A stretch of 64,000 nucleotides of DNA from Adhaeribacter rhizoryzae (GTDB lineage Bacteria > Bacteroidota > Bacteroidia > Cytophagales > Hymenobacteraceae). The DNA is taken from positions 62,001-126,000 of the forward strand of contig NZ_VWSF01000011.1 of the NCBI RefSeq assembly GCF_008629685.1, given 5' to 3'. The stretch's first letter is position 1; every line of letters begins with the position of its first letter. The notes under the pieces are model-generated. The model made no database searches and was not told the DNA's origin. It saw nothing but the letters and a program-made list of their open reading frames with translations. The position numbers and the translations under genes are program-made. Positions 1 through 64,000 of this stretch are shown in pieces.

Positions 1-57
1 TAAATTCGCCGTATTTTCTAATTTATTCCTTAACTTTTGCCTCAAATTAGCGGGTTC

Positions 58-1815
58 ATGGGTTTCAGACAGCTTTTCCGGAAGAAAGATATAAATACAA
101 TGCTGGCCGATTTACAGGCCGAAGGACAAGAAGGACACGGTATAAGCCTGGTAAAGAACCTAACCCTGCGCGACCTGACTGCTTTGGGAATTGCGGCCGT
201 TATTGGCGCCGGTATATTTAGTACCATTGGCAATGCCAGTGCCGCCGGCGGACCAGGTGTTTCGTTGTTGTTTATTTTTACGGCTATTGCCTGCGCATTT
301 TCGGCGTTGTGTTATGCGCAGTTTGCCTCTACCTTACCCGTAGCCGGTAGCGCCTACACTTACGCTTATACTTCTTTCGGCGAGCTGATTGCCTGGATTA
401 TTGGCTGGGATTTATTAATGGAATACGCTATTGGCAATATTGCCGTAGCTATTTCGTGGTCCGATTATTTTACCGGTTTATTAGCTGGCGTGGGCCTGCA
501 CGTACCGGCTTACTTAACCATGGATTTTTTGAGTGCCTCCCGCGGTTTTGACGAAGCCGAAGCCCTGCTGGCCGGCGGAACAGCTTTTGCCAACTTAACA
601 CCTAATTTGCAAGCTGCACATCAGGCCTGGGCCAATGCGCCCCGCCTGGGTAACCTGCCCCTGGTAGCCGATTTGCCGGCTTTATTAATTGTGGTGGCCA
701 TTACGTACTTGGTTTATATTGGCATTAAAGAATCTAAACGAACGGCTAATTTGCTGGTGCTGTTAAAGTTGCTGGTAATTGTGCTGGTAATATTAGTAGG
801 CATATTTTACGTTACGCCGGCTAACTGGAGCCCGTTTGCCCCCAACGGCGTAGGCGGTATTTTAAAAGGTGTATCGGCTGTATTTTTTGCTTACATCGGT
901 TTCGATGCTATTTCTACAACCGCCGAAGAATGCCAGAATCCGCAGCGCGATTTGCCCCGGGCCATGATTTATTCGTTAATTATTTGCACGGTGCTGTATG
1001 TATTGGTGGCCCTGGTACTAACCGGTATGGTGCCGTTTCAGGAATTAGCCGTTGGCGACCCATTGGCGTATGTTTTTGAAAGAGTAGACTTAGACTTTGT
1101 TTCGGGGGTAGTGGCCGTAAGTGCCGTTGTTGCCATGACCAGTGTTTTATTGGTGTTTCAGTTGGGCCAGCCGCGCATCTGGATGTCGATGAGTCGCGAT
1201 GGATTGCTGCCGAAAGTTTTTGCCCGTTTGCACCCGCGCCATAAAACACCTTCATTTTCTACAATTATTACCGGTATTGTAGTGGCCGTGCCCGCTTTGT
1301 TTATGAACCTGACCGAAGTAACCGATCTCACCAGCATTGGTACTTTGTTTGCTTTTGTACTGGTGTGCGGGGGCATTCTGCTCATGGATAGTACCGGTCA
1401 GCACAAAGGCCGCTCCGGGTTTAAAGTGCCGTATTACAATAGTAAATATATTGTGCCGCTGCTGATGGTGGCTTTAATAGTGTTGCTTTATAGTTTTAAC
1501 CAGGCCGGTTTGCAAAGTTTTTTTAGTTTAAGCAACGGCGAGGAACAGGGTTGGGACGTGTTTAAGCACAAAATTCCGATGATTGGGTTTATTATATTTT
1601 GTATAGTTATTACCATTCTTTCCTTTCTGCGCAATTTATCGCTTATTCCGGTGCTGGGGCTTATTACCAACCTCTACCTCATGACCGAACTGGGCATAAC
1701 CAACTGGAGCCGCTTTTTAATCTGGCTAGGACTGGGCTTAGTAGTTTATTTCTTTTACGGTAACCGCCACAGCAAACTTAACCAGGCCGCATCCTCCAAT
1801 AATACTTCTCTTTAA
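58..1815 (+). CDS. APC-family amino acid permease (CAT-like)
   Basis: Inner-membrane amino acid/cation symporter or antiporter of the APC superfamily, about 585 aa with at least 12 hydrophobic helices. The first helix carries the family's unwound-helix motif GAGIF (about residues 50-54), followed by a GP-containing segment and the conserved FFAYIGFDAISTTAEE stretch near residue 275, typical of cationic amino acid transporters and YfnA-like permeases. A longer periplasmic loop (about residues 155-205) is hydrophilic and Ala/Asn-rich. An upstream TTG at 37 is in frame, but ATG at 58 begins a normal basic N-terminus (MGFRQLFRKKD), so I chose 58. Substrate cannot be told from sequence. It ends before a 344-base AT-rich gap, so it is not in an operon with the SusC gene. 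Confidence 0.88.
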   Translation: MGFRQLFRKKDINTMLADLQAEGQEGHGISLVKNLTLRDLTALGIAAVIGAGIFSTIGNASAAGGPGVSLLFIFTAIACAFSALCYAQFASTLPVAGSAYTYAYTSFGELIAWIIGWDLLMEYAIGNIAVAISWSDYFTGLLAGVGLHVPAYLTMDFLSASRGFDEAEALLAGGTAFANLTPNLQAAHQAWANAPRLGNLPLVADLPALLIVVAITYLVYIGIKESKRTANLLVLLKLLVIVLVILVGIFYVTPANWSPFAPNGVGGILKGVSAVFFAYIGFDAISTTAEECQNPQRDLPRAMIYSLIICTVLYVLVALVLTGMVPFQELAVGDPLAYVFERVDLDFVSGVVAVSAVVAMTSVLLVFQLGQPRIWMSMSRDGLLPKVFARLHPRHKTPSFSTIITGIVVAVPALFMNLTEVTDLTSIGTLFAFVLVCGGILLMDSTGQHKGRSGFKVPYYNSKYIVPLLMVALIVLLYSFNQAGLQSFFSLSNGEEQGWDVFKHKIPMIGFIIFCIVITILSFLRNLSLIPVLGLITNLYLMTELGITNWSRFLIWLGLGLVVYFFYGNRHSKLNQAASSNNTSL

Positions 1816-2159
1816 CAGACTAAAATAAAGAATATCTTTTTTATTAATCCATTTGCTTTGGCAACATGGGCGAGATAAATATTTTATACATTTTCTATTT
1901 TTTTAGAAAAGAAACGCTGCATTATTAAAATTTTTGAATTTATTAATATTATTATTTATATTAAGCTAGCATATAGGTAATTCTACTTATATAAAAGCAG
2001 AAGTAGGTTTAATAGTAAAACTAGAATAATATTTAGTTAAATAGGCTGTACTTAGTAGCTATTATACTAAGTACCATTAAACTTTAACTACTAAATATAA
2101 CTGCTACACCATCGCAGATTTGCCCGGCTTAATTTCAAAATAGTTTTAATTCAAAAACA
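1816..2159. other. AT-rich intergenic region, leader of the first SusC gene
   Basis: No coding potential or RNA gene is visible in these 344 bases. There is a short perfect hairpin with 9-bp arms at 2049-2057 and 2065-2073, about 90 bases before the SusC start. Its role is unknown. The promoter of the SusCD operon presumably lies here. Confidence 0.5.
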
Positions 2160-5100
2160 ATGATGCTTATGAAAAACTTTACGCTACCTTTTTTTAGATG
2201 GAAACCCGGCTTATTGCTAATGCTGACTTTATGTTACAGCATTGCTGCCCTTTCTCAACAAGCGCAAAATATTACCGGTAAAGTTACCGGCGAAATGGGG
2301 GAAGGGCTTCCGGGTGTAACCGTACTGGTAAAAGGTACCAATAATGGTACCACTACCGATCCAAGCGGTAACTTTGCTTTACCAGTACCCAGTGGCGCTA
2401 ATACTTTAGTAATTTCTTTTATAGGTTTTACTACCCAGGAAGTAGCTATTAATAACCGAACTTCTATAAATATTAAACTACTCCCCGATGCAAAATCGCT
2501 GGAAGAGGTAGTAGTAGTGGGCTATGGTACCCAGAAAAAAGGGAACTTAACCGGCGCGGTAGATCAGATAGGCAGTGAAACCTTCGAGAACCGCCCGCTT
2601 CCCAATGCAACCCAAGGATTGCAGGGGGTATTGCCCAATGTGAACATCAGAATGATGGATGGCAAACCCAATGCCTCACCAAGCATTAATATTAGAGGTA
2701 CTACTTCTATTGGGCAGGGTGGTAGTGCACTGGTATTAATTGATGGCGTAGAAGGCGACCCGAGTATGCTTAACCCGAACGATATTGCTTCAATTTCGGT
2801 GTTGAAGGATGCGGCTTCGGCAGCAATTTACGGGGCCAGAGGCGCTTTTGGCGTGGTGCTAATTACTACCAAAACGCCAACGAAAGATGCTTTTTCTATT
2901 ACCTACGACGCCAATTTTGGGGCAAAAGAACCTACGGTATTGCCTAATTATGTTACAGATGGCTTTTTGTGGGCTACTAAGTTTAACGAGTCTTTTTATA
3001 ATTGGGAAGGTACCTATCCGCAAAACGTTAATAAAACGCTTACTTTTTCGCAGGAATACCTGAAGGAATTAGAAAGAAGATCTAAAGACCCGAGCCTCCC
3101 CAAAACGGAGGTTGGCCCTGATGGCAAATATGTATATTATGAGAGTACCGATTGGTACAAGCATTTATACAAAGACCAACTGTATTCTAACCAGCATAAT
3201 ATTTCACTCTCCAGAAGTACCGATAAAGCTAATTTCGCAGTTTCGGGCCGTTATTTAGGGCAGGGGGGCTTGTTCCGCTATAATTCTGATGACTTTGAAA
3301 CCTATAATATGCGGGCTCGCGGCTCTATTGAATTGTACCCATGGTTGCAGGTAAACAACAACTTCGATTATTCTAACCGGAATTATCATAACCCGCTAAA
3401 CGTGGGCGAGGGAACCGGTATTTGGCGCAATATTGCCGATGAAGGACACGTACTGGCGCCTATGCTTAACCCCGACGGAACGCTTACCCATTCATCTGCT
3501 TATACTGTAGGCGATTTTTACTACGGAAAAAATGGTATCGATACTAAAAGAAGTATTCTCCGCAATACCACCGGTTTTGAAGCAAAAGTATTCCAGGATA
3601 AAATCAGGGTAATCGGGAATTTTACCTTTCAGCGAATATTTAACGATGAATTTACAAAGCGGGTACAGGTACCCTACAGCACCGCGCCAGGCGTAGTAGA
3701 GTACGTGGGTACTCAGTACAACGATATCCGGAACGTAAATGACCGCACCAACTATAATGCATCTAACCTGTATGCCGAATACGAAAACACCTTCCGGGAT
3801 AAACATTATTTTAAAGCCATGGTGGGTACCAACTACGAGCAGTCTACGTTTCAGCGTAACTTAACGCAGCGGAACGGACTTATTTTTGAAGATGCGAGCG
3901 ATATAAATTTAGCGTTAGGTCAATCTATTCTTACTTCCGGCGGATACGAAAGATGGCAGATATTTGGGGGCTTCTCCCGGTTAAACTATATATTTAACGA
4001 CCGTTACTTAGTAGAATTTAACGGCCGCTACGATGGTTCGTCTAAATTCCCCGCCGATGAAAGATATGCGTTTTTCCCGTCGGTTTCGGTGGGCTGGCGT
4101 GTTTCGCAAGAGCCTTTCTGGCCAGTACCCGATAATATTGTGTCGGATTTAAAATTCCGGGCTTCCTATGGTTCTCTCGGCAATGGTAATATTGGTTCTT
4201 ATGCCTTTCAGGAAACTTTTGATATAACCCAATCCGGCCGAATACTAAACGGAATTTTACCCCAAAAAACCAGTCGACCTACCGTATTACCTAGCGGCCT
4301 AACCTGGGAAACAGCCACTACCACTAATTTTGGCGTTGATTTGGCCATGATTTCGGGAAAATTACAAGTTGCCGGCGATGCCTACATCCGGGAAACCACC
4401 GATATGTATACCATTGGCATGACCTTGCCGGCCATCTTTGGAGCAACTTCGCCCAGAGGTAATTATGCCGATTTAAAGACTACCGGTTGGGAAATAAACC
4501 TGAACTGGCGCGACCAATTTCAGGTAGGTTCTAAACCATTTAATTACCGGGTTGGGTTTAACCTGGCCGATAATAAATCTAAAATATTAAAGTATAATAA
4601 CCCCAATAAATTCCTGAACGATTACTACGAAGGCATGAAGCTTGGTGAAATGTGGGGCTACGTAACCGAAGGCTTTTTTACCTCTGCCGACGAAATTAAA
4701 AACCACGCCAGCCAGAGTTTATTTCTTTCTACCGCCCGAGGCGAATATTTACCCGGCGATATTAAGTTTAAAGATGTAGACGGCGACGGCAAAATAACGC
4801 CCGGCGATAATACCGTAGCTAACCCTGGCGACCGGGTAATTATTGGTAATAGAGCGGCACGTTACACTTATGGTATAAACTTAGGCGCCGATTGGAGCAA
4901 TTTTTTCATCTCCACTTTTTTCCAAGGTGTAGGCAAGCAGGATTGGTATCCGCAGGCCGAGTCGAATGTGTTCTGGGGCCAGTATAACCGGCCTTATGGC
5001 GATATTCCTAAGTGGCACCTGGAAGATGGTAATATCTGGTCACCGGAGAATCCAAATTCATTTTTCCCCAGATACGTATCGCGCTTAGCTAACCGGGCCG

Positions 5101-5411
5101 GTGGTACGTTGCGCGAACAGCAAACCAAATATGTAATGAATGCGGCTTATCTGCGTCTGAAAAATATTCAGATAGGATATAATTTATCACCCAATATGCT
5201 GGCGCGGCTTAAAGTAGTAAAAGGTGCCCGCATTTATTTGTCCGGCGAAAACCTCTGGACCTGGTCGCCGCTTTACAAAATTCTGGATAACGTGGATGTA
5301 GAAAATGCAACGGCACCATCAGACCAGCTTTTTTCCAGCTCCAACGCCGGCGACGGTTATAATTATCCTATGCTCAAAAGTGTGAACCTGGGGTTATCCG
5401 TCACTTTTTAA
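2160..5411 (+). CDS. SusC/RagA-type TonB-linked outer membrane transporter
   Basis: Outer-membrane active importer forming a complex with the SusD lipoprotein encoded 18 bases downstream; energised by TonB-ExbBD. 1083 aa. A signal peptide (about 1-33, ending ALSQQ) is followed by a carboxypeptidase-regulatory-like beta-sandwich (about 37-108), the linker VVVVGYGTQKKG (117-128) usual in SusC proteins, a plug domain (about 128-240, with VLIDGVEGDP and VLKDAASAAIYGARG) and a C-terminal beta-barrel ending in VNLGLSVTF. The ATGs at 2160, 2163 and 2169 are all possible; MKNF at 2169 would give a more usual signal peptide. The following hydrolase genes suggest a phosphorylated substrate, but this is inference from context only. 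Confidence 0.93.
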   Translation: MMLMKNFTLPFFRWKPGLLLMLTLCYSIAALSQQAQNITGKVTGEMGEGLPGVTVLVKGTNNGTTTDPSGNFALPVPSGANTLVISFIGFTTQEVAINNRTSINIKLLPDAKSLEEVVVVGYGTQKKGNLTGAVDQIGSETFENRPLPNATQGLQGVLPNVNIRMMDGKPNASPSINIRGTTSIGQGGSALVLIDGVEGDPSMLNPNDIASISVLKDAASAAIYGARGAFGVVLITTKTPTKDAFSITYDANFGAKEPTVLPNYVTDGFLWATKFNESFYNWEGTYPQNVNKTLTFSQEYLKELERRSKDPSLPKTEVGPDGKYVYYESTDWYKHLYKDQLYSNQHNISLSRSTDKANFAVSGRYLGQGGLFRYNSDDFETYNMRARGSIELYPWLQVNNNFDYSNRNYHNPLNVGEGTGIWRNIADEGHVLAPMLNPDGTLTHSSAYTVGDFYYGKNGIDTKRSILRNTTGFEAKVFQDKIRVIGNFTFQRIFNDEFTKRVQVPYSTAPGVVEYVGTQYNDIRNVNDRTNYNASNLYAEYENTFRDKHYFKAMVGTNYEQSTFQRNLTQRNGLIFEDASDINLALGQSILTSGGYERWQIFGGFSRLNYIFNDRYLVEFNGRYDGSSKFPADERYAFFPSVSVGWRVSQEPFWPVPDNIVSDLKFRASYGSLGNGNIGSYAFQETFDITQSGRILNGILPQKTSRPTVLPSGLTWETATTTNFGVDLAMISGKLQVAGDAYIRETTDMYTIGMTLPAIFGATSPRGNYADLKTTGWEINLNWRDQFQVGSKPFNYRVGFNLADNKSKILKYNNPNKFLNDYYEGMKLGEMWGYVTEGFFTSADEIKNHASQSLFLSTARGEYLPGDIKFKDVDGDGKITPGDNTVANPGDRVIIGNRAARYTYGINLGADWSNFFISTFFQGVGKQDWYPQAESNVFWGQYNRPYGDIPKWHLEDGNIWSPENPNSFFPRYVSRLANRAGGTLREQQTKYVMNAAYLRLKNIQIGYNLSPNMLARLKVVKGARIYLSGENLWTWSPLYKILDNVDVENATAPSDQLFSSSNAGDGYNYPMLKSVNLGLSVTF

Positions 5412-5429
5412 TTTCTTATTCCTAAATAC

Positions 5430-7256
5430 ATGGTTATGAAAAATAAATATTTTATAAAGAATAGTTACCGCTGGCTTTTTTTAATATGTACGGTGCTGCT
5501 GGGTTGCGACCTGGAAGAAGTGCCGGTTGATACCGCCAACAAAGGCGCTGTATTTGGCAGTGAGAACGGCTTGCAATTATATGCCAACTCATTCTACGAC
5601 TGGCTGCCCAGCGCCAATAATATTCACCAGGCCGATGCCATATCGGATTACTCGGCCCGCCGGAATGCGCCCGATTTCCTGAGAGCCGGCAATGTGTATA
5701 CCTCCAGAACCACCGATAATACTTCGGCTTCCGGTTACGATATGGTTGCTTTGGGCTCCGACTGGAACTGGGGCTGGGGAACTTTGCGGAACATTAATTT
5801 TTTCCTGGAAAATAATAAAGACCCCAAAATTGCGCCCGAAGTAAGAAAACATTACAATGGATTAGCCCGGTTTTTCAGAGCATGGTTTTACTTCGAAAAG
5901 GTTAAAAGATACGGCGAAGTGCCCTGGATAAACAAACCTTTGGATGTAGCCGACCCTCAACTTTACGGAAGCCGCGATCCGCGAACGCTGGTAATGGATA
6001 GTGTACTGGCCGATATCAACTACGCCATTGCTAACATCCGGACGGTTAATGAATCTTCCCGGACTTTAATAACCAAAGATGTGGCACTAGCCTTAAAATC
6101 ACGGATTGCTTTGTTCGAAGGAACCTTCCGGAAATATCATACAGATAAAGGTTTGGCCAATACTGCTACTACCTGGCTGGCCGCCGCAACCGATGCTTCA
6201 GAAACTGTAATGAATAGTGGCCGATATAGTTTGTATAAAGGAGGAGGTACTGATTTATCTTACCGGCAATTATTTATCAGCGATGCTCCGGTTGCTTCTG
6301 AAGTAATACTGGCTGTTGTATCGAGTACGGCTTTAAATGTAAGACATGCCGCTAACTGGTATTTTACCAGTGCTACTACCGGTACCCGTTTCAGCTTTAT
6401 AAGGCCCTTTATTAATACCTACTTAAATATTGATGGTACCCCTTTTACAGATGAAGCCGATTACCAGACCCAAACATTTATGGACGAAGTAAAAGGCAGA
6501 GATAAGCGGCTTGCCCAAACCATCCGGACAGGTAGTTATAAAAGAGTTAACGCCGGCAACCAGGTGCCCGCGCCACCCGCTTTTACCTACACGTATACCG
6601 GTTATCAACCCATTAAATGGAGTGTAGATAATGTAGCTATTGATGGCGGTAACAACAATACCAATGCCGTATCAATTTTTAGGTATGCCGAAATATTACT
6701 GAACTACGCCGAAGCAAAAGCAGAATTAGGCACGCTTACCACTGATGATTGGACCAAAACAATTGGTGCCTTACGCAGCCGGGCTGGTATTACCGGCGGT
6801 TTGTCTGCGTTGCCTACCGTGGCTGATCCCTATTTGCAATCAACCTATTTCCCTGGTATTTCAGACCCTGTAATATTAGAGGTTCGCCGCGAAAGAGGTA
6901 TTGAACTGGCGCTGGAAGGTTTCCGGTTTTATGATATTATCCGGTGGAAACGAGGTGAGTTGATGGAAATGCCCTGGACCGGTATTTACGTGCCCGAAGC
7001 AAATAAATTAATGGACTTAAATGAAGACGGTACGCCTGACGTATATTTTTACACGCAAGCGCCAGCCAGCCAAATTAACGGCGTTAACTACATAAACGTA
7101 GCTACCGAATCTTATAAATTAACAAATGGTACCAGTGGGCAAATTGTTTGGTTACCTAATATTGTTCGGAAATGGGAAGAAAAGAAATATTTCTATCCGG
7201 TTCCGGAAACGCATTTACTAACAAACCCTAAACTCGGACAGAATACAGGTTGGTAA
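5430..7256 (+). CDS. SusD/RagB-type surface lipoprotein
   Basis: Substrate-capturing lid of the SusC transporter, anchored on the outer membrane surface. 608 aa with a lipobox LLGC (Cys26), then Asp/Glu residues as in Bacteroidota surface-export signals. The C-terminal half has the SusD hallmarks: ILLNYAEAKAELG, an SRAGI segment, and the RRERGIELALEGFRFYDIIRWKRG block. Start could be the ATG at 5430 or the Met two codons later. It lies 18 bases after the SusC stop, so the two are cotranscribed. A long hairpin follows immediately. Confidence 0.93.
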   Translation: MVMKNKYFIKNSYRWLFLICTVLLGCDLEEVPVDTANKGAVFGSENGLQLYANSFYDWLPSANNIHQADAISDYSARRNAPDFLRAGNVYTSRTTDNTSASGYDMVALGSDWNWGWGTLRNINFFLENNKDPKIAPEVRKHYNGLARFFRAWFYFEKVKRYGEVPWINKPLDVADPQLYGSRDPRTLVMDSVLADINYAIANIRTVNESSRTLITKDVALALKSRIALFEGTFRKYHTDKGLANTATTWLAAATDASETVMNSGRYSLYKGGGTDLSYRQLFISDAPVASEVILAVVSSTALNVRHAANWYFTSATTGTRFSFIRPFINTYLNIDGTPFTDEADYQTQTFMDEVKGRDKRLAQTIRTGSYKRVNAGNQVPAPPAFTYTYTGYQPIKWSVDNVAIDGGNNNTNAVSIFRYAEILLNYAEAKAELGTLTTDDWTKTIGALRSRAGITGGLSALPTVADPYLQSTYFPGISDPVILEVRRERGIELALEGFRFYDIIRWKRGELMEMPWTGIYVPEANKLMDLNEDGTPDVYFYTQAPASQINGVNYINVATESYKLTNGTSGQIVWLPNIVRKWEEKKYFYPVPETHLLTNPKLGQNTGW

Positions 7257-7257
7257 A

Positions 7258-7335
7258 TATTTAAATATATCGCTCGAAATTATTTCCTTTGCTTTAATCA
7301 GTCACAAACATACTTTCGGGCGATATATTTAAATA
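7258..7335 (+). terminator. long hairpin after SusD gene
   Basis: Inverted repeat with 22-base arms at 7258-7279 and 7314-7335, one mismatch that can form G-U, and a 34-base loop. It starts one base after the SusD stop codon. No clear U-run, so it may reduce rather than end transcription into the hydrolase gene. Confidence 0.5.
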
Positions 7336-7367
7336 AATTAGATCTTAAAACAAATTAATAATACCTG

Positions 7368-8222
7368 ATGAATATCAAAAAAATAGCGCTATCACTGTTT
7401 TTAATCTTATTTGTAGTTTTTCAGACCCTGGCACAGGGGCTTAGGGTTGGTTCTTATAATGTGCGGTATGCCAATACCAACGACGTAGGTAACCTGTGGC
7501 CCGACCGCGCGCCGGTAGTGGCCAACTTAATTCGTTTTCATGATTTTGATATTTTTGGTACCCAGGAAGCCCTGAAGAACCAACTAGACGATATTAGTAA
7601 TGCTTTACCGGTTTATGCCCGTTACGGTCTGGGTCGCGATGATGGTAAAGAAAAAGGCGAGCACTCTGCTATTTTTTACAAGAAAGATAAGTTTAAACTC
7701 CTGAATAAAGGCGATTTCTGGCTATCCCAAACCCCCGATAAACCTTCGCTGGGCTGGGATGCTACCTGCTGCAACCGCATTGCTTCGTGGGTTTATTTAC
7801 AAGACATTAAAAATAAAAAGAAGTTCTATGTATTTAACGTGCATTACGACCACCAGGGCAAAGAAGCCCGCCGTGAAAGCAGCAAACTAATATTGCAGAA
7901 AATAGCCGAAATCGCGGGCAAAGAACCGGTAATTTTAACCGGCGATTTTAACGGCGACCATAGCAGCGAGTGGTACCAGACAATTGCCAACTCCGGTGTG
8001 TTAAAAGATACCTACAAACAAGTGCAGTACCCTTATGCCAGCAATGCTTCTTTTAATGCCTTTGGCAGTAAGTTAGATGGCGAACAGATTATCGATCATA
8101 TTTTTGTTACCAATCATTTTAAGGTTAACAAGTGGGGCATTTTAACCGATACTTACCACGGTAAATTTCCCTCCGATCATTTCCCGATTTTAGTAGAATT
8201 AACCTACGGTGGTAAAAAATAA
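7368..8222 (+). CDS. secreted endonuclease/exonuclease/phosphatase-family hydrolase
   Basis: Mg-dependent phosphodiesterase or phosphatase of the EEP fold, exported: signal peptide about residues 1-23 (ends TLAQ). 284 aa. The family's active-site motifs are all in place: SYNVRY (Asn31), GTQE (Glu67), NVHYDH (His159), TGDFNGD (Asp193, Asn195), IDHIF (Asp243) and SDHFPI (Asp270, His271). Known relatives cleave DNA, sphingomyelin, inositol phosphates or other phosphodiesters; the sequence does not decide which. Placed between SusCD and a PafA-like phosphatase, it probably releases phosphomonoesters from an extracellular phosphodiester. Confidence 0.88.
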   Translation: MNIKKIALSLFLILFVVFQTLAQGLRVGSYNVRYANTNDVGNLWPDRAPVVANLIRFHDFDIFGTQEALKNQLDDISNALPVYARYGLGRDDGKEKGEHSAIFYKKDKFKLLNKGDFWLSQTPDKPSLGWDATCCNRIASWVYLQDIKNKKKFYVFNVHYDHQGKEARRESSKLILQKIAEIAGKEPVILTGDFNGDHSSEWYQTIANSGVLKDTYKQVQYPYASNASFNAFGSKLDGEQIIDHIFVTNHFKVNKWGILTDTYHGKFPSDHFPILVELTYGGKK

Positions 8223-8314
8223 TGCAACAAGCCCTGTAAACCTAAATGCTATTTGGGTTTAAAGCAAGTAGGCAAACAGGATTAATACCTGCTTTAAGTT
8301 TTGTTAAATTTATT

Positions 8315-8358
8315 AAACTGTTTTGGCAATAGCTTTACCTGTTGCTAAAACAGTTTTT
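8315..8358 (+). terminator. intrinsic terminator after EEP hydrolase gene
   Basis: Arms of 15 bases at 8315-8329 and 8342-8356 with one G-U position, then a run of Ts (8354-8358). It separates the hydrolase from the phosphatase gene 107 bases further on. Confidence 0.7.
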
Positions 8359-8464
8359 ACTTATTTCCAGCGGCAAGGGCCTGCATATTTATCCTTTTAT
8401 GTTTTAACTTACTTATTTACCTTTAACTCAAAATTATTTTTACTGGTAGTTTAAAAATGCTCGC

Positions 8465-10117
8465 ATGAGATTAAAATTAATTTGCCTCTTTTATTTTGCC
8501 TTAATTATTTCGGCTTCGGCTCAAAAGAAAACAAAAAAGAACGTAAATACGCTGGCCCGGCCTAAGTTGGTGGTGGGGCTGATGGTAGACCAAATGCGCT
8601 GGGATTTTCTGTACCGTTACTACGACCGCTACAGTGAGAACGGCTTTAAGCGCATGCTGAACGAAGGCTTTACCTGCGAAAATACCAATATTGATTATTT
8701 ACCAACGGTTACAGCTATTGGCCACAGCACCGTTTACACCGGTTCGGTACCGGCCTTACACGGTATTGCCGGCAACGATTTTATTATACAGGCCACCGGC
8801 AAATCTATGTATTGCACCGAAGATAATTCGGTAGAACCAGTAGGCACGACGGCCGCAGCCGGCAAGATGTCGCCGCGCAACATGCTGGCTAGCACCATTA
8901 CCGATGAACTGCGGCTGGCTACTAATTTTCGGTCTAAAGTAATTGGCATTGCCTTAAAAGACCGGGGCTCTATTCTGCCGGCCGGCCACAGTGCTAATGC
9001 GGCTTATTGGTTCGATGATGCCAGTGGCAATTGGGTTACCAGCACCTGGTACATGAAAGAACTACCAACCTGGGTGCAGCAGTTTAACGCTCAGAAATTA
9101 CCGGAAAAATATTTGCAACAAGACTGGACTACGCTTTACCCCATAACTACTTACGTGCAAAGCACCCCCGATAATACCCGCTACGAAGGTGCCTTTGTGG
9201 CCTCAGCTGGTCCGGTATTTCCGGTAAAAACTTCTGAATTATTTCGTACCAAAGGCGTAGGCATTATTCGCTCTACACCGGCTGGCAATATCTTAACCTT
9301 AGATTTAGCCAAAGCCGCACTCCAAAACGAACAACTAGGCCAACGCGATGTAACCGATTTTCTGGCAGTAAGTTTATCTACCCCAGATTATATTGGCCAC
9401 CGGTTTGGCCCTAATGCCATTGAGGTAGAAGATATGTATTTGCGCCTGGATAGGGAGCTAGCCGATTTTTTTGCTACCCTGGATAAAACGCTGGGCAAAG
9501 GTAATTATACCGTTTTCCTAACCGCCGATCACGGAGCATCGCACAATCCTAATTTTTTGATCGATAATAAAATCCCGGGCGGTTTCTGGCCTGCTAGTGC
9601 TCAGTTAAAGGAGCTAAATAATATGCTGGAAGCTAAATACAAAGTAGGTAAAATTGTTTTAAGCCTCAGTAACTACCAGGTAAACCTGAATAATCCGGTA
9701 ATTGCCAGCAATAAGTTAGATGAAGTAGCTATCCGGAAAGATTGCGTGCAGTTTATGGAAAAACAAGAAGGCGTGGCATATGCCATAGATGTAAAAGATG
9801 TGCAGACTGCCGGCATCCCCGACGAACTCCGGACCCGGATGTTAAAAGGCAACCACCCGGAGCGCAGCGGAGTTATACAATTATTTATGAAACCAGGCTG
9901 GTACAGCGGTTCGGCCAACGCTACCGGTACCTCGCACGGCACCTGGAGCCCCGTTGATACACACATTCCGTTGGTTTGGATGGGTTGGGGCATTAACCAC
10001 GGCAAACTTACCCGTCCTACCCACATGTCGGATATTGCGCCTACGGTAGCTGCCTTGCTGCGTATTCAGGCACCGAGCGGCAGTATTGGTAAGCCTATTT
10101 CGGAAGTAATAAAATAA
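8465..10117 (+). CDS. PafA-like alkaline phosphatase
   Basis: Periplasmic or secreted phosphomonoesterase of the alkaline phosphatase superfamily, PafA branch, 550 aa with a signal peptide (about 1-19). Metal ligands and catalytic residues are visible: VDQMRWD (Asp42), the nucleophile region LPTVTAIGHST (Thr83 by alignment to PafA Thr79), AGND (Asn104), KDRGSILPAGH (Lys165 and Arg167, equivalents of PafA Lys162/Arg164), STPDYIGHRFGP, TADHGA and the C-terminal GTSHGTWSP. The Lys-x-Arg pair favours monoesterase over diesterase activity. It completes the likely organophosphate-scavenging set that starts with SusCD at 2160. Confidence 0.9.
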   Translation: MRLKLICLFYFALIISASAQKKTKKNVNTLARPKLVVGLMVDQMRWDFLYRYYDRYSENGFKRMLNEGFTCENTNIDYLPTVTAIGHSTVYTGSVPALHGIAGNDFIIQATGKSMYCTEDNSVEPVGTTAAAGKMSPRNMLASTITDELRLATNFRSKVIGIALKDRGSILPAGHSANAAYWFDDASGNWVTSTWYMKELPTWVQQFNAQKLPEKYLQQDWTTLYPITTYVQSTPDNTRYEGAFVASAGPVFPVKTSELFRTKGVGIIRSTPAGNILTLDLAKAALQNEQLGQRDVTDFLAVSLSTPDYIGHRFGPNAIEVEDMYLRLDRELADFFATLDKTLGKGNYTVFLTADHGASHNPNFLIDNKIPGGFWPASAQLKELNNMLEAKYKVGKIVLSLSNYQVNLNNPVIASNKLDEVAIRKDCVQFMEKQEGVAYAIDVKDVQTAGIPDELRTRMLKGNHPERSGVIQLFMKPGWYSGSANATGTSHGTWSPVDTHIPLVWMGWGINHGKLTRPTHMSDIAPTVAALLRIQAPSGSIGKPISEVIK

Positions 10118-10150
10118 TTACCAGTTGGCAGTAATACAAACTTAGGAGAT

Positions 10151-10387
10151 TTGGATAAATTAGATAAAAGCTTCACAAATGCCATTTTAAAAGCTTTAGA
10201 AAAGAAGCTTGAAAGAAGTCTGTCAGAAAAAGAGATAAAAGTATTCTCTTTACCAAGGTCCTTGATGGCTTACGAGATGATAATAGATTATATTAAGGCT
10301 GATACCAAATCAAAAAAAGATATTGAACATTATGTTGAAAATGTAGTTAACGAGTATGACTCTCTTAATAAGGCAAAGAAGGGGTGA
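10151..10387 (+). CDS. small uncharacterised protein, AT-rich
   Basis: 78 aa, not recognised. It is Lys/Glu-rich and probably helical (repeated KALEKKLER and SLSEKEIK-type segments), without signal peptide or membrane segment. The only possible initiator is TTG at 10151. An AGGAG at 10144-10148 lies only two bases upstream, closer than normal. The frame is open back to a stop at 10115 but has no other start. Base composition is clearly lower in GC than the flanking phosphatase and EamA genes, which hints at recent acquisition or weak constraint. It could be a real small protein or a chance ORF. Confidence 0.5.
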   Translation: MDKLDKSFTNAILKALEKKLERSLSEKEIKVFSLPRSLMAYEMIIDYIKADTKSKKDIEHYVENVVNEYDSLNKAKKG

Positions 10388-10536
10388 TGATAGACTAGTT
10401 AATTTTCTTATCAGTTTTTGTTTCTGCTGATGGTGTAATCTTGTTGCTTTATTTTCTAATAATATCTATTTGAAGATTTACTGTCACTAAAAAATTATAG
10501 CATATCAGTACGTGTCATAGCAGAAGTGTAAGAAGT

Positions 10537-10594
10537 AAAAAGCAGAAGCGCCGTTTAGAATATTAAGATATTCTAAACGGCGCTTCTGCTTTTT
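10537..10594. terminator. bidirectional terminator, perfect 26-bp stem
   Basis: Perfect inverted repeat: arms 10537-10562 and 10569-10594, 6-base loop, A-run on one flank and T-run on the other. It lies between the convergent small ORF (plus) and the EamA gene (minus) and can end transcription from both sides. Confidence 0.88.
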
Positions 10595-10608
10595 AGCTGG
10601 GTTTGGAA

Positions 10609-11469
10609 TCAGCGACTGCGGTTTACAATTAAAACGCCGGCTAGAATAACCAACATGCCAATATAATGCATTAATAATATTTGTTCCCCGTCGAGCACGC
10701 CCCATAATAAAGCCACAATTGGCATTAAATAAGTAGACGAACTCGCAAACAACGTATTTGTCAGGTGAATTAGCCGGTTGTATAATACTAACCCAATGGC
10801 GGTACTGAATATGGCTAATAAAGCAATATAAAACAAAGCTTCGTAAGCGCCGGGCACGTGCGCAAGTTTGTAAAAGAACGAAGTAGTACACAAATAACCA
10901 AAAGCCAGCGGCCCCACCGAAAACAAAGCCATACTGGCCATCGTCAAGGCCGGAATACCTTGTAAGCGGTGTTTAATCAGGTTCAGGCTAAGGCCATACA
11001 TGGCGGTGGCAATTACCACATATATTCCGAAAAAAGCATTGCTCGTACCTGTTGCCTGGGAGCCTCCGCCAAATATTAAAATTGCGGTACCCGCAATACC
11101 AATTAAAATACCGGCTAAACGCAAGCCGGCAATTTTCTGCTGAAAAAATATTGCCCCAATAATTAACGTAAACAAAGCCGTAAGTGAGTTTAATACGCCG
11201 GCCAGGCCGCTGGCTAATTTGGTTTCGGCGTAAGCAAACAAAAAAGCCGGAAATAAATTGCCTACAAAGCCACTGCCTATAATATACTTCCACTTATCGG
11301 GCGGTACTTGCTTAATATTTTTTAAAGCAAAAGGCAGTAAACTCAGGCAAGCAATGGTAATACGCACACTTCCCAGTTCATCCGAAGAAAATACCGCCAG
11401 CCCTTTTTTTATTAAAATAAAAGAAGTGCCCCAGACCAGGGAGAGAAACAGCAAAATAAACCAGGCCAT
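10609..11469 (-). CDS. EamA/DMT-superfamily exporter
   Basis: Inner-membrane drug/metabolite transporter of 286 aa with ten hydrophobic helices arranged as two EamA repeats of five. The N-terminal repeat has the usual SLVWGTSFILIKKGL opening, the second ends in PIVALLWGVLDGE near the C-terminus. Family members export amino acids or metabolites; the substrate is not predictable. The gene ends just beyond the strong hairpin at 10537-10594 and begins 68 bases from the end of dusB, so it may be read in the same direction as dusB. Confidence 0.85.
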   Translation of the reverse strand: MAWFILLFLSLVWGTSFILIKKGLAVFSSDELGSVRITIACLSLLPFALKNIKQVPPDKWKYIIGSGFVGNLFPAFLFAYAETKLASGLAGVLNSLTALFTLIIGAIFFQQKIAGLRLAGILIGIAGTAILIFGGGSQATGTSNAFFGIYVVIATAMYGLSLNLIKHRLQGIPALTMASMALFSVGPLAFGYLCTTSFFYKLAHVPGAYEALFYIALLAIFSTAIGLVLYNRLIHLTNTLFASSSTYLMPIVALLWGVLDGEQILLMHYIGMLVILAGVLIVNRSR

Positions 11470-11536
11470 TGCTTGGTCAGGAACCCGACTGGCAGAAGAG
11501 GAAGAATTGATAACTTAATAAATTTAAGTACAGAAA

Positions 11537-12523
11537 TTAATCGGCATAAACCAGCGAACCGGCTACTTCATCCAAAATATTATAAACTTCTTCCGGCGAT
11601 TCGGTTTGGACCAGGCGCATGCGGTAAGGCTTAAAATTAGCCAAACCCCGGAAATAATTGGTGTAATGCCGGCGCATTTCAAATATTCCCAAGCGTTCGC
11701 CTTTCCACTCCAGCGATTTGGTAAAGTGCATTTTGCAAACTTCCATGCGCTCTTGCAAGGTAGGCGGCGGCAATATTTCGCCGGTCTCGAAATAATGTTT
11801 TATTTCTCTAAAAATCCAAGGATAACCAATGGAAGCGCGGCCAATCATAATGCCGTCTACGCCGTAGCGCTGCCGGTATTCCAGGGCTTTTTGCGGGGTT
11901 TCAATGTCGCCGTTACCAAAAATAGGTATTTTTATGCGCGGGTTTTCTTTTACTTTGGCAATTAAGGTCCAGTCGGCATCGCCTTTGTACATTTGCACGC
12001 GCGTGCGGCCGTGGATGGTTAATGCTTGAATGCCAATATCTTGCAAGCGTTCGGCTACTTCGGTAATATTTTTAGTGGCATCGTCCCAGCCCAAGCGGGT
12101 TTTAACCGTAACGGGTAAGTGCGTAGCTTTTACCACTGCCGAGGTCATTTCTACCATTTTGGGAATATCGCGCAGCAAAGCCGCACCCGCACCTTTACAG
12201 GCCACGTTTTTTACCGGGCAACCATAATTAATATCAATTAAATCTGGGCCGGCCAAGGTAGAGATTTCGGCTGATTCGCGCATCGATTCCACATCGGAAC
12301 CAAACAACTGAATGCCGATGGGCCGCTCGTAATCAAACACGTCTAGTTTCTGCCGGCTTTTAGCCGCATCCCGTATCAAACCCTCCGACGAAATAAATTC
12401 CGTATACATTAAATCGGCCCCGTTGGCTTTGCAAACGGCCCGGAATGGCGGGTCGCTTACGTCTTCCATGGGGGCTAATAACAGCGGAAAGTCTGGTAAA
12501 GTAATATTTCCAATTTGTGCCAC
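11537..12523 (-). CDS. dusB: tRNA-dihydrouridine synthase DusB
   Basis: FMN enzyme reducing uridine to dihydrouridine in the tRNA D-loop. 328 aa TIM barrel plus helical C-terminal domain. Visible: LLLAPMEDVSDPPFR (FMN/phosphate region), GIQLFGSD, NYGCPVKNVACKGAGAALL with the catalytic Cys102, TIHGRTR, and FGNGDI ... GIMIGRASIGYPWIF. Length and motifs match bacterial Dus enzymes of the DusB type. Start is GTG at 12523; it sits 58 bases from the divergent CPBP gene. Confidence 0.93.
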   Translation of the reverse strand: MAQIGNITLPDFPLLLAPMEDVSDPPFRAVCKANGADLMYTEFISSEGLIRDAAKSRQKLDVFDYERPIGIQLFGSDVESMRESAEISTLAGPDLIDINYGCPVKNVACKGAGAALLRDIPKMVEMTSAVVKATHLPVTVKTRLGWDDATKNITEVAERLQDIGIQALTIHGRTRVQMYKGDADWTLIAKVKENPRIKIPIFGNGDIETPQKALEYRQRYGVDGIMIGRASIGYPWIFREIKHYFETGEILPPPTLQERMEVCKMHFTKSLEWKGERLGIFEMRRHYTNYFRGLANFKPYRMRLVQTESPEEVYNILDEVAGSLVYAD

Positions 12524-12581
12524 GCGTAGCGATATTTAAAAATTAGGGTAAATTTACGTCATTTTAAACTCAAACACACCC

Positions 12582-13541
12582 ATGAAAGGTTTCATTCCGC
12601 AAAATATGCATCCGGTTTATTATATTATGTTGCTGCTGGTGTTTATGCTGGGAGGCTTTTTTGTAGGCAATTTTATTTCGTTATCGGTGCTGTATGGCTT
12701 TTTTAATTACGGGTTACAAGATTTAGCCAACGTGGTACAAAACCCGGCCGATTACCCCAACGGCAAAGTAGCAGTTAATTTATTTCAAGGCATTTCGCAT
12801 TTCTGCGCGTTTACTTTGGGGCCTGTAATGCTGTTGGTGGCTACGGGAGTTAACCTGCAACGGTATTTATCGCCGAAATGGCACGTGCCGGCCTTATTGT
12901 TTTTGCTTTCGGCTTTACTTATTGTGGTTATTATGCCGCTAAACTCCTGGTTTATAGATATTAATAGCCATATGGTTTTGCCAGACTTTTTGCACGGGTT
13001 TGAGTTGTGGGCGAAAGAAAAAGAAGAAGCCTTAAAAGAGTTAACCAATTATTTAATCAAGTTCGATTCGGTAGGTCAGTTTGTGCTGGGCATGGTGGTA
13101 TTTGCTTTAATTCCGGCCATTGGCGAAGAATTGGTATTCCGGGGTGTACTGCAAACCCAACTAATCCGCTGGTTTCGGCAGCCGCACGTAGGTATTTGGG
13201 TAACAGCCATTATTTTCGGCGCCATTCACATGCAATTTTACGGCATGCTGCCCCGCACTTTATTGGGTGCCTTGCTCGGATATTTGTACTGGTGGTCGGG
13301 CAATATTTGGGTGCCCATTATCGGGCATTTTGTAAACAATGGCTTCACGGTATTGCTCATGTATTTGCTCCAGCGCAAAGTTATTACCTACCAGATAGAT
13401 ACCGAAGAAGCCATGCCCATCCAAAGCATTATTTTTTCCGTTATAGCCACCGCTGGGTTGCTGTATTATTTGTGGCAGCAATTTAAAACCATGCCGGCAA
13501 CCTCCGGAAATAACCCAACCGAAACAGATACTATTTTTTAA
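12582..13541 (+). CDS. CPBP-family intramembrane metalloprotease
   Basis: Integral membrane protein of 319 aa with about eight helices. The Abi/CPBP protease motifs are complete: EELVFRG (Glu182, Glu183, Arg187), FGAIHMQFYG (His216) and HFVNNG (His249, Asn253), the residues proposed to form the zinc site in Rce1-like enzymes. Substrates of the bacterial members are mostly unknown. It starts a co-directional run with cdsA and psd, 50 bases ahead of cdsA, so it may be expressed with phospholipid synthesis. Confidence 0.88.
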   Translation: MKGFIPQNMHPVYYIMLLLVFMLGGFFVGNFISLSVLYGFFNYGLQDLANVVQNPADYPNGKVAVNLFQGISHFCAFTLGPVMLLVATGVNLQRYLSPKWHVPALLFLLSALLIVVIMPLNSWFIDINSHMVLPDFLHGFELWAKEKEEALKELTNYLIKFDSVGQFVLGMVVFALIPAIGEELVFRGVLQTQLIRWFRQPHVGIWVTAIIFGAIHMQFYGMLPRTLLGALLGYLYWWSGNIWVPIIGHFVNNGFTVLLMYLLQRKVITYQIDTEEAMPIQSIIFSVIATAGLLYYLWQQFKTMPATSGNNPTETDTIF

Positions 13542-13591
13542 TATTATTTACGTACTTAAAACCCGTAACAAAAATACCTAAACAGTTATTC

Positions 13592-14422
13592 ATGAGTTTT
13601 AAATCAGCTAATTTATCAAACCTGCAGCTACGGGTTTTAACCGGTATTTTAGGCGGCGCAGTTTTTATCGGCAGTATCTGGTTTAACGAGTGGACGTTTG
13701 GGGCCTTATTTCTGGGCCTGACCGTTTTGGGAATGCTGGAGTTTTATAAAATTATTGCCGCCAAGGGTTTCGAGCCAAATCATAATATAGGCTTAATACT
13801 AGGCGCCGGTTTGTACGTGCTGGTTTTTCTTATTCAGAAAGATTTTATAGCCGCCTCGGTGTTGTTTGTGCTGCCGCCGGTTATGTTATTGTGCCTGGTA
13901 GCCGAACTTTACCGGAAAAAGCAGCAACCTTTTATAAATATTGCCCTTACCCTGCTGGCCGTAATGTACGTAGCCATGCCTTTTACCCTGCTTATTTTAT
14001 TGGGCTTTCCCAATGATTATTATAGTTGGCACATTATTCTGGGTACTATATTTTTAATTTGGGCGGCCGATACGGGCGGGTATATTTTTGGCCGATCATT
14101 TGGCCGCACTAAATTATTCGAGCGCATTTCGCCGGGCAAAACCTGGGAAGGCTGGCTGGGTGGCACGCTGCTTTGCCTGGGCGTAGCTTATTTGCTTTCT
14201 TTATTTTTTCAGGATTTAGACCTAACCGCCTGGATTGGCATTGGCCTAATTGTGTCGGTGTTTGGGGTAATCGGAGATTTAGTAGAATCGATGCTAAAGC
14301 GCAGCATGCAGATTAAGGACTCCGGTAGTTTGTTACCAGGCCACGGCGGCATCCTCGATCGGTTCGATAGTTTACTTATGATAACGCCTTTTGTAGTGGC
14401 ATTTTTAAAAGTATTTCATTAA
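13592..14422 (+). CDS. cdsA: phosphatidate cytidylyltransferase CdsA
   Basis: Makes CDP-diacylglycerol from CTP and phosphatidic acid in the inner membrane. 276 aa with about seven to eight helices. The C-terminal CDS signature is complete: KRSMQIKDSG followed by LLPGHGGILDRFDS, plus the upstream SPGKTWEGWLGG stretch. Followed 220 bases later by psd, which acts later in the same pathway (phosphatidylethanolamine branch); the phosphatidylserine synthase between them is not in this window. Confidence 0.94.
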   Translation: MSFKSANLSNLQLRVLTGILGGAVFIGSIWFNEWTFGALFLGLTVLGMLEFYKIIAAKGFEPNHNIGLILGAGLYVLVFLIQKDFIAASVLFVLPPVMLLCLVAELYRKKQQPFINIALTLLAVMYVAMPFTLLILLGFPNDYYSWHIILGTIFLIWAADTGGYIFGRSFGRTKLFERISPGKTWEGWLGGTLLCLGVAYLLSLFFQDLDLTAWIGIGLIVSVFGVIGDLVESMLKRSMQIKDSGSLLPGHGGILDRFDSLLMITPFVVAFLKVFH

Positions 14423-14563
14423 AGCCGGTATATATTCCGTAATTGCAGGACGCACTTTAGGCAAGGCTATTCGGAATATTTTAGGCTACGGGTAAAGTAA
14501 ACCTAACTTGAGAAATACAGGAGCGGCAGCAAAGTCTATTTTAAAATTCATATTTTACCCTTT

Positions 14564-14583
14564 AATTTGCGTGCCGGCACAGA
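14564..14583 (+). promoter_or_regulatory. candidate promoter/start box upstream of psd
   Basis: The segment TTAATTTG (14562-14569) resembles the Bacteroidota -7 element TAnnTTTG and is followed by cgtgccg..acaga. The same 20-base arrangement recurs at 18044-18063. No convincing -33 element was found. Weak on its own; the repetition makes it worth noting. Confidence 0.35.
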
Positions 14584-14642
14584 ATATCCTAACTATTTAG
14601 GTAGGATATCACGTTTATAGGGAGCGGGTTAACCAAAGTTAC

Positions 14643-15326
14643 ATGAAAATTCACAAGGAAGGACGCAGGATATTACTATTTACCTTGCTCGGGCTTTTAG
14701 TCGTAAATCTGTTGCTGTACCAGTTTAATGCCATTCACGTTACTTTTAATAAAATATTTTCGGCCATATCGGTTATTGTTTTCCTGCTGTTGCTGCAGTT
14801 TTTCCGCAGCCCATTCCGGAATTTAATTCTGCACGAAGATTTAATTATTGCGCCCGCCGATGGTAAAGTGGTGGTAATTGAAGATGTGCACGAACCAGAG
14901 TTCTTCAACGATGTGCGTAAGCAAATATCTATTTTTATGTCGCCGATAAACGTGCACATTACGCGCAATCCGGTAGCTGGCGTGGTTAAATATTTCAAAT
15001 ATCATCCGGGTAATTATTTTGTAGCCTGGCATCCTAAATCGAGCACCAAAAACGAACGCACCACCGTAGTAGTTTCCTCTACCGCCGGTCCCGATATTTT
15101 ATTCCGGCAAATTGCCGGCGCTATGGCCCGCCGTATTGTTTGGTATGTGAAAGAAGGCGACGAAGTATCGCAGGGCGAGGAGTTCGGGTTTATTAAGTTT
15201 GGCTCGCGGGTAGATGTTTTTGTGCCCGTTGATACCGAGGTTAAAGTTACCATCGGGCAGAAGACCAAAGGCGGCCAAACCGTTATTGCGCAAATAAAAA
15301 CCGAAACCGGTTCTTTCTTTGGGTAG
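14643..15326 (+). CDS. psd: phosphatidylserine decarboxylase proenzyme
   Basis: Pyruvoyl enzyme converting phosphatidylserine to phosphatidylethanolamine at the inner membrane. 227 aa, the short (PSD-A-like) form, with two N-terminal hydrophobic segments (about 9-27 and 36-54). Catalytic features: APADGKV (Asp73), NVHITRNP (His105) and the self-cleavage site FGSR (Gly187-Ser188), where the classic form has LGST; Ser188 would become the pyruvoyl group. ATG at 14643 gives the full first helix. Confidence 0.92.
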   Translation: MKIHKEGRRILLFTLLGLLVVNLLLYQFNAIHVTFNKIFSAISVIVFLLLLQFFRSPFRNLILHEDLIIAPADGKVVVIEDVHEPEFFNDVRKQISIFMSPINVHITRNPVAGVVKYFKYHPGNYFVAWHPKSSTKNERTTVVVSSTAGPDILFRQIAGAMARRIVWYVKEGDEVSQGEEFGFIKFGSRVDVFVPVDTEVKVTIGQKTKGGQTVIAQIKTETGSFFG

Positions 15327-15504
15327 GGTTGGATGTTGAGGTTGGATATTGGTAGCAGGTATTGGGTAGTTGGATAAATATTTTTGAAAGTTAATAAAAC
15401 AAGAGAGCCGCTTCCTTCAGAAAGCGGCTCTCTTGTTTTTAGGTATATTCAAATAAATCTTAAATCCTGTTACCTGCTACTTGCTACCAACGTCCAATTC
15501 AACT
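15322..15504. repeat. inverted array of short degenerate words around a terminator
   Basis: Left block (15322-15375) is built of ggttggat/ggtagcaggta-like words. Right block (15465-15504) carries the reverse complements (tacctgctac, ttgctacc, caattcaac). The blocks flank the terminator at 15396-15439 and each touches a gene end. It is one of several such arrays in the window, each with its own word. Function unknown. Confidence 0.6.
15396..15439. terminator. bidirectional terminator between psd and fRMsr
   Basis: Perfect 18-base arms (15396-15413 and 15422-15439), 8-base loop, A-run and T-run flanks. It lies between convergent genes. Confidence 0.85.
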
Positions 15505-15986
15505 TAAAACCAACCAGCCATTAAATCAGCTAGCCGTTCCAGGTAAATTCGGTCGGTTTCGTCAAAATCATCCAGTTTATTGCTGTCTACGTCCAGCACC
15601 ATTTTTACTTCGCCGTCTTTTAGCACCGGTACTACAATCTCTGATTTAGAGTCGCTGCTGCAGGCAATATGGCCCGGAAAAGCTTCTACATCGGGCACCA
15701 GAATGGTTTTTTTGCGGGTATAACTGGCACCGCAAACGCCTTTATGAAACGGTATACGGGTACAAGCAACCGGTCCCTGGAAAGGCCCTAACACCAATTC
15801 GCCTTCTTTTGCCAAATAAGCGCCCACCCAGAAAAAACCTAAACTATATTTTAGAGCTGCCATCACATTTGCCAGGTTGGCCGTTAAGTCTGTTTCGCCG
15901 GTTACCAGCGCTTCTATTTGGGGCAGCAAAGCCTGGTATTTTTCTTCTTTGGTTAAGGTGTTATCTATTATTATTGAGTCTGCCAT
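15504..15986 (-). CDS. msrC: free methionine-(R)-sulfoxide reductase (GAF domain)
   Basis: Reduces free L-methionine (R)-S-oxide, protecting the cytoplasmic methionine pool from oxidation. 160 aa, a single GAF domain. The three conserved cysteines of the fRMsr family are present at Cys75 (GPVACTRI), Cys85 (KGVCGAS) and Cys109 (HIACSSDSKSE), with the same 10- and 24-residue spacing as E. coli Cys84/94/118. This makes the enzyme call stronger than a generic GAF call. Its C-terminus overlaps the end of a word-repeat array. Confidence 0.9.
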   Translation of the reverse strand: MADSIIIDNTLTKEEKYQALLPQIEALVTGETDLTANLANVMAALKYSLGFFWVGAYLAKEGELVLGPFQGPVACTRIPFHKGVCGASYTRKKTILVPDVEAFPGHIACSSDSKSEIVVPVLKDGEVKMVLDVDSNKLDDFDETDRIYLERLADLMAGWF

Positions 15987-16023
15987 GGTAATATTTTAAC
16001 CTGCTTTTTAAAAGTGAACTGGG

Positions 16024-17091
16024 CTATGCTTCCCCGGTTTCGGGTAATTTTGTCTGATTATTTAAATAAATTAATAGTTTATCGGAGGCTACGTGGCTCA
16101 CGTGTTTTAACAAGGCTAAGGGCAAAATGGGTGCCAAGATGCCTTCATCTGCCAGGTTAGCGTTACTTTTAAATACACAGGCTTCATCCCATAAGCCCGC
16201 CCGAATAAAACTATTCAGCAATACCGCACCCCCTTCTATTAAAACGGCATTCAGTTGGCGTTTGTATAAATCGTGCAGCAGAGCGGGTATTAAATCCTCG
16301 TTTTTATCTAACATCACCCATTCCAGGTTAGGCAAAGTTTCTTGTTTTTTATAATTATAAACCAGGGTGGGTTGGCTTTGGTCGAATAAATTTAAAGAAG
16401 CGGGTAGTTGTAAATCTTTATCCAGAATAATCCGGGTTGGGTTTTTTCCGGTCCAGGCGCGGGTATTTAGTTGGGGGTTATCTATTAACGCGGTGCGGGT
16501 GCCTATCATTATGGCCGGTAATTCAGTGCGCCATTTGTGCACCAGTTTTTTAGATAAATTATTCGAAATCCAAAGCTTGGTGCCGTCTGTTTTACCAATA
16601 AAGCCATCGGCGGTTTCGGCCCACTTTAATAATATATGAGGTCTCTTCTGGGTATGGTAAGTAAAAAAGAAACGGTTCAGATCCAGTCCTTCGGCCTCTA
16701 ATAAACCTACGTGCACCTGGCAACCAGTAGCTAATAATTTCCGGATGCCGGCACCTTTTACCAAAGGGTTAGGATCGGTATTGCAGATTACTACATCTTT
16801 AACGCCGTGTTGAATTAATAAATCGGCGCAGGGCGGCGTTTTGCCGTAGTGCGAGCAAGGCTCCAAGGTTACATAAAGCCGACTGGCTGGCAACAAACTT
16901 TTATCCGCTACGGCATTAATGGCATTAACCTCGGCGTGCGGTCCGCCGTATTGCTGGTGCCAACCTTCGCCGATTATTTTATTTTCGTGTACAATTACGC
17001 AACCAACCATGGGGTTAGGTGCCACCTTGCCCTGGCCCAGTAAAGCCAGTTCCAGGGCACGGCGCATAAATATTTCGTCGGAGGATGTCAC
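16024..17091 (-). CDS. ribD: bifunctional riboflavin deaminase/reductase RibD
   Basis: Catalyses the deamination and side-chain reduction steps after GTP cyclohydrolase II in riboflavin synthesis. 355 aa: an N-terminal cytidine-deaminase-like zinc domain (about 1-145; HAE at 52-54, PC at 78-79 and Cys88) and a C-terminal DHFR-like reductase domain (about 150-345; WAETADGF, WISN, IEGGAVLLNSFI). Start is GTG at 17091, 56 bases from the divergent prmC start. It may be cotranscribed with the fRMsr gene 37 bases downstream. Confidence 0.93.
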   Translation of the reverse strand: MTSSDEIFMRRALELALLGQGKVAPNPMVGCVIVHENKIIGEGWHQQYGGPHAEVNAINAVADKSLLPASRLYVTLEPCSHYGKTPPCADLLIQHGVKDVVICNTDPNPLVKGAGIRKLLATGCQVHVGLLEAEGLDLNRFFFTYHTQKRPHILLKWAETADGFIGKTDGTKLWISNNLSKKLVHKWRTELPAIMIGTRTALIDNPQLNTRAWTGKNPTRIILDKDLQLPASLNLFDQSQPTLVYNYKKQETLPNLEWVMLDKNEDLIPALLHDLYKRQLNAVLIEGGAVLLNSFIRAGLWDEACVFKSNANLADEGILAPILPLALLKHVSHVASDKLLIYLNNQTKLPETGEA

Positions 17092-17147
17092 TTGACTTTC
17101 TTATTTTTACAAAATTATAAAAGGAAACAGGAACCCTTACCTGCTGC

Positions 17148-18011
17148 GTGAAAAATATCCAAGATCTCATAAGCCATATCCGTACCGCCATTAGTAATAT
17201 TTACGAAAAACCAGAGGCTGATGCCCTAGCTATGCAGGTTGCCGAACACGTATTGCAGCTTACGCGGTTGCAATTGAGCACCGAACGTCAAACTCCGGTA
17301 AACGAACAAACCTGGCTCAGCGTTGAAAAAATAATTAGCCGCCTGCAACAGCACGAGCCTTTGCAATATGTATTGGGAACGGCTCATTTCTACGGACTGG
17401 AACTAAAAGTATCGCCGGCTGTACTAATTCCGCGGCCCGAAACCGAAGAACTGGTAGATATTATTATTAAAGAAAATATTGCCGGCCACAATCTACAGGT
17501 GCTGGATATTTGTACCGGCAGCGGTTGTATTCCCATTGCCTTATCGGCGCACCTGAAGGCTCAAGCTGTGTACGGATTAGATATTTCGGAGCCAGCGCTG
17601 GCTGTTGCCCAACACAATGCTTTAAAGTACCAGCAGCCTGTAAAATGGCTTCAGCAGGATATTTTAGCCGGTCCGTTAAATTTACCACCTCGCAGCTTTG
17701 ATATTATTGTGAGTAACCCGCCCTATGTGTTACAGCAGGAAAAAAGATTAATGCGCGCCAATGTAATTGATTTTGAACCGCACTTGGCTCTTTTTGTGCC
17801 CAATGAGGATGCCTTACAGTTTTACGAGCAAATTGCCATCCAAGCCCTAACCTTGCTGAAACCAACCGGTATTTTGTATTTTGAAATAAACGAGAATAAA
17901 GCTGCCAGTCTTACGCTTATGTTGCAGGAGATGGGTTATAAAACAATTAAAATATTAAAAGATATGTTTGGCAAAGATCGGTTTATTCGCGCCACAATTA
18001 ATAGTATTTAA
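17148..18011 (+). CDS. prmC: release factor glutamine methyltransferase PrmC
   Basis: Methylates the GGQ glutamine of RF1/RF2 using SAM. 287 aa: helical N-terminal domain, then a Rossmann methyltransferase with PRPETE (95-100), DICTGSGCI (120-128) and the catalytic SNPPYV (NPPY 190-193). Start is GTG at 17148. Length fits the family. No release factor gene is adjacent here. Confidence 0.93.
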   Translation: MKNIQDLISHIRTAISNIYEKPEADALAMQVAEHVLQLTRLQLSTERQTPVNEQTWLSVEKIISRLQQHEPLQYVLGTAHFYGLELKVSPAVLIPRPETEELVDIIIKENIAGHNLQVLDICTGSGCIPIALSAHLKAQAVYGLDISEPALAVAQHNALKYQQPVKWLQQDILAGPLNLPPRSFDIIVSNPPYVLQQEKRLMRANVIDFEPHLALFVPNEDALQFYEQIAIQALTLLKPTGILYFEINENKAASLTLMLQEMGYKTIKILKDMFGKDRFIRATINSI

Positions 18012-18043
18012 TTTAGATGCTTTATTTTCCGGATAAACCTATA

Positions 18044-18063
18044 AATTTGCGTGCCGAAACAGA
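18044..18063 (+). promoter_or_regulatory. candidate promoter/start box ahead of the nucleotide-sugar cluster
   Basis: TAAATTTG (18042-18049) fits the Bacteroidota -7 consensus TAnnTTTG; the next bases cgtgccgaaacaga nearly repeat those at 14571-14583. It lies 33 bases after prmC and about 230 bases before the first cluster gene, implying a long leader if used. No clear -33 element. Confidence 0.38.
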
Positions 18064-18279
18064 TAATCAGGTTATTAGCCCAACTAGTTTGCTTAAGCAA
18101 TTTCATTAAGGCAAGGTTTGAAAGTTAATTAATAAAATAGATAGGTTTCTGTTTTAAAATTATTAACCCAATGGCGTATAGAATAGCTAAACCTCCAAAT
18201 ACTTTAGAGGTTAACAAGTTAATCAGTCAGGGCAATAAACATTAAGTAAGCTTTCATAAAAGTTTAAAATTCTTTTTCT

Positions 18280-19572
18280 GTGTATAATAAATTATTTAAC
18301 AAAGAAGCCACGCTGGCAGTAATCGGGTTAGGATACGTGGGATTGCCAATTGCTTTGGAATTTGCCCGTAAAATAAAGGTAATAGGTTTTGATATAAATA
18401 AAGCTCGCGTGGAGATGATGCGCAACAATGTAGACCCAAGCGGAGAACTGGAAGCCGAGGCGTTTACCGAGTGCGATATTACCTTTACTGATAATTTGGA
18501 TGTACTGCGGCAAGCGCAATTTTTTATTGTGGCGGTACCTACTCCCATTGATGAGCACGCTATGCCGGACTTAAAACCCTTAATTGGGGCTTCTACTACC
18601 GTTGGCAAAGTATTGAAATCCGGCGATTATGTGGTGTATGAGTCTACGGTTTACCCCGGTTGTACCGAAGAAGATTGTATTCCCATTCTGGAAGAACTTT
18701 CGGGCTTGAAGTTTAAGCAGGATTTTAAAGTAGGCTATTCGCCGGAACGGATTAACCCGGGTGATAAAGAGCATACGCTGGCTAAAATCGTAAAAGTCGT
18801 TTCGGGTTGTGACGAAGAATCTTTGGATAATATTGCTAAAACTTACGAACTGGTTATTGAAGCCGGTATTCACCGGGCTTCTTCTATTAAAGTAGCCGAA
18901 GCCGCTAAAATTATTGAGAATACCCAGCGCGATGTAAATATTGCCTTAATGAACGAACTCTCGCTCATATTCGACCGGATGAAAATTAACACCTACGAAG
19001 TACTGGAAGCCGCCGGTACCAAGTGGAATTTCCTGAAGTTTTCACCGGGATTGGTAGGCGGACATTGTATTGGCGTAGACCCGTATTACCTTACTTACAA
19101 AGCCAAAGAACTGGGCTACGATGCCAAGGTAATTTTGAGCGGCCGGACGACTAACGACAACATGGGCGCTTACATTGCTAAAAAAACGGTGCAGTTTATG
19201 GTGAAGCAAGGCAAAGATATTTCCAAGGCGAAAGTGCTGGTGATGGGTGCTACCTTTAAAGAAAACGTAGGCGATATCCGCAATTCCCGGGTAGCCGATG
19301 TAATCAATGAACTGAAAGGCTTTTCGGTGAATGTAGACGTAATAGACCCTTTTGCTGATTCACAAGAACTGGAGCACGAATATGGCTTTGGCTTAATAGC
19401 AGAACCCGCCAAAGATTACGATGCGGTTATTGTAGCGGTAAACCACCGGCCTTATGCCAATCTGGAGCAAGCTTACTTTGAGTCTATCACTCAAGATAAA
19501 GCCGTGTTCATTGATGTGAAAGGCATTTACCGCGATAAAATAAATAGTAAATTAACTTACTGGAGTTTGTAG
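18280..19572 (+). CDS. UDP-hexose(NAc) 6-dehydrogenase, TviB/WbpO type
   Basis: NAD-dependent oxidation of a UDP-sugar (UDP-GlcNAc or UDP-GalNAc in the best-known relatives) to the uronic acid. 430 aa. Rossmann motif GLGYVGLP (about 16-23), VAVPTP (85-90), the ESTVYPGCTEE loop, and the catalytic cysteine in GGHCIGVDPYY (Cys263). The ESTVYPG form and overall order match the VipA/TviB branch rather than UDP-glucose dehydrogenases. Start is GTG at 18280. The TviC/WbpP-like epimerase at 21987 is the expected partner for UDP-GalNAcA. Confidence 0.9.
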   Translation: MYNKLFNKEATLAVIGLGYVGLPIALEFARKIKVIGFDINKARVEMMRNNVDPSGELEAEAFTECDITFTDNLDVLRQAQFFIVAVPTPIDEHAMPDLKPLIGASTTVGKVLKSGDYVVYESTVYPGCTEEDCIPILEELSGLKFKQDFKVGYSPERINPGDKEHTLAKIVKVVSGCDEESLDNIAKTYELVIEAGIHRASSIKVAEAAKIIENTQRDVNIALMNELSLIFDRMKINTYEVLEAAGTKWNFLKFSPGLVGGHCIGVDPYYLTYKAKELGYDAKVILSGRTTNDNMGAYIAKKTVQFMVKQGKDISKAKVLVMGATFKENVGDIRNSRVADVINELKGFSVNVDVIDPFADSQELEHEYGFGLIAEPAKDYDAVIVAVNHRPYANLEQAYFESITQDKAVFIDVKGIYRDKINSKLTYWSL

Positions 19573-19575
19573 AAT

Positions 19576-19757
19576 TAATAGGCTGATTTTTTGAATGTGC
19601 TGATTGTTAATTTAAAAGTTATCTAATAAGGCAGTAGCTAACCTAGGCAGATTTGTAGATATTTTAAAAATATTGCATATTCATTAAGTCATTATTTAGA
19701 TGAGGCTCATGTTCAGCAAATTACCACATCAGCACATTAAGAAATTAGCACATTAAC
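19576..19757. repeat. inverted array of cagcacatta-type words
   Basis: Left block (19576-19614) contains ggctgattttttgaatgtgctgat. Right block (19716-19757) contains the reverse complements as two imperfect tandem copies of cagcacattaa(g)aaatta. The two can form a long imperfect hairpin across the whole spacer between the dehydrogenase and galE. The word differs from those in other spacers. Confidence 0.6.
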
Positions 19758-19785
19758 CCAAACACTCCGGATAAAAAGATAAACG

Positions 19786-20823
19786 TTGGAAACAAAAGGT
19801 AAAATATTGGTAACCGGTGGTGCTGGTTATATTGGCTCCCATGCCGTTATAGAATTGTTTCAGGCTGGTTACGAACCAGTAATTATTGATAATTTCGTCA
19901 ATTCACAAGAATCTGCTTTGGCGGGTATTGCGGCTATTTTAAATACCGATGTAACTTGTCACCGTATTGATTGTACCGAAGTGGCTGCCTTACGGGAAGT
20001 TTTCCAAAACGAAGGGAATATTGCCGGCGTTATTCATTTTGCGGCCTATAAAGCCGTAGGCGAATCGGTACGCGAGCCCTTGAAATATTACCACAACAAC
20101 GTTGGGTCTTTGGTAGCGCTGCTTCAGGTAATGGCAGAATTTAACGTTACCAACCTGGTGTTTTCTTCTTCCTGTACCGTTTACGGTGTACCCGATCAGT
20201 TACCCGTTACGGAAGAAACGCCGGTTAAAAAAGCCAATTCGCCGTACGGCAACACCAAACAAATCTGCGAAGATATTTTAACCGATCTGGCCAACAGCGA
20301 CGGCAGTAAAATCCATACCATTGCCTTACGCTATTTTAATCCTATTGGCGCGCATCCGTCGGCTAAAATTGGTGAATTGCCGCTGGGCGTACCCAATAAT
20401 TTAGTGCCTTTTATTACCCAAACCGCTATTGGCATCCGCGAGAAATTAACGGTATTCGGGACCGACTATGATACGTCAGATGGTAGTAATGTTCGGGATT
20501 ATATTCACGTGGTAGACTTGGCAAAAGCGCACGTAGTAGCCATCGACCGGTTATTAGCGGGCAAAGCCAAACAGATTGAAATGTTTAATATTGGTACCGG
20601 TCAGGGAAATTCGGTGCTGGAAGTAGTAAAAACTTTCGAGAAAGTATCGGGCCAAAAGCTCAACTACGAAATTGGTCCGCGCCGCGCGGGCGATGTGCCT
20701 AAAATATACGCCGATGTAACCAAGGCAACCCAGGAACTAGGATTTAAAACGGAGTTAGGTTTGGAAGAAGGTTTAGCCAGTGCCTGGCAATGGGAACTGA
20801 ACCTGAAAAACAATAAAAAGTAA
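19786..20823 (+). CDS. galE: UDP-glucose 4-epimerase GalE
   Basis: Interconverts UDP-glucose and UDP-galactose (some also the N-acetyl forms). Extended SDR of 345 aa: GGAGYIGS (11-18), SSSCTVYG (about 127-134), catalytic YGNTK (Tyr154, Lys158), ALRYFNPIGAHPS and the C-terminal NIGTGQGNSVLEVV, all as in GalE. The start is TTG at 19786; no ATG gives an intact GGAGYIG region. It ends four bases before rmlB, so the two are probably translated together. Confidence 0.92.
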   Translation: METKGKILVTGGAGYIGSHAVIELFQAGYEPVIIDNFVNSQESALAGIAAILNTDVTCHRIDCTEVAALREVFQNEGNIAGVIHFAAYKAVGESVREPLKYYHNNVGSLVALLQVMAEFNVTNLVFSSSCTVYGVPDQLPVTEETPVKKANSPYGNTKQICEDILTDLANSDGSKIHTIALRYFNPIGAHPSAKIGELPLGVPNNLVPFITQTAIGIREKLTVFGTDYDTSDGSNVRDYIHVVDLAKAHVVAIDRLLAGKAKQIEMFNIGTGQGNSVLEVVKTFEKVSGQKLNYEIGPRRAGDVPKIYADVTKATQELGFKTELGLEEGLASAWQWELNLKNNKK

Positions 20824-20826
20824 TAC

Positions 20827-21873
20827 ATGAAGATAGTAATTACCGGCGGGGCAGGATTTATTGGTTCGCACGTGGTGCGGTTATTCGTAACCAAATACCC
20901 TGAATACCAGATTTATAACCTTGATAAATTAACCTACGCCGGCAATCTCGAAAACCTGCGCGACATAGAAGATGCGCCTAATTATACTTTTATAAAAGGC
21001 GATATTGTAGACGCAGATTTTATTAACGGTTTGTTTCAGGAACACCAGTTTGATGCCGTTATTCATTTAGCCGCTGAATCGCACGTAGACCGTTCTATAA
21101 CTGACCCGCTGGCGTTTGTTTTTACCAACGTAATAGGTACGGTTAATCTGCTAAATGCTGTTAAAGAATTATGGAAGGATAACTTTGCCGGGCATGTTTT
21201 CTACCACGTATCTACCGATGAAGTGTATGGTTCTTTGGGCGAAGATGGCATGTTTACCGAAGAAACTTCTTACGACCCGCGTTCGCCGTATTCTGCGTCT
21301 AAAGCCAGTTCCGACCATTTTGTGCGGGCTTATTACCATACTTATGGCTTGCCGGTAAAAGTATCTAACTGTTCTAATAATTACGGTCCCAACCACTTCC
21401 CGGAGAAACTAATTCCGCTGGCTATTAATAATATTCAGAATGGCCGGCCGGTGCCGGTTTACGGCAAAGGCGAAAATGTGCGCGATTGGCTGTACGTAAA
21501 AGACCACGCCACCGCCATTGATGCTGTTTTTCATAAAGGCGAGATTGGCGATACCTATAATATTGGCGGCGTAAACGAATGGAAAAATATTGACCTCATC
21601 CGGTTATTATGCGATATTATGGATGAGAAAACCGGTAAAGAAAAAGGTACTTCGCAACAACTAATTACGTTTGTAACCGACCGGGCCGGCCACGATTTAC
21701 GTTATGCCATCGATTCTTCTAAAATAATGCGCGAGTTGGGCTGGCAACCTTCAGTAACCTTTGAGGAAGGGCTTTCTAAAACCGTAGATTGGTACTTAGC
21801 TAATACAGATTGGTTGCAGCACGTAACTTCCGGCAGTTATCAAGCCTATTACGAGCAGCAATACACCCGATAA
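20827..21873 (+). CDS. rfbB: dTDP-glucose 4,6-dehydratase
   Basis: Forms dTDP-4-keto-6-deoxyglucose, the branch point to dTDP-rhamnose and other deoxysugars. 348 aa extended SDR with GGAGFIGS (7-14), the dehydratase triad in STDEVYG (Thr130, Asp131, Glu132) and YSASK (Tyr155, Lys159), NCSNNYGPNHFPEKLIP and GENVRDWLYV. RmlA is at 23200; RmlC and RmlD are not in the window, so the final sugar is undecided. Confidence 0.94.
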   Translation: MKIVITGGAGFIGSHVVRLFVTKYPEYQIYNLDKLTYAGNLENLRDIEDAPNYTFIKGDIVDADFINGLFQEHQFDAVIHLAAESHVDRSITDPLAFVFTNVIGTVNLLNAVKELWKDNFAGHVFYHVSTDEVYGSLGEDGMFTEETSYDPRSPYSASKASSDHFVRAYYHTYGLPVKVSNCSNNYGPNHFPEKLIPLAINNIQNGRPVPVYGKGENVRDWLYVKDHATAIDAVFHKGEIGDTYNIGGVNEWKNIDLIRLLCDIMDEKTGKEKGTSQQLITFVTDRAGHDLRYAIDSSKIMRELGWQPSVTFEEGLSKTVDWYLANTDWLQHVTSGSYQAYYEQQYTR

Positions 21874-21876
21874 TAT

Positions 21877-21979
21877 AATTATGAATTATAAATTAGAAAT
21901 TATGAATGCACAATTGGGCACTTCGTATATTCTGATTCAATAATTAATTCATAATTCATCATTTCTAATTCATAATTAA
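21877..21979. repeat. inverted array of attatgaatt-type words
   Basis: Left block (21877-21908) has repeats of attatgaatta/aattagaaa; right block (21945-21979) carries aattcataattcatcatttctaattcataatta, the reverse complement. It fills the spacer between rmlB and the next epimerase. Confidence 0.6.
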
Positions 21980-21986
21980 AAAAATA

Positions 21987-22994
21987 GTGTACGAACAGCC
22001 ATTTCACCAAGAGTCTTTAAAAAATAAATCATTTCTGATAACCGGTGGAGCCGGATTTATTGGTTCTAACTTAGTAGAGTACCTATTAAAATATGAAGCC
22101 GGTAAAGTGCGGATATTAGATAATTTATCGAATGGTTTTCGGAAAAATATTCAATTCTTTTTAGATAATCCGGCGTTCGAAGTAATTGAAGGTGATATTC
22201 GGGATGTAGAAGTTTGTACCCGCGCCTGTGCTGGTATAGATGTGGTACTGCACCAGGCGGCTTTGGGTTCCGTACCCCGCAGCATCAAAGACCCGGTTAC
22301 CACCAACAACGTTAATATTGGCGGATTTGTAAATATGCTGCTGGCCGCCAAAGATCAGGGTGTAAAGCGTTTTGTGTACGCAGCTTCGTCGTCTACATAC
22401 GGCGACAGCAAAGCCTTACCCAAGGTGGAAGATAATATTGGCAAGCCCTTATCGCCGTATGCGGTTACCAAATATGCCAATGAATTGTACGCCGATGTGT
22501 TTGGCAAAACCTACGGCATGGAAATTATTGGCTTACGCTACTTCAATATTTTTGGGCCGCGCCAGGACCCGAATGGCGCTTACGCCGCGGTAATTCCGTT
22601 GTTTATAGATGCGGTGCTAAAAGGTAATTCGCCGCGCATTAACGGCGATGGCGGCCAAACCCGCGATTTTACTTTCGTGGAGAACTGCGTGGAGGCTAAT
22701 ATCAGGGCTGCGCTGGTGCAGAACCCCGAAGCCATAAACCAGGTTTATAATATTGCCGTTGGTGATCGTACTTCGTTAAACGATTTGTTTAATATTTTAA
22801 AGGAAGAAGCTGGTTCTGATATTTCACCGGAATACGGCCCCGACCGGGCGGGTGATATTCGCGATAGTTTAGCCGATATTTCGAAAGCCCAAAGGCTGTT
22901 AGGGTATAATCCGCAGATCAGAATAAAAGAGGGGCTGCAAATAACCTTAGATTGGTTCCGCAATAACCAGGCGTTTATTTATAACGAGCAATAA
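21987..22994 (+). CDS. UDP-N-acetylglucosamine/GlcNAcA 4-epimerase, WbpP/TviC type
   Basis: Extended SDR of 335 aa. GGAGFIGSN (20-28), QAALGSVPRSI (about 90-100, the GSVPRS signature of WbpP/TviC epimerases acting on N-acetylated UDP-sugars), SSSTYGD, catalytic YAVTK (Tyr158, Lys162), LRYFNIFGPRQDPNGAYAAVIP and GDGGQTRDFTFV. With the TviB-like dehydrogenase it should give UDP-GalNAcA. Start is GTG at 21987, directly after the right arm of the previous repeat. Confidence 0.88.
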   Translation: MYEQPFHQESLKNKSFLITGGAGFIGSNLVEYLLKYEAGKVRILDNLSNGFRKNIQFFLDNPAFEVIEGDIRDVEVCTRACAGIDVVLHQAALGSVPRSIKDPVTTNNVNIGGFVNMLLAAKDQGVKRFVYAASSSTYGDSKALPKVEDNIGKPLSPYAVTKYANELYADVFGKTYGMEIIGLRYFNIFGPRQDPNGAYAAVIPLFIDAVLKGNSPRINGDGGQTRDFTFVENCVEANIRAALVQNPEAINQVYNIAVGDRTSLNDLFNILKEEAGSDISPEYGPDRAGDIRDSLADISKAQRLLGYNPQIRIKEGLQITLDWFRNNQAFIYNEQ

Positions 22995-23191
22995 TAGTTG
23001 AATTACTGAATAGTTGAATGGTTAAATTGTTGAATGGTTACCGGAAATATAGGATAACAGGTAAGAGAAATTTGTACACTACTTGCCAAAGCTAAAATTA
23101 GGACACAACCATCCCGCAATTCAACCATTCAACTTTCCAGCAAATAAACCATGCAACTATTCAGCAATTCAACAATTTAACAATCAACGAT
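22995..23191. repeat. inverted array of gttgaatggtt-type words
   Basis: Left block (22995-23040): (a)gttgaat repeated four times with variation, beginning at the stop codon of the epimerase gene. Right block (23116-23191): many copies of attcaac and attcaacaattta in the opposite sense, ending nine bases before the rmlA start. The longest and most repetitive of the spacer arrays here. Confidence 0.62.
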
Positions 23192-23199
23192 TAAAAAAC

Positions 23200-24087
23200 A
23201 TGAAAGGAATTATTCTGGCTGGTGGCTCCGGCACCCGATTACATCCGCTCACGTTGGCCGTAAGCAAGCAATTAATGCCGGTTTACGACAAACCCATGAT
23301 TTATTATCCGTTATCGATATTAATGATGGCCGGCATCCGGGAAATATTAATTATTACCACGCCGCACGATAATGAATTATTTAAAAAATTGCTGGGCGAC
23401 GGCAGTAGTTTAGGGTGTAATTTCCAGTACGCCATTCAGGAGAAACCCAATGGCTTGGCGCAGGCTTTTGTAATCGGCGAAGAATTTATCGGTCAGGATA
23501 AGGTGGCGTTGGTGTTAGGCGATAATATTTTTTACGGAGCCGGCTTAGCCAAATTATTGCAAAGCAACAACAACCCCGAGGGGGGCGTGGTATATGCCTA
23601 TCACGTAAACGACCCGGAGCGTTACGGTGTAGTAGAATTCGACGGAAACCAAAAAGCGCTTTCGATTGAAGAAAAACCCAAACAGCCCAAGTCTAATTAC
23701 GCGGTGCCTGGGTTATATTTCTACGACAACGAGGTTATTCAAATTGCGAAAGATTTAAAGCCCAGCCCGCGCGGTGAATATGAAATAACCGATGTAAATC
23801 AGGAATATTTGCGCCGGGGCAAACTAAAAGTAGGTATTTTGGGGCGTGGCACGGCTTGGCTCGATACCGGTACTTTCGATTCGTTGATGCAGGCCGGTAA
23901 TTTTGTGCAGGTAATAGAAGAGCGGCAAGGTCTTAAAATTGGCTGCATCGAAGAAATTGCTTATCGCATGGGCTTTATTGAGACGGAACAACTCCGGCAG
24001 GTAGCTACGCCGCTGGTAAAAAGCGGTTACGGTGAATATTTATTGCGCCTGTTGGAAGATAAAATAGTGGAGAAAACGGAAATTTAG
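23200..24087 (+). CDS. rfbA: glucose-1-phosphate thymidylyltransferase
   Basis: Activates glucose-1-phosphate to dTDP-glucose, the substrate of the RmlB encoded at 20827. 295 aa with the pyrophosphorylase motif [11 protein letters not shown] near the N-terminus, [37 protein letters not shown] and [12 protein letters not shown], matching RmlA throughout. The frame is open further upstream to 23083, but that part reads through the repeat array; ATG at 23200 gives the canonical N-terminus MKGIILAGG. The gene is followed by a terminator, marking the end of the sugar block. Confidence 0.95.
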
Positions 24088-24102
24088 GATTCCAGATTAT
24101 TC

Positions 24103-24134
24103 AAAGAGCAGCTTAATACAAAGTTGCTCTTTTT
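24103..24134. terminator. terminator between rfbA and chromate transporter gene
   Basis: Arms 24103-24114 and 24121-24132 (12 bases, one G-U), then T-run. Located between convergent genes. Confidence 0.8.
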
Positions 24135-24159
24135 GTTTCAGCTTTTTTAATTGTATTGT

Positions 24160-25383
24160 TTAAGGAATAATTACCCCCGCCAGAATACCTGTAAATATTA
24201 CAGCATAAGGTGGAATTTTAGTTCGGAGGAGAAGCCCGAACGTTATTAGTATTACAGCAATATTCAGCGCCGAAGATTCGATTGGGTGAAAAAGTAACAG
24301 GGCCGCCGCGCACACCATACCAGAACTAACGGCATTTATTCCTTCTAAAGAGGCTTTGATAAACCGGTATTTTTTAAGTTCTTCCCAGAACCGAATAATA
24401 AAGAAAATCAGAAAAGTGCCGGGTAAAAAAATACCGGTAGTAGCTACAAAAGACCCCAGCATTTGTCCCCAGAAACCATAGCCCCGCATGGCCAGCGTAC
24501 CAATATATGTACAAAATATAAAGGTAGGGCCCGGAATAGCCTGGGCTAAAGCATAACCCGATAAAAATTCCTGAGAAGTTAAATATCGCTTAAATTCTAC
24601 AAACTCGGTGTACATGAGCGGAATAAGTACCTGGCCGCCCCCAAATATCAGGCTGCCGTTCCGGTAAAAATTCTCGAACAGCCGAACCGGTAACCAGCGG
24701 GTAGCACCCCCCAGTGCCGCCGCAAAAATGAGGACTGCGCCAAATAAAATAAAATTGCGCCAGTCTATATTTAGCTTTTTGTTTTGCTCTTTCGGGTGTT
24801 TTCTAAACCTTAAAGAGGTGGTAAAAGCACCGGCTAATAATAAAGCCGGAAAAACCCACGGCGAATTAAAAAAGTAAGAAATAATTGCCGAGGTTGCCAT
24901 TAAAAAAATGCTGGTTTTGGTAGCAATTACTTTGGTGCTTATCCGGTAAGCGGCAAAAGCCACAAACCCTACCGCTATAGGCTGAATAAACCGCAAAAAA
25001 TGGAGCGAAATATTGTGCCGGGTCAGGTAAGTCATGGCTAACCCTACGGCGGTCATAAATAGGGCAGTAGGCGTAATCCAGACAATTAAAGTGAGATAAG
25101 CCAGATTAGCGCCGCCTACGCGGTAACCAATGGCCGTTAAGGTTTGGGTAGAAGTAGGGCCAGGCAATATTTGGCACAAGGCATTTAATTCAATTAAATC
25201 TTTCTCCGTCAGGTACCGGCGCTTTTCCACCATTAATTTAAGTATCATGGCAATGTGGGCCTGCGGACCCCCAAAAGCGGTTAGGGCCAGTTTTAAAACA
25301 TCTTTCAGAAAAATATAATGGCGGAGGCTCAAACTAAGGGGCTGGTTATTAGAAATACGTTGTTCAATAGAAGTTAATTTCAT
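24160..25383 (-). CDS. chrA: ChrA-type chromate/anion transporter
   Basis: Inner-membrane CHR-family transporter, 407 aa, long-chain form with two homologous CHR domains (about 25-195 and 210-405). Each domain begins with the family's FGGPQAHIAMI / FGGGQVLIPLM motif, and PGPTSTQTLTAIGYRVGG and IPGPTFIFCTYIGTLA are its repeated PGP segments. The family expels chromate, with sulfate as competitor; native role may be other oxyanions. It is monocistronic, facing the sugar cluster. Confidence 0.9.
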   Translation of the reverse strand: MKLTSIEQRISNNQPLSLSLRHYIFLKDVLKLALTAFGGPQAHIAMILKLMVEKRRYLTEKDLIELNALCQILPGPTSTQTLTAIGYRVGGANLAYLTLIVWITPTALFMTAVGLAMTYLTRHNISLHFLRFIQPIAVGFVAFAAYRISTKVIATKTSIFLMATSAIISYFFNSPWVFPALLLAGAFTTSLRFRKHPKEQNKKLNIDWRNFILFGAVLIFAAALGGATRWLPVRLFENFYRNGSLIFGGGQVLIPLMYTEFVEFKRYLTSQEFLSGYALAQAIPGPTFIFCTYIGTLAMRGYGFWGQMLGSFVATTGIFLPGTFLIFFIIRFWEELKKYRFIKASLEGINAVSSGMVCAAALLLFHPIESSALNIAVILITFGLLLRTKIPPYAVIFTGILAGVIIP

Positions 25384-25535
25384 AATTACCCGCGCTATGC
25401 CTGACTATATTTTTAGCTTTAAATGACCTGGGTTAAGAACTTGGTATTGAAGTAAGTAATTTCTGTGGCTAATTAAAACTAAAAAATTAAATTATTATTA
25501 ACATCCTGCTACTGGCTTACATTAAGTGGTCTCAT

Positions 25536-25591
25536 AAAAAAAGAACCGGGTACAAAAAGCTACCTTATTGGTAAACTTTTATGCCCGGTTC
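25536..25591 (-). terminator. terminator after the 2OG oxygenase gene
   Basis: On the minus strand a long imperfect stem is closed by gaaccggg (25591-25584) and cccggttc (25550-25543), followed by seven Ts (25542-25536). It lies downstream of the oxygenase gene. Confidence 0.78.
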
Positions 25592-25651
25592 AGGTTTTCA
25601 GAAATGCTCTTTTTATCTGTTAACAAGCTTTTTTTAGAAATAGAAAACAAA

Positions 25652-26626
25652 TTATTTTTTAAGCAAGCCTAATTCTATCAGGCGTTCGGTTAAAAACTCG
25701 CCGGCGGTAATGTCGGTGTAAGCTTTGGGGTTTTCGGCATCAATGCAGCTTTCCAGGCAGGTTAAATCCATTTCGGTACGCGGGTGCATAAAAAACGGAA
25801 TAGAGTAACGGGAAGTATGCATGAGTTCGCGTGGCGGGTTTACCACCCGGTGAATCGTAGATTTTAATTTGTTGTTGGTATGCCTCGATAGCATATCGCC
25901 TACGTTTACCACCACTTGTTCCGGCAAAGCCGTTATAGGTATCCATTTGCCATCGCGGCGCAGTACTTGTAAACCATCGGCGCTGGCGCCCATTAGCAGC
26001 GTAATCAAATTTATATCGCCGTGTTCGGCGGCTCTTACGGCATCGGCCGGTACGCTATCCGGGTTTTCAATCGGGAAATAATGAATCTGGCGCAGAATGC
26101 TGTTGCCGTTATGCACTTTGTCGTCGAAATAATTTTCTTCCAGATTTAAGTAAAGCGCAATGGCCCGCAACATATTCTGGCCGGCTTTTTCGAGGGCTTT
26201 ATAAGCAGTGAGGGTATTCTCTTTAAATTCCGGTACTTCGTCGGGCCAGATATTTGCCGGGTAATTTTCGGCTTTAAGTTCTGCTACGGACAGCTCCTGG
26301 CCCACGTGGTAAAATTCTTTTAAATCGCCGGTGTTGCGGCCTTTGGCGTGTTCTTTACCTTTACCAATGTAGCCGCGCTGGCCCGCTAATTCTGGTTTTT
26401 CGTACTTTTGTTTTACTTCGTCGGGTAAAGAAAAGAATTTTTTAACCGATTCGTATAAATCGCTGGTAAGGGTATCGCTTAAACCATGGTTGCGGATAGC
26501 CACAAAACCAATCGTTTGGAAAGCTTCTCCTAAGTCCTGCACAAATTTATTTTTCTGCTCCGCATTGCCCGATGTAAAATCATGCAAATCCAGCGAAGGT
26601 ATTTTTTCTACTAACTGGTCGTTCAT
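25652..26626 (-). CDS. isopenicillin N synthase-like 2OG-Fe(II) oxygenase
   Basis: Non-heme iron, 2-oxoglutarate-dependent oxygenase, 324 aa. N-terminal DIOX_N segment (LDLHDFTSG, GFVAIRNHGL) and C-terminal double-stranded beta-helix with the iron ligands in HGDINLITLL (His-x-Asp) and the distal His in KSTIHRVVNPP; SRYSIPFF supplies the Arg-x-Ser that binds 2-oxoglutarate. Bacterial relatives are annotated broadly as oxidoreductases; the substrate is unknown and no biosynthetic neighbours help. Cytoplasmic. Confidence 0.85.
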   Translation of the reverse strand: MNDQLVEKIPSLDLHDFTSGNAEQKNKFVQDLGEAFQTIGFVAIRNHGLSDTLTSDLYESVKKFFSLPDEVKQKYEKPELAGQRGYIGKGKEHAKGRNTGDLKEFYHVGQELSVAELKAENYPANIWPDEVPEFKENTLTAYKALEKAGQNMLRAIALYLNLEENYFDDKVHNGNSILRQIHYFPIENPDSVPADAVRAAEHGDINLITLLMGASADGLQVLRRDGKWIPITALPEQVVVNVGDMLSRHTNNKLKSTIHRVVNPPRELMHTSRYSIPFFMHPRTEMDLTCLESCIDAENPKAYTDITAGEFLTERLIELGLLKK

Positions 26627-26690
26627 ATCGTATACTTATAATAATCACAAATAATGGGGGGAAATAAACCCTGCAAGTTACCAAATTTTA

Positions 26691-26698
26691 TAATTTTG
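26691..26698 (+). promoter_or_regulatory. candidate -7 element for the lipoprotein at 26734
   Basis: TAATTTTG matches the Bacteroidota -7 consensus TAnnTTTG and lies 35 bases before the start codon. No clear -33 partner. Confidence 0.35.
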
Positions 26699-26733
26699 AT
26701 TTACTGTTTAACCATTATTAACGTTACCAAACT

Positions 26734-27609
26734 ATGAAGAAACTAATGATTTTTGCCGCCCTAACAGCGTCCGTTAATTTTACCGCCTGTAATTCAGGTA
26801 ATAAAGGGCAAACCGAAGCCGAAACAACTGAAACCGGGCAAAGTGCAGGTGAAGCAACCACCACCGCCACTGATACTTCGGCAACGGGTGGTACCGGTAC
26901 CGTAATGGAAAAGAATGGCCTGAAAGTTTATTCTTTTAATACCTCGCCTAAGTTTCCGGATGCCGACCTGGATTTGGAAGAACCAGACGATGATAGCAAA
27001 GTGCCGTCCGGCGAAGTTAAATTTGTTTACGAACTGAAAAATTACCAGTTAACGGCCCAAACCGCCGAAGGGCCCGCCCACCAGGATCACGCCAACTCCA
27101 AAGAAGGTCAGCACATTCATAATATTGTAGACAACGAGCCTTATACCGCGCATTACACTACCTCTTTTACCAAACCTATAAAAGATGGCAGTCACGTAAT
27201 ATTATCTTTCCTGTCGCGCTCTTACCACGAAAGCTTAAAGCACAAAGATGCTTATGACTTGAGCGTAATTAACGTAGGAAATAGTACTACCGGGCCAGGC
27301 GCTAACTTTGATGAAGATGGGAAACACCTGTTTTACAGCCGGCCAAAAGGGGATTATACGGGTAATGATACCAAAAAAGTAATGTTGGATTTCTACCTGG
27401 TAAATACCGACCTGTCGGAGAATGGCAATAAAGTACGAGCTACTATTAATGGCACCGAGTTTATGCTGCACGAATGGCTGCCTTATACCATAGAGGGTTT
27501 GCCTATGGGCGAAAATACCATTAAATTAGAGTTATTAGATAAAGATGGCAAGGTAGTGCCAGGACCATTTAATACCGTAGAGCGTAAATTTATGCTGAAA
27601 GCTTCTTAA
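26734..27609 (+). CDS. uncharacterised lipoprotein with Thr/Glu-rich linker
   Basis: 291 aa. Lipobox ending NFTAC (Cys19), then a Thr/Ala/Glu/Gly-rich spacer (about 20-60) that would hold the domain away from the membrane, and a folded region with several His residues (HQDHANSKEGQHIH, about 112-128). Two beta-rich segments near the C-terminus (VRATINGTEFMLHEWLP and ENTIKLELLDKDGKVVPG) look like an immunoglobulin-like fold. I do not recognise a named family. It is monocistronic, with its own likely promoter and terminator. Confidence 0.75.
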   Translation: MKKLMIFAALTASVNFTACNSGNKGQTEAETTETGQSAGEATTTATDTSATGGTGTVMEKNGLKVYSFNTSPKFPDADLDLEEPDDDSKVPSGEVKFVYELKNYQLTAQTAEGPAHQDHANSKEGQHIHNIVDNEPYTAHYTTSFTKPIKDGSHVILSFLSRSYHESLKHKDAYDLSVINVGNSTTGPGANFDEDGKHLFYSRPKGDYTGNDTKKVMLDFYLVNTDLSENGNKVRATINGTEFMLHEWLPYTIEGLPMGENTIKLELLDKDGKVVPGPFNTVERKFMLKAS

Positions 27610-27634
27610 TATTTTCTTAACCCTTAAGAGGTTT

Positions 27635-27687
27635 AAGTCAGGTAAACTTGGATTTAATCTATATTTTCAGGTTTATCTGGCTTTTTT
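27635..27687 (+). terminator. terminator after the lipoprotein gene
   Basis: Imperfect 15-base arms (27635-27649 and 27669-27683), mostly rescued by G-U pairs, followed by a T-run to 27687. Confidence 0.6.
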
Positions 27688-27770
27688 ATTTTTATATTAA
27701 ATTAATATTCCATTCTGTTTGTTTAAACTGAAAATAAATTCATACTTTTAGTATTATTTTAATTTCAGTT

Positions 27771-29348
27771 ATGTGGTATAAAAATTTTACGCTTGTAGCT
27801 TTTCTGTTCTGTATGGCCTTTTTGGCCAAAGCACAAAACCCCGAAATAGGTGAGAAAGAGGTAATTGGGTACGATTCGGTGTTGCAAAATTTAGGGCCGG
27901 CTATTAATACCCGTTTTACCGAAGTGCGACCTGTTATTTCGCCGGATGGTAAAACCTTGTACTTTGCCCGGCAATTCTTCCCTAAGAACAAAGGTGGCCA
28001 GCAAGATGAGCAGGATATTTGGTATTCTACCCGCTCCAACACCAAAGAACAAAAATGGTCGGAAGCCCGCAGTATGGGTTCGCCGGTTAATACCGCTGAT
28101 CCTAACGGCGTTTGCGCTGTAACACCCGATGGCAACTCCTTGTTGCTCATTAATAATTATAACCCTGATGGTTCGATGGTAATGGAAGGCGCTTCTATTA
28201 CTACCCGCACCAAAAAAGGCTGGAGCCTGCCGGCCAAGGTGAATATTTTGAATTATTACAACACCAATAAAGAAAACGTAGATTATTTTTTGTCGAACTC
28301 CGGTAAAATATTGCTGATGGCCATTGAGCGCGAAGAAAGCGTAGGTGAATTGGATTTATTTGTGAGCTTTCAGCAAAAATTTGGCGTTTGGACGAAGCCT
28401 TTAAATTTAGGAAAACAGGTAAACTCCGGTAAAGCTGATTTTGCACCTTTCCTGGCAGCCGACGAAAAAACCCTTTACTTTGCTTCGGAAGGTCATAAAG
28501 GTTTTGGTAAAAGCGATATTTTCTATGCCAAGCGCCTCGATGATACCTGGCAGAACTGGTCGACACCCGTAAACTTAGGGCCTAATGTAAATACCCCAGA
28601 CTGGGAGGCTTATTATACCGTATCGGCAGCTGGTACCGATGCTTACCTGGTTTCGTCGAAAGAAGGCACCCAGGGCTCGCGCGATATTTTCCGGATTGCT
28701 ACCAAAGAGCGTTTCAAACCGGAAGCAGTAATATTGGTAACCGGTAAAGTAATTGACAAAGCTACCGGCAAGCCGATTGATGCCAAGATTGTGTACGTAG
28801 AGTACCCGAGCGGCAAAGAAATTGGAACAGCTCGTACCAACCCTAAAGACGGTAGCTACACCATTGTATTACCCAAAGGTACCAAGTACGGCTACCGCGC
28901 CGAAGCCGAAGGTTATATTGCCATGAACGAAGAAGTAGATGCCATTGACACCAAAGCTTACAAAGAAGAATCGAAAGATTTAGAACTGGTAGCAAAAGAA
29001 GTAGGCGGAAAACTTAACCTGAAAAATTTGGTGTTTGACCGCGGTAAATACGATTTACTGGAAAGCTCATTTACCGAGTTAGATTTACTTGTGAAGCACA
29101 TGACCGATAATCCAACCATGGAGATAGAAGTCCAGGGCCATACCGATAACCAAGGTGATGCCAAGTTAAACGTACAACTATCGCAGAATCGGGTTAACGA
29201 GGTACGGAAATATTTAATTGCCAAAGGTATTGATAAGAAGCGTATTCGGGCTCGTGGTTACGGTGGTTCCAGACCAATATACAGCAACGCGAAAGAAGAA
29301 ACCCGGAAGATGAACCGCCGCGTAGATTTCGTGATTCTGAAGAAATAA
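27771..29348 (+). CDS. OmpA-family protein with PD40 repeats
   Basis: Cell-envelope protein of 525 aa that likely ties the outer membrane to peptidoglycan. Signal peptide about 1-22 (ends LAKAQ). Residues about 40-310 carry TolB-like PD40/WD40 beta-propeller repeats (RPVISPDGKTLYFAR; FLAADEKTLYFASEGHKGFGKSDIF). A carboxypeptidase-regulatory-like domain follows (about 325-400, VTGKVIDKATGKPIDA), then an OmpA C-terminal peptidoglycan-binding domain (about 415-525; VQGHTDNQGD, LSQNRVNEVRKYL, GYGGSRP). The architecture is common in Bacteroidota and often linked to gliding or type IX secretion, but it does not prove such a role here. Confidence 0.9.
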   Translation: MWYKNFTLVAFLFCMAFLAKAQNPEIGEKEVIGYDSVLQNLGPAINTRFTEVRPVISPDGKTLYFARQFFPKNKGGQQDEQDIWYSTRSNTKEQKWSEARSMGSPVNTADPNGVCAVTPDGNSLLLINNYNPDGSMVMEGASITTRTKKGWSLPAKVNILNYYNTNKENVDYFLSNSGKILLMAIEREESVGELDLFVSFQQKFGVWTKPLNLGKQVNSGKADFAPFLAADEKTLYFASEGHKGFGKSDIFYAKRLDDTWQNWSTPVNLGPNVNTPDWEAYYTVSAAGTDAYLVSSKEGTQGSRDIFRIATKERFKPEAVILVTGKVIDKATGKPIDAKIVYVEYPSGKEIGTARTNPKDGSYTIVLPKGTKYGYRAEAEGYIAMNEEVDAIDTKAYKEESKDLELVAKEVGGKLNLKNLVFDRGKYDLLESSFTELDLLVKHMTDNPTMEIEVQGHTDNQGDAKLNVQLSQNRVNEVRKYLIAKGIDKKRIRARGYGGSRPIYSNAKEETRKMNRRVDFVILKK

Positions 29349-29390
29349 TTTATAGTTAATGGCTGATAAAAATAGAAACAGCCATATAAT

Positions 29391-29426
29391 AAAAAAGGCG
29401 CTGCAAATATTTGCAGCGCCTTTTTT
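29391..29426. terminator. perfect palindromic bidirectional terminator
   Basis: A 36-base perfect palindrome (A6-GGCGCTGC...GCAGCGCC-T6) between the convergent OmpA and proS genes. Confidence 0.88.
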
Positions 29427-29464
29427 ATTATTACAGTCTAGTTACCGGCTTCCAACTACTTATC

Positions 29465-29530
29465 CATAGCCTGCCCCCTGACAGGCTATGAAATTGCAAG
29501 TTTTGGGTTCGGCCTGTCAGGGCACAGGCC
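29465..29530. repeat. nested GC-rich palindromes between ompA-like gene and proS
   Basis: Two hairpins: catagcctg/caggctatg (29465-29473, 29482-29490) and ggcctg/caggcc (29511-29516, 29525-29530). In addition ccctgacaggc (29476-29486) is the reverse complement of gcctgtcaggg (29512-29522), so the two can instead pair with each other. It looks like a dispersed intergenic repeat; no function assigned. Confidence 0.5.
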
Positions 29531-29604
29531 GGGGAGTGGTAAACCTGCCAGAGAATATAAAAAATGCACAAAAAATATTTTCTGCTCCTTTTTAACTATT
29601 ATAG

Positions 29605-29649
29605 TCCAGATACCTGCTACCAAATACCTATTACCAGATACCAAAATCC
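29605..29649. repeat. single-sided array of gatacctgctacc-type words
   Basis: About four degenerate direct copies (gatacctgctacc, aaatacctattacc, agatacc), the same word family as the arms at 15465-15504 and 63655-63692. No clear inverted partner was found in this spacer. Confidence 0.45.
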
Positions 29650-29650
29650 T

Positions 29651-31126
29651 TTAGTAAGCCCGGGCAAAATATACCCGGCGGGCAGATGGTTTACCGGTAA
29701 CCATACAGGTGCCTTCTTCGGGCTGCGTATCTAAAGCAATGCAGCGAATAGTTGCTTTGGTTTCTTCTTTAATGCGCTCCTCTGTTTCGGAGGTGCCATC
29801 CCAATGAGCCAGCACAAAACCCCCTTTGGTATCCAGGACTTGCTTAAACTCGTCGTAAGAATCTACTTTAGTGGTATTTTCTTCCCGGAATTTAAAAGCC
29901 TTCTGGTAAATATTTGTCTGGATAGCTTCTAATAATTCTTCTACTTTGTTTTCAATATTTTCCAGGGGGTAAGCAGCTTTTTCTTTGGTGTCGCGGCGGG
30001 CTACTTCTACGGTGCCGTTTTCCAGGTCGCGGGCGCCAATGGCAATGCGCACCGGTACACCCTGCAACTCGTACTCGGCAAATTTCCAGCCGGGCTTTTG
30101 CGTATCGCGGTCGTCGAACTTTACCGAAATACCTTTGGCTTCCAGCGCTTTCTTTATTTGTTTCGCTTTCTCGCTGATTTGCTGTAACTGCGCATCGTTA
30201 AAGAAGATTGGTATAATTACTACTTGTATAGGCGCTAATTTAGGCGGCAGCACCAAACCTTCATCATCGGAGTGCGCCATAATTAAAGCGCCCATTAAAC
30301 GGGTACTCACGCCCCACGACGTTCCCCATACGTATTCCAAACCGCCTTCTTTCGTCGCAAATTTTACATCAAATGCTTTGGCAAAATTCTGTCCTAAAAA
30401 GTGCGAAGTTCCGGTTTGTAAGGCTTTGCCATCCTGCATTAAACTTTCGATGCAATAAGTTTCTAAGGCCCCGGCAAAGCGCTCGTTGGGCGTTTTAATA
30501 CCTTTTACCACCGGCACTGCCATAAAATTTTCGGCAAAGTCAGCGTATACATCCAGCATTTGTTCGGTTTCGGCAATAGCTTCTTCGGCAGTAGCGTGGG
30601 CGGTATGGCCTTCCTGCCATAAAAATTCGGCGGTACGCAAAAACAAACGGGTACGCATTTCCCAACGCACCACGTTGGCCCATTGGTTAATTAACAAGGG
30701 TAAATCGCGGTAAGATTGCACCCAGCCTTTATACGTATTCCAGATTACGGTTTCGGAAGTTGGGCGCACAATTAGTTCTTCTTCCAGTTTAGCATCCGGG
30801 TCAACCACTACACCGCTGCCGTCTTCGGCATTTTTTAAACGATAGTGCGTAATTACCGCGCATTCTTTGGCAAAGCCTTCAACGTGGCTGGCTTCTTTGC
30901 TAAAGAAAGATTTTGGAATAAAAAGCGGAAAGTAAGCATTGGTGTGGCCTGTTCTTTTAAACATGTCATCGAGCACCCGTTGCATCTTTTCCCAGATAGC
31001 ATAACCGTAAGGTTTTATTACCATACAGCCCCGCACCGGAGAGTTCTCGGCCAAGCCGGCTCTTTTAACTAATTCGTTGTACCACAGAGAGTAATCTTCG
31101 CTTCTTTTAGGTAAGCTTTTGCTCAT
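29651..31126 (-). CDS. proS: proline--tRNA ligase, archaeal/eukaryotic-like type
   Basis: Class II aminoacyl-tRNA synthetase, 491 aa, without the editing insertion of E. coli-type ProRS; N-terminus [16 protein letters not shown] and [15 protein letters not shown] are typical of the shorter 'type 3' enzyme found in many Bacteroidota. Motif 2 ([21 protein letters not shown]) and motif 3 ([21 protein letters not shown]) are visible, then an anticodon-binding domain and a C-terminal domain ending in the conserved aromatic YFARAY. It is monocistronic. Confidence 0.95.
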
Positions 31127-31308
31127 TTTTATTCTTATATTTGTAGTATATTAAAACTTATGGGTTTGGTACAAGTTTTGCTATATAAAAATAAATATTA
31201 GTTGCACCAATCTGGGTCAAAATTACGTTAATAAATAACATAACTGTTACCTGGAAGCGCGATTGTCTTTAAATTTTGTTCCAGGTATTATTCATTATCA
31301 GCAAGGCC

Positions 31309-32694
31309 ATGAAAAATATAAACAAATTACTTTTAATACCCGCGTTTGCGGCCCTGGCAGTTGGGTGTAGCAGCCCCGTTGCCTTTCAGTCTTCTGAATA
31401 CGACGATGTTTATTATTCTTCTAAAGATAACACGGTTATTCAGGACAGGGTAGTTGCTTCTGCTGATACTGAATCTGCGGTAGCAGAACAGGCACCAGAA
31501 GAAAATGCAGTGCCTAATCCGGAATATTCAGAGAAAAACAGCGGTACGGGTTATAGTTCGCGCGATTATGCGAATACAGAAGATTATTATTCTGATGATT
31601 ACTTATACTCGTTGCGGCGTTATGCGCCTTACCGGTCTGGCCTTTCTTACTACGATTTAGCTTACTCAGATTACTGGTATAACCGCAGCCCTTACCTGTA
31701 TGGCCGTTCTTCGTTTTACGATCCGTTTTATTCCCCATATTCTTATTACGATCCTTTTTACAGCCCTTACGATTATGGGTTTAGATATCCGCGCATATAT
31801 ACTGGTTTAACCGTGGTAATCGGCCGGCCTTATTATGGTGGTTTGTACGGCGGTAATCCATATTATGGTGGCTATGGTGGTTACGGTGGTTTTAACCGGG
31901 GTTGGTTTGGCGGTGGCAACCGGTATTATGCTGGTAACGGCTGGTACCGCAACGATACCAATGCACCAACTAAAGTACAGTATGGACCGCGCCGCGAGCG
32001 TAGTGTAGTACCAACCGGAAGCGCCGGTACCAACAACACCGGTGCCCGTCCGCGGGGTGATGGTGGTAACGTTGTGCCAGGTGGCGGCGGTGGGGTAGTT
32101 GCTCCCGGCGATAACCGGGGTGCTCGTCCTGCCAATGCAGATGTTCGCTCTACCCGTTCCCGAGCTACCAGTACCGAGGGTACACCAAATGTAGAAGGTA
32201 CTAGTCGTAATACATCGCCGGATATGGCCCGGCCAACAAATTCTCCTGAAAGAGCTACGCGCGTGGGCCGCCAAGGCCGGAACGATGAAAACCTTTCCGG
32301 AAATGAGGCCGAACGTACTACCGTACAACCTGGTGAACGTCCTTCGCGCCGTGCCCGGATAGAAACCGATAATTATAATATTCCGGATCAGCCACGCAAC
32401 GTAGAAGAACGCCCAGCGGTACGTCCGCGTAGTGAGCGGCGAAATATGGAGAATTACACCCCGGCTACTACCCAGCCACAACGCCGCGAGTATGAACCGC
32501 AGCGCCAGGAGCGGGTTCGTCCGGAACCTACTTACCAGGCTCCCCGTCGGGAAAGAACGTATGAGGCACCACGTTATGAAGCACCTCGTTCTTACGAACA
32601 GCCCAGCAGTCGGCCCTCTTCGGGCAGCAGCAACGATGGTGGTAGCAATAGTGGCGGCAGTAGTGGCGGCCGTGGTGGCCGGCCCCGAAACTAA
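31309..32694 (+). CDS. low-complexity Tyr/Gly- and Arg/Pro-rich lipoprotein
   Basis: 461 aa, no recognised domain. Lipobox LAVGC (Cys20). Then four compositional blocks: an acidic Ser/Glu region (to about 80), a Tyr-rich block with repeated DPFYSPY-like and YGGYGGYGG-like units (about 85-205), a Gly/Asn/Arg/Thr region (about 210-330), and an Arg/Pro/Glu-rich block (QRREYEPQRQERVRPEP, about 380-430) ending in a Ser/Gly tail. It resembles extracellular matrix or surface polymers more than an enzyme; many such Bacteroidota proteins carry only automatic names. ATG at 31309 is chosen because it gives the lipoprotein signal; upstream TTG extensions lack one. Confidence 0.75.
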   Translation: MKNINKLLLIPAFAALAVGCSSPVAFQSSEYDDVYYSSKDNTVIQDRVVASADTESAVAEQAPEENAVPNPEYSEKNSGTGYSSRDYANTEDYYSDDYLYSLRRYAPYRSGLSYYDLAYSDYWYNRSPYLYGRSSFYDPFYSPYSYYDPFYSPYDYGFRYPRIYTGLTVVIGRPYYGGLYGGNPYYGGYGGYGGFNRGWFGGGNRYYAGNGWYRNDTNAPTKVQYGPRRERSVVPTGSAGTNNTGARPRGDGGNVVPGGGGGVVAPGDNRGARPANADVRSTRSRATSTEGTPNVEGTSRNTSPDMARPTNSPERATRVGRQGRNDENLSGNEAERTTVQPGERPSRRARIETDNYNIPDQPRNVEERPAVRPRSERRNMENYTPATTQPQRREYEPQRQERVRPEPTYQAPRRERTYEAPRYEAPRSYEQPSSRPSSGSSNDGGSNSGGSSGGRGGRPRN

Positions 32695-32720
32695 TTAGTT
32701 ACGTTTAGCTTTAAATTATC

Positions 32721-34172
32721 ATGAAATCGATTAATATTTTAACCGGGGTGGCATTGCTTTGCCTCTCCGGTACAGCAATGGCCCAAAACGAAAACGACGC
32801 GCTGCGTTATTCCCGGTTGGGTTTAGGCGGAACTGCCCGTGTGCAGGCTATTGGTGGCTCGCAAGTAGCCCTTGGGGCCGATGCCGGCAACTTAGCGGGT
32901 AACCCGGCTGGCCTGGGTTTTTACCGGCGGTCTGAGTTTACTTTTACCCCGGGCATTCAGTTTGGCAATACCAACAGTACCGTAGATGGCAATAAGTCTG
33001 TAGATCAGCGCCAAAATTTGCACCTTTCGGGTTTGGGCTTGGTATTTGGCCGCCGTAAAAGCGATGGTACCGAAGGTGCCTGGCGGGGTGGCGCCTTTGG
33101 CATTGGCTTTACCAGGCAAAATTCTTTTCAGCATAAGTTTAATTACCAACGCGCTGCCAGTGGCGCTACCATTGTGGAATCGCTGGCCGAAAGTGCCAAC
33201 CGCTACGGCATTGGCGATACCAATTTTGAGAACCGCGAAGGATTAGCTTATGAAACTTTCCTGATAAATTACGACCAGGATGCAAAAGAATATTATGCTA
33301 CCAACCGGATTGGCGTAGTGCAGCAGTCGGAAGATGTGCTGAGCCAGGGTGCGCAAAACCAGTGGGATTTTTCTTATGGGGCCAGCTACCGCGATAAATT
33401 ATACTTAGGTGCTTCTATTGGGCTCTCTACGCTGCGCTACAACCAGGTTAGTACTTTTAAAGAAGCAGAAAATAATAGCACCACGGTTTTCCAGAACCTG
33501 ACTTTGCGCGATGAGTTTACCACCACCGGTAATGGTATAAATGGCCGGCTGGGCGTTATTTTTAAACCTACTGATTTATTCCGGGTAGGAGCCAGCATCC
33601 AAACGCCCACTTATTACGCCATGAACGATAGTTACCAAACTTCTTTGCAAGTGCAGGAGTTTGAAAACCATGATGTAAGCACCGATCCGGGCGAATACAG
33701 TTATAACCTGACTACGCCCATGCGCCTGAATGGCGGATTAGCCTTTATCCTAGGTAAAAACGGATTTATCTCCGGCGATTTGGAATACGTGGATTACAGC
33801 AAAGCCCGGTTAAACGATGATACTGATAGCGATGTTTTTCGTGCGACCAATAACCGGATAAGCACCGATTTTAAATCGGCTGTAAACCTGAAATTGGGTG
33901 CCGAAGGCCGTTACGATATTTTCCGGTTGCGGGCGGGTTACGCTTTGTTAGGCGACCCTTATAAAAATGGCACCATCGACCGGAAGCAATCAATTATTAC
34001 CGCCGGGGCCGGTATCCGGCAAGCCAATTATTTTGCCGATTTGGCTTTTGTTACCTCATCGGCTAACTCGGTTTACTCGCCGTACACCCTTAACGATGTA
34101 GCCGACCAGCCAGTAGTTAATACCAAAAGCCGGGTCAATAATTTATTATTTACCGTTGGCTTAAACTTTTAA
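32721..34172 (+). CDS. FadL/TodX-like outer membrane beta-barrel protein
   Basis: 483 aa with signal peptide (about 1-21, ends TAMAQ) and the N-terminal motif GLGGTARVQAIGGSQVALGADAG..NPAGLGFYRRSEF, characteristic of the Bacteroidota OMPP1/FadL/TodX-type porins (often called 'hemin receptor' in automatic annotation). Amphipathic strands run to the C-terminal phenylalanine (LLFTVGLNF), as expected for a BAM-assembled barrel. Known relatives pass hydrophobic compounds. It starts 26 bases after the low-complexity lipoprotein gene, so the two are likely one operon, ended by the terminator at 34192. Confidence 0.85.
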   Translation: MKSINILTGVALLCLSGTAMAQNENDALRYSRLGLGGTARVQAIGGSQVALGADAGNLAGNPAGLGFYRRSEFTFTPGIQFGNTNSTVDGNKSVDQRQNLHLSGLGLVFGRRKSDGTEGAWRGGAFGIGFTRQNSFQHKFNYQRAASGATIVESLAESANRYGIGDTNFENREGLAYETFLINYDQDAKEYYATNRIGVVQQSEDVLSQGAQNQWDFSYGASYRDKLYLGASIGLSTLRYNQVSTFKEAENNSTTVFQNLTLRDEFTTTGNGINGRLGVIFKPTDLFRVGASIQTPTYYAMNDSYQTSLQVQEFENHDVSTDPGEYSYNLTTPMRLNGGLAFILGKNGFISGDLEYVDYSKARLNDDTDSDVFRATNNRISTDFKSAVNLKLGAEGRYDIFRLRAGYALLGDPYKNGTIDRKQSIITAGAGIRQANYFADLAFVTSSANSVYSPYTLNDVADQPVVNTKSRVNNLLFTVGLNF

Positions 34173-34191
34173 GTTAGTTATTGCCTAAATA

Positions 34192-34225
34192 AAAAAAGGA
34201 ACTGCTGTTGAGCAGTTCCTTTTTT
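34192..34225 (+). terminator. terminator after FadL-like gene
   Basis: Perfect 15-base arms (34192-34206 and 34211-34225), 4-base loop, T-run. Confidence 0.85.
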
Positions 34226-34311
34226 ATGATTTATGCTGAAAAATACTGTGGCGTCAATTATTTTGGCCAGCAGAAATAATATTCTCTTATGTAGAAATTG
34301 CGCTTTAAACA

Positions 34312-34405
34312 GCGTTCCTGTCATCCTGAGCTGGTCGCAGGATCTGTAACAGCATTGTAAAGTGAAATTTAGCTATTTCGATAAGCTCAACAGGACCGCA
34401 ATATT
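34312..34405. repeat. remnant of a 'gtcatcctgag' intergenic repeat
   Basis: The segment gttcctgtcatcctgagctggtcgcaggatct (34312-34347) and the following ttcgataagctcaacaggac resemble the dispersed gtcatcctgagc...ggatct repeats I associate with this bacterial group. Related words occur at 46921-46989 and 55918-55940. Single degenerate copy. Confidence 0.4.
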
Positions 34406-34465
34406 TTAAGCGCATATTCTACTTAGTAACAGTATACTATTGCAAAATATTCCTCTGGGTAAATC

Positions 34466-35335
34466 TTACTTCTGGGTTTTTACTTCGTAGCGCATCCGCA
34501 CCAGCACCGAGTCATTCTTTTCAGCATCAAAAGCTTTATCGAAGCCGGCAATCCGGATAATGCCCGATTTGGTGTTGTTACGGAAAGCAATTAATTGGTT
34601 TTTACTTAAACGCGGCAACACTTCGGTAGGAGTTGCACTGCTATTGGCATAAACACTGGTCAATGCTTCTTCGGTGCGGATATCGCTAAAGTCGGCGGGC
34701 GTAAGCGGCGTAGTCTTGAACCGGATGCCAGCTCCTGGCACCGCCTGCAACGAAATACTTTTATCGGTTAGTTGGCTAAAATAAAAATCGACTTTATTCT
34801 TAATTTCGGGATTATTGCGGCCGGCATAGCCCGGGTAAGCCGTACCATCAGCTAAAGAAAAATACCGCAGGTTCTCAACCGCCGATTTTTGGTAAAAATA
34901 GCTCGAATAAGTATAAAAAGGTTGCCGGGCGGCATTGCTGGAGGTGGTTGTAAGGGTATATTTTCGTTCGTAAACCGTATTTTTTTCGTCGGTAACCGTA
35001 AACCGCCAGGTTTCTTTACCATTTAGGCTGCGAGTAGCAAACGTGAAAAATAAACCAAACTCCGGTACATTTAAGGTAGAGTCCAGGTAAGTAAGCGAAT
35101 CTTTGTTGTCGTAGATGCGGGTAATTTTAAAGTTTTTTAAGGTGTTGCCGGTGCCGGTTTCGGCATAAACCGAGGTGGAGAGAATATTACCCCCGGTTAC
35201 GGATTGGTTACCGGTAATTAGCCCATTGCCCGCGGCAAATAATAACCGGGTGCGGGGTTCCGGACTATCGCAGCTGGTAAAAAGCAACACGCAGAGGCTT
35301 AATAAATAAGATAATAAAACAGATTGTGGGCGCAT
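34466..35335 (-). CDS. uncharacterised lipoprotein
   Basis: 289 aa, family not recognised. Lipobox LFTSC (Cys22) followed by DSPEP. The rest is beta-rich with alternating hydrophobic residues (NVPEFGLFFTFATRS; WRFTVTDEKNTVYERKYTLTT), a Tyr/Phe-rich segment (about 138-150) and a C-terminal SGIIRIAGFDK ... VRMRYEV. The pattern suggests one or two immunoglobulin-like domains of a surface lipoprotein. It stands alone between the porin gene and the glycosyltransferase gene. Confidence 0.72.
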   Translation of the reverse strand: MRPQSVLLSYLLSLCVLLFTSCDSPEPRTRLLFAAGNGLITGNQSVTGGNILSTSVYAETGTGNTLKNFKITRIYDNKDSLTYLDSTLNVPEFGLFFTFATRSLNGKETWRFTVTDEKNTVYERKYTLTTTSSNAARQPFYTYSSYFYQKSAVENLRYFSLADGTAYPGYAGRNNPEIKNKVDFYFSQLTDKSISLQAVPGAGIRFKTTPLTPADFSDIRTEEALTSVYANSSATPTEVLPRLSKNQLIAFRNNTKSGIIRIAGFDKAFDAEKNDSVLVRMRYEVKTQK

Positions 35336-35543
35336 TTATATTCTAAATTTCTTCTTGAGACTTACTTAATACTTAGTATTTAACGAAGGAATTAGTAAAA
35401 TTAGCTTATATACCACTATAAAGCTGCATTAACCCATCTGTTTAAGTATTATAATATTGCAGCGCCTCTATTTTAAAGATGTAATTATTTGAAATGACTA
35501 CAGCTAATCTTTTTCAGTTTTGAGAATAATCAGGTAAATGTAG

Positions 35544-36266
35544 TTATTTCCGCAGCAGGCCATATTTTACAATGCACCAAATAGCCCAAATGCCATCGCG
35601 CCAATTAATTTTTTTGCCTTGCTCGTAGGTGCGGCCATAATACGAAATACCCACTTCGTACACCCGAATGCCTTTAATCCGCGCCATTTTAGCGGTTACT
35701 TCGGGCTCAAAACCAAACCCATTTTCCTGCAGGTTAATATTTTGCAGCATTTCGCGCCGGAATAATTTATAGCCGCTTTCCATATCGGTCAGGTTCAAGT
35801 CGGTAAACATGTTGGAGAGAAAGGTTAAAAATTTATTGCCAACAGAGTGCCAGTAAAACAGCACCCGGTGCGCTTGCCCGCCCTGAAAACGCGAACCATA
35901 CACCACATCGGCCTTGCCTTTTAAAACCGGTTCCAGCAAAATATTAATTTCTTCGGGGTCGTATTCCAAGTCGGCATCCTGAATAATAATGCAATCGCCG
36001 GTAGCTAATTTAATGCCCGTCCGGATGGCCGCCCCTTTTCCCCGATTCTGCTCATGCCTGATTAACTGAATATTTTCGCCGGTATATTCCTGTATAAAAT
36101 TCTGAATGCGGGCCGTAGTTCCGTCGCGTGAACCATCGTCTACTACCAATATTTCTTTCTGAACAGAAGCGTTTAGTTTTAATTGGGTAATGGTTTCCAG
36201 TACCGGCCCAATGGTGGCGGCTTCGTTATAAGCCGGAATAATAATGGTTAGTTTGTGAATACTCAA
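35544..36266 (-). CDS. family 2 glycosyltransferase (polyprenyl-phosphate type)
   Basis: GT-A fold transferase of 240 aa: IIIPAYNEAATI (8-20), VVDDGSRDGT (41-50), NRGKGAAIRTGI, and the metal/nucleotide motif QDADLEYDP (Asp97, Asp99). It resembles dolichol-phosphate mannosyltransferase/ArnC-like enzymes that charge polyprenyl phosphate, but lacks the C-terminal membrane helices of GtrB/ArnC, so it acts as a soluble or peripheral enzyme. Start is TTG at 36266. It may be cotranscribed with the SDR 34 bases upstream. Confidence 0.85.
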   Translation of the reverse strand: MSIHKLTIIIPAYNEAATIGPVLETITQLKLNASVQKEILVVDDGSRDGTTARIQNFIQEYTGENIQLIRHEQNRGKGAAIRTGIKLATGDCIIIQDADLEYDPEEINILLEPVLKGKADVVYGSRFQGGQAHRVLFYWHSVGNKFLTFLSNMFTDLNLTDMESGYKLFRREMLQNINLQENGFGFEPEVTAKMARIKGIRVYEVGISYYGRTYEQGKKINWRDGIWAIWCIVKYGLLRK

Positions 36267-36300
36267 AGCTTAAAGTTCGTGTAAATTAAGTTTAAGGTCT

Positions 36301-37089
36301 TTACAAACTGCTAACGCGGCCACCATCTACCTGCATGCTAACGCCGTTGATGTAAGCGGCGGCCGGCGTAGCTAAAAAGGCCGCGGCAGCGGCTACTTCT
36401 TTCGACTCGCCAAAGCGGCCGGCCGGAATATTTTTCAACATATCGGCTTCAATTTCGGCTACGGATTTGCCCGATTTTTCGGCTCTGGCCTGAATTAAAG
36501 AGGTATGCCGACCGGTAATAGTAGCGCCCGGCAACACATTATTTACAGTTATGTTAAAAGGCGCTAACTCAAAAGATAAGGTTTTGGCCCAATTGGCTAC
36601 CGCGCCCCGGGTAGTATTCGAAACGCCTAAACCTGGCAGCGGCTGCTTAACCGAAGTAGAAATAATATTAATAATCCGGCCGTAGTTAGCCGGCTTCATT
36701 AAAGGCACAACTGCCTGCACCAATATATGGTTGCAAATTAAATGACTGGCAAAGGCTGCTGTAAATTCTTCTAATTTCGCTTCCAGAATAGGGCCGCCAG
36801 CCGGGCCGCCCGTGTTGTTCACTAAAATATGCACGGCGGTTTTCTGTTGCACATACTGTTGTATTTTCTCGGCTAATATTTCGGGTTGGGTAAAATCGGC
36901 AACAATATAATCGTGTTGCTGGCCTTGGCTGGTGTCGAGTTCGGCTACGGTGGCTTTTAACTTTTCTTCGTTGCGGGCTACCAAGGTTACCGAAGCGCCC
37001 AGTAACGCTAATTCTACCGCCGTGGCTTTGCCAATGCCTTGGGTACTGCCGCAAACAATGGCTTGTTTCTGGTGTAAGTTTAAATCCAT
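36301..37089 (-). CDS. SDR-family protein lacking the catalytic Tyr/Lys
   Basis: 262 aa, classical short-chain dehydrogenase fold. NAD(P) motif CGSTQGIGKA (13-22) and NNTGGP (91-96) are present, as are Ser144 in IIST and the C-terminal PGATITGRH and VDGGRVSSL. The YxxxK pair expected 13 residues after Ser144 is instead Ser157-Asn-Thr-Thr-Arg161 (SNTTRGAV). So it binds a nucleotide and is full length, but the usual proton relay is missing. Whether it is a reductase with an alternative acid or a non-catalytic protein cannot be told. FabG-like annotation would be misleading. Confidence 0.82.
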   Translation of the reverse strand: MDLNLHQKQAIVCGSTQGIGKATAVELALLGASVTLVARNEEKLKATVAELDTSQGQQHDYIVADFTQPEILAEKIQQYVQQKTAVHILVNNTGGPAGGPILEAKLEEFTAAFASHLICNHILVQAVVPLMKPANYGRIINIISTSVKQPLPGLGVSNTTRGAVANWAKTLSFELAPFNITVNNVLPGATITGRHTSLIQARAEKSGKSVAEIEADMLKNIPAGRFGESKEVAAAAAFLATPAAAYINGVSMQVDGGRVSSL

Positions 37090-37100
37090 GCCTAAATTTA

Positions 37101-37315
37101 GTTGTTATTTGTTAACCGTTGTTCGGTATCGGCAAATAAGTAATTAGGCTTAATATTTTTTAGCTCTTTTTAATAAAGGAGGTTATTAGCTGCAAGTTTT
37201 ATAGTTCTGGTAAATGCTTTTTTATACTTTTAGCCGTATAAATTAGCTTGCTATAAAAACAGTATTGCTTTGGTAAGCACCAAACCAATTAACGAACAAC
37301 GATTAACGAACAACG
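37101..37315. repeat. inverted array of attaacgaacaacg words
   Basis: Right block: two exact tandem copies of a 14-base word attaacgaacaacg (37288-37301, 37302-37315), ending two bases before the haaO start. Left block (37101-37126) has the reverse complement, gttaaccgttgttcggt. The arms frame the divergent promoter region of the SDR and haaO genes. Confidence 0.6.
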
Positions 37316-37317
37316 CC

Positions 37318-37848
37318 ATGATAACCAGACCTTTTAATTTTCAGAAGTGGATTGATGAGCACCGGCATATTTTAAAGCCCCCCGTTGGCAATGCCCAGGT
37401 ATTTAAAGACAACCAGGATTTTATTGTGATGGTGGTGGGCGGCCCAAACTCGCGTAAAGATTTTCATTACGACGAAGGCGAAGAATTCTTTTACCAGATT
37501 CAAGGTGATATAAACGTGCGGATTATTGAAGATGGCAAGCCCGTGGATGTGCCGGTAAAAGAAGGCGAAATATTTCTGTTGCCAGCTAAAGTGCCGCATT
37601 TGCCGCAGCGGCCCGCTAACACCATTGGGCTGGTAATTGAGCGTTACCGACAGCCCGGCGAGCAGGATGGCTTTTTGTGGTTCTGCGAAAATTGCGGCGA
37701 AAAGCTGTACGAAGAATATTTAGAGGTAACCGATATTGTAAAGCAATTGCCCGAAGTAATGAATAAATTTTATGCTTCGGAAGATAAACGCACCTGCAAA
37801 AACTGCGGTACCGTAATGGAACCGCCAAAACCGCCTAAGGCAACGTAA
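37318..37848 (+). CDS. nbaC: 3-hydroxyanthranilate 3,4-dioxygenase
   Basis: Cupin Fe(II) enzyme (also HaaO) that opens 3-hydroxyanthranilate to the precursor of quinolinate in the kynurenine route to NAD. 176 aa. Iron and substrate residues align with the Cupriavidus enzyme: Arg46, His50, Glu56, His94, Arg98 and Glu108. A C-terminal rubredoxin-like knuckle pair CENC (123-126) and CKNC (160-163) is kept, as in bacterial forms. The frame is open to TTG at 37270, but that part is repeat sequence; ATG at 37318 gives the usual length. kynU and kmo occur at 54591 and 59310. Confidence 0.93.
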   Translation: MITRPFNFQKWIDEHRHILKPPVGNAQVFKDNQDFIVMVVGGPNSRKDFHYDEGEEFFYQIQGDINVRIIEDGKPVDVPVKEGEIFLLPAKVPHLPQRPANTIGLVIERYRQPGEQDGFLWFCENCGEKLYEEYLEVTDIVKQLPEVMNKFYASEDKRTCKNCGTVMEPPKPPKAT

Positions 37849-37988
37849 TATTATTAAACAGCACCCGCCGTAATAGCGGTTTCAATATTTGAAATTATCC
37901 TGAATGTACTGGTGTTATAAGTATGAATTAAGCCGAAAAGATTAATTTTGCCGGCAGTAAATAATTCAGAAACACTAGATTTATAAAT

Positions 37989-38402
37989 ATGAAAGTAGAA
38001 TTAAGGCGCGTAAACGAAGCCTTTCATTTTGAAGCAGTAGGTACCGCTGGCGTACCCGTACATATAGATGGCTCGCCGGACATAGGCGGTGAAAATGCTG
38101 GTGCCCGGCCTATGGAAATGATATTAATGGGCTTAGGTGGTTGCAGCGCCATTGATATTGTATTAATTCTGCAAAAGCAGCGCCAGGTAATTGAAGACAT
38201 GAGTATTAGTATTGAAGGCGAGCGGGTACCCAACGAAACACCTTCGGTTTTCAAAAATATTCATGTGCACTACAACTTTAAAGGCGACCTGAACGAAGAT
38301 AAAGTTAAACGGGCGATTGAATTATCAATGGATAAATATTGCTCCGTTACGGCTATTCTAAATAAAACCGCCGTTATTACCCATTCTTTCTCTATAAACT
38401 AA
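37989..38402 (+). CDS. OsmC-family peroxiredoxin-like protein
   Basis: 137 aa. The two catalytic cysteines of OsmC/Ohr proteins are visible: Cys52 in MGLGGCSAIDIV and Cys118 in MDKYCSVTA. The family reduces organic hydroperoxides; this sub-branch (YhfA-like, with the RPMEMILMGLGGCS motif) is less characterised. Cytoplasmic. The stop codon overlaps the following terminator stem. Confidence 0.88.
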   Translation: MKVELRRVNEAFHFEAVGTAGVPVHIDGSPDIGGENAGARPMEMILMGLGGCSAIDIVLILQKQRQVIEDMSISIEGERVPNETPSVFKNIHVHYNFKGDLNEDKVKRAIELSMDKYCSVTAILNKTAVITHSFSIN

Positions 38403-38426
38403 AAGCGGCCCCTTGGGGCCGCTTTT
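38401..38426. terminator. bidirectional terminator, 12-bp GC-rich stem
   Basis: Perfect arms 38401-38412 and 38415-38426 with a 2-base apparent loop, AAAA/TTTT flanks; between convergent genes. Confidence 0.85.
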
Positions 38427-38467
38427 AGTTTATCTGACAGGTTGTTGCCGTAGGCTGATGCTTTTTA

Positions 38468-39739
38468 TTAAAAGCTAATCCATGTTTTTGCGTCTTTGGC
38501 ACTAACCAAATCGTAGCTATTGGGGCCAACCTGTATTACATAGTAGCCTTCTGGTATAATTAATTGCGCGCGGGTAGCATCCACAACAGCTTCGGCCGCC
38601 GCAGGCGGGGTGCCAAATTCTGCACCGTCGTAAGCAAATACTATTCTGCCATCGTTTCTAAACTGAGTTCTGATTGCTGGCCCGAAAAAATCATCCGCTG
38701 TCCAGAATATAAATCCGTCATAAGGCGGATCGGGTTGTTTATAAAAAGTAATAATTTCGAAGCCATTAATATTGTTTACACCAAAAGCATCTTCTACCCC
38801 TTCAACAGTAAAACCTGTAAAGTTTACCCAATATACCCCGTTAGGCGGGTTGTTATAGAACCGGCGGGCAGCTTGTAAATCTACGGCAGCAGGACTGGTA
38901 GATTCCCGGATGGTACCGGCCACGTTATTAACCGTAAACTGAATAGTTTTATTACTGGCATTATATTGCATGGCACTCAGGCCGGTAATGTTGGTGCTGC
39001 CCACCGCAAATGGCGTTAAAAATTCAATGCCCGCTTCGGTATAATAATATTCTGTAGTAAAGGATTTGGTAGTGCCGCCTTCAGAATAAGTTATGGTAAT
39101 TTGCCGCAGGTTGGTATCCGCCGAAAAATCAAACGTTTGGTTAGCAATAAGTAACCGTTTAAAATAAGTGGTAAAATTATTTATACTTTCAAAGGTCTTT
39201 ACGCTTTCGGCTATCCGGCTAATAAAATTATCGGCTCCGTCTTTAGTGGCTTTGGTTAAAACCAGGCGGCTGCCCTGCAAATTACCTTTCAGGGTAATTG
39301 TTTCGGGCGTTACCGATTCAAACGAAAATTCAAAATCAGAATATTTACCAGCTCCTACATCGCCGTTGCTTTGTCTGGGATCGGGATCGGCCAAAATGTG
39401 CATGTAATTATACGTATCGAATATTAAAGCCGGCTGCTGCATGGCTTTTAAACGATAGGTACTTTCGAGTGGTGTAGCTGCCGTGTTGGCGTTAATATCG
39501 CTTGCCATAGACAGGCGATCGTTGGCGTTAAACTTAATGAAAAAGCTGTACGCCGCGCCGCCCGCCGGGTATAAAATGGCTTTCCAGCCGTTTTCAGCGC
39601 CTACTAATTGGTTTTTGTAATCGCTAAGGGTTTGGTTCAGGCGTTCATCCGGCCGTTCGCCGGGGGCAATCTCGTCTTTGTTGTCGCATGCCGAAAGCAG
39701 CAAAATCAGCAGCAGACCCAAGTGTAATATTTTTTTCAT
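38468..39739 (-). CDS. DUF4302 lipoprotein of the SusCD locus
   Basis: 423 aa lipoprotein (lipobox LLSAC, Cys18) with the N-terminal signature RLNQTLSDYKNQLVGAENGWKA and YSFFIKFNANDRLSM of DUF4302 proteins. Function unknown; the family recurs downstream of SusC-SusD and HExxH lipoprotein genes, as here, and is presumed to sit on the cell surface with them. Last gene of a four-gene minus-strand operon (45600 to 38468). Confidence 0.85.
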   Translation of the reverse strand: MKKILHLGLLLILLLSACDNKDEIAPGERPDERLNQTLSDYKNQLVGAENGWKAILYPAGGAAYSFFIKFNANDRLSMASDINANTAATPLESTYRLKAMQQPALIFDTYNYMHILADPDPRQSNGDVGAGKYSDFEFSFESVTPETITLKGNLQGSRLVLTKATKDGADNFISRIAESVKTFESINNFTTYFKRLLIANQTFDFSADTNLRQITITYSEGGTTKSFTTEYYYTEAGIEFLTPFAVGSTNITGLSAMQYNASNKTIQFTVNNVAGTIRESTSPAAVDLQAARRFYNNPPNGVYWVNFTGFTVEGVEDAFGVNNINGFEIITFYKQPDPPYDGFIFWTADDFFGPAIRTQFRNDGRIVFAYDGAEFGTPPAAAEAVVDATRAQLIIPEGYYVIQVGPNSYDLVSAKDAKTWISF

Positions 39740-39772
39740 ATTAATAATTCTGATTTAACTAAACCGGCCGTT

Positions 39773-40621
39773 TTATAAAGCATTAATAGCAGCTTGGGCC
39801 TTGGTTTGCAAGCTATAAAAATCAATCTTCCAGGCTTCTTTAAAATACCGTACCACCAGTTCTTCTTTGCGTCTTAAAAGCGGTTGGGCCGATGCCGGAG
39901 CGCTGTTAACCATAGTATTAAAACCAGTACGGCCTTCGGTTAGCATCAGGGCAATCATTTCTACAAAATCGTCTTTTACGTTGTTGCGGGCGTATTGCGA
40001 AACAAAACCGCGGGAGCGGGCATCGGCCAACGAGTAATCGAACCAGTTGGCGGTGTAAGCCGGCGTAATGCTGGCATATTCTGCCGGAAACATAATGGTT
40101 TCATGTAAAATATGGCCGTACTCGTGATGTATGGTTTGCAACATCTGTTTTACCTGAAACTTATCTTTTTTGTCGAAATCGTTTATAACATACAATATTA
40201 TTTTCCGGCCAGATTCGGCGGTACCTAGTGTTATGGTGCCATCGGTGTTAAATTGAGGGCTACCCACCAGCACAAACTGCCGGGGTGCTAAACTTTTAAT
40301 AAAATTAGCGCCGCCTTCCTGCTCAAAAGGTTCTATCCATGTTTTTTTAATGGTTTCCATTACCGGAATAATTTTGTCTTCGCGGGGCGGGGTAAGTACT
40401 TTGTCTAAAGCCAGTTCGTACCGGTCGAAGCGGTATTTTACTTCAATGTTGTAGGGCTTCAGGTAGTTTTCGTCAATCCAGTTATCTACTGGCCCTTTAA
40501 CCCAGCTATCGCCGCCCAAGCCGGTAATAGGCATATCTAAATTATCGTCGTCTTCGGAACAGGCTGTTATAAAACCTGCCATAAACAACAACAGCAATAA
40601 GGGTAATTTATTTATTTTCAT
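39773..40621 (-). CDS. substrate import-associated HExxH zinc metallohydrolase lipoprotein
   Basis: 282 aa lipoprotein (lipobox FITAC, Cys21). The zinc-peptidase-like motif HEYGH lies at 166-170 within TIHHEYGHILHE, with Glu174 close behind. The length, motif and place between SusD and DUF4302 genes fit the TIGR04549 family ('LP_HExxH_w_tonB'), which is defined by that neighbourhood. A likely surface protease or peptidase processing what the SusCD pair imports; no substrate has been shown to my knowledge. Confidence 0.87.
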   Translation of the reverse strand: MKINKLPLLLLLFMAGFITACSEDDDNLDMPITGLGGDSWVKGPVDNWIDENYLKPYNIEVKYRFDRYELALDKVLTPPREDKIIPVMETIKKTWIEPFEQEGGANFIKSLAPRQFVLVGSPQFNTDGTITLGTAESGRKIILYVINDFDKKDKFQVKQMLQTIHHEYGHILHETIMFPAEYASITPAYTANWFDYSLADARSRGFVSQYARNNVKDDFVEMIALMLTEGRTGFNTMVNSAPASAQPLLRRKEELVVRYFKEAWKIDFYSLQTKAQAAINAL

Positions 40622-40638
40622 TTTAGTACTTTTTGCTT

Positions 40639-42099
40639 TTAACGTGGATTTTGTTCGATACCGGCCAGCACTACTTCCTGCGGTAACTGAAGTACCCGGC
40701 GCGGATCGTCAGGACCAACAGTAATAACCTGGCCATCGGTGGTAGGGTGTTCAACGGTAATATTATGTCGTAAAATATCGAACCAGCGCATGCCCTCCTG
40801 TACAAATTCGGCGGCTTTAAAATCAAGCAGTGTGCTTAGTAACCCATCTTTTACGTTGGTAGTGCCATAAAAATTCCGGAGTTTTATATTGGTAATATTG
40901 TGGGTAGTAGCGCTGTAATTTTCAATGCGGGTACTGGCGTATAAATTAAGATCGGTGCGGGCAGCTTCCAGGTTACCTAATTCCAGGTTAGCTTCGGCGC
41001 GGTTAAACAACACTTCTTCGGCGGTAAACAACGGAAAAATGGTGTAGCCTACCCCAATATTGGCATTGGCATTTTCCCGCACAAAGTGTTCATTAAATTT
41101 TAGAATAAGCCAGTTGTCGTCGCCTTGGGTATAAGTTGGGAACGCAAACCGGGTGCCGGTTACGTTGGTGCCGGTAATTAAAGTGTTTACAATGGGTGTA
41201 GCCAAACCATAGCGGTACCGGCCATAATACCGCGACCACCACGAAGTAGTTTCGGCCAAAAGTAAATTAGCATTTTCGGCGGCTTTGGTGTAATTGGCCA
41301 GCATTTCGTTTACAGTTAGGTTTAGGTAAACACTTACCCACGGGCGTAAACTAGGAGCAATATTGCCGCCCGGGAAAGCCTGGTTGGCGTGCTGCACTAC
41401 TTTTTGGTAATCTTTTTTAAACAAATAAAACCGGGTAGCAAAGGCATTGGCGGCAGTAGTAGTAAAATGATATTTTGGAATGCGGTAGGCGTTGTTATTC
41501 AGCAAAGGCAAACCTTCCGTTAAATCCTTTTCAATCTGTTCGTACACGTAAGCCACGGTTCCGCGATCGTACTGGCCCATTACTACCTTCTCCGGAGTAG
41601 TAACGTAAGGAATGCCGGGATCAGAAGCAGCGGTAGCAGGGTTATAAACTTTGGCAAAAAGCGTTACCAGCATAAAATGCGAATAAGCTCTTGCTACTAA
41701 AGCTTCGCCTTTTTGGGCTTGGTATTCGGCGGGATTAGGCGCATTCTCAATGGCTTCTAAAGCATGATTAGCCGCCGCAATAGCCGCGTAACAAGCATTC
41801 CAGTAATTGTTAGGCGTTCCCTGGGCGCGGGTGGGTACATCCTGGAAAAAATAAGGGTTGCGGTTTTCTTCTTCAATTAAAACCGGGCCAGTAGTACCTT
41901 TATCTAAAGCTAAGTCCGACATGGCTTCGGTAAATGTAGCGTAATCGGCTTTAGGGTAAGCGCCCACCAATAATTCGCTTACTTTTTCTACTGTGTCTAA
42001 CTGGGTTCGCTGGTCTACGGGTTGCTCTAAATATTTTTCGCAACCTGCCAAAATGCCCAGGCCGAAAAGAAAAGTAGTATATATATAAACTTTTTTCAT
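40639..42099 (-). CDS. SusD/RagB-type surface lipoprotein
   Basis: 486 aa, lipobox ILAGC (Cys20). SusD features: tetratricopeptide-like helices in the N-terminal half (KGEALVARAYSHFMLVTLFAKVY), VLFNRAEANLELG, and the C-terminal EGMRWFDILRHN. It is the partner of the SusC protein encoded 108 bases upstream. Shorter than the SusD at 5430, closer to RagB-type proteins associated with peptide import, which agrees with the adjacent metallohydrolase, though that link is inference. Confidence 0.92.
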   Translation of the reverse strand: MKKVYIYTTFLFGLGILAGCEKYLEQPVDQRTQLDTVEKVSELLVGAYPKADYATFTEAMSDLALDKGTTGPVLIEEENRNPYFFQDVPTRAQGTPNNYWNACYAAIAAANHALEAIENAPNPAEYQAQKGEALVARAYSHFMLVTLFAKVYNPATAASDPGIPYVTTPEKVVMGQYDRGTVAYVYEQIEKDLTEGLPLLNNNAYRIPKYHFTTTAANAFATRFYLFKKDYQKVVQHANQAFPGGNIAPSLRPWVSVYLNLTVNEMLANYTKAAENANLLLAETTSWWSRYYGRYRYGLATPIVNTLITGTNVTGTRFAFPTYTQGDDNWLILKFNEHFVRENANANIGVGYTIFPLFTAEEVLFNRAEANLELGNLEAARTDLNLYASTRIENYSATTHNITNIKLRNFYGTTNVKDGLLSTLLDFKAAEFVQEGMRWFDILRHNITVEHPTTDGQVITVGPDDPRRVLQLPQEVVLAGIEQNPR

Positions 42100-42207
42100 T
42101 TTTAATGTTGCTTATGCTGCTGATAGTATTTGGTAGTTAGTTTTATATTTAAAGTTTTACTACTTAAAATATTAACCCGTAATCTTCAGCCTTTACCTTT
42201 TAATATT

Positions 42208-45200
42208 TTATAAGCCTATTTTCAGCGAGAGTGTAAATTGCTTTGGAATAGGCATGGCTACACCTCCCGAACTAAAGAACTCCGGGTCCTGACCGTTTAA
42301 ACGCTTATCGGCATAAATTAACCACATGTTGTTGGCTACCAGACTTAACGATAAATTATTCAGGCCAATCGTGCTTAAGCGGGTAGGTGGCAGAGCATAG
42401 GTAAGCGAAACCTGTTTCAGACGGACAAAATCACCGTCTACTACGCGGGTTGTGGAATAATTATAGTTGTTGTAGGGATAGCCTTCTAAACCGGCTGCGG
42501 CTATGCGATCCAAAATAGAAGGAATATTGGTGGTTTCTTCATCGCCGGGTAAAGTCCAGCGGTAAACAAAGTCGTAAGGCATGGCATCTAAATCGGTATA
42601 ACTGGTCCGGAAAGCCGGGGTTAAACGTATTTTATTGCCGCCGCTGTAAGTTACCAGTGCCGATAGCGAAAAGTTTTTGTAACGCACCGAGTTAAACCAG
42701 CCACCGTTCAGGAGCGGATCTACCGGACCTTCGTATTTTAAATATTGGGTGTCGTCGCTTTGTAAATATACGTTGCCGCTGGTTTCGCCTTCTTCGTTAA
42801 TAAAACGGGGCATACCGGTTTCAGGGTCTAAGCCCTGATAATCAATAGAAAACAAGCCACGGTATGGGTAGCCTTCTTTCGGGCCACCTTCCGGAATAAC
42901 CAGCGACCAGATATCCGGGTTGTTTGCCAGGTTGGTGATTTTGCCTTTGTTGTAACCGGCAGTAAGCTGGGTTCTTACGCCTAAGTCTTTGGTGTTGATG
43001 ATGCCGGCGCCCAGCGCTACTTCCAGTCCGTAAGATTGCATATCGGCGTAGTTGGCTACTTTTATTTCTTCGCCGCCAATACCGGAGGTGCGAATAGGGC
43101 CAATTAAATCAAAAGCGTTGCGGAGGTAAGCATCGACGGTTGCAGTTAGTTTTTCGTTAAACAATCCGGCATCTACGCCCACGTTGGTTTCGTATTGTTT
43201 CTCCCAGGTCAGCTCCGAGTTTTCCAGGTTCTGAATATATATCATCGATTCTACCTCGGTTAAATAAGGCCGGCGGGTACTGGTGTTTTGCAGGACCAAA
43301 CTGGAGTTGGTGGCGTTACCCATACTGGCCGTCAGGCCGTAAGTAGCCCGTAAAGTCAGTCGGTTTACTGTGTTCTGGCGCGCCATAAAAGGTTCGGTGT
43401 CTACGTTCCAGGAGCCGCTCACATTCCAGGTGGGTAGCCAACGGGCGGTGCGGGCTTCGCCCAAAGCATTGGAGCCATCGTAACGCACGGTGCCATTTAA
43501 ATTATACTTACCCCGGTACGAATAAGCGCCATTAGCCATATAAGCCAGGAACCGATCGTAGCGCATGCTCATGTTGTAATAATTGAAATTGCTTTCCACA
43601 TTTTGCTTTATAATGCGGTAATCAATGTAGGGCACGCCGCCTTTGTCGTACTGGTAACCGGCGCCGTTAAAACTTTTATTCTGACGGTCGGCGTAGCGGA
43701 GTTCCTGTGAGGCAAAAAGACGAAAAGTGTGAATATCAGCTAAGGTTTTATCCCATTCCAGCGTGTTCCGGAAGTTATAACTTACTAAATTATCGTCGTT
43801 GGTATTGTAAAAACCGCCGTACGGCAAAACCACTACGGGTTGCGCATCCGGGTTATCCGGGTCGCGGTACAAAAATTTATTTTCTTCCTCTACAACAGCG
43901 TTTTGGTTGGCGCGGTAAGCATTGGCCATGTTGGAGTTTTCGCGCACTTTGTGTTCCTGGTTGGTTTTGGCGTAACGCAAAGCGCCCAGAAAAGAATATT
44001 TCAGATTATTCCGAATCTTATAAGAAAAATCGCCTTGCAGTTTTAAATCCAGTAAAGAAAGGTCGAGGGTATTATTTTCCAGTTCATCCAGAATATTAAA
44101 AGGCGCAAAATTGCGGCGGAAAAATTCGCGGTTGCCGTTTTCGTCGTAAGCGGTTAAGGTGCGGCTGGTGTTAATGGCGTAGCTAAAAGGGTTAATATCG
44201 AAATCGCGATCGTACTGGCCCGAAACCGGATTGCTGAGCCGGCCCAAAGTACCGGGTGCGCGCTGGTCCCGGATAGAACCCTGCGATATTAAACCCACCG
44301 ATATTTTATCCGAAATATTAAAGTTAGCCCGTGCATTGCCCGTAAAGCGTTTTACCTGATCGGCAATGCTCCAGCCATTATCCTGCAAATAACTCGTAGA
44401 AAAATATAGCTGCGATTTTTCGGTGCCCGACGAAATGCTTAAAGAATGCTCCTGCATAAAAGAATTCTGAAACAACTCATCGAACCAATTGGTGTTGGCG
44501 CGGGCGTAGCGTTCTAAAAAAGTAGCGCGGGCCGCCGGACTGTTCTCTAAACCGTAAGTGCCGGTGCCAGGATCAAAGGTATTTATCAGGTCGTACATTT
44601 TGGTAAATACCCCGCCATCCTGCCGCCGCGATACGTCGGCGTGGTTTAGCCAGCCTTTGCGTTCCATCTCAGCATAAACCGACATCTGGTCGGCTGAATT
44701 CATGATATCGAAGTTGCGGTAAGTAGGTTTTAAGTAAGTGCTGAAGTTACCGGTATAGGACACAATAGGCTTACCAATTTTACCTTTTTTGGTCGTAATT
44801 ACTACCACGCCGTTCATGGCGCGGGCACCGTACATGGCCGTAGCCGAAGCATCTTTCAATATCTGGAAACTTTCAATATCGTCGGGGTTCAGGCCGGCTA
44901 CCGAAGAACCAATTAGCGTGGCCGGGTCGCCGGTAGATAATTGCTCGTTCGATACGTTTACCACATCTTCCAGAATAACACCATCTACCACCCACAGCGG
45001 TTTGTTATCGCCGGTAATAGAAGTGGCACCACGTACCCGTATTTTAGGGGCAGCACCAAAAGTACCCGAAACGTTTTGTACCGAAACTCCCGCTACGCGG
45101 CCTTCCAGCATCCGGCTCACATCGGTAACACCGCTTCTTTTAGCATCATCGCCTTTGAGTAAGGTGGCTGAACCGGTAAACATTTTGCGGTCGATGGTTT

Positions 45201-45600
45201 GGTAACCCGTAACTACTACCTCGTCTAAGCTTTTGCCTTCTTCTTCCAGGGTTATGATAATGGAGGTGCGGTTATTAACCGGAACTTCCTGTGATTTATA
45301 ACCCACCATCGAGAAAACCAGCGTCGCATTGTCTTTAACGGTAAGCTGAAAATTGCCTTGCGCATCGGTAATGGTTCCGTTTTGGGTGCCTTTTTCAATT
45401 ACGTTTATGCCCGGTACAGTTTCGGTTGTAGCGCCGTTTCCTTGTATGCGCACGGTGCCTTTAACCACAATATCGGCCAGAATTATATGTTCTGATTCGT
45501 CTTTAAAAGCATAGGCATTATTGGTTACCATCGGGCAGATACCGGTCAGCAGCAACAGTAAGACTTTACCTTTTACTTTTGAGTAAATGGTTTTATTCAT
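42208..45600 (-). CDS. SusC/RagA-type TonB-linked outer membrane transporter
   Basis: 1130 aa. Signal peptide about 1-32 (ends NAYA), carboxypeptidase-regulatory-like domain (about 45-125), the linker EVVVTGYQTIDRKMFTGS, plug domain with RVRGATSITGDNKPLWVVDGV and QILKDASATAMYGARAMNGVVVITTKKG, and a barrel finishing in FTLSLKIGL. First gene of the minus-strand operon SusC-SusD-HExxH lipoprotein-DUF4302. The 360 bases upstream should hold its promoter. Confidence 0.93.
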   Translation of the reverse strand: MNKTIYSKVKGKVLLLLLTGICPMVTNNAYAFKDESEHIILADIVVKGTVRIQGNGATTETVPGINVIEKGTQNGTITDAQGNFQLTVKDNATLVFSMVGYKSQEVPVNNRTSIIITLEEEGKSLDEVVVTGYQTIDRKMFTGSATLLKGDDAKRSGVTDVSRMLEGRVAGVSVQNVSGTFGAAPKIRVRGATSITGDNKPLWVVDGVILEDVVNVSNEQLSTGDPATLIGSSVAGLNPDDIESFQILKDASATAMYGARAMNGVVVITTKKGKIGKPIVSYTGNFSTYLKPTYRNFDIMNSADQMSVYAEMERKGWLNHADVSRRQDGGVFTKMYDLINTFDPGTGTYGLENSPAARATFLERYARANTNWFDELFQNSFMQEHSLSISSGTEKSQLYFSTSYLQDNGWSIADQVKRFTGNARANFNISDKISVGLISQGSIRDQRAPGTLGRLSNPVSGQYDRDFDINPFSYAINTSRTLTAYDENGNREFFRRNFAPFNILDELENNTLDLSLLDLKLQGDFSYKIRNNLKYSFLGALRYAKTNQEHKVRENSNMANAYRANQNAVVEEENKFLYRDPDNPDAQPVVVLPYGGFYNTNDDNLVSYNFRNTLEWDKTLADIHTFRLFASQELRYADRQNKSFNGAGYQYDKGGVPYIDYRIIKQNVESNFNYYNMSMRYDRFLAYMANGAYSYRGKYNLNGTVRYDGSNALGEARTARWLPTWNVSGSWNVDTEPFMARQNTVNRLTLRATYGLTASMGNATNSSLVLQNTSTRRPYLTEVESMIYIQNLENSELTWEKQYETNVGVDAGLFNEKLTATVDAYLRNAFDLIGPIRTSGIGGEEIKVANYADMQSYGLEVALGAGIINTKDLGVRTQLTAGYNKGKITNLANNPDIWSLVIPEGGPKEGYPYRGLFSIDYQGLDPETGMPRFINEEGETSGNVYLQSDDTQYLKYEGPVDPLLNGGWFNSVRYKNFSLSALVTYSGGNKIRLTPAFRTSYTDLDAMPYDFVYRWTLPGDEETTNIPSILDRIAAAGLEGYPYNNYNYSTTRVVDGDFVRLKQVSLTYALPPTRLSTIGLNNLSLSLVANNMWLIYADKRLNGQDPEFFSSGGVAMPIPKQFTLSLKIGL

Positions 45601-45960
45601 AAGCGTTCTTTTGTAAGCAGTTGGGTTGTTTGGGTTTCTTATGAAAACGATTAAATCTAATTAAAATTTTCTTCTTTTAGCCCTATTTTACGTTCTGGTT
45701 CTAAATTGTTTTAAAGTATTGAAAGTTTTGGTTTACAGGCCGGTTTACGAAGTAATATTTACAGTTTTATTCTAATATAAAGCCCCTAAAATATTTATCA
45801 GATAGTGGTTTAAAAATTAGAATAATGAAAGTTCGCCTAAAACTTAAAATGCTTTTTGGTAAGTACAAATGAGTGTACAATCATGTTTTGTAAGAAGAAC
45901 GGTAATAAAAAAGGAGCGACTTAATGAAGTTGCTCCTTTTTATGTAACCGATATGGTTAG
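45601..45960. other. intergenic region upstream of the second SusC gene
   Basis: AT-rich. Apart from the terminator at 45907-45941, no gene or recognisable regulatory sequence was seen. No anti-sigma/ECF-sigma pair adjoins this SusC gene in the window. Confidence 0.45.
45907..45941 (-). terminator. terminator after the collagen-like lipoprotein gene
   Basis: Stem aaaaaggagc-g-actt / aagt-t-gctccttttt with one G-U, 4-base loop, T-run on the minus strand. Confidence 0.75.
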
Positions 45961-46578
45961 TTATTTTACTTTTATCTTTTTTACTTTAGCTTCGGTGATA
46001 TTGTAATATTTAGCAACTTCGTTGTAGTCTTTTAAATTAATATTAGGTTTAACAACTCTGCCGTTAACTGGGCTTCCTGGAATAATTACTACTCTGAAGC
46101 CATGGTCATTCAATTGTGCTGGGGTAAGACCGGCCAGAACATTAGCAGCTCCTTCAATAAAGATAAACATAGCTAAATCATTGAAAGCATAATTAAATTT
46201 GTACGGCCCCAAATTAGAGCTAAAATTTTGTGGTAGAGGAGCCCAGATGGGCAGATCACTGTAAGTGCCATAAGCCATATATGTCAGAACCACATCTGTT
46301 TCACCTACTTCAATTGGTTCTTCTAAATCACCAAATTCAAAACCTAACTCGTAACCATCGGCTGCAGTAAAATCCCATGCAAATTCAAAAACTTTAGCAG
46401 TACCGGGTGTACCTGCCGGGCCGGCAGGACCAGCCGGGCCCTGAGCTCCAGGAGCACCTGGCGTGCCTGGATCACCTTTTGGTCCTGGATCGCCTTCCGG
46501 GCCTTTACATGCCTGCCCTAAACCAAGGGCCAAAATCATAAGAAAATGTAAGATTCTAAAATGTAGGATTCTTTTCAT
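45961..46578 (-). CDS. collagen-like repeat lipoprotein
   Basis: 205 aa. Lipobox GQAC (Cys24) followed at once by twelve uninterrupted Gly-X-Y triplets (residues 26-61, for example GDPGPKGDP and GPAGPAGPA), a short collagen triple-helix stalk. A globular C-terminal domain follows (about 62-205; FEFAWDFTAADGYELGFEFGD) that I do not recognise. The form suggests a trimeric surface stalk with heads, perhaps adhesive. It is monocistronic, with its own terminator. Function is unknown. Confidence 0.8.
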   Translation of the reverse strand: MKRILHFRILHFLMILALGLGQACKGPEGDPGPKGDPGTPGAPGAQGPAGPAGPAGTPGTAKVFEFAWDFTAADGYELGFEFGDLEEPIEVGETDVVLTYMAYGTYSDLPIWAPLPQNFSSNLGPYKFNYAFNDLAMFIFIEGAANVLAGLTPAQLNDHGFRVVIIPGSPVNGRVVKPNINLKDYNEVAKYYNITEAKVKKIKVK

Positions 46579-47163
46579 AGTGCCAAGAGTTAGATAAAAC
46601 TTAATGTATATTAAAGATTATTTATCAAACAAAAAAGTACTGACTGTAAACTTTAATGCTTTTGCCTAAAGTTTTGTATTTATTTCAATTTAGGTATCTG
46701 TAAACCTACTTTAAGCCAAATAAATAAATATTCTGGCTTTAACTTTTGAAATATTAATAAAAGGGTGAAACTCTTTAATTTAAAGTGCTCGATAAATATT
46801 CCGGAACTACAACCTGAATATTCCAGAAATGTTCAGACAAATGGGAAATAATAATTAGCGTAGATATTGCTGGCTAATTTTACGCAATTGTAAAAGAAAG
46901 AGGTTTAAGCAATACAAATACATCTCTGTCATTCAGGAGGAAACTATTTAGCAGGTAACCAAATAATTTCCTCCTGAATGACAGAGATGATTTCCTTCGA
47001 CTAAAAACTATTTGTAAGAATATTTTGCGTAATAGCAATTATCGAAGGCAGCATCAAACCAATAAATAATTTAGCGCTGCTATTTAACACTACAGCTTTG
47101 AACAAGGTACCGAGTTTGATAAGCCTGGAGTAAAAAATAAAAACTATTTGCCCCTATTCAGGA
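46579..47163. other. 585-base non-coding region with one strong inverted repeat
   Basis: No ORF, tRNA or recognisable RNA was found. AT-rich, except for the inverted repeat at 46921-46989, which is listed separately. Confidence 0.5.
46921..46989. repeat. 23-bp perfect inverted repeat (ctgtcattcaggagg)
   Basis: Arms 46921-46943 and 46967-46989 are perfect reverse complements; after one mismatch five more pairs follow (tattt/aaata). The word ctgtcattcagga is akin to the gtcatcctga segments at 34318 and 55920. No T-run, and no gene within 170 bases, so it is not an obvious terminator; a dispersed or mobile-type palindrome is more likely. Confidence 0.65.
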
Positions 47164-48066
47164 TTACAGATAAAAATACCCTTCACCAACCAATGCACTT
47201 TTGCCACCTACCTGCACCAATGTTATGTTTTTATTTACTTGCCCAATGGTAATATACAGGAGGCTGGGGCGACCCATTTCGTAACCTTGTTCGCAAATAA
47301 TTTGCGCTTCCGGTTGCGCTGGCACCAACCCATAATGTACCAAATAGCAGCCCAATGGTCCGCAGGCGCTGCCGGTAGCGGGGTCTTCGGGTATGCCAAA
47401 AGCAGGCGCAAACATACGGCCGTGTACGGTATGAGCCGGGTTTTCTGTTTCGGTAGAAAATAGAAAAACACTTTCGGCTCCAATGTGCTTTAACTGGTTT
47501 TCCAGTACATCTTGCCGCAGTTTGGCTTTTTTAACAGCCGCCAAAGACTTAAGCTGCACAAAAAAGAAAGGCACTCCGCACGAAACTACCTGGGTAGGAT
47601 TAGTAGCATCTATATCGGCGGGCGTTAAAGAAAGTAAATCGGCTAGTATCTGCACATCGGTAAAAGTAGCGCCAAACTGGGGTAGCGGTTGCCCCATTGT
47701 AATCAGGTCCAGTTTATCTTCTTTTTTCCTGAAATCTACCGCAATGTCGCCAACGCCTTCTTCAAATATTAGCCGGTTGCCAGTGGGCTTTAAAATATTT
47801 TGCTGCAACAGCACAAAAGCCGTCCCGATGGTAGGGTGTCCGGCCATGGGCAGTTCTTTGCCTGGCGTAAAAATGCGTAGTTTAATATTATTGGTGGGGT
47901 TGGCTGGCGGCAGTACAAAGGTGGTTTCGGAAAGGTTAAGTTCTTTCGCAATTTTTTGCATTAAATATTCCGGTACTTCCTGTCCTTCCGGAAAAACAGC
48001 CAGTTGGTTACCGCCAAATACTTCGTCCGTGAAAACATCGGCTAAATAATAGTGCAGCTTTTTCAA
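47164..48066 (-). CDS. PhzF-family isomerase-like protein
   Basis: 300 aa with the diaminopimelate-epimerase-like fold of PhzF/YddE proteins: N-terminal YYLADVFTDEVFGGNQLAVFP, ETTFVLPP (the Glu of this segment is the proposed catalytic acid), RIFTPGKELPMAGHPTIGTAFVL and the C-terminal FGIPEDPATGSACGPLGCYL. These match the family closely. Outside phenazine producers the reaction is unknown. Start is TTG at 48066. It follows the sulfur operon in the same direction but is separated by a hairpin at 48113-48175. Confidence 0.88.
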   Translation of the reverse strand: MKKLHYYLADVFTDEVFGGNQLAVFPEGQEVPEYLMQKIAKELNLSETTFVLPPANPTNNIKLRIFTPGKELPMAGHPTIGTAFVLLQQNILKPTGNRLIFEEGVGDIAVDFRKKEDKLDLITMGQPLPQFGATFTDVQILADLLSLTPADIDATNPTQVVSCGVPFFFVQLKSLAAVKKAKLRQDVLENQLKHIGAESVFLFSTETENPAHTVHGRMFAPAFGIPEDPATGSACGPLGCYLVHYGLVPAQPEAQIICEQGYEMGRPSLLYITIGQVNKNITLVQVGGKSALVGEGYFYL

Positions 48067-48112
48067 TGTTTTAGTATGTTACGTTTCTGAGATTACAACA
48101 GATAAATAAAAC

Positions 48113-48175
48113 AGAAAACCTGCTTCTCTTCTACCAGCTAAAAAATATTTCCGGTAGAGCAGAATCAGGTTTTCT
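48113..48175 (-). terminator. terminator at the end of the sulfur operon
   Basis: Long imperfect stem: arms 48113-48135 and 48153-48175 (23 bases, three to four mismatches), reading on the minus strand into caggttttctgttttattt. It lies just past the metZ stop. Confidence 0.65.
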
Positions 48176-48185
48176 GAAGAATTAT

Positions 48186-49361
48186 TTAGGCCGAAGCTTG
48201 CAGCGCCTGTTCGATATCCTGGATAATATCGTTAATATTTTCTAAGCCAACCGAAATCCGGATAAGGCCATCAAATATGCCAACGGCTGCCCGTTCATTC
48301 GGGGTTAGTTTAGAGTGCGTCATAGAAGCCGGGTGCGTAACCGTGGTGCGGGTATCGCCCAAGTTGGCCGTTTTAGAGGCAATTTGCAGGGCATCCATAA
48401 ATTTTTGGGCCCGCTCGTAGCCGCCCTTTACTACAAACGTTACAATGCCGCCACCTTGCGTCATTTGTTTTTGCGCCAGTTCGTACTGCGGATGCGATGG
48501 CAACATCGGGTATAAAACCAGTTCCATTTCGACATGTTTATCCAGGTGCTGGGCCAAAGCCAAAGCGTTGCTGCAGTGGCGGTCCATACGTACGGGTAAG
48601 GTTTCGAGGCTCTTTGATAAAATCCAGGCGTTAAACGGCGACAAAGCCGGACCTGTATGGCGGGAGAAAAACCGGATTTCGGAAATTAAATCTTTGCGGC
48701 CCACAATAACACCCCCTAAAACCCGGCCCTGACCATCTATATATTTAGTGGCCGAATGAATAACCAAATCGGCGCCGTACTGGATGGGCGTTTGCAGGTA
48801 AGGCGTAGCAAAACAATTATCAACGCTCAAAATAATATTATGCTTACGCGCCAACTTGCCCAGCCATTCCAGATCTATCAGTTCCAGTTGCGGGTTAGAA
48901 GGCGTTTCAATAAATATCATTTTGGTATTTTCCTGAATCAGGCTTTCCCATTCTTCCGGACGGGCCGCATCAGCGTAAGTACTGGTAATACCCCACTTAG
49001 GCAGTACTCGGGTAAGTAACTGGTGCGAAGAACCAAACACCGATCGGGAGGCCAGAATGTGATCGCCGGCTTGTAATAAAGCGCCAAAACCCGTAAAAAC
49101 CGCCGCCATACCCGATGCAAAAGCAAACCCATCTTCGGCTCCTTCCAGCAAGCACATTTTCTCTATAAACTCCGAGGTATTCGGGTTCGAAAACCGGGAA
49201 TAAATATTGCCTTCCTGCTCATCGGCAAACAAAGCCCGGCCTTGCTCCGCGGATTCAAACGTAAAGCTGGACGTTAAGTACAAAGGTACCGAGTGCTCGC
49301 GGAACTCGGAGCGGGCAGCCTGGGTACGAATGGTTTGCGTTTCTTTATTCTTATTTTTCAA
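48186..49361 (-). CDS. metZ: O-succinylhomoserine sulfhydrylase
   Basis: PLP enzyme making homocysteine from O-succinylhomoserine and sulfide, the step that uses the product of sulfite reductase. 391 aa, Cys/Met-metabolism PLP family: NIYSRFSNPNTSEF, FASGMAAV, IETPSNPQLELIDL, and the PLP lysine in SATKYIDGQGR (Lys206). The GQGRVLGG context and length favour MetZ over cystathionine synthase/lyase. Start is TTG at 49361. Last gene of the sulfur operon; the 135 bases ahead of it include a word-repeat block. Confidence 0.9.
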   Translation of the reverse strand: MKNKNKETQTIRTQAARSEFREHSVPLYLTSSFTFESAEQGRALFADEQEGNIYSRFSNPNTSEFIEKMCLLEGAEDGFAFASGMAAVFTGFGALLQAGDHILASRSVFGSSHQLLTRVLPKWGITSTYADAARPEEWESLIQENTKMIFIETPSNPQLELIDLEWLGKLARKHNIILSVDNCFATPYLQTPIQYGADLVIHSATKYIDGQGRVLGGVIVGRKDLISEIRFFSRHTGPALSPFNAWILSKSLETLPVRMDRHCSNALALAQHLDKHVEMELVLYPMLPSHPQYELAQKQMTQGGGIVTFVVKGGYERAQKFMDALQIASKTANLGDTRTTVTHPASMTHSKLTPNERAAVGIFDGLIRISVGLENINDIIQDIEQALQASA

Positions 49362-49451
49362 TTTAATTCAGGTTTAAAGTGATAAAAATAGTTGAAGGTT
49401 AAACCTTCAGTTCCTTTAACAGGCAATATTTAATTTATAAGTAATATTCAA

Positions 49452-49500
49452 AGTCTAATATCGAGCGTCTAATATCTAACATCCAATATCCAACATCTAA
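49452..49500. repeat. single-sided array of tctaatatc/atccaatatc words
   Basis: Five to six degenerate direct copies of (g/a)tctaatatc and catccaatatc between metZ and the fusion gene. No inverted partner was seen. It belongs to the word-array class. Confidence 0.45.
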
Positions 49501-51047
49501 AACACCGAAGTGTAAATATTGCGCAGGCTAAGGATAATTACAACCAGACCTACAATTATCATCATGGTTTTAACGGGCAGCCGGCGGGCAATAAGAGCAG
49601 CAAACGGGGCAGCTACGGTGCCGCCTAGTACCAAGCCCAGCACTACTTGCCAATGCGAAAAGCCAATTAGGGTGATAAATGTTACAGAGCTCGCAAACGA
49701 CACAAAGAACTCGGTTAGGTTTACGGACCCAATGGTATACATGGGGTGCCGACCACTGGCAATAAGCGAAGAGGAAACAATTGGTCCCCAGCCGCCGCCC
49801 CCTACCGAATCGAGGAAGCCCCCGGTTACGGCCAATAAGCCCATTTTGCGAATCTTTCTTTTCTTTATGGTTCGCCGGATAGCTTTGCGAATTATAATAA
49901 ACCCGAGCACCAAGGTATAAATAGCTACCAAAGGCTTAATTATATGGGCGTATTCTTCGGCCGAAGTTAAAATATAGGCACCCAAAATAGCGCCCAAAAC
50001 CCCGGGCAGCAGCAAGGTTTTAAATAATTTGTTGTTTACGTTGCCGAAGCGCAAGTGCATTAAACCCGATACGCCGCTGGTAAATATTTCGGAGGCGTGT
50101 ACACTGGCACTTACGGCTGCCGGCGGAATACCAAACGAAAGCAGAAAAGTAGTTGCGCTTACACCGTACGCCATTCCCAGTGCGCCATCAATCATTTGGG
50201 CAATAAAACCGGCCAGCATAAAATACAAAATATCCGACTCAATACTGCCGGCAGCTTCCATCGCGTAGCCGCCAATAGTTGCTAAAGGAATAAAGCTGAA
50301 GAGCAAGTGCCCGAGAATCATTAAGGCAATGGCCGAAAACCCTATGAGCACCCGGTAACGCCAGCTATGCCGGATAAAAGGTACTTTTTGCGTGGTAATG
50401 GCGGTTGGTGGTACTGGTGGGGTAGGTGTTGCGGGAGCTACATCGGGAGCCAGCGAAGCCGTTACTGCGTTCAGTTGTTTAACTTTTTCGGCAAAATCGC
50501 CGGTTAAAGTAGTCCGAATGCGCTCAATATTTTGCAGCAGGCTATCCATTTCGGGCGGAAAGGTTTCGTTTAAAACTTCTTTTACCCGTTTGGCTACCGT
50601 CGGCGATTTGCCGTTGGTAGAAATAGCAATTTTTAAATTCCCTTTCTGAACAATCGAACTCAGGTAAAAATCACATTCCTGCGGCGTATCGGCTACGTTG
50701 GCTAATATTTTGCGGGCTCGGGCTACCTGTTTTACGTAGGTATTCACGCCTTTATCGTTGGTGGCCGCAATAACCAGGTCTTTGCCATTTAAATCGGTTT
50801 CTTCGAAAGGCTTTTGAATTAAGGTGAGTTTGGGGTATTGGGCCGCTAAGTCGATAATCTCAGTACGGATTTCGGGTGCTACTAAGGTTATGGTGGCCTC
50901 CGGGCTGTTGCGTAAAACGGCCGTAAGTTTTTCTTCGCCTACAAAACCGCCGCCAACTATCAGGGTATGCAAATCATGTAATTTCAGAAAAACCGGAAAT
51001 AAGTGGTTTTCTGCGGCGGAAGTTTTCTGCTCGGTTTCGGTTAACAC
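49497..51047 (-). CDS. siroheme synthase (CysG-B) / TauE-SafE exporter fusion
   Basis: 516 aa, two unrelated domains. Residues about 12-200: precorrin-2 dehydrogenase/ferrochelatase domain, with FLKLHDLHTLIVGGGFVGEEKL (NAD site), FEETDLNGKDLVIAATND and STNGKSPTVAKRVKEVL, the siroheme-forming half of CysG. A Pro/Thr-rich linker (about 195-220) leads to an eight-helix TSUP (sulfite exporter TauE/SafE) domain, about 225-516, with IAQMIDGALGMAYGVSATTFLLSFGI and GGFLDSVGGGGWGPIVSSSLI. One chain could supply siroheme to sulfite reductase and handle sulfite or sulfate across the inner membrane. Start is GTG at 51047. Confidence 0.88.
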   Translation of the reverse strand: MLTETEQKTSAAENHLFPVFLKLHDLHTLIVGGGFVGEEKLTAVLRNSPEATITLVAPEIRTEIIDLAAQYPKLTLIQKPFEETDLNGKDLVIAATNDKGVNTYVKQVARARKILANVADTPQECDFYLSSIVQKGNLKIAISTNGKSPTVAKRVKEVLNETFPPEMDSLLQNIERIRTTLTGDFAEKVKQLNAVTASLAPDVAPATPTPPVPPTAITTQKVPFIRHSWRYRVLIGFSAIALMILGHLLFSFIPLATIGGYAMEAAGSIESDILYFMLAGFIAQMIDGALGMAYGVSATTFLLSFGIPPAAVSASVHASEIFTSGVSGLMHLRFGNVNNKLFKTLLLPGVLGAILGAYILTSAEEYAHIIKPLVAIYTLVLGFIIIRKAIRRTIKKRKIRKMGLLAVTGGFLDSVGGGGWGPIVSSSLIASGRHPMYTIGSVNLTEFFVSFASSVTFITLIGFSHWQVVLGLVLGGTVAAPFAALIARRLPVKTMMIIVGLVVIILSLRNIYTSVF

Positions 51048-51183
51048 GTATTTAATTTTTGTTCCGCCCTTACCTTTCCTGGGTGAAGAAAGGTAGGTTT
51101 AAAAGGGCAGGAAGATGATTTAGGGTAATCTGTCTAATATTTTGCCTTTGATACTAAAAGCCAAATTCACTTGCTTGTTACTT

Positions 51184-51756
51184 TTATATTGAATTTATAA
51201 CCGGTTGCTCATTGGTAATGGTTTCCAGCAAAGACTGCATTAATGTATCAAGCTCCTTGGCGGTTAACGCATCGGAAATATTGCCTTGGGTTTTAATTTT
51301 GCTAATTTTGCTTCTGGCTCCCGAAATTAACAGTTTAGCGTGCTCGCCAATTTTTGCGCCTAAAGTATTCATAATCAAAATTAAGGCTTCATAAGCTTTT
51401 TCGCCTTGCCCCGAAGCCACAATTAAAGCAGCCGGCTTACCGGAGAAAATAGTAGTGGATACGGTCCATTCCAGCGCATTTTTTAATACACCAGGTAAGC
51501 TAAACACGTATTCGGGGGTGCAAATAATAATGCCATCAGCCGCTTCTATTTCCGCCCGCAATTTTCTGACACTAACCGGAAGGTTTTCGTTATCTAAGTC
51601 GGGGTTGAAGTGGGGTAGCTCGGCAAGGCCGTTATAAAGCTGAATATCCAGGGTTTCTTTATAACGTTCAGCTAAATAGCTTAGAAGCAATTCGTTTACA
51701 GAATTACTTCTAAGACTACCTGAAACTGCTAATATTTTCTTTCGGATTATTGCCAT
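51184..51756 (-). CDS. NADPH-dependent FMN reductase
   Basis: 190 aa flavodoxin-like reductase: N-terminal VSGSLRSNSVNELLL (FMN phosphate loop), DGIIICTPEYVFSLPGVLKNALEW (the PEY..S.PG..KNA.DW motif of the family). It lies 51 bases after the sulfite reductase stop and before the siroheme fusion gene. It may feed electrons or reduced flavin to the sulfur pathway, but it also fits a general quinone/chromate reductase; context makes the former attractive, not proven. Confidence 0.87.
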   Translation of the reverse strand: MAIIRKKILAVSGSLRSNSVNELLLSYLAERYKETLDIQLYNGLAELPHFNPDLDNENLPVSVRKLRAEIEAADGIIICTPEYVFSLPGVLKNALEWTVSTTIFSGKPAALIVASGQGEKAYEALILIMNTLGAKIGEHAKLLISGARSKISKIKTQGNISDALTAKELDTLMQSLLETITNEQPVINSI

Positions 51757-51807
51757 TTAAGTTGATTTAACGCTTTCTAAACCGAAATAAAATAAAGATT
51801 TATAAGC

Positions 51808-53946
51808 TTAAGCGTTTACTTTTAATATTTCGGTTAATACATCGGGCCGTCTTACTTCCGCGCCGCGGTGCGCACTGGCCGCTTCCAGAAAACGGAAAGC
51901 ATCGGCTAAATAGCTGGCCGCAAAATCTGCCGAAGGCTCGTTCTGGTTAATTTGCATTACATGCGTTTTAAAATCCGGCTCAAACGTGAAAGTACCGTCT
52001 TTTACAAAGTTGGTGTCAAAATCATTGATAATACCAATCTGGGTGTTGCCGCTCAGGCCTTTGGCTAATAAAAGCGCTTTGGCTGTACCTACAAACACAC
52101 TGTAGCTGTAATAAATAGCATCGGCATAAGCGCCTTGTTTTAAGGCTTCGGCTGCCCATTCGGCTTTTTCTTCCGAATCAAACAGCAAAGTAGCTACTAA
52201 GTCAATCATTACGCCGGCACATTCGCCTACACCAATGGCGGTAACAAATTCTTCTACGTGGCCCCAATCTACATAGTCGCCCGGCTGTAGTTTGGTTAAA
52301 TCGGCCAATGGCTTTAATAATTGGTAGAAATAATTTTTGCCCTGGCGGTCGTAATATTGATTAAATAATTCGCCTTCCTGGCCGTTGGCTTCAAAATCGT
52401 TGAACAAGGTGCGCAGAATATCCGGGCCTTTCTTGGTAGGTACTTTAACTACCCGTTCGGCCAAACGACCTTCGCCGTCGGACACCGTGCCCCCGCCCAA
52501 CATTACTTGTAAAGCCGGAATAACGTTGGTGCCATGTTTAATAGAGCTGCCGTGGAAACCAATCTGGGCCAGACCGTGCTGCCCGCAGGAGTTCATACAA
52601 CCGCTTATTTTTATATTAATATCGTTGTTGTAAATTAAATCCGGATATTCATCTAGCATCATTTTTTCCAATACCTCGGCCAGGTTCATGCTGTTGGTAA
52701 TACCTAAATTACAGGTATCGGTGCCAGGGCAGGTGGTAATATCGGTAGTGCTGTTAAAACCAGGCAAAGCAAAACCTAAGGTATCGAGCACGTGAAATAC
52801 ATAAGGCAACGCTTCTTTGCGGATATATTTAAACAACAAGCCCTGGTTAGGTGTAATCCGCACATCGTCGGCGGCGTAATCTTTAACCAGTTGGGCCAAT
52901 ATTCTTGCTTTATCGGTAGGGATATCGCCTTTTAATACCCGCACCCAAACCGCGTAAAAACCTTTTTGCTTTTGCTCTACCACATTGGTTTTTAACCAAT
53001 CTTGGTAATGCTTCTGGTTTAATATTTCTACGGCCGGTACTTCTTTTTCCGGCGCGGGGTCAGCCTGTGGTACGCTGTTGCGGTCGAATACGTACGATTT
53101 GGTTTTAATGGCAGTACGTTCCTGGGCCACTAATTCCATAAAAGCATCAAAGCCAATTTTCTGAATCAGGTATTTCATGCGGGCCTTGTTGCGGCTCACA
53201 CGCTCGCCGTGGCGGTCAAAAACCCGGATTACAGCTTCAATTAACGGAATAACCTGGTCTTCGGGCAAAAACTCGTAAGCAGTGTAAGCCAGCATCGGCT
53301 GGGCACCTAAACCGCCACCCACTTTAACTTTAAAACCGCGCACTTCTTCGCCGTTCTGTATTTGTACTTTGGGTATTAATCCAATATCGTGGATGTAAGA
53401 AAAAGCCGTGTCTTCGTCGCTGGAAGAAAAAGCAATTTTAAATTTGCGGCCCATTTCCTGACAAATAGGGTTGCGCACAAAATATTGAAAGGTTTGGTGC
53501 GCGTACGGCGATACATCAAATGGCTCGTTCGGGTCGATGCCGGCGTTAGGCGAAGCCGTAACGTTACGTACGGTATTACCGCAGGCTTCGCGCAGGGTAA
53601 TATCATCGTGGGCTAATTTCTCCCAAAGTTCAGGCGTGCGATCCAGGCTCACAAAGTGAATCTGAATATCCTGGCGGGTAGTTAAGTGCAGGTTTTTAGA
53701 CGCATATTCATCCGAAACATCGCAAATACGGTACCACTGCTTTACTGTAAGCCGGCCAAACGGCAGCTTAATGCGTACCATTTGCACGCCCGGCTGGCGC
53801 TGGCCGTAAATACCCCGGGTTAACCGCAGGCTCCGGAATTTTTCTTCGGGCATTTGGCCGCCCCGGAACATCCGTATTTTTTTATCTAAATCGATAATTT
53901 CTTTCTGAACTATCGGGTTTTCTAACTCGGAACGAAAACTAAGCAT
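51808..53946 (-). CDS. siroheme [4Fe-4S] nitrite/sulfite reductase, with C-terminal extension
   Basis: 712 aa. Two ferredoxin-like half-domains and siroheme/[4Fe-4S] ligands Cys406, Cys412 (TCPGTDTC) and Cys450, Cys454 (SGCMNSC). HLTTRQDIQIHF (87-98) and NVTASPNAG are typical of the NirA/CysI family. The sulfur-operon setting makes sulfite the likely substrate. About 130-170 residues beyond the catalytic part (from about 540) are helical, with a block GAYADAIYYSYSVFVGTAKALL that resembles a HEPN-type helical domain; usual enzymes end near 550-600. ATG at 53946 follows a leader with two Cys-rich small ORFs and hairpins. Confidence 0.88.
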   Translation of the reverse strand: MLSFRSELENPIVQKEIIDLDKKIRMFRGGQMPEEKFRSLRLTRGIYGQRQPGVQMVRIKLPFGRLTVKQWYRICDVSDEYASKNLHLTTRQDIQIHFVSLDRTPELWEKLAHDDITLREACGNTVRNVTASPNAGIDPNEPFDVSPYAHQTFQYFVRNPICQEMGRKFKIAFSSSDEDTAFSYIHDIGLIPKVQIQNGEEVRGFKVKVGGGLGAQPMLAYTAYEFLPEDQVIPLIEAVIRVFDRHGERVSRNKARMKYLIQKIGFDAFMELVAQERTAIKTKSYVFDRNSVPQADPAPEKEVPAVEILNQKHYQDWLKTNVVEQKQKGFYAVWVRVLKGDIPTDKARILAQLVKDYAADDVRITPNQGLLFKYIRKEALPYVFHVLDTLGFALPGFNSTTDITTCPGTDTCNLGITNSMNLAEVLEKMMLDEYPDLIYNNDINIKISGCMNSCGQHGLAQIGFHGSSIKHGTNVIPALQVMLGGGTVSDGEGRLAERVVKVPTKKGPDILRTLFNDFEANGQEGELFNQYYDRQGKNYFYQLLKPLADLTKLQPGDYVDWGHVEEFVTAIGVGECAGVMIDLVATLLFDSEEKAEWAAEALKQGAYADAIYYSYSVFVGTAKALLLAKGLSGNTQIGIINDFDTNFVKDGTFTFEPDFKTHVMQINQNEPSADFAASYLADAFRFLEAASAHRGAEVRRPDVLTEILKVNA

Positions 53947-53983
53947 TGGTATATTCTTTTTATTAGTTTCTTATTTAAACAGT

Positions 53984-54013
53984 AAAGCCTTTCTGGTTTA
54001 GCAGAAAGGCTTT
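53984..54013 (-). terminator. second (proximal) attenuator hairpin of the sulfite reductase leader
   Basis: Perfect 12-base arms (54013-54002 and 53995-53984, minus strand) with a 6-base loop; only a short U stretch (uuuacuguuu) follows, so it is a weaker terminator. The 5' arm aagcctttctg can instead pair along 11 bases with cagagaggctt (54059-54049), which lies in the small ORF just after its Cys codons. Confidence 0.65.
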
Positions 54014-54027
54014 TACACTAGTTGCTT

Positions 54028-54084
54028 TTAAAAAGTAAAAGCATCATCAAGCCTCTCTGCCGAATTGCGGCAGCAACAACACAT
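54028..54084 (-). CDS. 18-aa leader peptide MCCCCRN..., cysteine sensor
   Basis: ATG at 54084 followed by four consecutive Cys codons (TGT TGT TGC TGC), then CGC, 12 more codons and TAA at 54030-54028. Peptide MCCCCRNSAERLDDAFTF. The Cys-Arg codons overlap ctgccg (54073-54068), which can pair with cggcag (54062-54057); the latter overlaps the antiterminator strand 54059-54049. Stalling at the Cys codons would free that strand to pair with the 5' arm of the hairpin 54013-53984 and let transcription continue into sulfite reductase. The reading frame is chosen for the Cys run; longer ATG-started frames on this strand overlap it. Confidence 0.72.
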   Translation of the reverse strand: MCCCCRNSAERLDDAFTF

Positions 54085-54136
54085 TGCATCTTCTCTTAAA
54101 AAGCTTGTCATCTTCTTTTTTATAGCTTTAAAAAAC

Positions 54137-54173
54137 AAAAAGTCTTTCCTGGTTATATGAGGAAAGACTTTTT
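54137..54173 (-). terminator. first (distal) attenuator terminator of the sulfite reductase leader
   Basis: Perfect 13-base arms (54173-54161 and 54149-54137), 11-base loop, then a strong U-run (uuuuuguuuuuu) on the minus strand. It sits inside the leader, about 190 bases before the gene, so it can only be a regulated terminator or an end of a short leader RNA. Its 5' part (54169-54159) can pair instead with 54213-54203. Confidence 0.8.
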
Positions 54174-54202
54174 AAAGTTTTATAGTTTTGTGCTATATAT
54201 AT

Positions 54203-54280
54203 AACCTTCCCTCACGCAAGCGCCATACAACACATACAACATGCCTGGCAGTTGTAGTTAGATAGAACGGAAGAAAGGTT
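54203..54280 (-). promoter_or_regulatory. antiterminator and competing strands of the first attenuator
   Basis: Minus-strand gagggaaggtt (54213-54203) can pair over 11 positions, three of them G-U, with agtctttcctc (54169-54159), the 5' part of the terminator. The same strand can pair over 11 positions (two G-U) with aacctttcttc within 54280-54269, upstream of the small ORF. Such mutually exclusive pairings are the hallmark of attenuators. Read by eye only. Confidence 0.6.
54212..54235 (-). CDS. 7-aa leader peptide MCCMALA
   Basis: ATG TGT TGT ATG GCG CTT GCG TGA, from 54235 to 54212. Two Cys and an internal Met follow the start. The TGA overlaps the beginning of the antiterminator strand (54213-54203): a ribosome that reaches the stop would cover it and allow the terminator at 54173-54137, while a ribosome paused on the Cys codons would leave it free. 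The geometry and the similarity to the MCCCC ORF downstream support it. A 20-codon frame starting at 54242 overlaps it in another frame and is less likely. Confidence 0.6.
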   Translation of the reverse strand: MCCMALA

Positions 54281-54590
54281 GATTAAGGTCATTGTTATTT
54301 AAATATTTCTGTAAAGATAAATTGCCTATACGACTTTTCCGCCTGTTTAGCTAAAAAAGTTTAATATTTTACTTTATTAGTTACAGAATATTTAATAGAT
54401 AAGCCTAATCAGCGCTAAGCAAAGCAGGTGAATTAATTAATTTGGGAAGTATCAGTTAAAAATTAAAAAGTTTACAAGGGAAAAATTACTATGGCCGTTG
54501 TAATTGTAATAGTAAAAAAATATTTAGAGTCGGACTTTTGCGGGGTTGTTGCGTAAGCCTAACCATGCCTTTAAGTCTATTTATTAATAT
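54281..54590. other. divergent promoter region between the sulfur operon and kynU
   Basis: About 310 bases without an ORF; AT-rich with several TTTAATATTTTA-like tracts. The promoters of the sulfite reductase leader (leftward) and of kynU (rightward) must lie here. No clear -33/-7 pair was recognised. Confidence 0.45.
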
Positions 54591-55862
54591 ATGAATTACC
54601 AGAATACCTTAGATTTTGCCCGAGATTTAGATCGCCAGGATACGTTACAGCATTTCCGGGACCAGTTTTATATACCGCCGGTAAACAACAAAGATTCCAT
54701 TTATTTATGCGGAAATTCGCTGGGGCTACAGCCTAAAACCGCCCGGGCCGCTGCCGAACAGGAATTTTTGGATTGGCAGAATTTAGGGGTAGAAGGTCAT
54801 TTTCATGGTACCAATCCGTGGCTGCACTACCACGAATATTTGCAGGAAAAAGAAGCACGCGTAGTTGGCGCGCGCCCCGAAGAAGTAGTGGTAATGAATA
54901 ACCTGACTACCAACCTGCACCTGATGCTGGTTTCTTTTTACCGGCCAACCCCCTTGCGCTACAAAATAATTACCGAAGCAGGCGCTTTCCCTTCGGACCA
55001 ATATGCCCTCGAAACCCAAGCAAGATACCACGGCATGGACCCCGAAGAAGCCATTATTGAGCTAATTCCCCGACCCAGCGAACATATTTTGCGCACCGAA
55101 GATATTTTAGCAGCTATCCGGGAACATGCCCGCGATCTGGCCCTGGTTATGATGGGCGGCATTAATTATTATACCGGGCAGGTTTTCGACATGGCGGCTA
55201 TTACCCAAGCCGGCCACGAAGCCGGTGCGCAGGTAGGGTTTGATCTGGCCCATGCCGCCGGCAATATTTTGCTAAACCTGCACGACTGGAACGTAGATTT
55301 TGCGGTGTGGTGCACTTATAAATATATGAACTCCGGCCCTGGCGGCGTAGCAGGCACGTTTGTGCACACCCGGCACGGCAATACTCCGGGTATACCCCGC
55401 TTTGGCGGCTGGTGGGGCCACAACAAAGAAGAACGTTTTCAGATGCGCAAAGGCTTTAAACCCATGCCGGGCGCTTCCGGCTGGCAGTTAAGCAATGCTT
55501 CTATCTTTCCCATGGCTATTCACAAAGCTTCTCTGGATATTTTTGATGCGGCTACCATGCCGGCCTTACGCGCTAAAAGTGAAAAGCTGACCGGTTATTT
55601 AGAATATTTAATCAACCAGATAGGCGCTTCGCCGGAAATATTAGAAATTATTACGCCGCATGACCCGGCCTGGCGCGGTTGCCAGTTATCGTTGCTGGTG
55701 CATAAAAACGGCCGCCAGGTATTCGAGAAACTTACCCAAGCCGGCGTTATTCTGGATTGGCGCGAGCCCAACGTTATCCGGGTAGCTCCCACGCCGCTTT
55801 ATAATACTTTTGAAGATGTTTTTTGCTTTGCCGAAATATTGCGCAAGAGTTTGGAATATTAA
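54591..55862 (+). CDS. kynU: kynureninase
   Basis: PLP enzyme that cleaves (3-hydroxy)kynurenine to (3-hydroxy)anthranilate and alanine. 423 aa with YLCGNSLGLQPK (38-49), GEGHFHGTNPWLHYHE-type N-terminal block, GAFPSDQYAL, GFDLAHAAGNI (Asp218 holds the PLP ring), PLP lysine in WCTYKYMNSGPGG (Lys244) and the C-terminal VILDWREPNVIRVAPTPLYN. Full length. It is the middle step between kmo (59310) and haaO (37318). Confidence 0.95.
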   Translation: MNYQNTLDFARDLDRQDTLQHFRDQFYIPPVNNKDSIYLCGNSLGLQPKTARAAAEQEFLDWQNLGVEGHFHGTNPWLHYHEYLQEKEARVVGARPEEVVVMNNLTTNLHLMLVSFYRPTPLRYKIITEAGAFPSDQYALETQARYHGMDPEEAIIELIPRPSEHILRTEDILAAIREHARDLALVMMGGINYYTGQVFDMAAITQAGHEAGAQVGFDLAHAAGNILLNLHDWNVDFAVWCTYKYMNSGPGGVAGTFVHTRHGNTPGIPRFGGWWGHNKEERFQMRKGFKPMPGASGWQLSNASIFPMAIHKASLDIFDAATMPALRAKSEKLTGYLEYLINQIGASPEILEIITPHDPAWRGCQLSLLVHKNGRQVFEKLTQAGVILDWREPNVIRVAPTPLYNTFEDVFCFAEILRKSLEY

Positions 55863-56175
55863 ACGCTAATAATACTAAATAGTAAATATTACCTTCCATA
55901 AAATAACACATTATTGTTGTCATCCTGTAAGGATCTTTTGGTTAGAAAATTAAGTAGGTAATATGCCTTTATCTGTAGTTGCCTGTAAGGTCATTTAAAC
56001 AATAGATTTTTTCAAAATGACAGAGAGAGGGTTGTTATAGAAGAAAACTAATACTATTTGGTATAAATTGGTTAGATCTTGGATAAAACAGCTGGCGGCG
56101 GCGCGTTGAGCCAAAAGAAATTAGTGGTGCCTGGTTTTGGTTATTATACCGGAAAATTAAGTTCTGGTAAAAATA
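55863..56175. other. intergenic region with a degenerate 'gtcatcctg' repeat
   Basis: 313 bases. gttgtcatcctgtaaggatc (55917-55936) and a distant reverse-sense caaaatgacagagag (56014-56028) look like a decayed copy of the palindromic repeat class seen at 46921. A 67-codon ORF at 56079-56282 overlaps the ogt gene on the other strand and is not supported. Confidence 0.4.
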
Positions 56176-56673
56176 TTACCCAAACAACGTTAACTGGTGC
56201 GTGCCGTTTATTTTGCGCTCGTGGGCCAGCAGCCATTTTTTTCGCCACAAGCCACCCGCGTAGCCTACCAATTGTCCGTTAGCACCAATAACCCGGTGGC
56301 AGGGCCGGATTAGCAATAATTTGTTTTTACCGTTGGCGCTGCCCACTGCCCGAATAGCACCTAAATTGCCTAGTTGCACTGATAAATCGTAGTAAGATAA
56401 CGTTTGCCCAAAGTTAATTTTTTCGAGTTGGTGCCACACCTGCTCCTGAAAATTAGTGCCGGCCGAAGCAACGGGTAGTTCAAAGGTTTTACGCTCACCC
56501 GCAAAATATTGGTTTAACTGTTGCAGGCAATCTGTTAGGCAAATTGGTAAATTGGGCGCGTTGGGTTGCGCAGTTTCTTCCGTAAACAGCACCGATACAA
56601 TGGCTTCTTCCGTAGCTGTTATTTCTACCGTGCCGATAGGAGAAAGATAATAAGCCCGAAATATTTTTTCCAT
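56176..56673 (-). CDS. ogt: methylated-DNA--protein-cysteine methyltransferase
   Basis: Suicide repair of O6-methylguanine. 165 aa: N-terminal ribonuclease-like domain (about 1-75) and C-terminal DNA-binding domain with FQEQVWHQLEKINFGQTLSYYDLS, AIRAVGSANGKN (arginine finger region) and the acceptor cysteine in IRPCHRVIG (Cys125). The residue before PCHR is Arg where Val/Ile is usual; this should not abolish activity. It is divergent from alkB, 74 bases away, so the two alkylation-repair genes may share control. Confidence 0.92.
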   Translation of the reverse strand: MEKIFRAYYLSPIGTVEITATEEAIVSVLFTEETAQPNAPNLPICLTDCLQQLNQYFAGERKTFELPVASAGTNFQEQVWHQLEKINFGQTLSYYDLSVQLGNLGAIRAVGSANGKNKLLLIRPCHRVIGANGQLVGYAGGLWRKKWLLAHERKINGTHQLTLFG

Positions 56674-56747
56674 TCGTATCCTGTTTTGGTGAATAATAGC
56701 AGCAAGATAATTATACCAACGAAAAATAAAACAAATTTGGTCAGGAA

Positions 56748-57332
56748 ATGAAAACGCAGTTATGCATGCCTAATGCCAAAATTTATTTCTGGTCGCAGTT
56801 TTTTAGCCCGGTGCAGAGCAATTATTACCTGACCGAACTTATTGACACAGTGGCCTGGCAGCAAGATAAAATAAAAATGTTTGGCAAAGAGCTACCGCTG
56901 CCGCGTTTAACCGCCTGGTACGCCGACCCTGGCAAAAGTTACCGTTATTCCGGCATTACCAATATACCTTTGCCTTGGCTGCCTGTTTTATTGCCCCTGA
57001 AAGAAGCGGTTGAGGCGGCCGCCGGCCATACTTTTAACAGTGTACTGCTAAATTATTACCGCCAGGGGCAAGACAGCATGGGCTGGCACAGCGACGATGA
57101 ACCCGAACTAGGCCAAAATCCAGTTATTGCCTCCGTTTCGTTTGGGCAAACCAGGCGCTTCGATTTCCGCTACCGGCACGATAAAAATATTCCAAAGCAA
57201 TCAATCTGGCTAGAAAACGGCAGTTTACTTTTAATGCAAGGCCCAACCCAGCATTACTGGCAGCACCAAGTGCCAAAAGCTACTAAATTAACCCAACCCC
57301 GCCTTAATCTTACTTTCCGGGAGATAAAATAA
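56748..57332 (+). CDS. alkB: AlkB-like DNA dioxygenase
   Basis: 2OG-Fe(II) oxygenase removing alkyl groups from damaged bases. 194 aa, in the shorter AlkB/ALKBH2-like class. PRLTAWYADPGKSYRYSG, FNSVLLNYYRQGQDSMGWHSDDE (iron ligands His114, Asp116), VSFGQTRRFDFR, the distal His in HQVPK (His173) and PRLNLTFR (Arg185, Arg191 for 2OG and substrate). Intact. Pairs functionally and in position with ogt. Confidence 0.92.
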   Translation: MKTQLCMPNAKIYFWSQFFSPVQSNYYLTELIDTVAWQQDKIKMFGKELPLPRLTAWYADPGKSYRYSGITNIPLPWLPVLLPLKEAVEAAAGHTFNSVLLNYYRQGQDSMGWHSDDEPELGQNPVIASVSFGQTRRFDFRYRHDKNIPKQSIWLENGSLLLMQGPTQHYWQHQVPKATKLTQPRLNLTFREIK

Positions 57333-57640
57333 ACCTTTAAGCGCCTAATTAAAACCTAAGGGGCCACTTTCCCGAATAAATGGTTTCGAAAATAAACAAC
57401 CTGATACCCAGTAGGGTTGGCCCAAGTTAAGAATACGCATTGCAACCAGTATAAAGCGCTCTATCGTATGTGCAGTTTTAAATTAAGAATCTGAAGTGGT
57501 GTTAAGCCGTTGGGTAATAAGCTACCGCTATTGCCACCGGACAACCTTGAATTAAAATAATAATCGGAAATAAATGTTAAACCTGCGGGTGCTTTAAGAT
57601 AGCTAAAAAAGCAGCGTAGTACTTACTTAATGCTTTTTAT
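57333..57640. other. 308-base intergenic region upstream of the GH1-like gene
   Basis: No ORF, RNA gene or strong hairpin was seen. Confidence 0.45.
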
Positions 57641-58855
57641 ATGAAACCAATCAGTCAATTCATGTTTGCCACCGGCATCGAGAATAGTTATCCGAACATA
57701 ATCTTGCCGGATGGTACCGTAAAACGGGTAGATGAGATGGAGAAAGCCAACCACTACGAGCGCTGGCGCGAGGATTTTAACCTGGTAAAAGAAATGGGTA
57801 TTGAGTTTTTGCGCTACGGACCACCCTTTTACTCGGTTTTTGAAGGTCCGGGGCGGTACAACTGGGATTTTACCGACGAAACGTTTAATGCCCTGAAAGA
57901 AATGAATATTATCCCGATTGTGGACCTTTGCCACTTTGGGATGCCTAACTGGCTGGGTAATTTCCAGAACCCCGATTTCCCGGCTTACTTTGCGGAGTAC
58001 GCGCTAGCGTTTGCCCGCCGGTACCCATATTTGCAGTTTTATACGCCTATTAACGAGATATTTATTACGGCAATGTTCTCGGCCCAATATGGCTGGTGGA
58101 ACGAGTGTTTGGCCAGCGACCGGGCTTACGTTACGGCTTTAAAAAATTTATGTAAAGCCAATGTGCTGGCAATGGCAGCAATTATGCGGGTGCAGCCCGA
58201 TGCTATTTTCATACAAAGCGAGTCGTCGGAATATTTCCATGCCGAAGACCCAAGTTGTTCTAAGCTGGCCCATTTCCTGAATCAAAAGCGTTTCTTGTCA
58301 CTCGATTTAACCTACGGTTATCCTATTTCGGCTGAAATGTTTTTGTATTTGCAGGACAATGGCATGACCCGTGAAGAGTACCAGTGGTTCCGCGATAACC
58401 AGGTTAAAGCCCATTGTATTATGGGTAACGATTATTATTATACCAACGAGCACATGGTGCACCCCAACGGAACCACCAGTGCCTCCGGCGAAATATTTGG
58501 TTACTACGTTATTACGCACCAATATTACCGCCGCTACCGCCTGCCGGTAATGCACACCGAAACCAACATGATTGAACCCAACTCCGTGGGTTGGCTGCGC
58601 AAAGAATGGGCCAACGCCAAACGCCTCAAACGCGACGGTATTCCATTAGTTGGTTTTACCTGGTACAGCCTCATCGACCAGGTAGACTGGGATTCGGCGC
58701 TGCGCAACGATGCCGGTAATATTAATGCCTTGGGTCTGTACGACATGGACCGTAATATTCGGGCTGTTGGTAAAGAGTACAAGAAAATAATTAAGCAATG
58801 GAGAGGCGTATTGCAGGAAGAAAGCTACGGCCTGCACTTTAACCATTATTTATAA
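57641..58855 (+). CDS. GH1-like glycoside hydrolase
   Basis: 404 aa TIM-barrel protein of the family 1 glycosyl hydrolase type. The acid/base glutamate is in TPINE (Glu139) and the nucleophile in VMHTETN (Glu307); YGPPFYSVFEGPGRYNWDF and GFTWYSLIDQVDWDSAL correspond to substrate-binding strands. It lacks a signal peptide, so it works in the cytoplasm, and it is shorter than typical beta-glucosidases (about 450 aa). No transporter or regulator is next to it. Substrate unknown. Confidence 0.82.
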   Translation: MKPISQFMFATGIENSYPNIILPDGTVKRVDEMEKANHYERWREDFNLVKEMGIEFLRYGPPFYSVFEGPGRYNWDFTDETFNALKEMNIIPIVDLCHFGMPNWLGNFQNPDFPAYFAEYALAFARRYPYLQFYTPINEIFITAMFSAQYGWWNECLASDRAYVTALKNLCKANVLAMAAIMRVQPDAIFIQSESSEYFHAEDPSCSKLAHFLNQKRFLSLDLTYGYPISAEMFLYLQDNGMTREEYQWFRDNQVKAHCIMGNDYYYTNEHMVHPNGTTSASGEIFGYYVITHQYYRRYRLPVMHTETNMIEPNSVGWLRKEWANAKRLKRDGIPLVGFTWYSLIDQVDWDSALRNDAGNINALGLYDMDRNIRAVGKEYKKIIKQWRGVLQEESYGLHFNHYL

Positions 58856-59000
58856 GACTGGTCTAGCTTCGTAGGTTAAATTTACCACCCCCAGCCCCTC
58901 CTAAAATAGGCGGGGAGCCCGGCCAACGGATGTTCTATGGGTTAATGCAAATAGTGAAAGCTTTTCACATATTTAAATATTAAACCGAAAAGCAGCAGCT

Positions 59001-59130
59001 ACGAAGCAAACGACAGCAGTTTGGGCGATGAGGGCCTTTCAGGTTTCCGGTGCGCAGCATTGCGAGGTACGAGCAAAGGAAAGATGAGCAGCCCGAATGA
59101 CCAAACGGGCCCCGCCGGGCAGGAGGCAAC
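59001..59130 (+). ncRNA. candidate structured RNA or dispersed GC-rich repeat
   Basis: Distinctly GC-rich against its AT-rich surroundings. Possible pairing: tttgggc (59020-59026) with gcccgaa (59091-59097), a cgca/tgcg hairpin (59053-59056, 59061-59064), ctttc (59036-59040) with gaaag (59079-59083), and a gccc/gggc hairpin (59109-59112, 59117-59120). GATGAG occurs just inside the first helix on its 5' side and ATGAG on its 3' side. No Rfam family recognised. The strand is a guess, based on the terminator that follows on the plus strand. Confidence 0.35.
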
Positions 59131-59190
59131 TTAGGCTTATAAATTCAGTTAGCACCTAGCCATTGAAAGATGTAATCTTTCAAAAGGAAA

Positions 59191-59230
59191 AATAAAAATA
59201 CCCGACTCAAGTAAGCCGGGTATTTTTATT
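59191..59230 (+). terminator. terminator upstream of kmo
   Basis: Perfect 14-base arms (59191-59204 and 59217-59230), 12-base loop, T-run. It would end transcription from the GH1-like gene or from a transcript of the GC-rich segment. Confidence 0.8.
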
Positions 59231-59309
59231 TAAGAATATCGAGGTACCCGGCTAATATTTTAAATTTATATCTTTACCAGTAACAAAAGCATCTGCTCAT
59301 ACCAAAGGC

Positions 59310-60692
59310 ATGTCAAGAAGAGAACATATTACCGTAATGGGGGGCGGATTGGTTGGCTGCCTCATGAGTTTATACCTAGGTAAAAAAGGGTATAAAGTAG
59401 ATTTATACGAGCGCAAACCCGACCTGCGGAAAGCTTACAAAGAATACGGCCGTTCCATTAACCTGGCTCTCAGCGACCGCGGCTGGAAAGCCCTGAATGG
59501 CATTGGCATTGGCGACGAAATCCGGAAAGTAGCCATTCCCATGTACGGCCGCATGATTCACGATTTGCAGGGTAAGCTAAGTTTTCAGCCTTACGGCAAA
59601 GAAGGGCAGGCCATTTATTCAGTTTCACGGGGCGGGTTAAATATTGCCTTGCTCGATTTGGTAGAGGCCGAGCATAATATTACCCTGCACTTTAGCAAAC
59701 AATGCGAACGCGTAGACTTGAAAACCAATGAAGTGCACCTGCGCGATTCGGCTACCGGCGAAGAATCAGTAATTCATGCCGATCGCTTGTTTGGTGTGGA
59801 TGGTGCTTATTCGATGGTGCGCTACTCCATGCAAAAAACTGAGCGGTTTGATTTTTCGCAATGCTATTTGAACTACGGCTACAAAGAATTAACTATTAAG
59901 CCCGGGCCTTTTGGGCGGTGGTTGCTGGAGAAAGAAGCTTTGCATATTTGGCCGCGTGGTAATTTTATGATGATTGCCTTGCCCAACCTGAACGGTAGCT
60001 TTACCTGTACCTTGTTTTACCCCTACGAAGGCCACGAATCGTTTGCCAACCTGAAAACCGAAAGCGATGTAAAGCGGTTTTTTAAGAAGCAATTTCCGGA
60101 TGCTATGCCCCTGATGCCAAACCTGGTAGATGAATTCTTTAAGAATCCGGTCGGCGATTTGGTTACCATTCGGTGTTTTCCGTGGGCTTTTCAGGATAAA
60201 GTTTTGTTGCTGGGCGATGCCTCGCACGGTATTGTGCCTTTTTACGGCCAGGGCATGAACGCTGGCTTTGAAGATTGTACGGTTTTTAACGATTTGCTAA
60301 ACGAGCATACCGGCGACTGGCATACTATTTTCGATAAGTTTCAGAAAATACGTAAACCCGATACCGATGCCATGGCCGATTTGGCTATCTATAACTTTCT
60401 GGAAATGCGCGATAAAGTGGCCGACCCACGGTTTTTGTTACAGAAAAAAATAGAAAGTAAAATAAGTACTTTGTATCCGGAACATTGGCTGCCACTTTAC
60501 TCCATGGTAACCTTTAGCGATATTTCTTACGCCCAGGCCAAAGCCGCCGGCGAACGCCAGGAACAAATAATGGCCCAAATAATGCCGCAAATTCAATCCG
60601 AAGCTGATTTTGACAAGCCGGGAGTGCAAAATTTAATCCGGCAGCAAATATTGGGCAACGACGATTTAGTTAAAAGCAGCACAAAGCCCTGA
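59310..60692 (+). CDS. kmo: kynurenine 3-monooxygenase
   Basis: FAD hydroxylase turning kynurenine into 3-hydroxykynurenine. 460 aa. FAD motif VMGGGLVGCLMSLYLGKKGY (9-28), YKEYGRSINLALSDRGWKAL (substrate-arginine region of KMO), VDGAYSMVRYSM, and LLGDASHGIVPFYGQGMNAGFEDC. The C-terminal region lacks an obvious membrane anchor helix, as in other bacterial forms. A downstream small membrane-protein gene starts two bases after its stop. Confidence 0.93.
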   Translation: MSRREHITVMGGGLVGCLMSLYLGKKGYKVDLYERKPDLRKAYKEYGRSINLALSDRGWKALNGIGIGDEIRKVAIPMYGRMIHDLQGKLSFQPYGKEGQAIYSVSRGGLNIALLDLVEAEHNITLHFSKQCERVDLKTNEVHLRDSATGEESVIHADRLFGVDGAYSMVRYSMQKTERFDFSQCYLNYGYKELTIKPGPFGRWLLEKEALHIWPRGNFMMIALPNLNGSFTCTLFYPYEGHESFANLKTESDVKRFFKKQFPDAMPLMPNLVDEFFKNPVGDLVTIRCFPWAFQDKVLLLGDASHGIVPFYGQGMNAGFEDCTVFNDLLNEHTGDWHTIFDKFQKIRKPDTDAMADLAIYNFLEMRDKVADPRFLLQKKIESKISTLYPEHWLPLYSMVTFSDISYAQAKAAGERQEQIMAQIMPQIQSEADFDKPGVQNLIRQQILGNDDLVKSSTKP

Positions 60693-60694
60693 TA

Positions 60695-61201
60695 GTGGGA
60701 AAGAATGATGCCTCCGCGCTGCTAAATGCTATTAACAAAATAGCAGCGGTGCTGGTGCTTTTCTGTTCTTTGCTGCTTTTCCTGGATTATTTATTACCGG
60801 GTTCTTTGGAAGAAGTAGTTATTCAGGAATATGATGTTTTTACTACCCGGGTTCGGGGCGGCTCTGCTACCACGTATAATATTATTACCGAAAAATATAC
60901 CTTTCCTATTTCGGACGAATTTCTGTCTGATTCGGAGGTGGGCGATACCATTAACGTAGAGGTATCCAGAATGCTGAAAATAATAGAGGCATACGGTCTA
61001 AAAAATCAGCTGGCAACTCATGTTTATTACACGCGCTACTTAACGGGTATATTTTTCCCGCTGGCGCTTATACTGGTTTCTTTAATAGCTTTAAGAATAC
61101 GCGAGCCTTCCGAAACAACCTTAAATATGCTGATTGGGATGGAAGCTATGGCCTTGTTTATCTTTTTTATGACGGTACTGAATATTTCTAACCTCTTCTG
61201 A
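60695..61201 (+). CDS. uncharacterised membrane protein coupled to kmo
   Basis: 168 aa with a hydrophobic segment near the N-terminus (about 10-30), a 90-residue extracytoplasmic loop (DEFLSDSEVGDTINVEVSRM) and two C-terminal helices (about 118-137 and 145-165). No family recognised. GTG start two bases after the kmo stop suggests translational coupling. It ends five bases from the convergent PAP2-like gene, with no visible terminator. Confidence 0.72.
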   Translation: MGKNDASALLNAINKIAAVLVLFCSLLLFLDYLLPGSLEEVVIQEYDVFTTRVRGGSATTYNIITEKYTFPISDEFLSDSEVGDTINVEVSRMLKIIEAYGLKNQLATHVYYTRYLTGIFFPLALILVSLIALRIREPSETTLNMLIGMEAMALFIFFMTVLNISNLF

Positions 61202-61206
61202 GCAAC

Positions 61207-61827
61207 TTAACGAATAAGCGGCCAAATACTTAAACCTACCAGAAAACCCAGCAAAAAGCCGGTATAAACTTCGGCGGGGGTATGCGCCTGTAAAGCCAAT
61301 CGTGCCGACATAACTGCCCCAACCACTAAAACAGCAGCTACTATAACGTACAGCAAAAAGTTTTCGGGTAAGTTGGCGTGCAGAAAAAACAAAATTCCTA
61401 ACGCGCCGCCCAAACCCACACTATGGGCACTTATTTTCCAGCGAAAAGAAATCAGGTAAACTAAAAATACCGAAAGCGTAACTAAGAACATAATGTAAAA
61501 AAGCAGCCGGTCGAATACCTGTTCCTGGTAAAAAAGATAGCTGGTTACTGCAAAACAAACCGTGGTGAAGAAAAAAGGTAAATTTCTTTCGGGCCGGTTT
61601 TCTACGTGCATGCTACTAATAAACCCGTTGCGGTACATAAAGTAGGTGCCCAAACCCGGTACCATAAACGTCGTGAAAAAAATAATTGCCATAATTACCC
61701 AGCGGCTTTCGGCCGGAAAAGTAATCATAGACTGCGGCAGCCCATAAAGCACCAACCCAAACAAGTAAGTCGGAATCAGCAGCGGGTGAAATACAACAGA
61801 AAGCGCCAGCGCCAGGGTGCGGTTCAC
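61207..61827 (-). CDS. PAP2-like integral membrane protein
   Basis: 206 aa with six hydrophobic helices. PAP2-type phosphatase motifs can be made out in relaxed form: ENRPERNLPF (first motif region), WKISAHSVG (second, with the His of the SGH/SxHS motif) and RLALQAHTPAEVYTGFLLG (third, SR...H...D-like, with Glu in the usual Asp place). So it may act on a lipid-linked phosphate, but the substitutions leave activity open. Start is GTG at 61827; it is divergent from nothing, read towards kmo. Confidence 0.7.
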   Translation of the reverse strand: MNRTLALALSVVFHPLLIPTYLFGLVLYGLPQSMITFPAESRWVIMAIIFFTTFMVPGLGTYFMYRNGFISSMHVENRPERNLPFFFTTVCFAVTSYLFYQEQVFDRLLFYIMFLVTLSVFLVYLISFRWKISAHSVGLGGALGILFFLHANLPENFLLYVIVAAVLVVGAVMSARLALQAHTPAEVYTGFLLGFLVGLSIWPLIR

Positions 61828-61831
61828 GAAG

Positions 61832-61982
61832 AGAGTTAAAAGTTAAGAGTTTAAAGTTAAGAGTTAAAGGTTGTTAAATATTGAAATTATATTTAAAACA
61901 ACTAAAAGAGTATATTCTAAGTTTAACCGCCTTCCCAATAAAATTAAGTATGATTAACTCATAACTTTTAACTCATAACTAA
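61832..61982. repeat. inverted array of agttaagagtt words
   Basis: Left block (61832-61876): agttaaaagttaagagtttaaagttaagagtt-like tandem words. Right block (61951-61982): taactcataacttttaactcataact, the reverse complement, reaching almost to the rpoN stop. Confidence 0.6.
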
Positions 61983-61983
61983 T

Positions 61984-63498
61984 TTATAATTCTTTCCGTA
62001 GCCGGGCAACCGGAATATTTAGTTGCTCGCGGTATTTGGCTACGGTGCGGCGGGCAATATTGTAGCCTTTCTCGTTCAGCATTTTCTCCAGTTTATCATC
62101 TGATAAAGGCTTTTTCTTGCTTTCCTTATCAATAATGTCTTTCAAGATTTGCTTTACTTCGCGGCTGCTGGCATCCTCGCCCGAATCGGTGGCAATACCT
62201 TCGGAGAAGAAATATTTAAGCGGATATACGCCAAACTCCGTTTGTACCCATTTGCTGTTGGCCACCCTGGATACCGTAGAAATATCCATATCTATTTCCT
62301 GGGCAATATCTTTTAAAATCATGGGCCGCAGTTTGGTTTCGTCGCCGTCCAGAAAAAAGTCGTGCTGAAAACGCACAATGGCTTCCATGGTGCGCAGCAA
62401 CGTATTCTGGCGCTGTTTAATGGCATCTATAAACCATTTTGCCGAATCCAGTTTCTGCTTTACAAACGTTACAGCTTCTTTAAGCTTTTTGTCTTTTTTA
62501 GCGCCTTTGTCGTAGGCATCAAACATTTCGGAATAAGAGCGGCTTACGCGCAAATCGGGCGCATTACGCGCATTAAGCGTTATATTAAGCTGGCCATTTT
62601 CGTTGGTAATTATAAAATCGGGCACAATATATTGCGCTTTCGCCAACCCGGCCGAGGTGCCACCGGGCTTGGGGTTCAGCTTCAGAATAATATTCAGGGC
62701 TTCTTTCAGTTCGTCATCTTCAATATCCAGCCTGGACTGAATTTTAGAATAATGTTTTTTCGTAAACTCATCAAAGCAATCCTGAATTATTTGCTCCGCT
62801 ATTTCGGCAATATAATCTTGCTCGCGCCGCTCCAGTTGCAATAACAAGCATTCCTGTAAGTCGCGCGCCGCAATTCCTGGTGGGTCAAACGTCTGAATTT
62901 CGCGCAGCACAGCCTCCACTTCTTCCAAATCTACCTCAATATTCTGCGAGAAGGCTAAATCGTTTACAATGGCACTTAAATCGCGGCGGATGTAGCCGTC
63001 GTTGTCAATGCTGCCAATAAGTTGCTCGCCAATGGCGTGTTGTTTTTCATCCAGGTTCAGAAAATTAAGCTGATCCAGGAGCGCATCGGTAAGGGTAGAA
63101 GTGCCGGCAATGGGCATATCGCGGTCTTCTTCCTCACCCGGGCCATCGCCCTGCATTTTATAACCGGCAATTTCATCATCGTGAATGTAATCGCCTAAAT
63201 CAATATCGTCGTTATCCTGCCGGTAGTCGTCTTCCAGGCCCGGGCCATCATCGTCGCGGTTGTTATCAAAGTCCTCGTCCAGGCTGTCGTCGCTGTCAAA
63301 ATCATCGCCGCTATCGTTTTCTTCCTCGGAGCGCTCAAATTCATCTTCCGGACCTTCTTCCAGCGCCGGGTTTACCTCCATTTCTTCTTTTATGCGCATA
63401 TCCAATTCGGCTGTTGGTATCTGCAACAGCTTAATGAACTGAATCTGCTGGGGAGACAGTTTTTGCGATAAAAGTTGCTTTAAATCTAGTCGCTGCAT
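61984..63498 (-). CDS. rpoN: RNA polymerase sigma-54 factor
   Basis: 504 aa. Region I at the N-terminus (LDLKQLLSQKLSPQQIQFIKLLQIPTAELDMRIKEEMEVNPALEE), then a long acidic linker (about 50-120, mostly Asp/Glu/Asn), the core-binding domain (FDPPGIAARDLQECLLLQL), a helix-turn-helix region (LKDIAQEIDMDISTVSRVANSKWVQTE) and the RpoN box ARRTVAKYREQ (482-492) that reads the -24 element. Intact. No cognate bacterial enhancer-binding protein lies in the window. It is alone on its strand, between two word-repeat arrays. Confidence 0.96.
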   Translation of the reverse strand: MQRLDLKQLLSQKLSPQQIQFIKLLQIPTAELDMRIKEEMEVNPALEEGPEDEFERSEEENDSGDDFDSDDSLDEDFDNNRDDDGPGLEDDYRQDNDDIDLGDYIHDDEIAGYKMQGDGPGEEEDRDMPIAGTSTLTDALLDQLNFLNLDEKQHAIGEQLIGSIDNDGYIRRDLSAIVNDLAFSQNIEVDLEEVEAVLREIQTFDPPGIAARDLQECLLLQLERREQDYIAEIAEQIIQDCFDEFTKKHYSKIQSRLDIEDDELKEALNIILKLNPKPGGTSAGLAKAQYIVPDFIITNENGQLNITLNARNAPDLRVSRSYSEMFDAYDKGAKKDKKLKEAVTFVKQKLDSAKWFIDAIKQRQNTLLRTMEAIVRFQHDFFLDGDETKLRPMILKDIAQEIDMDISTVSRVANSKWVQTEFGVYPLKYFFSEGIATDSGEDASSREVKQILKDIIDKESKKKPLSDDKLEKMLNEKGYNIARRTVAKYREQLNIPVARLRKEL

Positions 63499-63603
63499 AC
63501 GGTTTTCATACCCAAGGCATGTATGAAATTTATATTCAAATTTAGGTTATTTTTACTAGCGTTTAATAAAAAAGGTTAAAATATCGTTACTTTGCGTCGC
63601 ATA

Positions 63604-63692
63604 AATTGTAGCAGGTAGCAAGTACCGGGTAGTTAGCCTTCTTTCATTTTAACTAAATCCTGATACCTGCTACGTGCTACCTGATACTAAAA
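63604..63692. repeat. inverted array of gtagcaggta words upstream of asnS
   Basis: Left block (63604-63639): gtagcaggtagcaagtaccgggtag. Right block (63655-63692): gatacctgctacgtgctacctgatact. It shares its word with 15322-15504 and 29605-29649. It ends four bases before asnS and would form a hairpin in the asnS leader if transcription starts near 63598. Confidence 0.62.
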
Positions 63693-63696
63693 AAAC

Positions 63697-64000
63697 ATGA
63701 AACGAAGCAAAGTTGCCGCATTATTAGCGACTACGGAAATAGACCGGGAAGTACTGGTAAAAGGCTGGGTCCGGACTAAAAGAGGAAATAAGTTTGTCAG
63801 TTTTATTGCCCTGAACGATGGGTCTACCATAAATAATATTCAGTTAGTAGCCGATGCCGAAAAGTTTAGCGAAGATAGCTTGCGGGAGGTAACTACCGGC
63901 GCCTGCATCGCGGCTAGCGGTATTCTGGTGGCTTCGCAGGGCAAAGGCCAAACCGTTGAAATTCAGGTTAATAATATCGAGGTTTTAGGTGCCGCCGATC
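63697..64000 (+). CDS. asnS: asparagine--tRNA ligase, N-terminal part (cut by window end)
   Basis: First 101 codons only; the gene continues past the window. The OB-fold anticodon-binding domain is visible: VLVKGWVRTKRGNKFVSFIALNDGST, NNIQLVAD and the following ASGILVASQGKGQTVEI, which fit AsnRS of Bacteroidota. ATG at 63697 is preceded by an A-rich stretch. A TTACTTTG-like -7 box lies at 63587-63594. Confidence 0.9.
   Translation, partial: MKRSKVAALLATTEIDREVLVKGWVRTKRGNKFVSFIALNDGSTINNIQLVADAEKFSEDSLREVTTGACIAASGILVASQGKGQTVEIQVNNIEVLGAAD

Follow-up and report, generated by a model that had tools for sequence, protein, structure and literature searches.

The gene sir (53946-51808) is preceded on the minus strand by a leader of ~350 nt, which separates it from a divergent plus-strand gene (54591-55862). 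Two short Cys-rich open reading frames (ORFs) follow each other in this leader, and a hairpin is found 3′ of each. The question raised by this locus is whether one leader carries two attenuators for the same amino acid, as a preliminary description of the sequence had proposed. "The window" refers here to the whole 64,000 nt stretch of DNA that was analysed, and all positions are those of the window. The features of the leader, and of the operon behind it, are the following.

54312..54319, minus strand: promoter-like -7 box TATCTTTA, predicted; TAnnTTT[AG] is found at the same place in 8/8 aligned leaders of the genus
54212..54292, minus strand: leader ORF 1, MTLINLSSVLSNYNCQACCMCCMALA, 26 aa, ATG start; in-frame counterparts in 8/8 leaders of the genus
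54204..54215, minus strand: strand 2 of cassette 1 (antiterminator); it overlaps the stop codon of ORF 1 and can pair with the 5′ side of hairpin 1
54130..54174, minus strand: strands 3 and 4 of cassette 1, forming a predicted intrinsic terminator hairpin with a 14-pair stem and a U-run
54028..54111, minus strand: leader ORF 2, MTSFLREDAMCCCCRNSAERLDDAFTF, 27 aa; counterpart in 7/8 leaders of the genus
54048..54061, minus strand: strand 2 of cassette 2 (antiterminator); it can pair with the 5′ side of hairpin 2
53984..54013, minus strand: strands 3 and 4 of cassette 2, forming a hairpin that resembles a terminator, with a weak U-run in this strain
51808..53946, minus strand: sir, nitrite/sulfite reductase hemoprotein (NIR_SIR), first gene of the operon; Pfam PF01077 and PF03460 above cut-off
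51184..51756, minus strand: NADPH-dependent FMN reductase family gene; Pfam PF03358 above cut-off
49497..51047, minus strand: fusion of a siroheme synthase N-terminal domain with TauE/SafE; both TIGR01470 and PF01925 score above cut-off
48186..49361, minus strand: O-succinylhomoserine sulfhydrylase family gene; NF006003 above cut-off

Both Cys ORFs are present on the minus strand as initially described, with the correction that their starts had been misplaced. The peptide MCCMALA is the tail of the 26-aa ORF 1 (54292-54212), and the 18-mer beginning MCCCC is the tail of the 27-aa ORF 2 (54111-54028). The five Cys codons of ORF 1 lie within 54250-54227, and those of ORF 2, four in a row, at 54081-54070. 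The ATG of ORF 1 is ~20 nt downstream of the promoter-like -7 box, the predicted start region. A box of the TAnnTTTG type is taken here to be the Bacteroidota -7 box; a simple consensus scan found no sigma-70-type promoter.

Folding bears out the hairpin assigned to each ORF, with a strong U-run behind the first and a weak one behind the second. Hairpin 1 (about 54174-54136) has a loop of 9 and a predicted energy of -16.2 kcal/mol. Hairpin 2 (54013-53984) folds at -15.9 kcal/mol, and its U-poor tail ACTGTTTAAA fails the U-tract rule. It stops 37 bases upstream of the sir start codon, which is left uncovered, and in this strain it may be a strong terminator or rather a pause or translation element. 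The proposed pairing of a strand just past the Cys codons with the 5′ part of the downstream hairpin was confirmed for both cassettes. It amounts to -12.9 kcal/mol in cassette 1, where shuffles average -6.9 (p 0.005), and to -20.2 kcal/mol in cassette 2, where they average -9.2 and 0/1000 match it. The further claim, that an earlier strand (strand 1) can pair with strand 2, gives p 0.037 and 0.017 in the window, but a p of 0.05 or less is reached in only 5/17 cassettes tested; this element is weakly conserved. Strand 1 of cassette 1 is upstream of the position expected for a stalled ribosome.

Terminators were called by a rule that asks for a stem of at least 7 pairs, a loop of 3-12, -9 kcal/mol or lower and a U-rich tail. 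In a simple scan the only terminator-like sites are elsewhere (54878-54852) and not at the two leader hairpins; the loop limit of 8 in that scan shuts out hairpin 1, and its U rule is unsuited to hairpin 2. No Rfam element reached gathering score between positions 45000 and 60000 of the window, five leader peptides had no match in NCBIfam, and ten ORFs of at least 20 aa are listed in the spacer on both strands. The hairpins were also considered as the terminator of an upstream gene, which is unlikely because the nearest upstream gene (54591-55862, plus strand) is divergent; the next listed minus-strand gene upstream starts at 56673.

To what extent such ORFs arise by chance can be judged from 4000 dinucleotide shuffles of the 346-nt leader. 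An ATG ORF with at least four Cys in six codons occurs twice in the leader, and not one was found in any of the shuffled leaders (0/4000). With a looser limit of three in six, 1.95% of the shuffles had at least one ORF and 0.05% had two. The same looser limit was applied to the 500 nt before sir across genomes, 189 distinct regions after 3 of 192 were dropped as duplicates. At least one Cys ORF is found in 69 of these, and two or more in 20. The reverse strands of the same 189 regions gave 5 and 0, and shuffled regions gave means of 5.0 and 0.05, respectively. Chance ORFs are ruled out by the shuffles together with the reverse-strand control. It should be noted that the 500-nt limit misses ORFs further up, such as the first ORF of L037, and that many sir starts were shifted by script to an in-frame ATG, those of L165 and L176 being uncertain. 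A sir match is present in 210 genomes of the order, from which 16 new loci (L160-L175) and 59 stretches were read beside the earlier ones.

The comparison of orthologous leaders that the preliminary description had proposed shows that the Cys codons are conserved in the genus of the window. By the three-in-six limit a Cys ORF is present in 8/8 sir leaders of the genus (cassette 1) and a second one in 7/8 (cassette 2). The remaining leader, L004 (1321-1500), has cassette 1 only and offers a natural single-cassette comparison. In a second genus of the same family, termed here Pontibacter-type after leader peptides common to Botryobacter and Pontibacter records, 21/22 leaders have at least one Cys ORF and 12/22 have two; in the 22nd, L037, the Cys ORF is further upstream. 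Among other families the frequencies range from 4/7 (f5), 4/6 (f18), 4/4 (f14) and 1/1 (f4) to 1/8 (f15) and 1/21 (f19). By the same limit and within 500 nt, none was found in f11 (0/29), f20 (0/4), f16 (0/1) and f22 (0/1). Two Cys ORFs, with terminators behind both, are found in one f5 leader (L014). Two f18 leaders (L205, L208) have an extra ORF that falls just short of the limit and comes with a terminator and an antiterminator of its own. Named public genomes, mostly of Pedobacter and Mucilaginibacter, have a Cys ORF in 25/77 cases and two in none.

A few other motifs were observed upstream of sir. In several families (L019, L096, L129, L174, L177, L209, L210, L212) a different leader peptide is found, with a conserved R-C/R-A/E-C-W-F/H-W-C-C core (CWFWCC type); 7/8 of these leaders have a terminator and an antiterminator at p 0.045 or less. 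The conserved aromatic residues of this peptide suggest that it may do more than count Cys. Behind one leader ORF each, L174 and L209 show by eye two successive terminator-like hairpins with U-runs. The second cassettes of Pontibacter-type leaders (e.g. L044, ~62-84 nt before sir) carry a recurring hairpin of the GCGCAGCC-N-GGCCGCGC type with no adjacent U-run. Close to where the second poly-Cys ORF ends, a GGCAUGCGC stretch was noted by eye that could pair with the 5′ arm of that hairpin.

Structural conservation in the genus of the window is strongest in the first cassette. A terminator is called by the rule in 8/8 first and 6/7 second cassettes, the exception being the second cassette of the window itself; the U rule for hairpin 2 is passed in 6/6 other genus members that have a cassette 2 (L003, L005-L009). 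The alternative pairings that had been predicted for orthologous leaders are likewise found in all first cassettes (antiterminator p of 0.05 or less in 8/8), with significance in only 3/7 second cassettes; those of L005-L008 are weak (p 0.07-0.205). The stem of cassette 1 covaries, and the covariation count covers first-cassette stems. Its 14 pairs are 93.8% paired over 8 sequences, and three pairs have changed on both sides. In 500 shuffles none reached the observed pairing or covariation score and 6 reached the number of double-changed cells; as many as three double-changed pairs occurred in 42, and the observed number of pair types in 228. Changes in the antiterminator strand are also matched on the hairpin's loop side, a part that is free of stem constraint (UGAGG/CCUCA, GCAGG/CUGC). 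Across all loci a terminator was called by the rule in 51/94 cassettes. Together with the second cassette of the window these make up 52 cassettes, many of them related and not 52 independent events. An antiterminator p above 0.05 was obtained in 23/52, many of which are the single cassettes of Pedobacter and Mucilaginibacter records. No terminator was called by the rule in Pontibacter-type poly-Cys sir leaders, and none was seen by eye downstream of metY or ferredoxin-like leader ORFs.

Strand 2 starts 8-16 nt past the last Cys codon in 42/52 cassettes, and in 24/29 of those with an antiterminator p of 0.05 or less, compared with 20.8% of shuffled segments (taken from 9 cassettes, the script having missed a tenth). 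Stop codons in the 52 cassettes lie anywhere from 6 to 75 nt from the last Cys. The spacing follows the Cys codons and not the position of the stop, which fits the expectation that the leading edge of a ribosome stalled at Cys sets the boundary. Among the exceptions are L209 and L210, which have a peptide in common; L209 shows an earlier terminator that was skipped by the rule. Cross-pairing between cassettes is weaker than the pairing within each in L001, L003 and L009. In L005-L008 strand 2 of the first cassette pairs with the second arm more strongly than the second cassette does with itself, and in L014 each of the two cross pairings exceeds the pairing within the cassette; therefore the cassettes may not be independent in these leaders.

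Attenuators of the trp/his type have a leader ORF rich in codons for the sensed amino acid and a 1-2-3-4 scheme of alternative pairings. The sir leader resembles them in its short ORFs rich in the sensed codon, its competing 2:3 and 3:4 pairings, its intrinsic terminator and the amino-acid genes downstream. It differs in having two full cassettes for the same amino acid and a poorly conserved strand 1, and in its occurrence in Bacteroidota. It is best read as working like a trp-type attenuator, the sequence features of which are found save for strand 1 and for the weak second U-run of this strain. A single leader transcript would start from one promoter just upstream of ORF 1. When Cys-tRNA is short, a ribosome translating either ORF would stall on the Cys run, and its leading edge would leave free the strand beginning ~8-16 nt downstream; PMC3641672 puts the reach of the ribosome at 12-15 nt, counted from the P site. 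By base-pairing to the terminator's 5′ arm, the free strand would let RNA polymerase read on. With ample Cys-tRNA the ribosome would move onto or past that strand, the terminator would form and transcription would end. Since RNA polymerase would have to clear both cassettes, sir and the sulfide-using genes behind it would be made only when cysteine is scarce. The two cassettes would combine multiplicatively, leaking less and responding more steeply than a single one.

Two ribosome-mediated cysteine attenuators in series on one leader transcript are probable, judging from the sequence comparison, the stall geometry and other poly-Cys leaders of sulfur operons, which also support the attenuator interpretation first put forward for this leader. 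Counting against the series are L004, which manages with one cassette, and the many sir genes that have no such leader. The lack of cassette 2 in L004 also favors a role as transcription attenuator for cassette 1 only, with cassette 2 serving in translation control or as a pause site, or decaying in this strain. The weak U-run behind hairpin 2 of the window and the weaker second antiterminators of L005-L008 point the same way. However, the hairpin 2 U-runs of L003 and L005-L009 pass the rule, the second antiterminator of the window is the stronger of the two (-20.2), and hairpin 2 ends too far from the sir start codon to cover it. We regard this alternative as rather unlikely, while giving it more weight than any of those that follow.

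Stalling at the Cys run could also act with no intrinsic termination at all, by controlling Rho access or the translation of sir. Such roles have been proposed for mycobacterial poly-Cys ORFs in PMC1262725 (Rho control) and PMC13236596 (translation control). The Pontibacter-type sir leaders, which have poly-Cys ORFs and no terminator by the rule, and the sulfhydrylase leader ORFs, behind which none is seen by eye, would agree with this. In the genus of the window, however, a U-run terminator and a competing pairing are conserved, and such control is improbable here. Several of the Cys-rich peptides are conserved, and the CWFWCC type recurs in other families, as might be expected of functional peptides with a role in metal or redox binding, with incidental hairpins. 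But it is the Cys run that is kept while the rest of the peptide varies, the spacing between this run and an RNA strand is fixed, and the five leader peptides have no NCBIfam match; we consider a function of the peptides themselves very improbable. Short ORFs are common in A/T-rich spacers, and ordinary hairpins could accompany them by chance; against the shuffles, the reverse-strand control, the conservation and the covariation, the probability of this is negligible. Two cysteine attenuators in series remain the preferred reading.

The genes behind the leader make or use the sensed amino acid, and the initial statement that they use sulfide for Cys/Met synthesis agrees with the Pfam and NCBIfam assignments of the NIR_SIR reductase, siroheme synthase and homoserine sulfhydrylase. 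Eleven NCBIfam families match the sir product, all below their cut-offs, and the NIR_SIR gene is taken as a sulfite reductase because of its operon. The own genome was scanned with the poly-Cys pattern TGYTGYTGYTGY, which gave 97 matches, 84 frame readings and 12 distinct closed ATG ORFs of less than 70 aa. A regulon reading covers five of those 12 ORFs, that of the window included, which were traced to genes, and leaves aside 61 matches of the pattern TGYTGYNNNTGYTGY. Inspection of the poly-Cys ORF of L152/L293 gave no result.

Beyond sir, short ATG ORFs with Cys runs are thus found at four further places in the own genome. The first is before a CysH operon (NF002537 above cut-off), with a terminator and an antiterminator (p 0.005). 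Another precedes a TrxB-like flavoprotein (NCBIfam below cut-off), presumably a ferredoxin-NADP reductase, that adjoins a 2Fe-2S ferredoxin-like protein (also below cut-off). A third is before genes for O-acetylhomoserine sulfhydrylase (TIGR01326), MetX (NF001209) and homoserine dehydrogenase (NF004976), all above cut-off. The last is upstream of a TonB-receptor-like gene (below cut-off), beyond which a peroxiredoxin-like gene was recognised by eye. Its poly-Cys ORF MKKIVLNTHSDSCSAANSLTSCCCCYFA (G000:C12:1198-1284; L289:599-685) is 41 nt upstream of the TonB-receptor-like gene, and no terminator was seen between the two. In the genus, by the three-in-six limit, a poly-Cys ORF precedes the sulfhydrylase gene in 7/8 cases, the ferredoxin-reductase-like gene in 5/7 and CysH in 3/8. 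One of the three CysH cases is ~1.4 kb upstream (L299), four CysH loci have no poly-Cys ORF in 1500 nt, and the L298 locus is too short to read. The sulfhydrylase leader peptides keep a Cys-rich tail, whereas the rest of their sequence diverges. The arrangement before sir seems to be part of a wider set of cysteine-sensing leaders.

Some of these leaders also contain a SAM riboswitch. A match above gathering score was found in 22/22 Pontibacter-type sir leaders (L010-L013, L032-L049) and in 8/8 metY/sulfhydrylase leaders of the genus (L311-L318), and in all of these the riboswitch ends 2-9 nt before the ATG of a Cys-rich ORF. These ORFs have 33-49 aa and 3-11 Cys, mostly at or near the C-terminal end. 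Ten other loci of the same two scans had no match, including the sir leaders L003 and L005 from the genus of the window, and the SAM (S-box) riboswitch RF00162 is likewise absent at gathering score from positions 45000-60000 of the window. A poly-Cys ORF is the first ORF behind 1/2 S-boxes of the own genome, in six of 40 further S-box regions chosen from members of the order and class (one of them 68 nt away), and in none of the 30 best-scoring S-box matches of the phylum. An ORF with a Cys-rich tail was also seen behind S-boxes in G011, G054, G537 and G556.

The layout suggests a two-input RNA logic, in which SAM may gate translation of the Cys ORF. If this is true, the output of the riboswitch would be an attenuator ORF, and expression would occur only when SAM and cysteine are both low. 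A Cys-codon leader regulon with composite logic for sulfur assimilation in Bacteroidota of this group, made up of serial attenuators at sir and, in the Pontibacter-type genus and at metY in the genus of the window, a SAM-riboswitch-gated Cys sensor, is put forward tentatively, at somewhat under an even chance. No description of a SAM riboswitch with a Cys-rich ORF was found among the literature matches listed, which are open-licence papers available in part.

Related systems are known in other bacteria. The title of Canestrari 2020 reportedly calls the poly-Cys ORFs of mycobacteria leaderless. In the part of Seliverstov 2005 (PMC1262725) at hand, runs of Cys codons precede cysteine operons in mycobacteria, as they do here, and no conserved terminator hairpins are reported; the sir leader differs in its intrinsic terminators, its two copies and its unrelated phylum. 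Another is uORFC-8-2 before cysS of Rhodobacterales, described in PMC8632094 as a predicted Cys-codon attenuator with an intrinsic terminator, both of which are also predicted for the sir-leader cassettes. That element is a single cassette with two conserved Cys codons before cysS, whereas here the first gene is NIR_SIR and the phylum another. Two leader ORFs in one leader are also found in Salmonella mgtCBR, which, according to PMC3641672, senses different signals (ATP and proline) with stem-loops unlike intrinsic terminators; the sir leader would sense one amino acid twice. Tandem riboswitches for the same ligand, e.g. TPP pairs, are given as more digital switches in PMC2258182; these bind a ligand, and the sir leader depends on leader peptides. 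For Flavobacterium, PMC9723704 mentions strong clues of attenuation before amino-acid operons.

Single Cys-codon leaders have been described or predicted in other bacteria (PMC8632094, PMC1262725), and tandem leader ORFs are known for two different signals (PMC3641672). Neither a doubled leader-peptide attenuator for one amino acid nor poly-Cys leaders in Bacteroidota were found among the literature matches listed, again open-licence papers available in part, and the accessible sections of PMC2965389, PMC3766115 and PMC9723704 mention neither. In the literature searchable here, as far as its text was available, amino-acid attenuation is little described in Bacteroidota. A conserved doubled attenuator would lend itself to testing what cells gain from identical switches in tandem, such as less leak and a steeper response, and with a Cys-codon regulon no regulator protein need be invoked to account for cysteine sensing in these bacteria.
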